A stretch of DNA of 64,000 nt, from contig OZ014416.1 in NCBI GenBank assembly GCA_963965975.1, positions 7,564,001-7,628,000 on the forward strand, given 5' to 3'. The stretch's first letter is position 1, and each line of letters opens with the position of its first letter. Made by a program: the position numbers and the translations under genes. Below, piece by piece: positions 1 through 64,000 of this stretch. The notes beneath the pieces were generated by a model. The model was not told the origin of the DNA and ran no database searches. It was given only the letters and a program-made list of their open reading frames with translations. The DNA is from Xestospongia bergquistia (lineage: Eukaryota > Porifera > Demospongiae > Haplosclerida > Petrosiidae).

Positions 1-118
1 TATTGAGATTATGAGAAATTAATATACATTAATTAACTACTCTTTTACATTGTTTACTAACTCTTCTTTAATTCAGTTACATTTCCTTTTTTACATTTCT
101 ATTTTTTGTATTGAGTAG

Positions 119-450
119 ATACTATTGATCCATCAAAAATATTTCTGGATTATCTTGCTGATATTTGTGAAGCCATTGAAGTTAAACCTTTGTTCATTGT
201 TAACCGACTCCTTAAGGCTAGATTGATATCATTAAATGTTAAGAAAGATGTAGAAAGTACGAGTGGTGATAATTATGACAAAGCAAATAAAGTAGTTAAT
301 GAACTACAACAACAGGTTGAAGAAAAAGGAATTGAGTTTTTAAAAGCTATTTGTGACTTCTTTCTGGAGCAGAACCATGAGTTAAAAGACATTGGTACAA
401 GAATGAAAAGTCAACTAGAAAGTGAGACACATTACCATACAACACTATAA
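119..450 (+). CDS. Terminal CARD-like exon of an upstream ankyrin-Roc-type gene (partial gene)
   Basis: This is the last exon of a gene whose earlier part lies left of the window. It opens after an AG acceptor at 117-118, is 332 nt long in phase 1, and ends at the stop at 448-450. It encodes about 110 residues starting TIDPSKIFLDYLADICEAIE, an all-helical sequence closely matching the last exons at 19726-20057, 20214-20545, 39935-40266 and 40425-40756. I read it as a death-fold, CARD-like domain; no catalytic motif is visible. The match in length and phase shows that another copy of the same gene family stands upstream. Confidence 0.75.
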
Positions 451-1080
451 TTATATTAGATAATTAATATTTGTATAACTGAGTCATTAAAATGTTATAA
501 TTGAGTAATATACTGTATATAAAAAATTTCTTTACTCTCCATGTACTGCAGGTTAACTTCACCTACTTATTATCAAGTATTCTACATTTTTTGCTTTTTA
601 TATTTCCAGCTTGCTTTTATTTGCTGCTATTTATATTTGCTGCTTTATATATTTACTGCTTTTTATTATTTGCTGCTATTTATATTTGCTACTTTCTATT
701 ATTTGATGTTATTTATAGTTGTTGCTTTATATATTTGCTACTTTTTATTATTTTTTGCTATTTATATTTACTGCTTTTTATTATTTGCTGCTATTTATAT
801 TTGCTGCTTTATATATTTACTGCTTTTTATTATTTGCTGCTATTTATGTTTGCTGCTTCATATATTTCCTTTGTATAGCTATGTTAGTAATTATTTTGAA
901 GTTATTGAGTCTAGACCATTATTTTTCATGTTATTGCTGCTATTTTTAAATTGTTTATTGTTACTTGAAAAATTAATTTTTAGTATAACAATAACATAAA
1001 ATGTGAAGTAATCCACAATTACATAACTACAATATTTTATAACACAATATTCAGCATCATTCAGTAATTATCTATAACAT
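451..1080. other. Intergenic stretch after the upstream gene
   Basis: No gene is supported here. It holds 3' flank resembling that of the later copies (for example the ctgcaggttaacttcaccta segment near 547, which recurs after 20630 and 40866), followed by the minisatellite listed separately and by AT-rich sequence shared with 20800-20930 and 41020-41160. Confidence 0.6.
585..870. repeat. Degenerate AT-rich minisatellite
   Basis: Imperfect tandem copies of a roughly 48-bp unit built from tttatatttgctgcttt and tttattatttgctgctat. The low-complexity repeat keeps several frames open and gives long leucine, tyrosine and phenylalanine-rich ORFs (501-999) that are not credible genes. Confidence 0.8.
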
Positions 1081-1175
1081 ATTACTAACAGCAATGAGTA
1101 TAGTGTCTTTATTAATGAGTAGATTGATCAACAAGATGTTTGAAGAGTTGAACTAAGTTTATCTTGTATATTCTA
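1081..1175 (-). pseudogene. Remnant of the 3' end of a PLA2G6-like gene
   Basis: Read on the minus strand, this matches the last exon and polyadenylation region of the phospholipase copy at 42755-42814. The AATAAAGACACTA stretch and the segment for a VQDKL-like peptide are recognisable. Only this end survives. It sits between the upstream gene's CARD exon and the broken copy at 1406, the same relative position the phospholipase gene holds after gene 2. Confidence 0.65.
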
Positions 1176-1405
1176 CAAACATAGCATAAAACAAGAAAGT
1201 GGAATACTTCATTTGAAGCTCCATCTATTTTATAATTAAGTACTTAATGAAGAAATATTAGTTAGTGTACATAAATAAATCTAAATTGTAGGACATCATT
1301 GTTATGTGGTATAGTCACAATCATTGGTCAATAATTATACAGTAATGCAATAGCTATATTTAGTGATTTTTATAATTGAATAATTTTTTTCTCTTTTCTT
1401 TTTAG

Positions 1406-4055
1406 TTTAAACGGACATCAGCACATTCTGCAGCAAAGAAGGGTCGTGTTGATACTCTAAAGTTATTAATTGAAGTGGGAAAAGCTGATATAAGTGTTAT
1501 AGACATAGTAAGTCATATTACAGTTACTTAAGAGTTATTTCCTTTGAAATATAACATTTTAATGTGGTAAATTGATATTACCTTGTCTCATACCCAGACT
1601 GATCATTACTTCAAATATTTTGAGAGCATGTTTTGAAAATAAATGTTCAAAAGAATCCAAAATCAATCAGAGTTGGAAAAGTACTAAACCAATTTAAATG
1701 ACAAAATCCCTCCCATAGGAAGAGTTTAACTATGATATTTTTTCCTGTCTGTGGCTTCAATAGTTTTAAGTCTCTGTTATAATGCATTCTACATTGATGT
1801 CCTATGAATAAGCAATAGTTTTCTTGGGAACTTCATATATTTTGAATAGATTACCAGCTTCAGGTGAAAATACATTGGTATTTGGACAAGCTATTTTATT
1901 TATTTGTATGTAAAAACATAGTTCATGTGATCTACTAAACAAATAATGAATTTGGTCATATCTATTAAGTTTTCATTGAAGAATATGCTACTGCATAATT
2001 AAAAACCTTCAAAAATAAAGTAATATGGATTGACCTTTCCATAATATTAGTCCATGTCTCCTTTATATGTGTTATATAAATGATATTGCATTGCATAAAG
2101 TAAAGATTTAATTCTACTTCACAATGCTCTGTCAGTGACTGTTACTCAAGATCTGTTTACATAAGATAAAATTTCTACATAAACTAAATCTAAAGTGTAG
2201 AACCTCGTTGCCAAGTTATTAATAATAAAAAGTAGTTAATTCCTTTGATATAGTACTTGGGAGTATGACAGTACATCTTACATTACGTAGATCATTGTTT
2301 ATTTTTAGTTTCTTGCTGTTGCTTCTAGTATTATTTAAGAACTAACTATTATTAATGAGTGTCATATGTTTTACTCAATAGACTTAATTTTATTTATTAG
2401 AAACAACAATTGGTCTTATCTATGATTTCACTGAATGTAATATAGAGAGTGTTAGAGCAAATACTGAGTCAAGATATCCTTGTTTTTTTATTTTGCGTTC
2501 AGATTTATAGTGATTGCTTAAGTGAAAGATTAAGTGAGAAAGAGTCCTGGGTGTTTGGGTAGATAATATTGACTGTATTCATGTTAAAATTGATTACTCA
2601 TAATCTCTAACATAATGTACATACTTTTTTCTTAAGATGTTTCATGTCAGTCTTCTTTGTCAATGTAGAATGTACAAAACTTTCTTTCTTTTTCTTGTGA
2701 CTATATATCATAAATATTTTTTAAAAGTATTATAATCAAGTTAATCTGTTTATTTGTCATCATATTACACATGAAATATATATTATATTACTTATAACAA
2801 TACAGTTGTTATTTATACTTTTACTATTTTAATTTTAGCATGGCAATAATCTACTACATTTAGCCTGTGAAAGTGGTGATGAAGAAACCATACACTACCT
2901 TTTACATAATGTTCAGCTAAATCCAGATCATCTAGTAGCTCTAAATAATAATCATCGAATGCCATTAAATTATGTTCCACCATCTAACAGTAATAGATTT
3001 CAATTACTAAAGTTCTTTCAACCATTCAAACAATGTCACAGAGACTACCTCACAGAATCATATGCTAAATTATTTCTCTGCGGAAAGACAGAAGCTGGTA
3101 AAAGCTCATTGTCTGCTGTTATCTCTTATCGTGCTGATGATGGACCATATGGTTACTATGATCCAGAAGAATGTATTAAAGATGTTGTATTACAAACCAC
3201 TGGAATGATAAGATGAGCTACCATGCACTGCCACTGTCTAAATTTTTATCTTCAACAGCTGGAGGAGGTTGCTATTAACCTAGATGAGCTATGTTCTAAA
3301 TTAATGGAACTAAATGAGCATTGTCTTTGTCTGATAGATCCATAGTATTGGAGTTTTTGACCATTCTTGGAAGCAAGGGTCTCATTTTGTTTCTGGGTAA
3401 CACATGGGTGATTATTGACAAAAAGGCTCTCTTAACAGATGTAAATGGTGTCTTATTTAATAAAAACATTGATTGTGAGAGTAAACCAGTTGCTAGTAAT
3501 ACTGGTATAATGCCTACTCTAGCTAACCTTTTCAAAAACCACAACACAGATATGCTGATTAGTTTCTTAACAAGTCTACAATTTGTCATCAAATGGACTC
3601 TTTCACAGTTTCTAGTATCACTAACAATGTACCATCTGATGACTTCCCTATTAGTAAAAATGAGAAATTTTTATTTTTTCCTGCACTTATTACAGCAGAC
3701 AAGCCCACTTCAATCTTTGAAACAACAGATGGAGTTGGTTGGTGCCTATGGTGTCCTGAATTACATCAATTTCTCTCCATGCATTTTCTCCATACTCTTC
3801 TTCAATGCTTAGCTTATACTTGCTGTCCTCCTCCTCCTGAGGGAACAGATGATATTATTTATAATGTAGCAATCCAAGAATTACACCGAGTCTGTAATAT
3901 GTGGAAAAATGGTATTTATTGGAAAGAGGAGAAGAATGTTGAAGTGATACAGCTCTTGTGTCTCATGGCAGTTTAATAGAAAGTTATCAACTTCGTGCAT
4001 CACTCATCAAAGAAGTACTCAAGCTTAAAACACATGATTGTAAACAGTCTAATTC
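1406..4055 (+). pseudogene. Broken ankyrin-Roc-COR gene copy
   Basis: Two exons keep normal splice sites. 1406-1507 (34 codons) is an ankyrin repeat reading AHSAAKKGRVDTLKLLIEVG. 2839-3216 is an ankyrin plus Roc start with P-loop GKTEAGKSS, ending in a stop at 3214-3216. Sequence just beyond matches the far side of the Roc domain (YLQQLEEVAINLDEL, near 3258) and then COR (3321-3976), so most of the Roc domain was deleted. The COR part is spread over different frames (3321-3812 and 3593-3976). A last scrap, SLIESYQLRASLIKEV, lies near 3970-4020. No start exon, Death or CARD exon is attached. Its closest relative in the window is gene 3, whose intron before 57569 matches 2400-2830. Confidence 0.8.
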
Positions 4056-4900
4056 TATTCTATTCTATTCAGCCTATTTAAGATTTAGGGTTTAGGATGC
4101 TACTTGGTATAACTTGTACTATATGACATCACTATGTGTCATGTGGTATAACTTATACTATAAGGACATAACTATGTGTCATTTTGTCATTATAGTCAAA
4201 TTACACTAAGAATCACCTGAATTAAACAATAGCTATATAGCTATATAAACAGCAGTAAAGAGCCTTAGTAACATTACAATTAAAGGTAACCCTGATTATA
4301 ATGATTGTACTTATATATATACACAATTATAGTTGATGTTATTAATTATTCCATAGTAACACAATTGAGATATCAGTTATTATTATTACCTCCCTTTCTA
4401 AGGTCTTCTTTCTCGAACTATTAGTACTTATTCAAACTGACAGTTGCTACCTAGCCACAAAACTCATTAGTCCTGTTTGAGATAGATGACAGTTTTAACA
4501 GGTCAACTAGTATACTGACAACAGTTAACGAAAAGAGAGATTGATAGAAGGTCATCACAAGAACTAAAAATAACTTACTACAAAATCTAGATCTGTGGAT
4601 ATTGGGTTTATAAGGACTAACAATAGAATATTTGTTCAATATTTAAATATATTATTATCACATTATTATATATTAAAGACACCTCTATACTAGGACAATT
4701 TCCAAAAGCTTCAATTCAGATATCCAAAAGACATTTATTTCATATATATTAGTTTTAAAGACTGCAGTATTACAGTACTTCATAATAAAGTGTACTATCT
4801 TAATATTGCTATCCATGAGATATGTACATGTGTGTCTGTGTAATAATGTTAGAAGGTTTGGGGTTTTTGTCAATATTAAGTAGACACTATTGGACACAAG
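4056..4900. other. Intergenic stretch without a recognised gene
   Basis: AT-rich sequence with a short ttctattctattctattc run at about 4054-4071 and a twice-repeated ggtataactt.tacta segment near 4103-4165. The short minus-strand ORFs at 4451-4639 and 4685-4897 have no recognisable content and no homologous reading frame in the other copies. Confidence 0.5.
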
Positions 4901-4919
4901 TTATTAATAATTGATCAGG

Positions 4920-5400
4920 TATACATTTCTACTGGCTTCTTGTAGACTCAATTAGAGGAGTAGCTAGGATTGATTTGTTTAATCACTTGACAAAAATCTT
5001 TCACATGTGCTAATTTGACAAAGAAATCAAAGACCAGCTAGTCATCTTGTGTATGTAACAAATACTATGACAAAAAATGACATAAAATCATTAATAGTCA
5101 GATCTAGTATAGGTATCAGATTAGTATTATTCAGATTTAGCATGTAGACACATAATATTCCTCTTAAAATATATAAGGCAATGTTACTGTTTTCAACTGC
5201 AGCGTTGAACCAGTCCCAAAGTAGAGTTAAAGTGTATTTGGCATAATAATTATAATTAAGTACATTCCGTCTGCTTAGGTTTAGTTCCAGGATTTGAGCC
5301 CCACCCAAATCGCCAATGACGTTTTCAAAAATCACGTGATGGCGCTCTTTCCCGGCAAAGAACACTAGTGACTAAGTTAGTAAGTAATATAAAGTACAAG
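4920..5400. promoter_or_regulatory. Upstream region of gene 1, remnant of a shared promoter
   Basis: Collinear with 46321-46660, the region between the phospholipase start and gene 3. Shared blocks include cattaatagtcagatctagtataggtatcag and agtaagtaatataaagtaca. Around 5300-5360 the DNA becomes GC-richer and contains CCAAT, a TGACGT (CRE-like) and a palindromic atCACGTGat E-box. The left part (4920-5040) also matches 63690-63840. In this copy no phospholipase coding exon is left, so the region now serves gene 1 only. The promoter role is inferred from position and conservation between copies. Confidence 0.5.
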
Positions 5401-5830
5401 TTAATTAGTAGTACTTTATGTAGATAATATGAGTCATAGATCATATTAACACTTGCAGTACTATAATGTTTACTTGTTGACTATATATACGAGATATGTT
5501 ACTTCCTATGATATTTGATTGAAGAGGAAGTACATTTCTTTTCTGTAACTTTGTATATTTCTAGCTAGTTCTGCTAACAAGAGAGTATTTCAAATCAGTA
5601 CAAAGATATAGAGTTAAGGTTGTGAAAACACCAGCATTCGTTCATTTGTTTTTGGAGTTCCAACTTTTTAACTCTCTATTGTTGAAAAAAGTGTCTTTAT
5701 TTGCTTCGTTGTTTAAGATATTTTACTTGAGATGATGTTGACATGATCATGTTGTATATGATTTGTAATGACAATAAATGAAGAACATACAGTTTTGCTA
5801 TATAAAGTGGTATATATATATATATATAAT

Positions 5831-5955
5831 ACATTATAGTATAACTGATATATGTACATTATAGTATAACTGATATATGTACATTATAGTATAACTGATA
5901 TATGTACATTATAGTATAACTGATATATGTACATTATAGTATAACTGATATATGG
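5831..5955 (+). repeat. 25-bp tandem repeat upstream of gene 1, five copies
   Basis: Five head-to-tail copies of cattatagtataactgata followed by tatgta, the last slightly changed. The array ends about 60 bp before the gene 1 start codon. The same unit occurs seven times before gene 3 (47091-47265) and once before gene 2 (near 24163). Confidence 0.9.
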
Positions 5956-6014
5956 ACATTGATATCTAATGTTCTATTAGAGATCAAGTTATTAGTACCA
6001 ACCCTCTCCTGGTA

Positions 6015-9000
6015 ATGGCAGCTCAACTTTCAGAGAGAGAGCAAGAGAAAATTGTAAGTATATTGTTAACTAATCCATTATACTACATGTATTACTCATT
6101 ACCTTATCATATCTACAATATATATACACACATGTATTGGCTTCCTCATATTTGTTTATTAGTTGTCCAGACTAATGAACTATTTATCATTAGTTAGTAT
6201 AGTCTTGTATTTGTAGCATATATAACTTTAATATAAATATTATCACTATGTGTATTGTGTATTTGACCTGTCCTATAGTTTTATTAGTCTCATATAATAC
6301 ATGTAGTTGTGTATAATTTACTATTTTTAAATGTAATAACTTGTTTTATTGTTATATAGAACAAGGAACTTTGGGAGTCTGCTAGAGATGGACACTTAGA
6401 GAGAACAAAACAAGCCATTCAGAAAGGAGCAAACTTCAATTGTCTTTTTGATGTAAGGTCCTTTTAATTTACCTTTACCCTGCTATTATATTTGTGTATA
6501 CTAACTAAGTAATCAATTCAAAATATTTAGACTTTATGAGTAACAATTCTTTTTAACCTTGCCCAAATTTTAATTTAAACTTAACACTTACACAACTTAA
6601 TTATCATTCTGTTGTTAAGGTTATTGAATTAATCAATAACATAATGATCTTTACATGTCAATGATGTCATAATTTTAATAGTTGTCTTATAATTTTAATT
6701 GATTGAAATCCGTTATATTGTATGATAGTAATGTCTTAATAAATGATACATGTCAATGTAAAGTAATAGATTGTATTGTGTATGTACAGATATGTAATTG
6801 GATTTTGATTCATATATTAAAATGTCCTTGTTTATTATATAGATTGGTGATGTTAGAGGTAGTTATGTAACAGACACAACACCTCATACTGTAGCTTACA
6901 TCAATGGTCATAAGACAACAGTAGAGTTCTTGGAAAATGCAGGTGCTACTCCTAATTATGTAAGTGTATACAATGTATGTAGTTGAGGACAAGGTTTAGT
7001 ATAACTCATTCAATTGTCTGTTACATTAATATTTTGTACATGAACATACTAGTATTAAATATCTTCAATTTATTGCCCAAGTGCTTATACACACTACAGA
7101 TACAGTATTGATTTTGATAGAGATCCTTATAGCTTTCTACATTTAAAATAATACAGAGCTGTCTATGTGATATGAATAATTACTAGACCTGTTATTATAA
7201 AGTACATGTATTTAAAAAGCTAAGAAATTAAAAGATTGGTTATACTTAAATTAAAGTCAACACTTATTACTTAGCATCTTAATACTAGACAATTAATCAT
7301 GTGGGGCTCAGATTTATCTGAGAGGAAATATTTGTATGTATGTATTAATTGCTTTTCAAAACACATGACCAGAAGAATGTTTATTCCGTGAATAATAAAA
7401 TTTAATGGACTATGTGAAATGATTTATGCCCACTCATGGATTAATTAGTTGAATTTAATACTTCATATTTTATATTTAGATTTTTGTTATGGTCTTTATG
7501 TTATGGTAGCATCACATATGTTCTGTTATAAATCTATTTATGTTAGTATTAAAGTCTTGGAATTACTTCAGATAAATAAATTGTGGTTTTATCAGTTGGT
7601 ATAAGTATGCTTCAAGGTCATGTACTTATGAAATCTGGACCAGGCTTTATGTAAATGTGTATTCCTAGTATATACTGTTGTATTTATTATGATGTACATT
7701 ATCTGTATTTACTTAATTGTGATTTCATAGGATGAGATAATGTTAGCAGCTGCTGTAAAAGGACTAGTAGATATAGTGAAAGAAGCTATTGAGAAGAAAG
7801 CAAATGTAAATAATCAACATTTAGATGAAGTAAGTTATACTTTATTATAATAATTGATGTGTTCTTATAAAGAATAGCTGATCATTTTCACAATTATAAG
7901 AATATTCATAAACAAATAATATTTTATGAGAAGTCATATATACAAGACTTAGTGCTTTGAAAAGTAACGTTTTTTTATGGTCATATAATACTCAAAATCT
8001 AAGGAGCTATACTGTATGGGTCATGACATTGTAATATAGGAATCAATATCATAATGAAAATACTAGGACATTGAAATAGTTTGTGTCTGAATACCAGCAT
8101 TGATATCTAAATAACAAACTTATTGTTATGGTGTAATAGACAAGGACAAGTCTGTCATCAACAAAGTCTCTGTTTCATCTGTGTACACATATATTTTTAA
8201 ACTGTTACTAACTCTATAGTATGATGTTCAACATTGCTGTGATATCTTCGCTATATACTGTAAATGATTACCAGGCTTAGTGATATTCTCTTACTGTATC
8301 ATTTTAAAAATTGAAGTAGTCATATGTTCATTCACATTCTTTGCTGTTTTATTATTAGGATGATGATACAGCTTTGCATTTAGCCTCAGGTAATGGTCAC
8401 ACTGAGACAGTCCAATTGCTCTTATTATCAAATGCTGATCCTAATATTTATAACAAGGTCAGTGTGTATTGTGTATAGTTTGTATTTCATTTGTTATCTC
8501 TACTGTATATACATATTTATAATACTACCTGTCTATAGTATGTTTGCATTGACTTAGGACCCTAAGCAGAAATAAATAACTTTGTCATCTTTTAAGGTAA
8601 TGACAGTATACTTTCACAAAGTGGGTATTTTGTCAGATTCTTTGCAAGTAGGGAAGGTATTTAGCAAAAACATTTATACAACGAGAAAGAAATGACTTAT
8701 ATATTCTGAAAAACCTAGCTATTATTATAACGAAGTAGTAAGCTATCATAATTTCAAAACAACTAGATACAAGGCTAGGAAGGAATTAACAGTGCTCTTT
8801 CCTTTGCTATTGATTAAGACCTTAAGGAATGTTGGTGTAACATCTTGTTTAAATTTTATATGATTGACAAGCATAGTCACCAGCAGCTATTAGTAGGTGT
8901 GGTCTGTTATAATAGTGTATATTCCTTAGTAATTTTAGTTTATTATTGATAATTAAAATCATTACAATTATAAACAAATGAGTTGTTAATATTATTGGTG

Positions 9001-12000
9001 GTTTTCACTAACAGTATTCACAATGTGAGATGTACAACTTATTGCCTGTAATATCAAAGTGTCATATCCTTTGCACTATATTAAAAGTTGTATTTTGTTA
9101 GTTTCTATGTTTTTCTGTCATTGGTCAGATTTGATGTGGTAATATAATAACTATGATTACCTGCCTTGATGGCTGTTATATTCACTATATAACTTTTTGT
9201 TTAATAGTTCTATGATTTTTGTAATTGAATATTTGTTCCACTTTTTATCTAGTATGGACAAACACCAGCACATGTTGCTACACAGTATGGTCATGTTGAT
9301 GCTCTAAAGTTATTAATAGAAGTAGGACAAGCTGATGTAAACACTACAGACAGAGTAAGTTGTATAATAATTACTTATGAATTATTCTCTTTGAAGTATG
9401 ACATTTAATATTGTCTTCAATATTGATATCAACCTCACTCATATCCAAACGTCCAATATTTTGATAATATGTTTTTGGCAAAAGATGTTCCAAAAACAAT
9501 AATCTGAAATCATTTTTTTTGCCTTCAATGTGTCAAAAATAGCCTGTTGTTGTTACATCAATCAATTACAACATTTATTAATGTGACCTGGTAATTAATA
9601 GTCATAAAACTAGTAACCAAATTTTGCATGTTCTGTGTGACCTTTATTAACCCTCCCACATATACACATATGTACATAATAACTAGTCTATTCCTTGTGA
9701 TATACCTGTCTATTTCCTACTTCAAATTTTTATAATGCATTCTACTTCATATATTCTCAATAGATCATCAGCTTCAGGTGGAAGTACATTGACATGTGGA
9801 CAAAGTATTTTGTCCATTTGTATGTAAAACCATAGTGCACATGATCTACTATACAAGTAGTAAATTTGGTCATAACTGGTTCTCTAAAAAATAGCCTACT
9901 GTATAAAACCTTCAAAAATTAAGTAATACAGATTAACATTTCCATAGTATTAGTCCATGTGTCCTTTATATGCCTATCATTAGATATTAATAATAAATTG
10001 TATTATATAAATTAATGACTAAGTTCTACTCAAATATGCTCTGTTAATGACTGTCACTCGTTGATCTATTTATATCACCTAAAATTTATAAATAAGCAAA
10101 ATCTAGAGTGTAGAACCTCATCACTAAGTTATTATTAATAATTAAAATTCAGTTATTTCAATTGCTTTGATATAATATTTGGAAATATAGCAGTACAAAT
10201 ATCATTGTTTATTTTTGGTTTGTTGATGTAACTACTAGTGTCATTTATGAACTAATAGTACCTAAACAACATGAATGACTTTCTTATCTTTTTAAGATAA
10301 TGACAGTATACTTTCACAAAGTGGGTATTTTGTAAGAATATCAGATTCTCTGCAAATAGGGAAGGTATTTAACTAAAAACCTCCATACAATGTCAAAGAA
10401 ATACCTTATATTCCAAAAAACCTAGTTATTATTATAATGAAGTAGTAAGCTATCATAATTTTACAAACAACTAGATACAAGGTGAGGAAGGAATTAACAG
10501 TGCTCTTTCCTAATGCTATTGATTAAGACCTTAAGGAATGTTGGTGTAACTTGTTGTTTAAATATTATGTGATTAACAAGCATAGTCACCAGCAGCTATC
10601 TGTAGGTGTGGCCTGTTATAATAGTGTATATTCCTTAGTAATGTTAGTTTATTATTTATAATATAAATTATATCAATTATAAACAGATGAGTTGTTAATA
10701 TTATTAGTGGTTATCACTAACAGTATTCACAATGTGAGATGTAGTACTTATTGTCTAAATCAGAGTGTCATATCCTTTGCACCATATCAAAAATTGTATT
10801 ACGTTAATTTCTGTTATTGGTCAGATCTGATATAGTAATATAATAACTATGATTACCAGCATTAATGACTGTTACATTGACTATATAGTTTATAATTCCT
10901 ATGATTTTTGTAATTAAATAACTTTTCCTCTTTTGTTTTCTAGCATGGACAAACACCAGCACATCATGCAGCAAAGTATGGTCATGTTGATGCTCTAAAG
11001 TTATTAATAAAAGTGGGACAAGCTGATGTAAACACTACAGACAATGTAAGCTATATTATAGTTACTTATGAATTATTCTCTTTGAAGTATGACATTTAAT
11101 ATTGTCATCAATATTGATAACAACTTCGCTCATATCCAGACTGTCCAATATTTTGATAACATGTTTTTCGCAAAAGATATTCTAAGAACAATAATCCAAA
11201 ATCATTTTTGCCTACAAGGCGTCACACATAGCCTATTGTTGTTACATTGATCAATTACAATATTTATTAATGGTCAATTAATTAATAGTCATGAATAATA
11301 AATATCAAAATTTCAAATGCTCTGTATAACTATTCCTTCCCATTCCACATATACACAGAAGCACATAAAACATGTCTATACTCTTGTAATTTACCTTTCT
11401 GTCAGAAGCTCTCAACTGTTTTTGATCCTCTTTTTTAATGTGTACCTACATTGATTTTCCTATAAATGAGAAATAGCATTTTTAGTATATTCTTAATAGA
11501 TTACCAGCTTAGGTGTAAGTACATTGACATGTGGACAAGCCATTTTGTTCATTTCTATATAACACTATAGTTCACATGATCTACTGGACAGTGAACTCAG
11601 TCATATCTGGTTCCCTGAAAAATATCCTACTTTGTAAAAAGCTGTATAAATTAAGCAACATGAAATGGCATTTCCATAGTCCTTCCAATCAAGCTGGTAT
11701 CAAATATTTTCTTGGATTGAGTATTCAGAGAGATTGCGTATTTGACATTAATAATAAATAAACGTGACCACACCCTAATATCGACCACACCCCTTTTCCT
11801 GCCCAGGTGGAGTTGCAGTTGTGCAGCCACCTATGTCCTTGTCTCCTTTATATGTCTATCATTAGAATAATTTATAAATTGTATTACATGAATTAATTAT
11901 TTAATTCTACTTGACTATGCTCTGTCAGTGACTACACACATATTGATCTGTTTACATGAGATTAAATTTATACATGCATAGACTAAATGTAAAGTGTAAG

Positions 12001-15000
12001 CATTCCTTTTATCACTTAACACCTGGCCATTAGACTAATAATTAACAAGAGTATCATACTTATCATATAAGGAGTAGTGGGTGTGGTTATTAGAAATTTC
12101 TATGTTGATTTGTCCTTTAAATTTCATACTAGTAAAGAATTAACAAGGATAGTTATTGGTAGCTATAAGATTCAGTGGGTGTGGCCTGTTATAATAGAAC
12201 ATAATCCTTACTAATTTTAGATTATTAAGTTATTGATTGATAAAATATAATTGACATTGTAATAGTTGTTATGACAACAACTGTTACTATGATATAATGT
12301 TATTGATAATTTAAAGTATAACAATTATAAACAGATAAGTTATGTTTATTTGTATGTTTAATACAAAGATACAATTATTAATATTATTAGTAGTTATCAC
12401 TATTAATATTCACAATGTGAGATGTAGCTCTTATTAATCTTCACAATTCACTTAAGTGTTTCAGTGCTCTGTCATTGTGTCTGTTTCAAAAGCACAAGCA
12501 ATACAGTAGAGTTTATCACTCCCAAAAAATTACTGTGCATACAATATATGAATTCTCAACATTTTCAATGTGGACATTTTCCTAAAAATGCTTTTTTTCT
12601 CAATTATGGCAATTTTTTACCTCGTTTTGCTAACATCTTTGTATCCATGCCTATCTGAAAAATAATATTTGTTATGTGATTAATAACTTGCACATTTAAG
12701 TGACTTGATTGAGGAGTTTCCTCAAATTTCCTCTTCTATCCATTTGAACATTTTGGTTCAGTAATGAGTATAGTAAGTGTTACTAAATCTAACTCTATTC
12801 TTTACAGAATGGGGACTCTCTATTACATCTTGCTTGTGCAAATGGTAAAGTAGACGTTATTTCATATCTACTTCACACTGGAAAAGTCAATCCACTTGCT
12901 TGTAACAATCATCACAATACACCACTAGAAGAAGTCCTACTGAATGATGAAAACAGATTTGAAATATTGAAGATGTTTGAGCCATTTGAGAAAAGTCATC
13001 AAGACTATCCAGTTGATTCATATAGAAAAGTATTTTTTTGTGGAAACAAGACAGCCGGAAAGAGTTCATTAACCCAATGCATTATATATCGTGCTGATAA
13101 ACCTCCTGATTATCACTACAACCCTTCTCAATGTGTCAAAGGCGTTCAATTGGAAACTGCTGGTATTAACTATCATAATGTTCGTAGTCATGAAGTTGGT
13201 AATATTATTCTTTATGATTTAGCTGGTCATCAAGAATATTATAGTAGTCATGCAGCTGTGCTGGAGAATCTTATGTTGAGAACTCCTGCAGTTTTTACAA
13301 TAGTGATAGATTCAACAAAAGGTTTGGAATACTTCAAGAAGCAGTTGTATTACTGGTTTACCTTTATTGAAAATGTTTGTGCCAATTTAACCAAACCTTC
13401 TCAAGTGATTGTTGTTGGAAGCCATGCTGATCAATTTACCGGTAGTTATGATGAATTGAAGTTGCATGTCAATTATGTTGTTAAAGATGCTGTTCGTAAA
13501 CAAGAGTATAGAGGTTTTGTTGCCATGGAGTGTCATCGTCCAGCTGGAAAAGGTTTCCCCGAATTCATTGTTCACCTTCGTGAAAGTTGTAAGGCTGTTG
13601 TTGATAAGTCTGATAGCATTAGTTATTATTGCCATGTCCATTATGCCTACCTCCAAAAGCTACAGAAAGTAGCTATTAGATTTAATGAGCTTATTGAAAG
13701 CCTAAAAGCTCTTGGTGATCCTTCCCTCCCTTCAGATGAAGCAGTTGTTGTTGACTACTTGTCAATTCTCAGTGATATAGGTCTTGTTCTGTTTCTGAGA
13801 AATAAAATAGTTTCTAATAGTTGGATTGTAATTGATAAATCAACCCTTCTTGCGGAAGTTAATGGTGTTCTTTTTAATCAGAACATCAAGCGTCTTCCTA
13901 TGCCAACCTCTAGCAACACTGGTATTGTCCATGTTAATGTTTTACGAGAGCTATTTCCAACATACGATACAAGTATGCTTATTGATTTTTTGAAAAGCAT
14001 GGAATTTTGTCATGTTATTGATTCAGACACATTGGATACTATTACTACCAACCTGTCTTCATCAGATCATGTTTCTAATGTTGATGTTCTTTTCTTTCCA
14101 GCTCTCATCACAACAGAGCCTCCTCAAAATTTAAATGAGCATTTCAAAAATGGATTTGGTTGGTGTTTGTATTGTCCTAATCCATTTCAATTTCTTTCTG
14201 TTCGCTTTCTTCACATTCTTTTGCTTCGATTAGCATATCTATATTCCCTTCCTAGTCACCATAAAGTTGGTGAAGTGGTTACAAAATCTGCTATAGAGCA
14301 TTTCGATCGTCGTTGTACAGTCTGGAAGAATGGTATTTATTGGAAACATAGCACTGATGTAGTAGTGGAAGTGACAGATGATAATAGATGTCTCACTGTG
14401 TTCGTTTCCAATCTCAAAGGAATTGAAAGTCAAAAGATATGTTGCTCTATTATAAAACTGGTTCTTTCTCTTCAAAAGCGGTTTTGTCCATGTAAAATTG
14501 AAGAGTACATCATCCCTTCTGGATCGTTAGCTGACATTCGTAGTAAGGCCATTTCTAAACGAATACTCTACAGATTAAATGATGTAACTCGAGGAATGCT
14601 ATTTAACAAGGAAATATTTGATCACAATGAAGTTCAAGACAGTCCAATCAATGTTAAATTCATTTGTCCACATGAGCCATACATCTCCCTTGCACCAGCA
14701 GTCATCCATGTCTTATTCTCCAATAATAAAGCTAATCAAGTTATTCCAGAGAGATTTCTGCAACACATTCAAGAAGTTGCTCCCAGTATAATGTCATCTT
14801 ATAATACAATCAAAGGTAGCACCTATTCTGATGTTGCCAGTCATCTCAATGACTATAGCTTTTTCATTGGACAAAATCCATTGGTAAGTTACAGTACTAT
14901 ATTAAACCTAATACATGTCTTCATTATTATATGATATATGAGACTATATATCTTTTATATGTGAACATAATTAATTCCTTTGATTGATATCTTATGATTT

Positions 15001-18000
15001 TCCTGTAGTCTATTCATTTCAAATATGCATTTAATTAAATTTTAGGACCTCATGACTCAACCTTTAACATGTGATGAAATACTAAGTATCTCAAAAGATC
15101 GCCTTCAATCTACAAATATTTCAACACTAAAAGGTTTGATTTTCATGTTTATTGGGAGCATTATATGGACTGTCTTCTATTCTTATGTTTTTCTTACACA
15201 TATCTGAGTGCATATGTATATCTAAGGACATTGTGTAGTAAATGATAGCTTTCTTATTATAGTTAGTGTGTATACATGTACATTGTTGTCACTAATGACT
15301 TTGCTCTTCTGATTTATATTTATTAGAAGAACATCCTGAGAAATGTGATCTCCTGCAACTAATGTCAGGTATTGCTTTTCAATGGTATATTATTGGTGAA
15401 TGTCTTGGAATTCAATACACACATCTGGCCTCTTTGCAAAGCAAGACTTTAAGAGACATTGACAAACTTGCCAAAGTACTCCAACTTTGGATGGATACAA
15501 TGCCTAAACCAGTCACTTGGAACACAATTTTACAGACAATAGAAAGTCCACCTATTGAAAATAAAGTTATTGTCATGGAAATAGAAGAGTTCTTAAAATG
15601 TGAGTGCTTATATAGTCCTAGTAAATTAGGTAATTGTACTTCTGTTAATTCTTTTTGCTTAAAAGCCATAATCACGTTTTGCTTGAGGAAAATAACTTAG
15701 TGTGGTAGAAAATAAGAGAAATTTCTTAATAATGATACTTTACTTATCATTACCTTTGTAAGGTAGTAATCATTATATATTATTATTTATGTAGCCCAAA
15801 CAAATGGAAGTAGTGACATTTGTGATGATGATCTATTGGAATTATTAACCACTACTGGTAAGATATTAAAATGTACTGGTTCATTATAGATCTTCCACAT
15901 TTAATGATGACTCAGCAATTACACGTAACTAAAATATCTTTATTTGATAAATACATATCCTCAAATATACATTATATACTTTTATACAAACAATTGTCTA
16001 CAACACTTTAAGTTTAGAGTTAGTTATTAATGTATTGTATTATCCACTCTAGTGTCAACATAATAATGGTACATATATTTATACTAATATATTATATGTT
16101 TATTTTTATGTTATAATTTTATAGAAGATGTAATACAAACAGACAAAAACACAATTGAGCAACAAAATGATGGTAAGTTAATATTACTTAATCTGTATAT
16201 GTTTACATAATGATTATTAAATAACTAATTAATATATCCTTCACAATACAGATGTGGATGAAAGTGTTAATGAGTCTATTACTGAGGACAGTAACACTGT
16301 TAGTGGTAGGTTCATCATGACTATAATTAGTGGAAAGATGATATACATTATTAATTCTATCAAGTTTGTGCATATTTTATTCTAATGTAGTGACTACTAG
16401 TAAGTTTAGCAATTTTCTGAGCCACATCCAAATTGACTAGACAGTTTTATTCATGATATTAAAATTTTAGAGATTATTACAACAGTTACTAAATTACTAG
16501 TTACTATATGTCTTCACTTATAGTAGAAGATGAAAGTGTTGATAAAACTATCATTGACAGTAGTAAGACTATTACTGGTAAGTTGATATCATTATGTTTG
16601 ACTAAATACGTATTGTAGACATTAGAGAAAGTAGACCATCCTATTTACTTTGAAGCAAGCATACTTACTTCATTTATCATAAAAACAAGGCCCAAGTTTA
16701 ATATATACTTGTACTAATATTTCTTTAACATACACATCATATATACTGGCTGAGTGTATGTGTTGCAGGTCAGACTTGGAGTCAAATAAATTAGTATTTG
16801 TATTTAGTTATATTTAAATACATTGTAAGAGTATTTGTATTTGTATTTTGAAGTTCGAAAATCTAGATATTTGTATTTGTAACTGAAATACACTGCAAAA
16901 GTATTATTTGTTTACTAAATGTTTTATGCCTTTGACAATATAGGTGATGATAGTGAGTCTATTACTGACAACAGTCACAGAGTTAATGGTAAGTTTATTA
17001 TTACTATAATTAGTAAAAAAATGGTTCATTACATCATTGTATACATACAGTTTAAAAGAACAGATACCTCCAATAAATATTAAATGAATTATATATATAT
17101 ATATTTTTTTCTTGACTGTTCACATATTATATATAGTTTAATGTACATGTTATATAGTGGAAAGTAATGTAACTATTAATGTATAATTGTCACTTTGTTC
17201 TACTCATTATTCTATAGAATGTGCTATGGAATCAAGTGCTGCTGATTCAAATGAAGTATCTGTTACTGACAACTTATCCATAGAACATCAGGTATGATTT
17301 ATCCTATTGATAGTAGATTATAGTAATAGTAGTTATTAACAATTTCAATTTGTTAAAGATATTAAGGGATGTTCCTCTTGCCGGTGTGTAGCTATTAACA
17401 TAATAGTTATAATCAGGAGTTATTCTTGATAAATAACTCATTTGTATCATTTAAATCTTCTACTCATTTGCATCAACTGTATAGATTAGTGCCCAGACAC
17501 TTAATAGCTTAATGTAAAAAGGGTGATCTGGCATATTCACAGGCAAGATGGCAGATCTCAGTAATTTGCTTCAGATACAGTTTTTCACATTAAGCAATTG
17601 TGTGTCTGGGTCTGTGACTAAGTCAATTGAACAGTCATATCACTATATGTAACCACACCCATAAAACATTTTTTGTTGTTGTGGGTTCTTAGAAACATTC
17701 CTAAATTTGACATAGATAGATTGATAGTTTCACTGTGTGACAATGAATACTATTAACAATTATTGTAATTCCTTACCTCTGGTATTAGCAATAATATAGA
17801 CAATTTTTACATTATCAATATTGTGTATTGTAAAACTAAATTACCACATATATCATTACTTATATCCTGTATCCAATAGCAACATTCTACTAATGAACTA
17901 TCAAGTGAACACAAACCAAATACTCTCCCTAGTAATACTACACAACAAGGTAATATAATGTATTTGATGATTTCAATTGTGTTTGTATAGAGTTATTTTA

Positions 18001-20057
18001 TAGTCTATATTGTTATAATTGACATAAGTATGTTGATAAGATATCTTAATTAACTACTTCTTCATAGTTTACTTATAAATTAATACATTGGTGTCTTATA
18101 ATAGAAAGCATAAGTTTGTGTGGTAGAAAATAAGAGAAATTGCTTAATAATGACACTTTAGTTATCATTACCTTTGTAAGGTAGTAATCATTATATTTAT
18201 TATTTATGTAGCCAAGACAAAAGGAAGTAGTGACATTTGTGATGATGATCTATTGGAGTTATTGACCACTACTGGTAAGATATTGTTAAAATGTACTTGT
18301 TCACTACAGATCGTCCTCATACAATGATGACTTAGCAATTATTCTTAACAAAAATATCTTTATCTGATAAATGCATATACCTCAAATATATAATTTATCT
18401 AGAAATTGGTTTGTTAACAAGCAATATATTCTTTTACTAATGATTGTCTGCAATATTTTAAGTTTAAATTTAGTTGTTAGATGTAGTGTAATAAGTTTAG
18501 TAATTTTCTAATCCACACCATTATCAACATATAATTGTACATATATATATACTAATATTATTATGTGTTTATTTTTATTGTTATAAATTTGTAGAAGATG
18601 GAACACAACAGACAATAACACAACTGAGCATTGAAGGTACTATATTTTACTGATTTCTCTAATTGTTGACATATTATATATAGTTTAATATACATGTTAT
18701 GTAACAATTATATTGGAAAGCAATGTAACTATTAATATATAATTGTCACTTTGTTCTACTCAATATTCTATAGAATGTGCTAACAAATCAAGCGCTCTTG
18801 ATTCAACTAAAGGCTCTATTACTGACAACTTATCAATGGAACATCAAGTATGATTTATGCACTTATGTAATAGATTCAATTAATTGTAGTCATTAACAAA
18901 TTTAACAGTGTTAGGATATACATGTAGTTCGAGATGTCTCACACTATTATAAAGTCACTATAATAAGTAACATTACTAATGGATAATTTATAGCTATGAT
19001 AGTAAGTTTTCCAGATGAACTGTAATGAAGTAAAATTTAAAAATAAATCAAAGCTATAGAGACTGTACTTGATAATAAGCCAGTGTCATTAGCAACAATT
19101 CATTAATAACTCAGTAATTAGTCTTGTCAGCTAATAACATAAATAGCTTTTTTCAGTAATTAGGAGTTATCCTTGCTAATCAGATCATTTGCTTTCTATA
19201 AGCTGAGTAGTCTCATTCCAGACACCCACTAGTTTAAAGTCAGGAAAAATGAGATATCTCAGTTGTTGAAGTGATATGTTCCTGATGATACAAAAGTAGT
19301 TTCTGGCATCTGGGCATGTAGCTGAGCAGCCACTCCCATGAAACATTCTTTGTTGTTGTGGGTTCTTAGAAGCATTCCTACACTTGACATAGATAGATTG
19401 ATAGTTCCACTAAATTATACCTCATATATTATCACTTATATCCTGTATCCAATAGCAACATTCTACTAATGAACTATCAAGTGAACACAAAGCAGATACT
19501 CTCCCTAGTAATACTACACAACAAGGTAATATAAGACACCTAAATAATAAACACTACATATAATGTATGTGATGATTACAATTGTGTTTATATAGAGTTA
19601 TTTTATAGTCTATGTTGTTATAGTAGACATAAGTAGTTTATATATGTTAATAAGATATCTTAATTAACTACTTCTCTTCTGAATAGTTTACTAACTATTC
19701 TTTAATTCAGTTACTTATCCTGTAGACACTATTGATCCATCAGAAATATTTCTTGATTATTTTGCTGATATCTGTGAAGCCATTCAAGTTAAACCTTTGT
19801 TTACTGTTAATAGACTCCTTACTGCTAGATTGATATCATTGAATGTTAAGAAAGAAGTAAAAAGTATGAGTGGTGATGATTATGACAAAGCAGACAAAGT
19901 AGTCACTGAACTACAACGACAGGTTGAAGAAAAGGGAATTAAATATTTAAAAGCTATTTGTGACTTCCTTCTAAAGCAGAACCACGGGTTAAAAGACATT
20001 GGTACAAGAATGAAAAGTCAACTAGAAAGTGAGACATTTTATCATACAACACTATAA
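6015..20057 (+). CDS. Gene 1: ankyrin-Roc-COR-Death-CARD protein (about 1358 aa, 22 exons)
   Basis: Spliced gene with consistent GT-AG borders. Exons: 6015-6053, 6360-6452, 6843-6959, 7731-7829, 8359-8457, 9253-9354, 10944-11045, 12808-14883, 15046-15133, 15327-15599, 15795-15857, 16125-16172, 16252-16305, 16524-16577, 16944-16988, 17218-17291, 17880-17949, 18212-18274, 18595-18636, 18774-18847, 19456-19525, 19726-20057. They sum to 4077 nt in one frame. The start MAAQLSEREQEKI recurs in genes 2 and 3 with an immediate donor. Domain order: ankyrin (residues 14-270), Roc (about 290-480), COR (to about 800), Death (939-1029), acidic Ser/Thr-rich linker, CARD-like end (1249-1358). The order ankyrin-Roc-COR-Death is that of DAPK1 lacking the kinase. 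A role as a GTP-switched death-fold adaptor is inference. Confidence 0.85.
6360..11045 (+). CDS. Gene 1 ankyrin-repeat exons (six)
   Basis: Each exon from 6360 to 11045 is 93-117 nt, begins and ends in phase 0, and encodes about one ankyrin unit of 31-39 residues. The clearest reads DDDTALHLASGNGHTETVQ at 8359-8457 and TPAHHAAKYGHVDALKLL at 10944-11045. The exon at 7731 (DEIMLAAAVKGLVDIVKEA) is a weaker repeat. Phase-0 single-repeat exons can be added or lost without shifting the frame, which fits the different repeat numbers in the three genes. Confidence 0.85.
8590..11530 (+). repeat. Tandem duplication of an ankyrin exon with its introns, about 1.7 kb unit
   Basis: The intron text from 8590 (taatgacagtatactttcac) recurs at 10300, and the two copies stay collinear through the exons at 9253-9354 and 10944-11045 and into the next intron (near 9400 and 11095). 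The exons differ at a few residues (HVATQYG against HHAAKYG). A third copy of the downstream intron lies after 31932 in gene 2. This shows how one repeat exon was added. Confidence 0.8.
12808..14883 (+). CDS. Gene 1 Roc-COR exon (692 codons)
   Basis: A single large exon opening with a last ankyrin repeat (NGDSLLHLACANGKVDVI) and running through a Roc GTPase and a COR region. GTPase motifs: P-loop GNKTAGKSS at residues 296-304, switch II DLAGHQEYY from residue 354 (the DxxGxxE form), and a G4-like GSHAD at 421-425. COR-like sequence follows with conserved blocks SILSDIGLVLFL, SNTGIVHVNVLRELFP and GFGWCLYCPNPFQFLSVRFL. The exon ends before a GTAAGT donor. In the ROCO family Roc and COR act together as a dimerising GTP switch. 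The short antisense ORFs here are shadows. Confidence 0.9.
15046..15599 (+). CDS. Gene 1 Death-domain exons
   Basis: Exon 15046-15133 encodes a 29-residue lead-in (DLMTQPLTCDEILSISKDRL), and 15327-15599 encodes about 91 residues of a Death domain. Recognisable features are IAFQWYIIGECLGI in the first helices, LAKVLQLWMD, and the family-typical VTWNTILQTIESPPI before the last helix. From here on the exons are in phase 1 at both ends. The donor of the first exon is GTTTGA, weaker than the rest but identical in gene 2 (35278). Confidence 0.8.
15795..19525 (+). CDS. Gene 1 linker exons: repeated acidic Ser/Thr-rich cassette (11 exons)
   Basis: Eleven micro-exons of 42-74 nt encode a probably disordered linker of about 220 residues. 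A cassette is duplicated: SSDICDDDLLELLTTTG (15795-15857 and 18212-18274), an EDG/EDV-type exon (16125 and 18595), an ECA..SS exon (17218 and 18774), and HSTNELSSEHK (17880 and 19456). Between the copies lie three related exons with the ESITEDSNTV or ESITDNSHRV pattern. Flanking intron sequence is duplicated too. The DDDLLELL block resembles a short acidic docking or activation motif, but its function is unknown. Confidence 0.75.
16770..16915. repeat. ATTTGTATTTG-rich intron repeat, gene 1
   Basis: An AT-rich block of about 150 bp with direct repeats of gtatttgtatt and aaatacattgtaagagtat sits in the intron before the exon at 16944. The same block stands at 36905-37045 in gene 2, so it predates the duplication. 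It looks like an old non-autonomous element, family unknown. Confidence 0.5.
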
Positions 20058-20213
20058 TTATATTATATAATTAATATTTGTATAACTGAGTCTTTAATAA
20101 TGTTATAATTGACTATTCTACTGTATATGACAAATATGTTTATTTTCTATGTACTAAAGACTTAGCTCCACCTACTGGTATCCAGTCCTCTACAATTGTT
20201 TTACATTGTGTAG

Positions 20214-20545
20214 GTAGTATTGATCCATCAGAACTATTTCTTGATTATTTTGCTGATATTTGTGATGTCATTGAAGTTAAACCACTTTCTATTGTTAATC
20301 AGCTCCTTACTGCTAGATTGATATCATTAAATTTTAAAAAAGATGTAGAAAGTATGAGTGGTGATAATTATGACAAAGCAAATAAAGTGGTTAATGAACT
20401 ACAACGACAGGTTGAAGAAAAAGGAATTGAGTTTTTAAAAGCTATCTGTGACTTCCTTCTAAAACAGAACCACGGGTTAAAAGATGTTGGCACAAGAATG
20501 AAAAGTCAACTAGAAAGTGAGACATTTTATCATATAACACTGTAA
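20214..20545 (+). CDS. Gene 1 alternative last exon: second CARD-like domain
   Basis: This exon has the same length (332 nt), entry phase (1) and design as 19726-20057, with its own acceptor (ttacattgtgtag) and its own stop. It encodes SIDPSELFLDYFADICDVIE followed by a close relative of the first CARD-like sequence. Since the first exon ends in a stop, the two can only be alternatives: the donor at 19525 may join either. Both exons stay open in gene 2 as well (39935 and 40425), which argues that both are used. Confidence 0.7.
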
Positions 20546-20972
20546 CACGTATTACATTATATTACAAAATTAGCATTTTTATAACTAATTAATGGTGTTA
20601 TAATTGAGTAATCTATTGTACTGCAGGTTTAGCTCCGCCTACTTAATCTACAGTCTTCTACAATTTTTTGGTACTTTTTACATTTGGCTATATTTCCTTA
20701 GTACAGCTGGTTAATGAATATACTTACATGTTATAAAGTTTAGACCTTTAGTTTCTTATATTATGGTTGTTTTTGTTAATTATATTATTATTAAAATACA
20801 TAACAAATTAATCCTCTATTATTATTATATTAATAACATAAAATTTGAAGTATTCCACAATTACTTAACTACAATATTTCATTAAAACAATATACAACAT
20901 CATTCAGTAATTGTCTGATAATATTCTATAACACATTTACTAACAGCAGTGAGTAGTTATCTAATGTAGTGT
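20546..20972 (-). pseudogene. 3' flank of gene 1 and remnant of a phospholipase 3' end
   Basis: No gene remains. The sequence matches the 3' flank of gene 2 (40757-41160). From about 20925 it matches the region just past the phospholipase polyadenylation site at 42700-42747 (ataacacatttactaacagc, tatctaatgtagtgtc). At 20973 the match stops abruptly and the copia fossil begins, so the phospholipase copy once present here is gone. Confidence 0.6.
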
Positions 20973-23183
20973 CAAACACCCTCAGATGACTTAGGTCTGG
21001 TCTCCTTTGGTACCATTTTTCATAAGGTGATACCCTTTCTTTAAATGCCCTGGTGGGAACTCTGTTTCTAATGTAAGCTGCTGTAGCCACAGCTTCACCA
21101 CAATAGCTATCAGATAACCTTGCAAATCTAATCATGGTTCTTGCTGACTCCATCAAAGTGCGATTTAGTCTTTCTGCTACTCCATTCTGTGCAGAGGAAT
21201 ATGGGACAGTGAGCTCATGTCTGATACAAAAGCCTTTAGATTTAAGAAATTCTTCAAATTCTTTAGAAACATACTCCCTTCCATTGTCTGTACGAAGTGT
21301 ACTGATACTCAATCCACTGTCATTCATAGCAAGAGGTTCAAAATCTTTAAACTTATATAAAATTTTGGATTTGTGTCTCATAAAATAGACTTGACAACAT
21401 CTCGAATAGTCATCAATGAACGACAAGAAATATCTTTTTTGTCCTAATGACTCAGTGGGCATTGGTCCACACATGTCACTGTGAACGCATTGTAACTTTC
21501 TGGTGGAGCGAATTCCTCCAACACGCTCAAACGGTTTTCTGTGCAGTTTGCCTACAATGCATATGATAGCTCATCATTCTTCAAAATGGTCATTCCTCTC
21601 ACGAGCTCTTTAGAAGCTACTTCTCTCATTTGCTGTTTCCCTAAATGACAAAGTCTTCTATGCCATAAATCGGCTGAGTTACCCTTTTCAAATGCTGATG
21701 AGGCACACTGTTGTACCTGCACCACGGGTTTACAGTTTAGCTTGTATAACTTATTGTCAACCAACGACCCCATGCCAATTAACTTCCCTTTTCTATTCTT
21801 AATAAAGCAATTTAGGTCTGTGAATCTAACAGTATTGCCCTTCGATACTGCTGCTCTCACTGAAAACAAATTACTTGTAAGTTTAGGGACATACAACACA
21901 TGTCTCATGACACAATTTTTCTGTTTGCTAACCTTCAATGTCATATTAACTTGAATATCTCCTGTACCAAGAGCTTCTACGTGACGTCCATCACCAAGGC
22001 TCACTTTCTCTGGAACTTCAAACTTGCAATACTGATACAACATTTCCTTTGAATGAGTCATGTGACTAGTGGCACCAGAGTCTCGGTCACTGACGCATCA
22101 GCCAAGACAGTAAATACTCCCTCTGACTCCTGTGACATCTCTTTAGCAGGTTTTGCATTGTGTCTACCAGTCAGTTTAGGATGTGTTCTTGTGGTTTCTT
22201 GGGACAGTCCCATTGAAGATGTCCTGTTTGTCCACACGTAAAGCACTTCAGCTTCCATTGGCGACGTTGCCTGTTAGGCTGTTACTACCTATCTCATAAT
22301 GGTAGAGTGCTGTACCAGAGTCACCTGGCCTTTCCCTACCATATTCCCTGTTCGGCTTCTTTTCTTCGTGGATCAACGATTGCTGAGTATGGCTCAAAGT
22401 GACTGTGTCTCGAGCCTCTAGAGCTGTAACTAACGTTTGAAAACTTGCAGGCAAACTACCAAGGAGCGTTACCACCTGGTCTTCCTCTGCAATAGGTGCT
22501 GCGAGGGCGGAGAGCTTATCAGTCAATTCCTTCATCCTTTTCATGTGAGCTTCGACGGAGGTACCTTCTTTCATCTCTAAAGGAAAATATTGTTTCTTCA
22601 GTAGGAGTTTGTTAACCAGTGTATGTCTCTCAAAATGGTTACACAAAGCATCCCATGCTGGATTCGATCTATCATATGAAGTGATAAGGTAAAGTTGAGA
22701 CGGGCTGATAGCAAGTACAAATGTTGAGAATGATTTCTGCGCCCTTTTGTTCTATTCAGCCTCTTCTTGAGAGCTGTCGCTCCATGCCTGAGTACCTCTG
22801 TTTCGTCTACTAGGCCCCACAGACCATTAGCCAGCAAGAGATGTTTCATTTGGAATTTCCAAACGAACCAATTGTTTGCATCTAGTCTGTCAATAGAACA
22901 TTTTGTTTGTCCAATTGTTGCTTCAGCCATAACACCGTTGATCTGGACTCATAAACTGTTAGCAGAGTTTAAGCAACGAATTGATTATGAGAGAGTATAA
23001 TATAACAACAATAAATATAAACATAAATAGCAAGTCAGCAAGAGAGAGATTGATCAATAGACATATATATAACAATACAAAAAGCATTCCTTTTATATAG
23101 CATCATTTACAGGAAGTATTACATAACTATGTTTACATAAGTGGTTAACACATTCATACTTATTAAATCACTATTCTCCAACA
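20973..23183 (-). mobile_element. Ty1/copia-type LTR element, broken fossil
   Basis: A minus-strand LTR retrotransposon of the copia family. Recognisable parts, in element order, are an LTR (22957-23183), a copia-type gag region (about 22250-22930), a GAG-pre-integrase region (about 21550-22060) and part of an integrase core (about 20940-21474). It is broken, with at least a few disruptions, and is not a complete element. Its codon and base composition is clearly richer in GC than the surroundings. The parts are still easy to recognise, so it is probably not very old, but with a single LTR no age can be taken from LTR divergence. Confidence 0.85.
22957..23183 (-). repeat. Long terminal repeat of the copia fossil
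   Basis: On the minus strand the segment begins TGTTGGAGAATAG and ends GCTAACA, the TG...CA ends expected of an LTR. The gag region follows shortly after. It is 227 bp long, within the usual copia range. Only one LTR was found. Confidence 0.7.
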
Positions 23184-24245
23184 AACATATCTCTCAGCGA
23201 ATGACTTCAGAGACGTAGATGCAGCAGTGAATTATAGTTGGTAAGTAATATAAAATACAAGTTAATTAGTAATACTTCATGTAGCTAATGTGAGTCATAG
23301 ATCATATTAAACACTTGTAGTATAATAACTATAGAGAGGAAGTACGTCTCTTTACATAACTTGGCGTATTTTTAGTTAAATCTGGTATCAAGACAGTATT
23401 TTCAAAAGTTATAATGATAGTAACTAGTATATTGATTAGTTCAGTCGAAATAGTATTAATCTCTTGTTCATGGCCCCTTTCAAATATTAGACAACAAAAT
23501 ACAAATATTACATTTTAATAGCTTTATACATATTGAGGTAGACTAGTTTGGTTTTGTGGTAACTTTGTAGTCTGTTCGGGTTCACCTTGCCGCCGGAAAT
23601 AGTTGGTGTAAGTAGTATACATAACACATACCACACATCATAAATTAAATACTTGTGGTGTTATTATTATAACAGAAACCCCACGTGTCTGTGTGTTTAG
23701 AGTTGATTTCTTTTCTTGTAAGAACTTATTAACTACAGTAGTATAGTACTTTTACCTATATCTATATGATTAGACTTTAACAGTTAGAATGAATTTCGAA
23801 CCATACTGGTTTCTCTCTTCAAACGGCAGCCATTTTATTGATTAACGAAATTCATGAGATCACATTCCTTGTGGTCAATGGCATCTTCTATACTTTGCTT
23901 GTGGAAAGTACAACAAATCTTGTTCTTGTGCATCCTATCATGTAACAAATGACATCAAAAGAACCGGATGGTCATCAGGAGACCACTTGACTTTGAAATT
24001 TTGAATTTAGTCGAGTTATTAGAAAGTTATGATAATTTTTGTACCGGCAAGGTGAACGTGAACAGACCTTAGTATTAGACTTACATCATATTGATGAAAC
24101 TATAGTAACCAAGGTGCTGATTGAAATGACACAATGCTTTTTATATAGTGGTATATATAATACATTATAATATAACTGATATATGTACATTAATATCTAA
24201 TGTTCTATTAGAGATCAAGTTATTAGTACCAACCCTCTCCTAGTA
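23184..24245. promoter_or_regulatory. Upstream region of gene 2
   Basis: From 23239 the sequence is collinear with the upstream regions of genes 1 and 3 (gtaagtaatataaaatacaa, gtgagtcatagatcatatta, ttgaggtagactagtttggt). It is interrupted by a MITE (23570-24067) and ends with one copy of the 25-bp unit near 24163. The GC-richer block with E-box and CRE-like sites seen before gene 1 is absent, so gene 2 may be controlled differently. This is inferred from comparison only. Confidence 0.45.
23570..24067. mobile_element. MITE with about 25-bp terminal inverted repeats
   Basis: Left end gtctgttcgggttcaccttg and right end caaggtgaacgtgaacagac are inverted copies. The region before gene 3 (46980-47010) gives the empty site: ggtaacttagtattag continues there without the 498-bp insert. 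No transposase ORF is present. Target duplication could not be settled (CTT is possible). It lies about 180 bp before the gene 2 start. Confidence 0.75.
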
Positions 24246-27200
24246 ATGGCAGCTCAAGATTTAGAGAAAAAGCAGCGGAGAATTGTAAGTATATTATTAA
24301 CTATAGAGTATACTAAATGTATTAGTATACAATCAATACATTATATATTATTATTAAGTAGAGTAGTGTTAGAGTTATGTCCACGAAAATGATTATCACA
24401 TTCAATCAATTACAGTATATTACATTCATATAGCAGCTGTTAAAGTTTATATAACTAGATAAAATGGTAACTAGCTATATAACCAAATTGTTCCTTTCCT
24501 CATACTAACATGTATACAGTTGTTTATAACTTAAATTGTTCATGAAGTGATAATATCTTACAAACTATAGACATATAGTTGTGTGATATTTCATTTGGTT
24601 ATTCACACCAGGGTTTCATTTAGGGGGGGGGGGGCAGGGGAGCATTTGCCCCCCCTTGCCAGAGTCGCACCCCCCCAACTTGGAAATTAGGTTAGCCATT
24701 TTTTTTCATGAGGTATTTGGATGTAATGAATACAAAACTGAAACTCAACACAAGGAATATACAGCATAAGATAGCCTTAGGCTAAACACAAGGAGAATGT
24801 ACTCCCAATAGTCTATGGGTGTTAAGATACTCATAAGTGCCTTATCAGCACCAGTAATATGGTCATCTCATCATGTCATTTGAAAATCACAAATGGTCTG
24901 AAAATGTGTCAGAAGCGATGTCAGAGTAGTGACTGGTATTGTTAATAATAATAGTATCCTTTATTGTCTAGTTAATTTAGTCCAGAGAAAAAAAGCCACA
25001 TACTTTAATGTGAAATCAATACATTTAGGTTCCTAGATTTAGTGTTTAGTGTCTAAAGTATAATATTAATTTCATATTGAAGTATTGAATTTTCTACTGG
25101 GACTCTAGATGTATTATTTATTAAAATGGAACTATTGTATTTCATTATATAAGTGCTACACTGTTGATATTATTTGAAGACAACATTTAAAGTGACTAAA
25201 ATTTAAATTAATATTAATTTCATTAATATTCACATATTGTTGTATTGTAGATATATTATATAAATAAACTTAATTAAACTGTTTATTATTAGTTAGTATA
25301 TTCTTGTATTTGTAATATAGTCTAATTGTCTCTGTTAGTTATATACATAATATTAATTACATCATGTTCTTTTTATATAAATATTACCACTTTGTGTATT
25401 GTGTATTTGACCTCTCCTATAGTTTTATTAGTCTCATATAATACATGTAGTTGTGTATGATTTACTATTTTTAAATGTCATGACTTGTTTTATTATTATA
25501 TAGAACTATGAACTTTGGGAGTCGTCTTATGATGGACATTTAGAGAAAGTCAAGCAAGCCCTAAATAGAGGAGCAAACTTGAGTTATCGTCAATGGGTAA
25601 GATCCTATTAATTTACTTATAATCTACTGTTATTATTTGTGTCTACTAACGTAAGTAATTAATTCAAAATATATACTTTTAATTCATTTTAACCACACTC
25701 TAAATATTAATTAACAACTTCAACAACATTTGCACAATTTATTAATTATTATTCTATTTATTAAAGTTACTTAATTAGTATCCACAATTAATAACATACA
25801 TGATCTTTAATGTAGTATTTATAATATTGTCTTATAATTTAATTGAATGTAATCCATTATATTGTGTGATAGTAATGTCTTAATTAATGATACATGTCAA
25901 TGTAAAGTAATAACTTGTATTGTGTATACACAATATATGTAATTGGATTTTATTTCATATATTAAAATGTCTTTCTTCATTATATAGGGTACAACAGCTC
26001 ATACTATAGCATATATCAATGGTCATAACACAATAGTAGAGTTCTTAGAAAATGCAGGTGATACTCCTGATTATGTAAGTATATACATGTATGTAGTTGA
26101 GGTCAATATTTAATATAACTCAAGTGTTTGATTGTTATATTAATATTATGTACATGTACATACTTATATTAAAATGTATCCTATTTATTGCTCAAGTCCT
26201 TATACACACAACAATACATTTAATAGATAATTGATTATGACATTTACTAATATAATTGTTATATACCTATATTCTGTTTATATCCATGCTATCTTGATTG
26301 TTACATTAATATTATGTACATGTACATACTCCTTATACACAACAATACATTTAATAGATAATTCATCATGACATTTACTAATATAATTGTTATATACATA
26401 TATTCTATTTATATCAACGCTATCTTTCTATTAATATTAGTTTATATAGTTAATAACTATTATTAAATCATTAGTTTAAAACATGTCATATAACATTATA
26501 AGATACAACAGTGTTATCAATTGACTTCATATAACATTTATAATTACATTAATTAAAGTTCACATATAATGCTGAGTATTTTAGTACTATATAGGTAAAT
26601 CATGTTTGGTATGGAATTAATTGGTTTGAGAACATGTAACCACAGGAATGTTTATTAATGACTAATGAAATTCAATAGACCTTATGTAATGATTAACACA
26701 CACTCAAACAAATAACTTAGCAAGTTGATTTTAGTATTTCATATTGGTCAAGCTTCTATTTAGTCTTTGTTTTTTGTGTTAATTGGTTTGTAAGAATTTT
26801 GAAAAGGAGATTGAATTGGTCTGAATATATTTCTAAACAATGACTAAATTGTCTTTGACTAGCTATCCATCTTAACTCTATGATAGCACTGTAAATCTTC
26901 TATCATAAAGGAGATTTTTATCTATTTATTTGTGAATGTCTTGAAATCATTTCAGATAAATAAAGTATACTATCATATGTAGGATATAGTTATATAACAC
27001 TGTACATGATCATGTACTTTATATATAGTTAATAATGGAGCTTCTGGTTAATAAAATCTGTGTCATGTGACATTTATATACATGTGTATTCCTAATATAT
27101 ACTGTTGTATTTATTATAATGCATATTATCTGTATTTACTTATTGTGATTGCTTAGGATGAAATTATGTTAGCAGCTGCTGCAGAAGGACTAGTAGATAT

Positions 27201-30200
27201 AGTGAAAGAGTCTTTAAAGAAGAATGCTAATGTGAATGTTAAAGATCAATATTTTGTAAGTTATATCTTATTATAATAAATGATTGTTTCTAGTAAAGGA
27301 TAACTCATTAATTTAACAATTATAAGTTTATTTAAAAAACAATGTAATATTTTTGAGAAGTCAGATATACAAGATTTAATACTTTGAATAATTTTTTCGT
27401 CATATTGTTGTATTGCTATAATAGACAAGGAATTAGAATAATTCTGATATTGACAAAGTCACTGTTTCATCTGTGTACACATATATATTTTTAAAATGTT
27501 ACTAACTCTATAGTATGATGTTCAACATTGCTGTGATATTTTCACAATATACTGTAACTGATTACCAGACTTAGTTAAATTCTATTACTGTAGTATTTTA
27601 AAAATTATAGTAGTCATATTTTCATTCACATTCTTTGTTGTTTTATTATAAGAGTCAGAATACAGCTTTACATTTAGCCTCACGTAATGGTCACAGTGAG
27701 ATAGTCCAATTTCTGCTACAGTCAAATGCAGATCCTAATATTTATAACAAGGTCAGTATGTATTGTGTATAATTTATATTTCATTTATTATCTCTACTAC
27801 ATGTACATATATGTAGTACTACCTGTATAGTAGGACAGGATATAGATCAAAGCCAATGTAATGTAATTAATTTTCAATAAAGTATGGATAGGACAAAGTA
27901 GCTCTCATTTGTTGTTTGATATATAACAATTACTAATATAACTGGAAAATGTAATAAACCTAATATGTAAAATAATATATAAAATATTAATATGTTCTTA
28001 CTTGAAATAAAAATGATTAGTTCTAAGATTATTTTGGACCATGTGTGTATATATATTACTATATATGTCCACTTTAACAATTTTATCTGTTATTATTATT
28101 AAACAATTTATTTCATTTTATAGTGGGGACAGAGTCCACTTCATTTAGCACACTGGTATAAACATGATAACATTGTTAAAATCTTATGTTCTTTTGGAGC
28201 AAGAGATATGGACCAAGTTAGAAATGTAAGTGATAAATATAATAATATATTTACTGTATATGATGACATGGACATAGTGATCTTACATTTTATGATATAT
28301 TATAAACATGACCTATTTATATGTGGGTACATGTCACAGTTATAATATATTATTTATTTTAATAGGATGACTTACTTTTGACTTCAGCTGAAAATGATGA
28401 TATAGAAAATGTAACTCAAGCAATTACATCAGGTGCTAATGTCAATGTTCATCATGGTCATGATGATAAGGTTAATACACTAATTAAATAATAATAAATT
28501 ATTGTTGTTTGTTAGTGTTTACTTTTTAAAGTAATATTTTTATAACAAAGGAGATCATTTACAGCATTTAAAAGATTTAGCTCCACCCACTGTTGTAGAC
28601 ATTGTTTTCATTGTTTCATCTAGAAGGCAGTTTAATATCTCTTTTCTTCAAGAAACTTAAATAAATTATAAATTACTAAATATATCTGCAGTAGTTGTAG
28701 TTATTATTTTTATCACTAGCATACTTAACATACTAGATAGTTATGTTTTAGACTGTGTTTGTATACAATGTCAATGTCTATTTTTATACATTATTTTATA
28801 GATATATTTGAATATTGAAAGTGGTGAATGAAATTTAATTGCACAAACAAATGAATTTAATTTACTCTTTCTATCAACACAATTATTCAACCTGAGCATG
28901 TCTACTTGAAGAACAAGTGTTAAGTAATTTAACCTAAAGACAGAAAATGTTTCTTTAAATGTAGCCTCTTGAACTATTAATTATAAGACTTCTCTATTAT
29001 TCTACGATAACTACTTGAAAGTACCAGCTTTCAATAATAAAGAAAACAACTGCAATACCAATACATCCAAAAACATCTTAAGACAATTTTTATAATGTTT
29101 AATTTTAATATATGGTCCATTTTATTATTGGTATATATTCTATAATTAATGCTATTATAATCAACAATAAATACTTGTGTTCTTCCTCTAGTATCAGCAA
29201 ACATGTCTACATTTAGCATCAAAAGGAGGTTACTGTGATATCGTACAGCTACTGTTAAACTCCAAAGCAGACCCCAATCTTTGTGACAGGGTCAGTGTAT
29301 ATTGTTGGTAAAGATTACTATATGTTTGTAGATTTAAATCAGTATTTAATAGATATAGAATGTTATGGGTGTGGCTGTTAGAAATTTCTACATCGACTTG
29401 TTCAAATTTTTATTAGTAAAGGATTAACAAAGATAGTCAGTGTCAGGTATTAGTAGGTGTGGCCTGTTATAATAGCAGTACATATCAATAGATTTCTTAG
29501 TAACTTCATATATTCTGAATAGATTACCAGCTTCCGGTGGAAGTACATTAAAATATGGACAAAATGATAAATTATATTACATGAAATAATGATTCAATTC
29601 TAATTGACTATGTCCTATATCAGTGACTGTTACTAATAGATCTGTTTACACTCAATAACACTATGACAGAAATCTTCTGAGTGGTTCTGGTAGTATCTCC
29701 GTGCATCTGAAAATTTCTTGATCTGTTGACATTGATACGTTTCTTTTCCTTCTTCAACTTTGATCTTCTTCAAAGTTGCTGCATAAGTTGGCCATTGGTC
29801 TAGATTCTTAGAGCTAAGCTTATCTATCTCCTTTATAGTCCTTAATAAACTGTTTAGGGCTAATAAGATGTCAACATCATCACTTTGCATTTCTTTAGAG
29901 AATATTGAGCATGGAGTAAGAAGATCAATGAACAATGCACAACCTAGAAGGTATTTTCCTTCTGTCCATTTTGTGTAGTAACCTTTCATTTTTGCACAAT
30001 CAGTGCTTTAAACATTGGAATCTATGGACAGAGCACCTAAGTGATTTGTGTAAGCCCTTATGACTAATCCACCTAGCTTTGATATGATCTTGATACTTCT
30101 TACATACTAAACAACTGATCTTCTTGACAATTCAACTTCGGGTTCGCACTCGAGCCAGGAAACTGTTTGTATCTCCTTGTCCAACTCTTGCTGCCACTTC

Positions 30201-33200
30201 ACAAATGTGTCAAAAGTTACCTTTCTTCACTTCACAGAGGAAGGAATAGCTAAGGAGTCGCTTCTTTTCATTTTTATTAGGCAGCAATCACTCGAGGCAA
30301 AACTCTCTGCTCAATTAATAATTGGGTGTGGTACCCAATAGTAATGGGTGTGGTTTCACGTATCTGGACCAAAGCAAGAAATGAGTGGAAAAGGGCCGGT
30401 TTTTGCCATACCTTGTTCTGCTATGATCTTGGTGACCATGCTTATTTGATGAATAATTATAGTTATCACGTGATCAATAACTTGCACATGTAAGTGATTT
30501 GGTCAAGGAGTTTTCTCGAGTGACCTATCCACTTGCATATTTTGGTTTAGTGACAAGTATAGTAAGCGTTACAAAATCTAAGTCTATAAACATAGAGTTT
30601 AGAAAAAGAACAAAGACTCATTGAAGTGCTACTTGACTTTTAATGTCACACTCATTAGTGGTTGTAATAGTCTGTAGTAGATGAGAGTGTCAAATCTTTT
30701 GCACTATTAACATTTCTATGACCAGTAATAGCTATGACATTCTGCTCTTCAATAGCTTAAAAAATCTGATGGGACATGTGCAATACAAGAAATGATTAAT
30801 AAAACCTTATGTTCAACTTGTACATGCAGTTATGTCATAAATAAAGTACTTTGAGTAACAGAACTGAGAATTGCATTCAAACTGTTGTTCCACAATTAAT
30901 AAGCATTTTATAGGCTTCCTACCACCTTAATGACTTTATAACAACCACATGTAGACAATATCACAATGTAAAAATTATTTAGTAACTAAAGTCATCAGCA
31001 AAAATATACAAGGAGGTCAGGTCAGTATTACGTTATATAATATAGCAGACCATAGATACTAAGCTTGGTTACTAATCTAAAAGAGTGAATTATCTGTCAT
31101 TACAAGCAAATTAACTGACTACTTGACCTTTAATATAGTCAGTGTTAAGGTAAAAATATCTGAATTTTTTTTCAGCTTTTTTTGATGCAATCATGTGAAG
31201 ATACTTGTTCTAATAATTGATCATGCTTTTAAAAAATTTTTAAACCCTAGTACTTTGCAGAAATGTAGTTTGATTCCTTAATATCTGCAATGCTTTGGAG
31301 ACGTCAAATAATATTATTAAAGAACCTAGAGAGCTGAAACTTTTGAAAATTAAAGATGAAGTCAATTACTACAATTATTCGGATGGATTTATTTCTACAA
31401 TAATATTTGACATTTTTACAAAGCTATAAACCTTCCCTACTTTAATCACTATTATTATTATATGTTATACAAATCGTACAAAGAAATGCATCCGTAAAAG
31501 TACTGAAAATTGATCATTTTCGTTCTTGAACTTGTCAGCAGGTTGTTACATTATCCATAGAATCAAAAATCACAACAACAGTATCTAACAGTGCAAAAGT
31601 CGCCATCTTGATAATGAATAATCGATTTTCATTAATAAAGGCAATGAATACACTTAGTGTCAGGTTATTGATAAGTGACTTTCTTGGGGTTAAAATAGTT
31701 GAATATATTATTACTATTATTATTATTATTGTTATTAATGTTATTAAAGCATGGTCTGCTTTGAGATGAAGGCACATAAAACTACGAACAATAATAATAA
31801 TAACTTAACTTTTCCTCTTTTGTTTTCTAGGATGGTAAAACACCAGCACATTATGCAGCAGAGAAGGGTTATGTTGATGTTCTAAAGTTATTAATTACAG
31901 TGGGACAAGCTGACATAAATGTTACAGATAATGTAAGTCATATTATAGTTACTTATAAATTATTCCCTTTGAAGTATGACATTTAATATTCTCTTCAATA
32001 TTGATATCAACCTCTTTCATATCCAGACTATCCAATATTTTGATAACTTGTTTTTGGCAAAAGATGTTCCAAGAACAATAGTCCAAAATCAAATTTGATT
32101 TCTGCCTACAATATGTCAAACATAGCCTATTGTCATTATATCAAAAATTACAATATTTATTAATGATCAATTAATTAATAGTCATGAATAATTAATAAAC
32201 AGAATGTTTTTTCCTGTAACATGTCCAATGTAGCCCCACATTACTCATCTAAAATATTTATATAGACATTTACACCATCAACACTTATTTGACCAGTAAC
32301 AGCCAAAAAAGAGTCAGGTAACAAATTATTTGCACAGGAAATAATTTGTAAAGCCTTCCATTACAATCTTAATGCTAGCATAGAGTCTCTGAACTGTCTT
32401 ACCTCGTGTATTATGTCCCATAGGACTGGATTGATACCAGCAACCTGTAGTCCGTCTATTGATGTTGCTATGTATACTAGGTATACAGGTAGAGCTGTAT
32501 GTATGCTTCGACACATCACTGTAATAAATTGTTTTCATTTCACCAGAAAACTGGAATTGCCTTTAAGAATGAGGTCAACCATTTGCATATAGCAGTAGAT
32601 CATACATTAAATAATTAAAAGTGAATTCTTTATATATTTCACAAATAACAAACTACATCACTGCTATTTGGACATGTTAGATACATGTGGCAAATTAAAA
32701 CAATTACATTTCTAATGGTCTTTTAAACATAACACTTGAATCAAACAATAGGTATATATAGGAAACAAGCACAGACTAATATCTGAATGTATTGGTTTTA
32801 AATTCTAGGATTTTGTCCTTGTTTCTATGTATATAACTACACTGATATATCTATCAATGCGTATTATGCTTTTCTTTGCTTTAGCATCCAATATAACACA
32901 TTATTGATTTTATAATATCAATATTTTAAGGGAAATTAACATTCAAATTTTTTATTCTTTACAGAATGGGGACTCTCTATTACATCTTGCTTGTGCTAAT
33001 GGTAAATTAGACGTGATTTCGTATCTACTTCACACTGGAAAAGTCGATCCACTTGCTCGTAACAATCGTCAGAATACACCACTAGATGAAGTCCGACTGC
33101 ATGATCGAAACAGACTTGAAATTTTGAAGATGTTTGAGCCATTTGAGAAAAGTCGTCAAGACTATCCAATTGATTCATATAGAAAAGTGTTTTTTTGTGG

Positions 33201-36200
33201 AAACAAGACAGCTGGAAAGAGTTCATTAACTCAATGCATTAAATATCGTGCTGATAAACCTCCTGATTATCACTACAACCCTTCTCAATGCATTGGAGGT
33301 GTGCAATTGGAAACTGCTGGTATTAACTATCATAATGTTCGTAGTCATGAAGTTGGCAATATTATTCTTTATGATTTTGCTGGTCATCAAGAATATTATA
33401 GTAGTCATGCAGCTGTACTGGAGAATCTTATGTTGAGAACTCCTGCAATTTTTACAATAGTGATAGACTCAACTAGAGGTTTGGACTACTTCAAGAAGCA
33501 ATTGTATTACTGGTTTACCTTTATTGAAAATGTTTGTGCCAATTTAACCAAACCTTCTCAAGTGATTGTTGTTGGAAGCTATGCTGATCGATTTACCGAT
33601 AGTTATGATGAATTGAAGTTGCATGTCAATTATGTTGTTAAGGATGCTGTTCGTAAACAAGAGTATAGAGGTTTTGTTTCCATGGAGTGTCATCGCCCAG
33701 GTGGAAAAGGATTCCCTGAATATATTGTTCACCTTCGTGAAAGTTGTAAGGCTGTTGTTGATAAGTCTGATAGCATTAGTTATTATTGCCATGTCCATTA
33801 TGCTTACCTCCAAAAACTACAGAAAGTAGCTATTAGCATTAATGAGCTAATTGAAAGCCTAAAAGCTCTTCAGGATCCGTCCCTTCCTTCAGATGAAACA
33901 GTTTTGGTTAATTACTTGTCAATTCTCAGTGACAAAGGTCTTGCTCTGTTTCTGAGAAATGAAATACTCTCTAATAGTTGGATTGTAGTCAACAAATCAG
34001 AGCTCCTTGCTAAAATCAATGGTGTTCTTTTTAATCAGACCATCAAGCGTCTTCCTATGCCAACTTCTAGCAACACTGGTATTGTCCATGTTTCTGTTTT
34101 ACAAGAGCTCTTTCCAACATATGATACAAGCATGCTTATTCATTTTTTGATAAGTATGGAATTTTGTCATGTTATTGATTCAGACACACTGAATGCTATT
34201 ACTACCAACCTGTCTTTATCAGATACATTTTCTGGTTTAGAAGTCATATTCTTTCCTGCCCTTGTCACCACTGAGCCTCCTTCAGATTTGAATGAGCATT
34301 TCAACAATGGATTTGGTTGGTGTTTGTATTGCCCTAATCCTTTTCAATTTCTCTCTATTCGCTTCCTTCACGTTCTTTTGCTTCGATTAGCATATCTATA
34401 TTCTCTTCCTCGTCGCCGTAAAGCTGGTGAATTAGACAAAAAGTCTCCTATGCAGCAGTTGAATCGTCGTTGTACAGTCTGGAAGAATGGTATTTATTGG
34501 AAAGATATCAATGATGTAGTAGTAGAAGTGACAGATAATAATAGATGTGTCACTGTATTTGTTTCCAATGACAATGGAGTAGAAAGTCAAAAAATGTGTT
34601 GCTCTATTATAAAACTGGTTCTTTCCCTTCAAAAGCAGTTTTGTCCATGTGAAATTGAAGAATACATCATCCCTTCTGGATCTTTAGCTGGCATTCGTAG
34701 TAAGGCCATTTCTAAACGAATACTCTACAGAGTAAATGATGTAGCTCGAGGAATGCTAGTTAACAAGGAAATATTTGACCAGAATGGAGTTCAAGGCAAT
34801 GTCAAACACGTTTGTCCACATGAGCCATATATCTCCCTTGCACCAGCAGTCATCCATGCCTTATTTTCCAATAATAAAGCTAATCAAGTTATTTCAGAGA
34901 GATTTCTTCAACACATACAAGAATTTGCTCCCAGTGTAATGTCATCTTATAATACATCCAAAGGTAGTACCTATTCTGATGTTGCCAGTCATCTCAATGA
35001 CTATAGCTTTTTCTCTGGACAAAATCCATTGGTAAGTTACAGTACTACATTAAACCTAATATATGTCTTTATTATATGATATATGAGACTATATATCTTT
35101 ATATGTGAACATAATTAATTTCTTTAATTAATATATTATGCTTTTCCTGTAGTCTATTCATTTCAAATATGTATTTAATTAAATTTTAGGACCTCATGAC
35201 TCAATCTTTAACACGTGATGAAATACTAAGTATCTCAAAAGATCGCCTTCGATCTACAAATATTTCAACACTAAAAGGTTTGTTTTTCATGTTTATTGGT
35301 ATATCTAAGAGCATTATATGGACTTTCTTCTATTCTTATGTTTTTCTCACACATATCTGAGTGCATATGTATATCTAAGGACATTGTGTAGTAAATGATA
35401 GCTTTCTTATAATAGTTAGTGTGTATACATGTACATTGTTGTCACTGATGACTTTGCGCTTCTGATTTATATTTATTAGAAGAACATCCTGAGAAATGTG
35501 ACCTCCTAAAACTAATGTCAGGTATTGCTTTTCAATGGTATATTATTGGTGAATGTCTTGGAATTAAATACACACATCTGGCCTCTTTGCAAAGCAAGAC
35601 TTCAAGAGACATTGACAAACTTGCCGAAGTACTCCAATTTTGGATGGATACAAAGCCTAAACCTGTCACTTGGAACACAATTTTACAGACAATAGAAAGT
35701 CCACCTATAGGAAATAAAGTTACTGTCATGGAGATAGAAGAGTTCTTAAAATGTGAGTGCTTATATAATCCTAGTAAATTAGGTAATTGTACTTTTGTTA
35801 ATTCTTTTTGCTTAAAAGCCATAATCACGTTTTCCTTGAGGAAAATAACTTAGTGTGGTAGAAAAGAAATTTCTTAATAATGATACTTTACTTATCATTA
35901 CCTTTGTAAGGTATATGGTATTATTTATGTAGCCCAAACAAATGGAAGTAGTGACATTTGTGATGATGATCTATTGGAGTTATTGACCACTACTGGTAAG
36001 ATATTGTTAAAATGTTCTGGTTCATTATAGATTAATTACACTTAACTAAAATATCTTTATTTGATAAATACATATCCTCAAATATACATTATATACTTTT
36101 ATACAAACAATTGTCTACAACACTTTAAGTTTAGAGTTAGTTATTAATGTATCGTATTATCCACTCTAGTGTCAACATAATAATGGTACATATATTTATA

Positions 36201-39200
36201 CTAATATATTATATGTTTATTTTATGTTATAATTTTATAGAAGATGTCATGCAAACAGACCAAAACACAATTGAACAGCAAAATGATGGTAAGTTAATAT
36301 TCCTTAATCTGTACATGATTACATAATGATTATTAAATAACAATTTAAATTATTTTATATACTTCACAATACAGATGTGGATGAATGTGTTAATGAGTCT
36401 ATTACTGAGGACAATAACACTGTTAGTGGTAAGTTCATCATGACTATAATTAGTAGAAAGATGATATACATTATTAATTCTATCAAGTTTGTGTATATTT
36501 TATTCTAATGTAGTGACTACTAGGTTTAGCAATTTTTTGAGCCACATCCAAATTGACTAGACAGTTTTATTCATGATATTAAAATTTTAGAGATTATTAC
36601 AGTAGTTACTAAATTACTAGTTACTATATGTCTTCACTTACAGCAGTTGCCCTAGAAGATAAAAGTGTTGATAAAAATATCAATGACATTAGTAAGACTA
36701 TTACTGGTAAGTTGATATCATTATGTTTGACTAAATACATATTGTAGACATTAGAGAAAGTAGACCATCCTATTTACTTTGAAGCAAGCATACTTACTGC
36801 ATTTAACATAAAAACAAGGCCCAACTTTAGTATATACTTGTACTAATATTTCTTTAACATACACATCATATAATATACTGGCTGACTGAAAGTGTTGCAG
36901 GTCAGACTTGGAGTCAAATAAATTAGTATTTGTATTTAGTTATATTTAAATACATTGTAAGAGTATTTGTATTTGTATTTTTAAGTTTGAAAACTCTAGA
37001 TATTTGTATTTGTAACTGAAATACACTGCAAAAGTATTATTTGTTTACTAATTGTTTTATGCCTTTGACAATATAGGTGTTGATAATAGTGTTAGTGAGT
37101 CTATCACTGACAACAGTCATAGAGTTAATGGTAAGTTTATTATTATTATAATTGGTAAAATGTGGTTCATTACATCATTGTATACATACAGTTTAAAAGA
37201 ACACATACCTCCAATAAATATTAAATGAATTATATATATATAATTTATTTTTCTGACTGTTGACATATTATATATAGTTTAATATACATGTTATATAACA
37301 ATTATATTGAAAAGCAATGTAACTATTAATATATAATTGTCACTTTGTTCTACTCAATATTCTATAGAATGTACTAAGGAATCAAGTGCTGCTGATTCAA
37401 CTCAAGGCTCTATTACTGACGACTTATCAATAGAACATCAGGTATGATATATCATATTAAATAGTAGATTATATTAATTGTAGTTATTAACAAATTCAAT
37501 TCATTAAAGATATTATGGGATATTCCTCTTGCCAGTTTGTAGTTATTAACATAATAGCTTCTTTTAATAATCAGGAGATATTGTTGCTAATCAAATATTT
37601 TGTTTTCTGTCAACTGCATAGTATTATCACCAGATGCTAAATAGCTTAATATGAGAAAGAGCATTTCGTATATTCACAGTAAGATGGCAGATTTCAGAGA
37701 TTTTCTCCAGATAAGTAGTTTTTCATATTAAGCAAGTTTGTATCTGGACCTGTGAGTAAGTGAACTGAACAGCCATATCATTATATAGCCACACCCTTGA
37801 AACATTTTTTTCTTGTTGAGGGTTCTTAGAAGCATTGCTAAATTTGACAAATATAGATTGATAGTTTCACTGTGTGACAATGAATACTATTAACAATTAC
37901 ATTGTAATTCCTTACCTCCAGTATTAGCAATAATATAGACAATAGTTACATTATTAATATTGTGTATTGTAAAACTAAATTACCTCATATATCATCACTT
38001 ATATCCTGTATCCAATAGCAACATTCTACTAATGAGCTATCAAGTGAACACAAACCAGATACTCTCCCTAGTAATAATACTACACAACAAGGTAATATAA
38101 GACATCTAAATAATATACACTACATATAATGTATGTGACGATTTTAATTGTGTTTATATAGAGTTATTTTATAGTCTATGTTGTTATAATTGACATAAGT
38201 AGTTTATATATGTTAATAAGATATCTTAATTAACTACTTCTCTTCTACTTATAAATAAATTAGTGTTTTACAATAGAAAGCATAAGTTTGTGTGGTAGAA
38301 AATAAGATAAATTGCTTAATAATGATACTTTAGTTATCATTATCATTGTAAACTAGTAATCATTATAGTTATTATAATTATGTTATTATTTATGTAGCCC
38401 AAACAAAGGGAAGTAGTGACATTTGTGATGATGATCTATTGGAGTTATTAACCACTACTGGTAAGATATTAAAATGTACTTGTTCACTACAGATGTTCCT
38501 CATATAATGATGACTTAGCAATTATTCTCAACAAAAATATCTTTATCTGATAAATGCATATATATACTGAAATATATATATACTGTATCTAGAAATTGGT
38601 TTGTTAAAAAACAATATATTCTTTTTACTAATGATTGTCTGCAATATTTTAAGTTTAAATTTAGTTGTTAGATGTAGTGTAATAAGTTTAGTAATTTTCT
38701 AATCCACACCATTATCAACATATAATGGTACATATATATATACTAATATTATTATGTGTTTATTTTTATTGTTATAAATTTGTAGAAGATGGAACACAAC
38801 AGACAATAACACAACTGAGCATTGAAGGTACTATATTTTACTGATTTCTCTAATTGTTCACATATTATATATAGTTTAATATACATGTTATATAACAATT
38901 ATATTGGAAAGCAATGTAACTATTAATATCACTTTGTTCTACTCAATATTCTATAGAATGTGCTAACAAATCAAGCGCTCTTGATTCAACTAAAGGATCT
39001 ATTACAGACAACTTATCAATGGAACATCAGGTTTGATTTATGGACTTATGTAGTAGATTGAATTAATTGTAGTCATTAACAAATTTAACAGTGTTAGGAT
39101 ATACATGTAATTCAAGATGTCTCACACTATTATAAAGTCACTATAATAAGTAACATTACTAATGGATAATTTATAGCTATGATAGTAAGTTTTCCAGATG

Positions 39201-40266
39201 AACTTTAATGAAGTAAAATTTAAAAACAAATCAAAGCTATAGAGACTATACTTGATAATAAGCCAGTGTCATTAGCAACAATTCATTAACAACTCAGTAA
39301 TTAGTCTTGTCAGCTAATAACATAATTAGCTTTTTTCAGTAATTAGGAGTTATCCTTGCTAATCAAATCATTTGCTTTCTATGAACTGTGTAGTCTCATT
39401 CCAGACACCCACTAGTTTAATGTCTGGAAGATTGTCTGATCTATTCACAGACAAAATGAGAAATCTCAGTTGTTGAAGTGATATGTTCCTGATAATACAA
39501 AAGTAGTTTCTGGCATCTGGGCATGCAACTGAGCAGCCACTCCCATGAAACATTCTTTGTGGTTGTGGGTTCTTAAAAACATTCCTAAGTTTGACATAAA
39601 TAGATTGATAGTTTCACTATGTAACCTACATAATATATCATCACTTATATCCTGTATCCAATAGCAACATTCTACTAATGAACAATCAAGTGAACACAAC
39701 GCAGATACTCTCCCTAGTAATACTACACAACAAGGTAATATAAGACATCTAAATAATATACACTACATATAATGTATGTGATGATTTCAATTGTGTTTAT
39801 ATAGAGTTATTTTATAGTCTATGTTGTTATAGTTGATATAAGTAGTTTATATATGTTATTAAGATATCTTAATTAACTACTTCTCTTCTAAATAGTTTAC
39901 TAACTATTCTTTAATTCAGTTACTTATCCTGTAGACACTAATGATCCATCAGTAATATTTCTGGATTATTTTGCTGATATCTGTGAAGCTATTCAAGTTA
40001 AACCTTTATTCACTGTTAATAGACTCCTTACTGCTAGATTGATATCATTGAATTTTAAAGAAGAAGTGAAAAGTATGAGTGGTGATGATTATGACAAAGC
40101 AGACAAAGTAGTTACTGAACTACAACGACAGATTAAAGAAAAGGGAATTAAATATTTAAAGGCTATTTGTGACTTCCTTCTAAAGCAGAACCACGGGTTA
40201 AAAGACATTGGTACAAGAATGAAAAGTCAACTAGAAAGTGAGACATTATATCATACATTACTATAA
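24246..40266 (+). CDS. Gene 2: ankyrin-Roc-COR-Death-CARD protein (about 1420 aa, 24 exons)
   Basis: Exons: 24246-24284, 25504-25596, 25988-26074, 27157-27255, 27653-27751, 28124-28225, 28366-28470, 29192-29290, 31831-31932, 32965-35031, 35190-35277, 35480-35752, 35933-35995, 36241-36288, 36375-36428, 36644-36706, 37077-37130, 37368-37441, 38019-38091, 38398-38460, 38786-38827, 38957-39030, 39665-39734, 39935-40266, total 4263 nt in frame. The start reads MAAQDLEKKQRRI. Eight ankyrin exons precede Roc-COR (276-964), Death (994-1084), linker and CARD-like end (1310-1420). The 5' half resembles gene 3 and the 3' half gene 1, introns included, so gene 2 looks mosaic. The function, as for gene 1, is inferred: a GTP-switched death-fold adaptor. 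Confidence 0.85.
24600..24700. other. G-run/C-run element end in gene 2 intron 1
   Basis: A run of eleven or twelve G, then caggggagcatttgccccccc and a second C-run lie within 70 bp, extreme for this AT-rich DNA. The same intron in genes 1 and 3 lacks it. The opening CAGGG and the facing G and C tracts resemble ends of hAT-type elements, but no partner end or transposase was found. Confidence 0.4.
25504..31932 (+). CDS. Gene 2 ankyrin-repeat exons (eight)
   Basis: Eight phase-0 exons of 87-105 nt. The first five and the pair at 28124 (WGQSPLHLAHWYKHDNIV) and 28366 (DDLLLTSAENDDIENV) have direct partners in gene 3 but not in gene 1. The exon at 29192 (YQQTCLHLASKGGYCDIV) is the single copy of the unit that gene 3 carries six times. 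The exon at 31831 (TPAHYAAEKGYVDVLKLL) pairs with the gene 1 exons at 9253 and 10944. Exon 25988 is ten codons shorter at its start than its partners at 6843 and 48317. Confidence 0.85.
29633..30290 (-). pseudogene. Broken ZNF862/KIAA1586-like (hAT-related) sequence in an intron of gene 2
   Basis: The minus-strand ORF at 29633-29989 encodes 118 residues with GYYTKWTEGKYLLGCALFID and LNSLLRTIKEIDKLSSKNLD. Upstream, outside that ORF, further pieces read TFDTFVKWQQELDKE and TVSWLECEPE. These resemble the widespread ZNF862-like proteins related to hAT transposases. A stop separates the upstream pieces (after LSRRSVV) and frames change, so it is a remnant. Flanking intron matches gene 1 up to about 29653 (gatctgttta) and again from about 30465 (gtgatcaataacttgcacat), so it arrived after the two introns were shared. 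Confidence 0.55.
32965..35031 (+). CDS. Gene 2 Roc-COR exon (689 codons)
   Basis: Very close to the gene 1 exon 12808-14883. P-loop GNKTAGKSS starts at residue 354, and switch II is DFAGHQEYY where gene 1 has DLAGHQEYY. The G4-like motif reads GSYADRF where gene 1 has GSHADQF. COR blocks SILSDKGLALFL and GFGWCLYCPNPFQFLSIRFL are kept. The frame is intact and ends at the same LNDYSFF..QNPL border before GTAAGT. Differences from gene 1 cluster around residues 540-780, in the COR part. Confidence 0.9.
35190..35752 (+). CDS. Gene 2 Death-domain exons
   Basis: Exons 35190-35277 and 35480-35752 pair one to one with 15046-15133 and 15327-15599 of gene 1 and have the same lengths and phases. The domain retains WYIIGECLGI, LAEVLQFWMD and VTWNTILQTIESPPI. 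Only scattered substitutions separate the two genes, and the intron between these exons is also nearly the same apart from a short insertion. Confidence 0.8.
35933..39734 (+). CDS. Gene 2 linker exons with duplicated cassette (11 exons)
   Basis: Eleven micro-exons match those of gene 1 in order: SSDICDDDLLELLTTTG at 35933 and 38398, the EDV/EDG type at 36241 and 38786, ECTKESS and ECANKSS at 37368 and 38957, HSTNELSSEHK at 38019 and HSTNEQSSEHN at 39665. Exon 36644-36706 is three codons longer than its gene 1 partner because of an earlier acceptor, and 38019-38091 has one extra Asn codon. Lengths keep the phase throughout. Confidence 0.75.
39935..40266 (+). CDS. Gene 2 last exon, first CARD-like domain
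   Basis: A 332-nt phase-1 exon with stop, encoding NDPSVIFLDYFADICEAIQ and the shared helices ending TRMKSQLESET. It is the direct partner of 19726-20057. The peptide is rich in charged residues and shows the amphipathic pattern of a death-fold bundle. Assignment to CARD rather than another death-fold class is tentative. Confidence 0.7.
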
Positions 40267-40424
40267 TTATATTAGATAATAAATATTTGTATAACTGAGT
40301 CTTTAATAATGTTATAATTGACTATTCAACTGTATATGAAAAATATATTTACTTTCTGGGTACTACAGACTTAGCTCCACCTACTTGGTATCCAGTCCTC
40401 TACAATTTGTTTTACATTGTGTAG

Positions 40425-40756
40425 GTACTACCGATCCATCAGAAATATTTCAAGAATATTTTTCTTATATTTGTGAATCCATTGAAGTTAAACCCATGTT
40501 CACTGTTAACCGGCTCTATTCTGCTAAGTTGATATCGTTAAATTTTAAAGAAGAAGTAAAAAGTATGAGTGGTGATGATTATGACAAAGCAGACAAAGTT
40601 GTTACTGAACTACAACGACAGGTTGAAGAAAAAGGAATTGAGTTTTTAAAAGTTACTTGTGACTTCCTTCTAAAACAGAACCATGGGTTAAAAGATGTTG
40701 GCACAAGAATGAAATGTCAACTAGAAAGTGAGACATTTTATAATACAACACTGTAA
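40425..40756 (+). CDS. Gene 2 alternative last exon, second CARD-like domain
   Basis: Also 332 nt, phase 1, with its own acceptor (tttacattgtgtag) and stop. It reads TTDPSEIFQEYFSYICESIE at the start, more diverged from the first CARD-like exon there than in the rest. With the gene 1 pair, this shows that the doubled terminal exon is older than the gene duplication and has stayed open in both genes. Confidence 0.7.
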
Positions 40757-41179
40757 CACATTGTATTGCATTATATTACAAAATTAGCATTTTTATAACT
40801 AATTAATGATGTTATAATTGAGTAATCTATTATATATGACCAAAATATTTTTACTTTTTATGTACTGCAGGTTTAGCTCCGCCTACTTAATCTCCAGTCT
40901 TCTACAATTTTTTTTTACTTTTTACATTTGGCTATATTTCCTTAGTACAGCTGGTTAATGAATATACTTACAAGTTAGAGAGTTTAGACCCTTAGTTTCT
41001 TATATTATTGTTTGCTGTTGTCTTTGTTAATTATTTCATTATTAAAATACATAACAAATTAATCCTCTGTTATTATTATTATATCAATAACATAAAATAT
41101 GAAGTAATCCACGATTACATATCTACAATATTTTATTAAAACAATATACAATATTATACAGTAATAATATTATCTAATA
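40757..41179. other. 3' flank of gene 2
   Basis: No gene seen. The sequence is collinear with 20546-20930 after gene 1 and, less well, with 451-1080, including ctgcaggtttagctccgcct and attaaaatacataacaaatt. It probably holds the gene 2 3' UTR end, but no clear AATAAA was found close to the stop. Confidence 0.5.
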
Positions 41180-42691
41180 CCGTGGCGTTCAAAAGAGTTC
41201 GGCCACCCACGCGGAAGTTGCATTATTGAGTTTATTTAATTAACCACAACTACACGTGTACTGTTTCTGTGCTATTTTTGAAGAGAAAGGCTAACACTGA
41301 GTGGTATGGAGTCAGTTACAGTTACATAAGAAGTTGGAGAAACGTTAGGGTAAGTAATATCTGTGTTTTAAACTAGGGATGATGTTTATTATCGTGTTTT
41401 TTGACAAAAACGAATAAAATAATATCTTTTGTAAGTAAAGATATCTAGTACTTTGTGTGCCCACCTCTTGCTTTGATAACAGCTTCAATTCTTCGTGGCA
41501 TTGACGAGACCAGGTTTCGTATTATCTCTGATGGTATATTCTCCCAAAGATCATTTAGCGTGTCCCATAATTGAGAGAAAGTTGTTGGCAATTTTTTTAG
41601 TTTCCTCTCTAAATAGTCCTATAAGTTCTCAATTGGGTTTAAGTCTGGAGATTGTGCTGGCCATGTAGTACAATTAACATCATTTTCATTCATCCAATCT
41701 GTTATTACATGAGCCTTGTGGCAAGATTCATTGTCATGCATGAAGATGTAGTCCAAACCTCTTATTGACCAGGCTGCATGATAGAATCATTGCGTTTTCT
41801 AGTATTTCTAAATACTGAAATCTATCCATCTTGTCTTTGACTTGTACTAATATGCCCTTTTCATTGCCACAGATACATCCCCACACCATCACACTGCCAC
41901 CACCATGCTTTACTGTACCCTGTATACAATCCTTATTAAATTCTTCTGATAGTCTACATCATATGTACATTCGACCATCACTATGGAAGAGATTAAACTT
42001 GGACTCATGAGACCATACAACTTTACTCCACATATCCTCTGTCCAGTCCCTGTGTTCCTTTATCCATTGGAGACGTTGTTGTTTGTGTCTCAGCAGTAAC
42101 AATGGTTTCCTTCTCGATATTCTACCATTTAATCTGGCATCTATCAGTCTTCTCTTCACTGTACTTGAGGAAGCCATGACATTATCTTCCTCCTTCCATA
42201 TATTAATTTTTTCAGAAGAGGTGCTGTTAGTTTACGATCTTGAATTGACTTTAATACGAGACTTCTATCTTCTCGTGTTGAAGATAATTTGACGTCCAAC
42301 TCGTGGTTCATCAGTTACTGATTTATTTTTCTTGTATTTTTGGATAAGATTATTTATTGTACTCTGGTATTTTTTAATTGTTTCGATATAACCCTAGATG
42401 ACAGTTTAAGTTGGTGGAAAGCTATAATTTGACCTCTCTGGAACTCACTTGTTGGTTTTCCTCTGGGCATGTTGTGTTCAGTTTTTTCTAATTGTTTCCA
42501 GGCACCTCTTGTAAGTCAAGGACAAGTTTATGACTGCTGCTCTAATTGCTCCTGTGTAAACAGCTTTCGATAGACGTAACTGAGCAGCTGTTAGATGTCT
42601 ATCAAGTACTGCGCATTGTCTAAGAAAATAACCTTAAGTATTATTTTTAATGAGAAACACGTGGGTGGCCGAACTCTTTTGAGCGCCACTG
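41180..42691 (-). mobile_element. Tc1/mariner transposon, degenerate, with TA target duplication
   Basis: Inverted ends ccgtggcgttcaaaagagtt and its partner (right end ...aactcttttgagcgccactg) match over about 32 bp. TA flanks both sides (41178-41179 and 42692-42693). The 1512-bp length is usual for Tc1. A transposase reads on the minus strand from an ATG at 42470 to about 41450, roughly 340 codons. The helix-turn-helix start is clear (GKPTSEFQRGQIIAFHQLKL). In the catalytic region the first Asp is lost (WSHESKFNLF where Tc1 usually has SDES), and several in-frame stops and shifts follow. It is inactive. Confidence 0.9.
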
Positions 42692-43420
42692 TAATATTCT
42701 ATAACACATTTACTAATAGCAGTAAGTAGTTATCTAATGTAGTGTCTTTATTGTTTAGTAGATTGAACGTTTAAATAGTTGTTGAACTAGTTGGTCAAGT
42801 TTATCTTGTACATCCTACAATAGTGACATATAAATAGAATATATAAAATAATACTAACTTGACTAGCTAAGTATTGTTTTGTTTGTAGTATTAGTTCTAC
42901 TATTTTCCAGTCATCAATCTCTCCAGGAGACACACCCTCTATTAGTTGAGGATTAAAATGAAAGAAAGGAATAGGATCACGATATTTCTGACATGAGATA
43001 GCAAATTTGTCAGCAGTTGTCTCTGACTCACCAATCTACAGTAAATAAGAGATCATGTAATATATAAACTAACAATGTTATATTATCAAACATACTACAT
43101 GGACATAACTGAACACAGTTTACATAGAAAAAAATTTATAACAAAAGAAGAAGGAACTATTAACAAGCTCATGACTATATTTGGAAGTTTGAGTGAATAC
43201 AATTAGCTATTGACTATGTTATGTATACAATTAAACATTTACTTATAAGGTCATCTCAGTTATCTGTTTTCTTTGATTCCTCTTCAATGAGACTATATGT
43301 TAACATTATTTAGTTATTCAACTCACAGCTTGAGTTAACATGTCCACCATTTCTTTAACATACTGTAATGGTTTCTTAATATTAAATCCTTTGCCCCATT
43401 CTCCTCCTTCTAACGTCTTA

Positions 43421-43819
43421 CCATAAGGGTATAAATTTTCGTGAGGGATTTAATTTCACTGTATTCGTGGGTTGTTGTTTAATCACGAAATTTAACTTTT
43501 ATTCCACCCATGCATAATCACATGATCTCAATAAAGAGTGTAAATAACGGTTACTGTAAAGGGTTACTTCTTTCTATTTTACACTGAAGTACTTCTCTGT
43601 CAACTGCCTCCCAGATTTTCTTGTATATATGGTACCCTCTCACTATGGATTCATAGGAGTAGCTAGCCATACTTCGCGAAAATCACGCTTGTGTTCACAA
43701 CACGTGTCTGATACAACACCCATTAATTAATATTTCACACCCACTAAACACGAAAGTTAATCCCCACGAAATTTAAATAAAGCAAAATTTAAACCCTCGA
43801 AACTTTTGTACCCTTACGG
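43421..43819. mobile_element. 399-bp MITE inside a phospholipase exon
   Basis: Inverted ends CCATAAGGGTATAAATTTTCG and CCGTAAGGGTACAAAAGTTTCG (minus-strand reading of the right end), each flanked by TA (43419-43420 and 43820-43821). Removing the element and one TA restores an open patatin reading frame (VGTGIYPDKTLEGGEWGKGF), so it landed in coding sequence by a TA-specific, Tc1/mariner-like mechanism. It has no transposase. Confidence 0.85.
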
Positions 43820-44400
43820 TATCTGGATATATACCAGTACCCACAGACATAGCTAATAGAAAATGTCACTCTGGTATTCCCATAGACTGGTCATACACTC
43901 TTTCATAGCAAACTCACATGGATTATTAGCCATAACACCTCCATCAACATACTTGGCTTGATAGGGTGTAAAATACATAGGAGCAGCACTAGTTGCTTTC
44001 CAAGCAGGAACTATGGAAGGAAATTATCTATTGTTTAGTTACATATTAAAACTTACTGTCTGTTAGTTCTGGTTTATCTGTCATAAAGTTATTAAAAAAT
44101 TGAACTTTAATTGGAAGTTGTTCTTTGTTAACCGTACATATCATTATTCTAATAAACAAATGATCATAAGTACATATTATATATCAATTATACTTTGGTT
44201 TATGGATAATGTTAAGTGGAGTATCTCCAATTTCTCTTTTTAGAATGTATTCAAGATTACGTGATTTTTGTGCCATATTAAGGAATGTACCAGCAATACC
44301 TGAACTAACAAATACCTCATTCTTCATTTGAAAGTACACTTGTTTCATCTCTCTCAGTGTCTTATTACCTGTATATAGAAATAAATAACTAATACTCTAT

Positions 44401-44520
44401 CAGTACTTACCACAGTGACCTAGGATAGCTACCATTAGTAAGCTCTAGACTAGTGAACATCAGTACTTACCACAGTGACTTAGGATAGCTACCATTAGTA
44501 AGCTCTAGACTAATGAACAT
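44401..44520. repeat. 60-bp direct duplication at the phospholipase catalytic exon
   Basis: 44401-44460 and 44461-44520 differ at only two positions. Each copy contains the end of a patatin exon (minus strand LLMVAILGHCG) with its GTAAGT donor, while the upstream part of that exon with the catalytic Ser is missing. A recent rearrangement therefore struck exactly the nucleophile exon. Confidence 0.85.
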
Positions 44521-46294
44521 CAGTACCACCTACCCAGGACTCTAGGCTCACAGGTGTCACATTGACTTAGTAGTTTTACCAGTTGACCCTGTTTTGCTAT
44601 ATCTCTAGGTATTAGTTCTTGATAGTTCTTTACTGATATATCAGCTCCAAATGCAACAAGAATTTTGCTGTACAAATTATCATTTTTCTAAATAAAGTAA
44701 GTGCGAGGAACTACGGTAGTTTCATTATTACTATATTAAAACAATAAGTTGGAAAAAGCTCTCAACTTTACATGTACATGCATAATATACTGATGAATTA
44801 AAAATAAAATTGGCCTCACAAGAGACTTAATTCTTTTAAAAACTTACCTCAGCTGTAATGTGCAATGGAGTATTATCAAAGTAGTCTCTTGCATCAATAT
44901 CAAAGCCACACCCACTTTGTAGTCACATTAGTAGTAACTTCTCTTTGAGGTTTCTGTACATACCAATGAAGAGCAGTATATCCATTATAATCTCTGATAT
45001 TAGGGTCTATAGTTTTATCTTTAAAGGTGTCATGTAGTTGCTATAGAGAGAATACATTAACTGTATATGAGAAAAGAAAGAGTGTCAAACTCACATTTAA
45101 ACTTGCTCTATGAAGAGGAGGTAATTTTGACTTGAAATTCCTGGGTGTAAATAAAGTAACATTAGATATCAATGCATTGTATATTTGTTACATTGTACCA
45201 CATAACATAACAAAACATTTCATTTGATGATTAAATTTGAACAATATACCTAGGCCTTCAATTAAATAGTGTTTAATTTAATTTGTAATTGTTCTCTTAT
45301 TCAGTAAGAGTAGGAAATATAAAAAAGGATACTATTATGACATTATACTTTGTTCTCATCATTAAACTAATCCACTACATTTGCAGTCTTTATACTACTA
45401 ATATATTTATTAGAGATATACAGAGATTATCTGATCATGTTCTCTTACATACTTGTATGTTAGGTGTCTCTGGAGTTGATTCTCATTCTCAATTTCATTG
45501 ATATCCAACTGTGTTAAAAGATATATAAATATATAGATCAATGGAAGGATTGAAAAATGAATGGATACACTTTACAATACATAACATACTGTTTTTTCTT
45601 TGATATCTTCTTCATAATCTCCTACATAATGATGTCGTATTGACATAAAATCATCAATTGTCAATCTAATATAGGTATGAGACTAGAAGGATCAGACTCA
45701 TATGGACTCATACCAGTACCATGGATTGGGAATGTAGTATATAAAGATCATTGGCCTTTGTTCCTGATTGTTCTTATGTTCAAGTTTATATTCTTTACTT
45801 CTTTTAGAATAAACATGTTTTCTCTCATAATCAGGTGATTCTTGACAAATCTTATGTTAAAATTGTATTTCAAAAACCTGTGTTATTGATACAGAACCTC
45901 TACCTGGTATCTTAGTATGTGGCTTTGGAGATGGTTTTTGTTCATTAGTTTGTTGTGGTTCTGATGGCTCTTGATAACGAAGTTCAATTATCTTCAATTA
46001 ATCTTCACCATGGAAACTAGATGGATGTGGTCTTTGCCATGTCCGGTTCTCAGGTTCTGTTCGTCCTGGTACTGGAGATCTTGAGATGTAGTTAGAGGAT
46101 CCTGGACATTTACATCTTGGTACTGGAATAGGCTGTGTTGTCTCCTGCTGCAGTAATGTTGAGGAAGGAGGAGTTTATTCTGACTTTCTGTGTGTTCTCT
46201 CCCTTTATAGTTTAAAAGGAACAAGACAACTTTGAATATTAGGTAGATTGAAATATGAAGAGGAATTTGTATATGAGGGATCGAATGATGCCAT

Positions 46295-47341
46295 ATTGCT
46301 GAGATATCTGTTTGAAAAATAACAAAATACTACTAAAAATTGACATAAAGTCATTAGTAGTCAAGTCTAGTATAGGTATCAGACTAGTATTACTCAGATT
46401 TTGAGTGTGGGGACACTTAAAGATGAGGTAATGTTACTGTCTTTAAATACAGAGATGAGCCCATCTCACTGTAAAAGTAGAGTTGAAATGTCTGCTTGCT
46501 GGACTAATCCACTTCTGAGTAAGAGCCCTGAGGTAGCCCCTGTAGTTGGAGATGATTTGGGCCCCACCCATAATCGTCAACTGACGCCCTAGTGATAGAA
46601 GGCGCGACATACCAGTGACTTAGTTAGTAAGTAATATAAAGTACAAGTTAATTAATAATATTGTATGTAGATAATATGAGTCATTGGTCAAGTTAAAAGT
46701 TTGAATGTTATAATGTTTACTTGTTGACTACATACACAAGATATGTTACTTCCTATAAACATCATCATAGTCGAGATTATAGAGAGGAAGTACGTCTCTT
46801 TACATAACTTCGTGTATTTTTAGTTAAATCTGATATCAAGACGGTCTTTTCAATAGTTACAATGATAGTAACTAATATACTGATTAGTTCAGTTGAAATA
46901 GTATTTTCATTTCAAATATTAGACAACAAAATACAAAATATTACATTTTAATAGTTTTATATATATTGAGGTAGACTGGTTTGGTTTTGTGGTAACTTAG
47001 TATTAGATTTACATCATATTGATGAAACTGTAGTAACCAAGATCTTCATTGAAATGACACAATCGTTTTTATATAGTGACATATATAATACATTATAGTA
47101 TAACTGATATATGTACATTATAGTATAACTGATATATGTACATTATAGTATAACTGATATATGTACATTATAGTATAACTGATATATGTACATTATAATA
47201 TAACTGATATATGTACATTATAGTATTACTGATATATGTACATTATAGTATTACTGATATATGTACATTGATATGTCATATTCTATTAGAAAACTTGATC
47301 AACTTAACAGTACCAGCCAAAGGGTTCCAGGCCTCCTGACA
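46295..47341. promoter_or_regulatory. Divergent promoter region between the phospholipase gene and gene 3
   Basis: About 1 kb between two start codons facing away from each other. Its left half matches 5040-5400 before gene 1, with a GC-richer block around 46555-46620 (gggccccacccataatcgtc, ggcgcgacatacc). Its right half matches 23340-24200 before gene 2 and ends with the 25-bp array. Conservation between copies of otherwise decayed DNA supports a promoter role. Exact start sites cannot be read. Confidence 0.5.
47091..47265 (+). repeat. 25-bp tandem repeat upstream of gene 3, seven copies
   Basis: Seven copies of the same unit as at 5831-5955, ending about 75 bp before the start codon. The last two copies share a variant (tagtattact for tagtataact) and the fifth has tataatataa, so the array grew by copying neighbouring units. 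Confidence 0.9.
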
Positions 47342-50300
47342 ATGGTAGCTCAACTATCAGAAGAACAGCAACGGAGTATTGTAAGTTTATTTGTAACAAA
47401 TACAGTATACTACATGTGTTAATGTACTATCAATACATTACATATTATTGTTAAGTATGGCTTGGTTTATGTGTAGAGAAAGGCATGATGGCAAAATGGT
47501 TATCACACTCAATCTATTACGTATATTGTCAAATAACTGTTAATGTTCCATCATAAATTTATTTCAGTATCAATTATTGCAGTTATTGATTATTTTACAT
47601 GTAATAACTTCCTTGATGGTGTTTAAAGTATTACTAAAGTGGAGAATTATAAACTACCTAAACGGTTACATTCTACTTTGTACATACATACATAGAGAAG
47701 ATTGCTTGGGTCTCTATGTGTTATGTATATAATAGTTGACCTGTCCTATAGTTTTATTAGTCTCATATAATACATGTAGTTGTGTATGATTTACTATTTT
47801 TAAATGTAATGGCTTGTTTTATTATTATATAGGACAATGAACTTTGGGAATATGCTGAAGTTGGAAATTTAGAGAAAGTCAAACAAGCTCTTCAGAAAGG
47901 AGCAAACTTCAAATGTCATTTTAAAGTAAGATCCTATTAATTTCCCTTTAACCTACTATTATTACTTGTCTCTACTAACTTGAGCAATTACTTTAAAATA
48001 TATAGATTTAATGAGTATTAATTTATTTTACCACACCTAAATTTTAATTAAAACTTAAACATTTACACAATTTATTAATTATTATTCTATTTATTAAAGT
48101 TATTAAATTACTATATCAACAATTAATAACATACATGACCTTTACATGTAGTATTTTAATATTGTCTTATAATTTAATTGAATGTAATCCATTATATTGT
48201 GTGATAATAATGTCTTAATTAATGATACATGTCAATGTAAAGCTTGTATTGTGTATATACAATATATGTAATTGGATTTTATTTCATATATTAAAATGTC
48301 TTTGTTTGTTATATAGATTCGATATAGTGAAGGTCGTTATGTAACGCGAACAACACCTCATACTGTAGCTTATATCAATGGTCATAACACAATAGTACAA
48401 CTCTTAGAAAATGCAGGTGCTACTCCTGATTATGTAAGTATATACATGTATGTAGTTGAGGTAGTATAACTCAAGTGTTTGATTGTTATATTAATATTAT
48501 GTACATGTACATACTTATATTAAAATGTATCCTATTTATTGTCCAAGTCCTTATACACATAACAATACATTTAATGGATAATTATTATGATATTTACTAA
48601 TATAATTGTTGTGTATCTATGTTCTGTTTTTCTCCACGCTACCTTTCTTTTAATATTGGTTTATATAACTAGTAACTATCATTAAATCATTAGTTTAAAA
48701 CATGTTATATAACACTATAAAATACAACAATGTTACCAATTGACTTTATAACATTTTCAAAGAAATGCTAAAAGATTGACTAAACTATTGTATCACACAG
48801 CAGTCATATCCAGATTTATTTCCTGACAAGTGTTAAAATTAAAAACAATTATATCAGTAATGCTACTAGCTTTGATGTTATATTGGAGTGAACAGTAAGC
48901 ATACTTTGTTACCTTATCTTATACCTAAATAGAAGACTAAATTGAGCCACATCAATATTAGTTAATTAAATGAACACATAATGCTAAGGACTAGATAATT
49001 AATCCTGAAGGCTCAGGCTGTCATAGACTGATGTGCTAGGAAGTGTTTGTATATCCATCATATTTAGAAATGCAATTAATTGCTTTTCAGGATGCATAAC
49101 CACAAGAATGTTTATATCATAAATAATAAAATAAATAGACTTTATGTAATGATTAATACCCACTCAAACTGATAATAAAATGTCTTAATAAATTGATTTT
49201 AGTATTTGATATTAGCCAGGCTTTATATTTAGTCTTTAGTTTTTGTGTCATTTGGTTTGTAAGACTGTCTTGAGAAGAAGATTAAACTGGACTGAATGTA
49301 TTTCTAAACGATCACTAAATTGTCTTTGACTAGCTGCCCATCTTAACCCTATGATAGAACTACAAATATTTTGTCATAAAGGAGATCTTTAACTATATAT
49401 TTGTGAATGATAGTGTTAATGTCTTGAAATCACTTTAGATAAATAAAGTATACTATCATATGTGGGATATAGTTATACAACATTGCATATGATCATGTAC
49501 TTTATATATAGTTAGTTAGTTCTGGTTAATGAAATCTGTGCCACATGGGATTTATGTACATGTGTATTCCTAGTATATATTGTAGTATTTATTATAATGT
49601 ACATTATCTGTATTTACTTATTGTGATTTCTTAGGATGAAATTATGTTAGCCGCTGCTGTAAGAGGACTAGTAGATATAGTGAAAGAAGCTTTAAAGAAA
49701 AATGCTAATGTGAATGCTAAAGAACAAGATTTTGTAAGTTATATCTTATTATATAATAAATGAGTCTTTTCTAGTAAAGGATAACTTATTAATTTGACAA
49801 TTATAAGTTTATTTAAAAAGCAATATAATATTTTCATGAGAAGTCAGCTATATAACAACACTTAGTGCTTTGAAAAGAAAAATTTTTGATTGTCACAAAA
49901 TGCTCAAAATCTACTATGCAGTATAGAGTTTTAATGTATGTTATGAACTTACTATATTAGATACTTAAGTAAACAATCTGGTTGTATTGCTGTAATAGAC
50001 AAAGAATTAAACTAAACATGTCATGAACAAAGTCATTGTTTCACACACAAAAAAATATGTGTACGCATATATTTTTAAGTGTTACTAATTATGATGTTCA
50101 ACATATCTCCACAATGTTGTAACTGATTACCAGACTTAGTTATGTTCTCTTACTGTAGTATTTTCATTAATACTCTTTGCTGTTTTTTTATTATTAGGAT
50201 GATGATACAGCTTTGCATATAGCCTCAGGTAATGGTCACACTGAGACAGTCCAATTTCTCTTACAATCAAAAGTAGATCCTAATATTTATAACAAGGTCA

Positions 50301-53300
50301 GTGTGTATTGTGTATAGTTTGTATTTCATTTGTTGTCTCTACTACATGTACATATATGTAGTACTACCTGTATAGTAGGACAGGATATAGATCAAAGCCA
50401 ATGTAATGAGTACAATTAAGTTAATGTTTTCACTCCATGCAAGAAATTTTTCAATGAAATTTATGTGGGTGGTATAAAGTATCTCTCATTTGTTGTTTGT
50501 ATATAACTAATTGTTAGTAAGACTGGACCATATGTATATGTATATTTTTTATATCTGTCTACTTTAATAATTTTAATCTATTATTATTATTATTAAACAA
50601 CTTATTTCACTTATAGTGGGGACATAGTCCACTTCATATAGCATACTGGTATGGTCATGATAACATTGTTAAGCTGTTATGTTCTTTTGGAGGAGATATG
50701 GACCAAGTTAGAAATGTAAGTGATAAATATAATAATATATTTACTGTATATGATGATATGGACATAGTGATCTTACATGTTATGATATATTATAAACATG
50801 ACCTAATTATATGTGGGTACATGTCACAGTTATAATATATTATTTATTTTAACAGGATGACTTACTTTTGACTTCAGCTGAAAATGGTAATATAGAAAAT
50901 GTAACTCAAGCACTTACATCAGGTGCTAATGTTAATGTTCATCATCCTAAGAAGGTTAATACACTAATTAAATAATAATAAATTAATGTTGTTTGTTATT
51001 GTTTACTTTTTAATGATATATGTTCTATAACAAAGGAGATCAGTTACAAATAAATTAGGCCCCACCCACTCTTGTAGACATTGTTTTATTTAGGAGGCAG
51101 TTTAATCTCTCTTTTCTTATTTACATAAGAATTCTCTATCATTTTACTCTGTTGACATTGTCATACAATGCTAATGAACAAGGAATTGTTTGACCCAAAC
51201 ATTTGATTAATACAACCATGCTGACAAACTTCCTTCTAGCCTTGGGTAATTTTTTACGACCTTTTGCCAAATTCAGCGAAAGACTATTATTTTATATGTA
51301 AACTAGTTGTATTTATTAATATAATCTTGTCTTTTGGTAATAATATTCATGGTCAGTGAATGTCAACCCACAAATGACATGAATATTTCTATTATTAAAA
51401 TTTATTGACCCAACCTTTGAAGTCTACTTAGTTTGTAGACTAACAATATAACAGATAATCCTTCATAGAGTCTTGTTATTCACAGAAGTATCACTATGTA
51501 TGAATCAAGTACAAAGTTGATATTATCTGGTGTTACTAAGAGTTGTGGTTAGAATCATGATGTTATTAATAATACTAATAGTCATAATTCAAATGTAAAG
51601 TATTACTCATCCCTTGTTTCAGAGCAGGTATTATAATTGTTATACTAATACTTGTATTATTATAATACTGTAGTCCTAGTTGTTTCCTATCACTAAATTT
51701 TGTAAATTAATAAATATATATTTGTGATAGTTGTAGTTATTGTTTTTCACTAGCTCACATTACACGACAACCACTAGTGTCCTCTATTATTTCATGATAA
51801 CTACTTCAAATGTCTTATTTTCAATAATAGAGAAAGCAGCAGAAATATTAATATAACCAAAAGTATCTTAGAACTATTTTTACAACTTTAAATTTTAATA
51901 TGTAGTCCATTTTATCATACGTATATAATATAATTAAATATTTATAATCGACAATAAATACTTGTGTACTTCTGGTAGGATCAGAAAACAGCTCTACATC
52001 TGGCGTCAAAAGGAGGTTACTGTGATATCGTACAGCTGTTGTTAAACTCCAATGCAAATCCTAATATTTGTGGCTGGGTCAGTTGATATAGTTTGTAAAG
52101 ATTACTACATGTTACCAGACTTAAATCATTATTTAATAGATATGGAATGTTATGGGTGTGTCTTTTGCAAATTTCTACATTGATTTGTTGTTCAAATGTT
52201 TGTTTGTAAGGATTAACAAACATAGTCAGTGTCAGTGGGTGTGGTGTGTTATACTACTAGTACATATAGTGAAAAGCATCCTAGTATTCACATAGGTCCC
52301 ACTAGTATTGTGTTCAATTTTTGTCACATCATTGTAATGATTGTGAGAGTTGTATCATCAACATTATACTATACTTTTATATTGTTACTAGACTTGTACC
52401 TAAAACCGAAACCAAAAATGCTTGAGCATGCAAAGAAGAGAGAATAGTGTGCCATTTTTCTCTATTACTCTTTCAAATATCCAATTTTTAATAATAGAGA
52501 AAACAACTGTAATGCTAATACAATGAAAGGCATCTTAGCACAACTTATATCATTTTAGTAATATGTGGTCCATTTTATCATAGGTATATAATATAATTTT
52601 TTTCTATAAATTTTTATGCTATTATAATCAACAATAAATACTTATGTACATTCTCTAGTATCAGCAAACATCTCTACAATTAGCATCAGAAGGAGGTTAC
52701 TGTAATATTGTACAACTACTGTTAAACTCCAATGCAGATCCTAATATTTTTAATGAAGTCAGTGTATGGTGTGTCATTTTTGTGACACTGTTCAAATGAT
52801 TATAGTAGTTGTATCATTATCATTATACTATACTTTTATACTGTTACTAGACTTGTACCCTACAAAAACATAAACCCTAAACACTTTAGCGTAGACAAGT
52901 AGTGAGCCGTTCTTCTCTATTATCCTTTGATAAGTTTTTCAAATGTCCGATTTTCAATAATAGGGAAAACAACTACAATACTAATATAATCAAAAGTATC
53001 TTAGGAAAAATTTTCATAATTTTAATCTTGCTTAAGTTTTAATATGTGGTCCATTTTATCATAGGTATGTATTATAGTCTTCTACAAATTTTTTATGCTA
53101 TTATAATCAACAATAAATGCTTGTGTACTTCCTCTAGGTTCGGGAAACAGCTTTACATGTAGCATCAGAAGGAGGTTACTGTGATATCGTACAGCTACTG
53201 TTAAACTCCAATGCAGATCCCAATATTTGTGACAGGGTCAGTATATATTGTTTGTAGAGATTACTACATGTACAATTTAATAGATATAGAGTATTATAGG

Positions 53301-56300
53301 TGTGGCTGTTAGAAATTTCTTCATTGATTTGTTGTTCAAATTTTTATTAGTAAAGAATTAACAAAGATAGCTAGTGTCAGGTATCAGTAAGTGTGGCCTG
53401 TTATAATAGTAGTACATATATTTGAAAGCATCTTGGTATTCACGGAGGTATGGTATGCCATTTGTGACAATCTGTTCTAATGATTGTGGGAGTTATATCA
53501 TCAGGATTATACTATACTTTTATACTATTACTAGATTTACACCCAAAACCTAAACCCTAAACACTTTAGTGTAGGAAGAACAGCCAGTAGTGAGCCATTC
53601 TTCTCTATTATTCTGTCTTTCAAATCTCTAATTTTTAATAATAGGGAAAACAACTGCAATACTAATATAATCAAAAGTATCTTAGAATAATCGTTACAGT
53701 TTTAATCTTGTTTAAATTTTAATATGTGGTCCATTTTATCATAGGTATATAATATAATTTTCTATAATTTTTATGCTATTATAATCAACAATAAATATTG
53801 TCCACTCTCTCTCTCTAGTATCAGCAAACAGCTTTATATGTAGCATCAGAAAGAGGTTACTGTGATATCGTACAGCTACTGTTAAACTCCAATGCAGATC
53901 CCAATATTTTTAATGAGGTCAGTGTATATTGTTTGTAGAGATTACTGCATGTTACTAGATTTAAATCAATATTTAATTGATATAGAATGTTATGGGTGTG
54001 GCTAGTAGAAGTTTCTGCATTGATTTGTTTTTGAATTAATGGATTAACAAACATAGTCAGTGTCAGGTATCAGTAGGTGTGGCCTGTTATGATATAGTAC
54101 ATATAGTTGGAAACATGTTGGTATTCACAGAAGTCCCATTAATATGGTATGCTATTTGCATCAAACCTTTGTGATGATTATAGAAGTTGTATCATCAGCA
54201 TTATACTATACAATAGGTTTGTCTTCTTATAATATTAGCACATATATAGTTTAAATGATGTTGGTATTCACAGAAGTACCATTAATATGGTGTGCCATTT
54301 GTGTGTGACACTGTTCACTGTTATAACAGTAGTACATATAGTTAAAGGCAACCTAGTATTCACATAGGTCTCACTAGTATGGTGTGCCATTTGTGTCAAA
54401 ATTTGTTGTAATGATTACGGGAGTTGTATCATCAGCATTATTCTATACTTTATATTGTTACTAGACTTGTACCTAAAACCTAAACTCAACACTTGAGTGT
54501 AGGAAGAAGACCCAGTAGGGAGCCATTCTTCTCTATTATTCTATGATAACTACTTTAAATCTCCAAAGAGAAAAGCAATTATAATACTAACATATTTAAA
54601 AGCGTCTTAGCACAATTTTTATAATTTTTATTCTGTTTAAATTTTAATATATGGTCCATTTTACTATTGGTATATAGTATAATATTCTTTAAAATTATAA
54701 TCAACAATAAATATTTGTGTACTTCCTCTAGAATCACCAAACAGCTCTACATGTAGCATCAAAAGGTGGTTACTGTGATATTGTACAACTACTGTTAAAC
54801 TCCAATGTAGATCCTAATATTTGTGATAAGGTCAGTGTATATTGTTTGTAGAGATTACTACATGCTACTAGATTTATATCAGTATTTAATAAATGCACAC
54901 TTTATGGGTGTGGCTGTTCAATATTTCAACATTGACTTGTTCAATTTTTTGTTAGTAAAAGGATCATTAAACACAGTCAGTGTCAGGTATGAGTAGGTGT
55001 GACCTGTTATAACAGTAGTTGAAAGCATCTTGGTATTCACAGAGGTCCCACTAGTGTAATGTACTGTTTGTGTCACACTGTTCCAATGATTATGGGAGTT
55101 GTATTGTCAGCATTGTCCTATATATTTTATATTGTTACTAGACTTGTAATCAAAACATAAACCCTAGTCACTTGAGCGTAGAAAGAACAGCCATTAGTGA
55201 GCCATTTTTATCCATTATTCTATGATAACTACTATAAATCACCAGTTTTCAATAATAGAGAAAACGCCTGCAATACCAATATAACTGAAAGAGTCTTTGG
55301 ATATTTTTTATGATTTTAATCTTCTTTAAATTTCAATATGTGGTACATTTTAGGATAGGTATTTATTATAATTTTCTATAAGTTTTTATTTTTTTATAAT
55401 CAACAATATATACTTGTGTACTTCCTCTAGGATCACAAAACAGCACTACACGTAGCGTCAGAAAGAGGTTACTGTGATATGGTAAAGCTACTGTTAAACT
55501 CCAATGCAAATCCTAATATTTGTGATAGCTGGGTCAGTGTATATTATTTTTAGAGATTACTACATATTACTACATTTAAATTAATATGTAATAGATATGG
55601 AATGTTATAGGTGTGGCTGTTAGAAATTTCTACATTGATTTGTTGTTCAAATTTTTGTTAGTAAAGGACTAAGAAACATAGTCTCACAGTCAGGTATTAG
55701 TAGGTGTGGCCTGTTATAATAGTAGTTGAAAGCATGCTGGTATTCATAGAGGTATCACTAGTATGTTGTGCCATATGTGTCAAAGTGTTCTGATGATTGT
55801 GGGAATTGTATGATCAGCATTATACTATACTTTTATACTGTTACTACTCTTACGCCCAAAACCTAAACCTTAAATACTAGTGTATAGACAGAACAGCTAG
55901 TAGACAGAACAGTCATTACATGTACTTCATAGTGACAATAGGATGGATGAAGCATGTCTTTAACCCTTAAATTTGATGCCATACTTGAGCTGTCCTTAAC
56001 ACATCTAAATTATCTTTCGTTATAATTAAAACCCTCCCCCTTAAACATTAAACCTTAACATTAATGGCACACTGGATATATATTACAATTGTTTGCCAAA
56101 AGTTTGTGATTAATGAAGAATAATTTCTTTGCCCATAGAAAAGCTAGCACTATACTGCATGTTAATGGGTGTGGCTTATAAAATTCACTTCATATGGAGT
56201 ACATTAGATACACACATAGACTGTTCTGTTATTAAAGAAAAGTAATGTTAAGATAATTAATTAGGATAGAGAAAAATGTTTATTAGCTATTATTCAAAAT

Positions 56301-58317
56301 AACTAAATCTAAAGTGTAGAACCTCATTGGTATGTGGTATAGTCATAATTATTAGTCAGATTTCATATAATAATACAATAACTATAGTTGGTGTAATTTT
56401 TTAATTGAATAAATTTTCCTCTTTTCTTTATAGAAACGAACACCAGCACATTTTGCAGCACAGAAGGGTCATGTTGATGTTCTAAAGTTATTAATTGAAG
56501 TGGGGCACGCTAATATAAATGCTACAGATGAAGTAAGTCATATTACAGTTACTTATGAATTATTTCATTTGGAGTATGACATTTAATTTGATTATCATGA
56601 ATAATTAATCAATTAATTAATAGTTAATCGCTTTGATATAATACTTGGGAATATTACAGTAGAGCTTCCTTCAAGTGAATCAATGTTTATTTTTAGTTTC
56701 TTGTTGTAGCTACTAGTGTCATTTATGAGGTAACAATTATTAATGAATGTGATATGTTTTGCTCATAGAAATAACAATTGGTCTTATCAATGATGACACT
56801 GCATATAGAGAGTATAGAGAGTGTTAGTGGAAATGCTGAGTCAAGATATTCTTGTCTGATTTTTCTTGTGTTCTGATTTATAGTGATTTTTAAAAGTCTT
56901 GATGTGAATGTACAAAAATGGTGAAGTTAAAGAGACCTTAGACAATACTTAAATCTGTTTGTTACAATTTACACTTCTAATGTCATTGTGAAATAGTTAC
57001 AAATAAACACTTTAATTTGCAGAGATAGTAATATTCAATATTCCTTCACATAAATACTGAACCAGAATGTGATAATTCATCATGCCAAATACATCAAGAT
57101 GTCAAAATTAATGTAGTTTAAAAAATAGCAATGCTATTAAAATTCTTTTATGCATCATTTTTATAAAGCAATGTTTATTTGTTGCATATTTAGTAAATGC
57201 AATAATAAATTTTAGACTTTTGTTATTTCTCCTGATACAAACTACAATGACAAGCTATAACTATATATGATGTATTAGTAGTCTTCATTAACTAGTTAAA
57301 GAGGTAGTCTTCGTAGTGATCTCTAACATATGTACATACTTTTTGTCTTAGGACTTGTCATGTCAGTATTCCTTGTCATTGTACAATGTACAAGACTTTC
57401 TTTTGAAAGATTCAGACTGTATATCAAAGTATTCTCAAAATTTATTATAAAGTTTATCTGTTTAAACAACTTAATCTATTTATTTGTCATCACATTACAC
57501 AAGAAATATATATTATATTAGTTATAACAATACAGTTGTTATTTATATTTTCACTATTTTAATTTTAGGGTGACAGCAATCTACTACATTTAGCCTGTGC
57601 AAGTGGCAGTGAAGAAACCATACACTATCTTTTACATAATGTCCAGCTAAATCCAGATTATCTAGTAGCTCTAAACAGTAATCAACAAATGCCATTGGAT
57701 TGTATTCCAGCATCTAACGCTAATAGATTTCAATTACTGAAGTTATTTCAACCATTCAAACAATGTCACAGAGACTACCTCACAGAATCATATGCTCTCT
57801 GTGGAAAGACAGAAACTGGAAAAAGTTCATTAGCTGAAGGTATCTTTTATCGTGCTAACAAGTCGTCTTTTCATGACTGTGATCCAATCAATATAGGTAT
57901 CAATGAAAGTGTTAGTGAGTCTATTACAGAGGACAATAACACTGTCAGTGGTAAGTTTATAATTTAGTATAGAAAGATAATGTATATTATTAATTACATC
58001 ATACAGGTAAATTTAATGCATCAAAAATCTTTCGAGTTCATTCTGCTGATCTTTGTGATATAATTGTGGATGCTAATCCTCATCGTATTGTTAACAGCCT
58101 TGTCTCTGCTGATCTGTTGCCACGAGATATTGCAGAAGATGTTAAGAGTATAACTGATGTATATGCTAAGGTTGATAAAATTGTGGGAAAGCTACAGAGG
58201 CAAATAAATGATGATGAACATCCAATTGAGTTACTAAAGAGGATTTGTGATTTTCTTTTAGAACAAAGTGACAAGACTTTAAAGGACATTGGTACTAAAA
58301 TGATGAGTCAGCTATAG
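47342..58317 (+). CDS. Gene 3: long ankyrin array with truncated Roc P-loop and CARD-like end (about 677 aa, 16 exons)
   Basis: Exons: 47342-47380, 47833-47925, 48317-48433, 49635-49733, 50198-50296, 50617-50715, 50856-50954, 51979-52077, 52659-52757, 53138-53236, 53819-53917, 54732-54830, 55431-55532, 56434-56532, 57569-57950, 58007-58317. They total 2034 nt in one frame with GT-AG borders. The start is MVAQLSEEQQRSI. Thirteen ankyrin-type exons (residues 14-447) lead to a short exon with an ankyrin repeat, P-loop GKTETGKSS at 526 and then linker sequence, followed by a diverged CARD-like domain. The rest of Roc, COR and Death are absent. The frame is intact, so it may work as an ankyrin-CARD adaptor or decoy. 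That role is inference. Confidence 0.8.
47833..50954 (+). CDS. Gene 3 first ankyrin exons (six)
   Basis: Six phase-0 exons, partners of the first six ankyrin exons of gene 2: DNELWEYAEVGNLEKVKQAL (47833), TTPHTVAYINGHNTIVQLL (48317), DEIMLAAAVRGLVDIVKEAL (49635), DDDTALHIASGNGHTETVQF (50198), WGHSPLHIAYWYGHDNIVKL (50617), DDLLLTSAENGNIENVTQAL (50856). Intron sequence between them also matches gene 2 over long stretches, for example 50716-50855 against 28226-28365. Confidence 0.85.
51979..55532 (+). repeat. Six-fold tandem array of one ankyrin exon with its introns
   Basis: Exons at 51979, 52659, 53138, 53819, 54732 and 55431 (spacing 680, 479, 681, 913 and 699 bp) encode near-identical repeats built on ALHVASEGGYCDIVQLLLNS and NADPNI. 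Each is followed by related intron text: a GGTCAGT donor, in most copies gtgtggctgttagaaatttc and gtgtggcctgttataatag, then gtggtccattttat and tataatcaacaataaat before the next acceptor. Exon and intron copies are about equally alike, which indicates recent expansion or ongoing exchange. Gene 2 has one such unit (29192) and gene 1 none. Confidence 0.9.
56434..56532 (+). CDS. Gene 3 last separate ankyrin exon
   Basis: A 33-codon phase-0 exon reading RTPAHFAAQKGHVDVLKLLI. It pairs with 1406-1507 in the broken copy and with the gene 1 and 2 exons of the TPAH..AA type. The intron before it matches 1260-1400. Confidence 0.8.
57569..57950 (+). CDS. Gene 3 fusion exon: ankyrin, P-loop and linker joined by deletion
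   Basis: The first part (to about 57890) matches 2839-3160 of the broken copy through P-loop GKTETGKSS and FYRANKSSFHDCDP. The sequence then runs, without a splice, through caatatag, the end of an intron, into a linker exon reading INESVSESITEDNNTVSG (compare 16252-16305 and 37077-37130). So one genomic deletion joined the GTPase exon to a downstream intron-exon border and left the frame open. Three codons just before the P-loop (KLF in the broken copy) are also missing. The exon enters in phase 0 and leaves in phase 1. Confidence 0.85.
58007..58317 (+). CDS. Gene 3 terminal CARD-like exon
   Basis: A 311-nt exon in phase 1 with stop at 58315-58317. It reads FNASKIFRVHSADLCDIIVD, later KVDKIVGKLQRQI and LKRICDFLLEQSDKTLKDIG. 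It is clearly homologous to the other CARD-like exons but much more diverged than those are from each other, and seven codons shorter. No second, alternative CARD exon follows here. Confidence 0.7.
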
Positions 58318-59319
58318 AGTGTAAGTTGAAAATATTACATGAACACACGTAATGTTTAAAGTAGATTAAATAATTAAATTTATTATAATTACTTGGTCGT
58401 GTATTGAGTAAATAACTCAATAGAATGTACTAGAAATGGCTGAGATGTGTTTTCTCTATTAAATGTATTAACTGATCACAATCTAGTAATAATATTAACA
58501 ATACTAGTGTATTATTATATACAATAATACTAACAATACTAGTGTATTATTATATACAATAATACTCAAAGAGACAAAGACTATATAGATAACAAACTCT
58601 TTAATGTGTAATAAATTGTAATAACTACATCTTCTTTTCTATTGTAGGTTACATGTTCTTTGGATAGAGTCCTCCCTTTTACATTTTGTTACATTTGTTG
58701 TTATCTAATACTTTATTTAGTAGACTGTATTAGTGTTTGTTACTTGAACTATTAGATTATGTTATTTTATTATATTTGTATTGTAGATTTCCCTCCATTT
58801 TTATATTTTTGATATAATGTATATAATGCTATATATTGCAATTCCTGATTTTAATTTTAGACATTTTTGTATCTTAAATATCCTTTACAGAAAACTTAAA
58901 ATTTTAAAAGAGTACATGTACTTTAAACCAAACACAGTTGATAGGGAAATTGTAATATATAAACTAACAATGTTATATTATCAAACATCCTACATGGACA
59001 TAACTTCGACATAGACAACAAATTCTAACTAAGTAGGAAGGAACAACTACTCATCTTAATACCATGTTTGAGTATGCAATTAACTATGTTATGAATATAA
59101 TTAAACATTCCAGTCATCCACAAAGTGTTTTCCTGATTACATATAGTCTTTCAAAGGAGGAAGGAGCATAATACGTCAAGAGATTACTTTGAGACTATGG
59201 ACTTCTGATATCAATAGTACCTATAACAGTATTTATTAATATCAACCATTATGTACCTTATAGAATTCTTAGCCTCCATGCAAAATTAAGACTAAGAATT
59301 CTGTATGGTAGAGTATATA
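58318..59319. other. 3' flank of gene 3 with a phospholipase intron remnant
   Basis: No gene is supported. A 35-bp unit (taacaatactagtgtattat...) stands twice at about 58497-58566 and contains an internal palindrome. At about 58947-59005 a block (taatatataaactaacaatg, tcctacatggacataactt) matches an intron of the phospholipase pseudogene at 43058-43110, and 59070-59110 matches 43190-43230, so a phospholipase copy once stood here too. The ORF at 58817-59014 runs across this remnant and is not a gene. Confidence 0.6.
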
Positions 59320-59454
59320 GGTATTGGTACAGCACAGGAAGTCCATACTTCAATGAGAAATTAATACTATTTAGTAGACACTAATGCCTAAATATTAGAA
59401 CATAATATATTAATTTCATATTGGAGTATGGACTTCCTGTATCATACAAATACC
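59320..59454. mobile_element. 135-bp MITE with about 46-bp inverted ends
   Basis: Left end ggtattggtacagcacagga and right end tcctgtatcatacaaatacc are inverted copies, with the match running inward over agtccatact.caat.gaaattaat. A related but decayed block lies at about 62310-62370 (gaaaattaatactatactct). A separate short hairpin (tagaattcttag...ctaagaattct) sits just outside at 59261-59303. Confidence 0.7.
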
Positions 59455-59510
59455 CACTACAATATATATATTATACAATTTATACTAATCAACTCTACAA
59501 AAATAACATA

Positions 59511-60304
59511 ATGTTAAGGAGAACCAAATTCATTGTCTTCATTGACGTTTGGAGTAAAATGACAAATAACAGAAGGAAATCAGGAACAAGTAGAAGATAC
59601 GAAAACTTTAAGTATATCACTAAATATTATAATACAAATGACATTAATGAATACACCAAAAAATGTCTTGATAATCTTCATAGTATGAATGAACACGATT
59701 GTAAACAGTCTACATTATGGAGCATCATGAGTTCATTTTAAGAAAGATTGTGTGCATGCACTAAGATCTAGATTGTAAGATATCTACTTACAAAATTAGT
59801 AGAAAACAATGAGTCATCATTTAGTAATGTACTAATCCTCCTCTTTGTTGGTGTCCACATCTGTTATCAATTCAAATTATAACTATATTATCATTACTAC
59901 TGTGGTATTCAAGTATAAAGTGGACATGTTTTAGCATGTCATCAACTGGAGGAAATTTGTGACGATAATTAACAAGTTAATGGTTATTATAATTTAATTA
60001 TTAACAGATTTCTCCACTAAAAAGGAGAAATAGATACAAAAATCATATGAAAAAATTGGAATTTTTATTTGTGCCAAACAATTTGATTAAAATGATTACA
60101 AAAGAAATGAAACACTTTTTGTTTAACAGAAGATATCAAACAAACTATGAAATGATTTTAGTAGACAATCTGTGCCTACTAGATGTCACACACACATGTA
60201 CATGTACATACAGACATATATTCACACAACATATACAAGAACTACTAACACACATACAAACTTTACTAAATGATAAACAAGTAATAGAAAAAATAATATT
60301 ATGA
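59511..60304 (+). other. Two unrecognised plus-strand ORFs
   Basis: ORF 59511-59741 (76 residues from MLRRTKFIVFIDVWSKMTNN) and an ORF open from about 60008 to 60304 (ISPLKRRNRYKN..., then MKKLEFLFVPNNLIKMITKE) are lysine, asparagine and tyrosine-rich. The second is preceded by a plausible acceptor (ttattaacag). Open frames of this length are unusual in such AT-rich DNA, but I recognise no domain and see no supported splice joining them. Confidence 0.25.
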
Positions 60305-60555
60305 AAACAAAAAAGATAATATATTTGTTTTAATATGAAAAAAGGCTACATATTTTATAATAAATATACTTTAATGTACTGTGTTGTTTACATGTACATA
60401 ATACACATAATATAAGACTAATATAAGTAGGTGGGGCTTCATTAACTGAGGGGGAGAGGCAATACATGTGACTTGATGAAATTAGATATTTACAAGTAAA
60501 TGCTTCAAATTGGGAATGGTCTTCTAAAAAGGGGTGTGGCCTGATTGGGGATGTT

Positions 60556-62832
<2,277 letters not shown>

Positions 62833-63749
62833 GACGTTATCAAGATGAGTGATATCTACTTGAAGTGAAAGTAAGTAAAGTTATTAACTACTGTTGTCAA
62901 ATTATCTAGTTTAGTCCCTTGTTATGTAATATTACATATAATATTAAAATAAAGTAAGTCACATTATCAAAAGTATATATATATCTATTTACATATCAAA
63001 ATAAAATATAACTTTTAGGATATTAATAGTTATTTTGTTATTAATGTTGGTAAAATCATTTGTATCAACTTTCAACATCATTTATACTTTTTAAGTTACA
63101 CATATTCATAATTCATATTATAATTATACTAACATATTAACATTCAATCATACGATTACTCTATTATAATTTATATAGTTGCTTTAGTCACTAAACCATA
63201 CATGATACCAGGGGAAACTTTTATTGTAAAGCTACATTTCAGACTATATATGACATAATAGAGATTATAGTGTTCTCATTACATTGCACAGGATACAATA
63301 GAATAGCCATATATGTATTAGGCTAGTGGTAGACTCTCTATTGCATGCACAGTAAAAGCCAAATGAGTGATCTGATATGAATGAACATATATAACTGATA
63401 ACTGTCCTGTCCAATGTGTCATACATTGAGTAATACAATGTATAAGTGAATATAGACACTATCTCATATACTCAGTACCAGCTCAAGAAACTGTAAGAAG
63501 CTAATATAACCTAATAAATTGAATTCTATCTCTAATGATTTTTCTCCCTTCTATTTGTCTTTGCTAATAAGAACTGTATTTGTACATTTAATTCCATGGC
63601 AACCGAGACACAAATGTAACTAGTTTTATTGAATGTATTTATCTATCATCTTCATTGTACATTATATGTATGATGATCAGATGATATACATTCTATTGAC
63701 TTCTTGTAGACTCAATTAGAGGAGGAAGGCCAATAACTTTGATAAATCA
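62833..63749. other. Intergenic stretch right of the kinase remnant
   Basis: No gene was recognised. A short GTAAGT-containing segment at 62844-62880 could start a plus-strand transcript but encodes nothing recognisable. From about 63687 the sequence (ttcttgtagactcaattaga) matches 4938-4960 upstream of gene 1, so the right end of the window carries another piece of the repeated locus. Confidence 0.45.
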
Positions 63750-63843
63750 CTAGTTGAATATCTATCAGACTATATTCAACTAGAGTACTTGGTCTTTGAC
63801 TTGTTTTTCAAACTATAAAAACAAGTCAAAGACCAAGTACTCT
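63750..63843. other. Two adjacent perfect hairpins
   Basis: Hairpin 1 has 12-bp arms, ctagttgaatat (63750-63761) and atattcaactag (63772-63783). Hairpin 2 has 27-bp perfect arms, 63782-63808 (agagtacttggtctttgact...) and 63817-63843, around an 8-nt loop. The stretch tcaaagacca of the right arm also occurs, without a left partner, at 5027-5036. This could be a small-RNA precursor, a transposon end or an inverted duplication. Confidence 0.7.
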
Positions 63844-64000
63844 GATGTGGAGAAATGATATAAAACATCAAGTTGAGAGTTTACATAGTAAGTTGAGATA
63901 GATTTATATAATGTACAAGAACACACAGATATAGTTGCTTAAAATACTATTGTTTAGTTTAATATTGATTATTATGTGTTTATTTAACTATAGGTGTTAG

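Follow-up and report, generated by a model that had tools for sequence, protein, structure and literature searches.

Has one gene of a tandem array in the sponge Xestospongia bergquistia lost the GTPase part from its middle in such a way that its two ends still form a single open frame, and, if so, is the shortened gene maintained or decaying? The gene in question, gene 3, lies in a stretch of 64,000 nucleotides (the window) on contig 6 of the assembly (146 Mb, 21 contigs). Truncated paralogues are nothing unusual in big tandem families; what makes gene 3 a modestly interesting test case is that its middle is lost and its frame is still intact. What is known of death-fold receptor families in early animals comes, to our knowledge, largely from domain counts. 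If it is expressed, gene 3 would offer a natural way to learn what the switch does and how a decoy can originate in one step.

The gene family in and around the window

The window contains a tandem gene array that is eukaryotic by its introns. The long members of this family share one order: ankyrin exons come first, then a long exon, a Death-like exon and short linkers, and the end is formed by one CARD-like terminal exon or two. In the long exon (approximately 700 aa), the final ankyrin piece and Roc precede a long region that occupies the position of COR. The landmarks of genes 1 and 2 in the window are as follows.

12793-14934: long exon of gene 1
15299-15697: Death-like exon of gene 1 (Pfam score of 16.7 bits, below the cut-off)
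19.7-20.5 kb: CARD-like tails of gene 1
32908-35079: long exon of gene 2
39.9-40.7 kb: CARD-like tails of gene 2

The next gene past the window (loci L070 plus L049) is the tandem neighbour of gene 3; its parts follow this order too, and its ankyrin exons are fewer in number. Against a Pfam cut-off of 27 bits, Roc scored 31.4 bits in gene 1 and 28.6 bits in gene 2, while the Roc of the neighbour (L049) remained under it at 20.0 bits. The long exons of the three paralogues scanned (genes 1 and 2 and the neighbour) gave zero Pfam matches to COR, and the region after Roc in L049 did not align with the COR-A exon of another locus, L069; we therefore name COR by position only. The Death-like exon of the neighbour had no Pfam match and is so called because it resembles the Death-like exons of L069 and gene 1 (34% and 33% identity, respectively), which are themselves weak Death matches (21.4 and 16.7 bits; cut-off 22.6).

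At 2733-3976, the window also contains a copy from the gene 3 subfamily that is broken. Its first part (2733-3135) is 87% identical to gene 3, its ankyrin-Roc frame stops at 125 aa, and the later pieces lie in other frames.

Exon structure of gene 3

Gene 3 was predicted to have 16 exons with GT/AG borders, which together give 2,034 nt, 677 aa and zero internal stops.

47342..47380, plus strand: predicted exon 1, MVAQLSEEQQRSI, with the start codon at 47342 and a start context and donor as in gene 1 near 6015
47833..48433, plus strand: ankyrin exons 2-3 (47833-47925, 48317-48433), with AG/GT borders and phase 0
49635..50954, plus strand: ankyrin exons 4-7 (49635-49733, 50198-50296, 50617-50715, 50856-50954)
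51979..55532, plus strand: ankyrin exons 8-13 (51979-52077, 52659-52757, 53138-53236, 53819-53917, 54732-54830, 55431-55532), a tandemly amplified repeat unit
56434..56532, plus strand: ankyrin exon 14
57569..57950, plus strand: fused exon 15, with the last ankyrin part, a P-loop remnant, a former intron end and a linker
58007..58317, plus strand: terminal exon 16, with a six-helix CARD-like domain and the stop

The thirteen ankyrin exons (E2-E14) are all in phase 0, and Pfam recognised tandem ankyrin repeats in the 677-aa protein (Ank_2, E=5.3e-80). A first-pass annotation had read gene 3 as thirteen ankyrin exons linked to a CARD-like end, and this reading held, with E2-E14 in frame and the tail CARD-like by a fold search. 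Exons 2 and 3 are 93.5% and 89.7% identical to those of the tandem neighbour, which has no match of its own to exons 6-13. The donor of exon 7 is weak (gttaat), a feature common to gene 2. Exon 15 (382 nt) is entered in phase 0 and left in phase 1; the linker was described at first as open and followed by a good donor, and it is indeed in frame and free of stops, with gtaagt after 57950. The acceptor ag of the terminal exon lies at 58005-58006 and the stop at 58315-58317. Three alternative splice readings of gene 3 give proteins of 465-579 aa, all of them without the CARD tail: splicing to the retained AG at 57895-57896 (483 aa), skipping of the fused exon (465 aa) and retention of the last intron (579 aa).

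Two repeats accompany these exons. Between 51782 and 55834 a unit of 0.5-0.9 kb occurs six times with one ankyrin exon per unit, and gene 2 has a single copy of it, at about 28990-29485. A 25-bp tandem repeat at 5780-6031 and 47039-47340 reaches the start exons of genes 1 and 3, and the two tracts are 96% alike over 150 bp.

A deletion junction within the fused exon

The exon at 57569-57950 had been proposed to begin as an ankyrin-Roc exon. In agreement with this, each of the 20 paralogue loci fetched has an ankyrin-Roc exon to which 57569-57886 aligned with 75-89% identity, part of the preceding intron included, and the left side of the junction ends with GATCCA at 57886. The part from 57888 onward aligned for most of its extent in 12 of these 20 loci (82-89% identity). 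In 11 of the 12, this right part lies approximately 2.7-3.4 kb past the left one; in L063 the distance is approximately 6.5 kb. The equivalents of the two sides in L049 are positions 1214 and 4248, and thus about 3.03 kb is missing in gene 3. In L049 the corresponding stretch contains the remainder of the long exon together with the Death-like exon and the linkers upstream. The parts of the fused exon around the junction are listed below.

57797..57886, plus strand: Roc remnant of 30 codons with its P-loop, LCGKTETGKSSL
57887..57887, plus strand: deletion junction, one base that the alignment assigns to neither side, without microhomology
57888..57896, plus strand: 3' end of the former paralogue intron (tcaatatag), TCAATATAG
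57897..57950, plus strand: last linker exon of the family, in its original frame

The former intron end, together with position 57887 and the next bases, now forms the codons I-N-I-G. The exon was first described as passing directly through an intron end, caatatag, into a linker exon; this motif lies at 57889-57896, and several of the 12 loci carry the same CAATATAG before the same linker, while others have a variant such as GATATAG, which bears the description out. The P-loop, said to be kept, is present as the motif GKTETGKSS, but 9 nt have been lost just before it, so that the three residues found there in 20 of 20 fetched paralogues (K-L/I/V-F) are gone. The two ends meet at a single additional base and share no homology, a pattern like that of end joining. 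An in-frame join is by itself a one-in-three chance.

The claim that the rest of Roc, COR and Death were removed stood up as far as the losses are concerned, from the paralogue alignment and, for COR, by position. The intron that separates the fused exon from the CARD exon is 56 bp long and therefore leaves no room for COR-position or Death exons in gene 3. The genome was searched for Roc, CARD, COR-position and Death regions, and the best candidates were scored. With the COR-position region of the neighbour, genes 1 and 2 and the neighbour itself were found, and nothing in gene 3 was among the 135 matches listed. The Death search likewise gave no gene 3 match among the matches listed, but it says little on gene 3 because the Death-like exons of genes 1 and 2 were not among them either; the 56-bp intron is the better argument. 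For Roc, Pfam found no match in the fused exon or in the 677-aa protein, and thus a Roc G domain was not recognised in either. A structure prediction of the fused exon reached a pLDDT of 39.4 from 11 rows and carries no weight here.

Gene 3 is unusually compact among the Roc-CARD pairs measured. We measured the distance from Roc exon to CARD exon for 74 of the 150 listed Roc rows and 78 of the 150 listed CARD rows; a CARD-like exon lay within 12 kb of 56 of the 74 Roc exons and none lay within this distance of the other 18. In these 56 pairs, gene 3 is an outlier at 437 bp, the next distance is 2,310 bp, and 42 pairs fall between 3 and 5 kb. Of the 149 other matches listed in the Roc search, none extended across the full linker part of the fused exon; the one that reached furthest ended at query residue 116 of 127.

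Origin of the junction

In a tandem family as repetitive as this one, and with closest paralogues that differ between the left and right sides, an assembly in which two paralogues were wrongly joined has to be considered. Misjoins usually use long repeats, and the two sides meet here without shared sequence, which argues against repeat-driven misassembly. As in the paralogues, the sequence runs on through the preceding intron, the last intron and the 3' flank. In addition, a 25-mer across the junction, with up to 3 mismatches allowed, was found at one site in 146 Mb, and its reversed control at none. We consider an artefact of this kind very improbable. The sequence comparisons indicate that gene 3 is very probably a real deletion allele of a member of the large tandem family, with the GTPase middle missing.

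Whether one gene or two gave rise to it is a separate matter, and here a single deletion within one gene is plausible but no more than that: trees do not resolve gene 3 and its identities are mosaic. A deletion between genes, which is compatible with the other readings, would have taken the left and right parts from two tandem genes with a loss of more than 3 kb. The nearest paralogues are L051 and L049 for the ankyrin part, L058 for the linker, and L058 and L050 for the CARD exon, as such an origin would lead one to expect; however, the nearest copy shifts by segment, within one side too, as gene conversion would give, and trees of both junction sides did not settle the placement of gene 3. 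We regard an origin from two genes as less likely than not.

Selective constraint on the open frame

Neutral rates were taken from one intron plus the 3' flank compared with the neighbour (936 sites, 82 substitutions and 13 indels, 3 of which keep the frame). At these rates, 3.3 breaking changes are expected in the gene 3 frame at 1% neutral divergence (P(0)=0.036) and 6.6 at 2% (P(0)=0.0013), figures that rest mainly on the indel rate, that is, on 10 frameshifting events in two alignments. Provided that the indel rates are right, the frame would probably not have survived about 1% of neutral drift. When only stops are counted, P(0) is 0.43 at 1%, 0.19 at 2% and 0.08 at about 3%.

Private changes were then compared between parts of the fused exon. 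The Roc remnant (30 codons) carries 7 private changes and the ankyrin part (76 codons) 5, against 38 and 130 in the corresponding parts of 22 other copies (Fisher p=0.011 in a small test chosen after inspection of the alignment); with nonsynonymous changes alone p=0.044, and 3 of the 7 remnant changes are synonymous. This set of 22 exons includes the broken copy in the window as well as L062 and L016, which are near-duplicates. The 7 changes in the remnant exceed those of any of the other copies (maximum 5), and the loss of 9 nt is additional. In the CARD exon, 4 nonsynonymous and 2 synonymous private changes were found, nothing unusual relative to the other copies (26 other exons, after L048 and L065, which have stops, exact duplicates and L029, which is gene 3 itself, were dropped). 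Relative to the neighbour, dN/dS was 0.083/0.177 for the ankyrin part and 0.080/0.274 for the CARD exon, pairwise values that include the time before the deletion. Together with the open frame, the faster change in the P-loop remnant than in the ankyrin part hints at a maintained ankyrin-CARD protein. If the remnant changes postdate the deletion, gene 3 had time to break and yet did not, but some of them may be older than the deletion.

The same locus can be read as a pseudogene in waiting, in which the receptor was destroyed and the frame is open by luck, with little time for further damage. The one-in-three odds of an in-frame join suit this reading, as do the broken family member at 2733-3976, the fast-changing remnant with its 9-nt loss, and the number of short frames in the family: frames below 480 aa were counted by eye in 14 of the 150 Roc exons listed, and these 14 include gene 3 and four C13 copies with equal scores. 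Stops alone, moreover, make an open frame unsurprising until neutral divergence reaches about 3% (P(0)=0.08). Against it stand the indels, with which about 1% neutral divergence probably breaks the frame, and the private changes in the 30-codon remnant, which lie above the maximum of 22 other copies. We give this reading a substantial chance, though one below even. Among the other Roc-CARD pairs, 50 of 55 have a Roc exon frame of at least 683 aa, and it is while these copies keep such a frame that gene 3 stands as one copy without the GTPase part.

The four C13 copies are a two-exon set, one per strand, that occurs on G000:C13 at about 3.41, 3.63, 3.82 and 4.03 Mb, at a spacing of about 190-220 kb and with equal or nearly equal scores. 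They may be recent segmental duplications or duplicated assembly.

The CARD-like tail

The terminal domain of gene 3 has 103 aa, and 24 copies of it align. Its predicted model has six helices (mean pLDDT 94.7). A Foldseek search of PDB with this model gave 88 matches at E values up to 10, none at 0.001 or better, and 35 of the best 50 of these 88 are CARDs or CARD-bearing proteins by title, among them RIP2, ARC, Apaf-1, NOD1, caspase-1 and NLRC4. The highest TM scores, 0.68 (query) and 0.74 (target), were with the Apaf-1 CARD, and the best E value was weak at 0.53. Thus the predicted model has a six-helix CARD fold. By sequence, there was no significant Pfam match to CARD in the tail, and a profile search of PDB sequences with the CARD alignment returned 17 matches, none of them a CARD. 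On the predicted structure, the label CARD-like is a fair one.

By sequence, the tail module appears in another architecture as well. At L069 (G000:C11:6441000-6448050), the one locus read of seven on C11, the same linker and CARD-like tail belong to a gene with caspase and COR-A matches and a near-cut-off Death match, and six further tail matches between 6.416 and 6.470 Mb of C11 were among those listed. The C11 genes were considered as natural ankyrin-CARD genes without Roc-COR, but L069, the one locus read, has the caspase, COR-A and Death matches instead.

Possible function and relation to known systems

The G motifs have their several roles in the G domain; G1 is the only one left in the gene 3 sequence, and the protein predicted from it cannot form a working G domain. 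We lean towards a reading in which gene 3 is a deletion allele whose 677-aa ankyrin-CARD protein is made, is under some constraint and acts as a GTP-independent competitor of its paralogues. Such a protein would engage the same ankyrin ligand and CARD partner as its paralogues, and would do so without GTP-dependent control. Taken separately, the functional step, from a protein that is made and constrained to one that binds ligand and CARD partner, more likely as a decoy, remains tentative, and we would put it at less than even.

A first-pass proposal had been a new decoy or a constitutive adaptor, and a competitor role seems the more likely of the two. As a constitutive adaptor, the protein would escape Roc control, and its ankyrin ligand or the stacking of its repeats would cluster the CARDs and signal constantly; both the ankyrin array and the CARD-like tail that this demands are kept. 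Dimerisation of Roco proteins is described as proceeding mainly, not solely, via Roc-COR, with COR prominent (PMC6337361), which would make clustering less likely if the lost region is COR. An always-on death-fold signal would presumably be selected against. With Roc-COR and the Death-like domain gone and ankyrin and CARD kept, a competitor fits better than an always-on adaptor, which we hold to be improbable. A more far-reaching version of the competitor reading is that one deletion by end joining made a receptor of the ankyrin-Death-CARD type, gated by its GTPase, into an ankyrin-CARD protein that is fixed, expressed and a dominant-negative regulator of its tandem paralogues, with the sensor array and tail kept and the switch lost; as a whole, this chain of steps is rather doubtful. 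As read from the sequence, the origin by deletion is plausible and the decoy function possible.

The long paralogues resemble DAPK1-type Roco proteins, with ankyrin repeats, Roc and a Death-like exon in the same order; DAPK1 itself is given as ankyrin - Roc - COR - Death (PMC12408332). The family differs in the absence of Pfam matches to COR and in the added linkers and CARD-like tail. Gene 3 differs further in that it is without most of Roc, the region after Roc and the Death-like exon, no COR follows directly after a Roc domain, and Pfam found no kinase match in the predicted 677-aa protein.

The human CARD-only proteins COP/CARD16, INCA and ICEBERG are the nearest working analogy to gene 3: they are copies of an immune gene beside the parent caspase-1 that kept the CARD, lost the enzymatic part and are described as non-enzymatic decoys (PMC3775265). 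Unlike these proteins, gene 3 does not encode a solitary CARD, as thirteen ankyrin exons precede the tail; it keeps the ankyrin array and loses the switch and the Death-like exon, and its inhibitory role would be a putative one.

Among sponges, the TRADD-N family of Amphimedon has undergone large expansions that mix Death-like domains with ankyrin repeats (PMC8195603). The likeness lies in large families with this mixture, and the difference is that the Amphimedon expansions concern TRADD-N proteins. A figure legend on sponge NLRs names COR among the domains (PMC12909245). The literature searched, at the level of abstracts and passages, gave no description of ankyrin-Roc-Death-CARD genes.

Mobile element remains in the array

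Just past the tail of gene 1, at 20926-22948 on the minus strand, the window contains retrotransposon remains in several frames with matches to integrase core, Pol beta-barrel and GAG-pre-integrase, which we take to be copia-like. Between genes 2 and 3, a fragment on the minus strand (41959-42231) has a match to a Tc-type transposase (PF01498).
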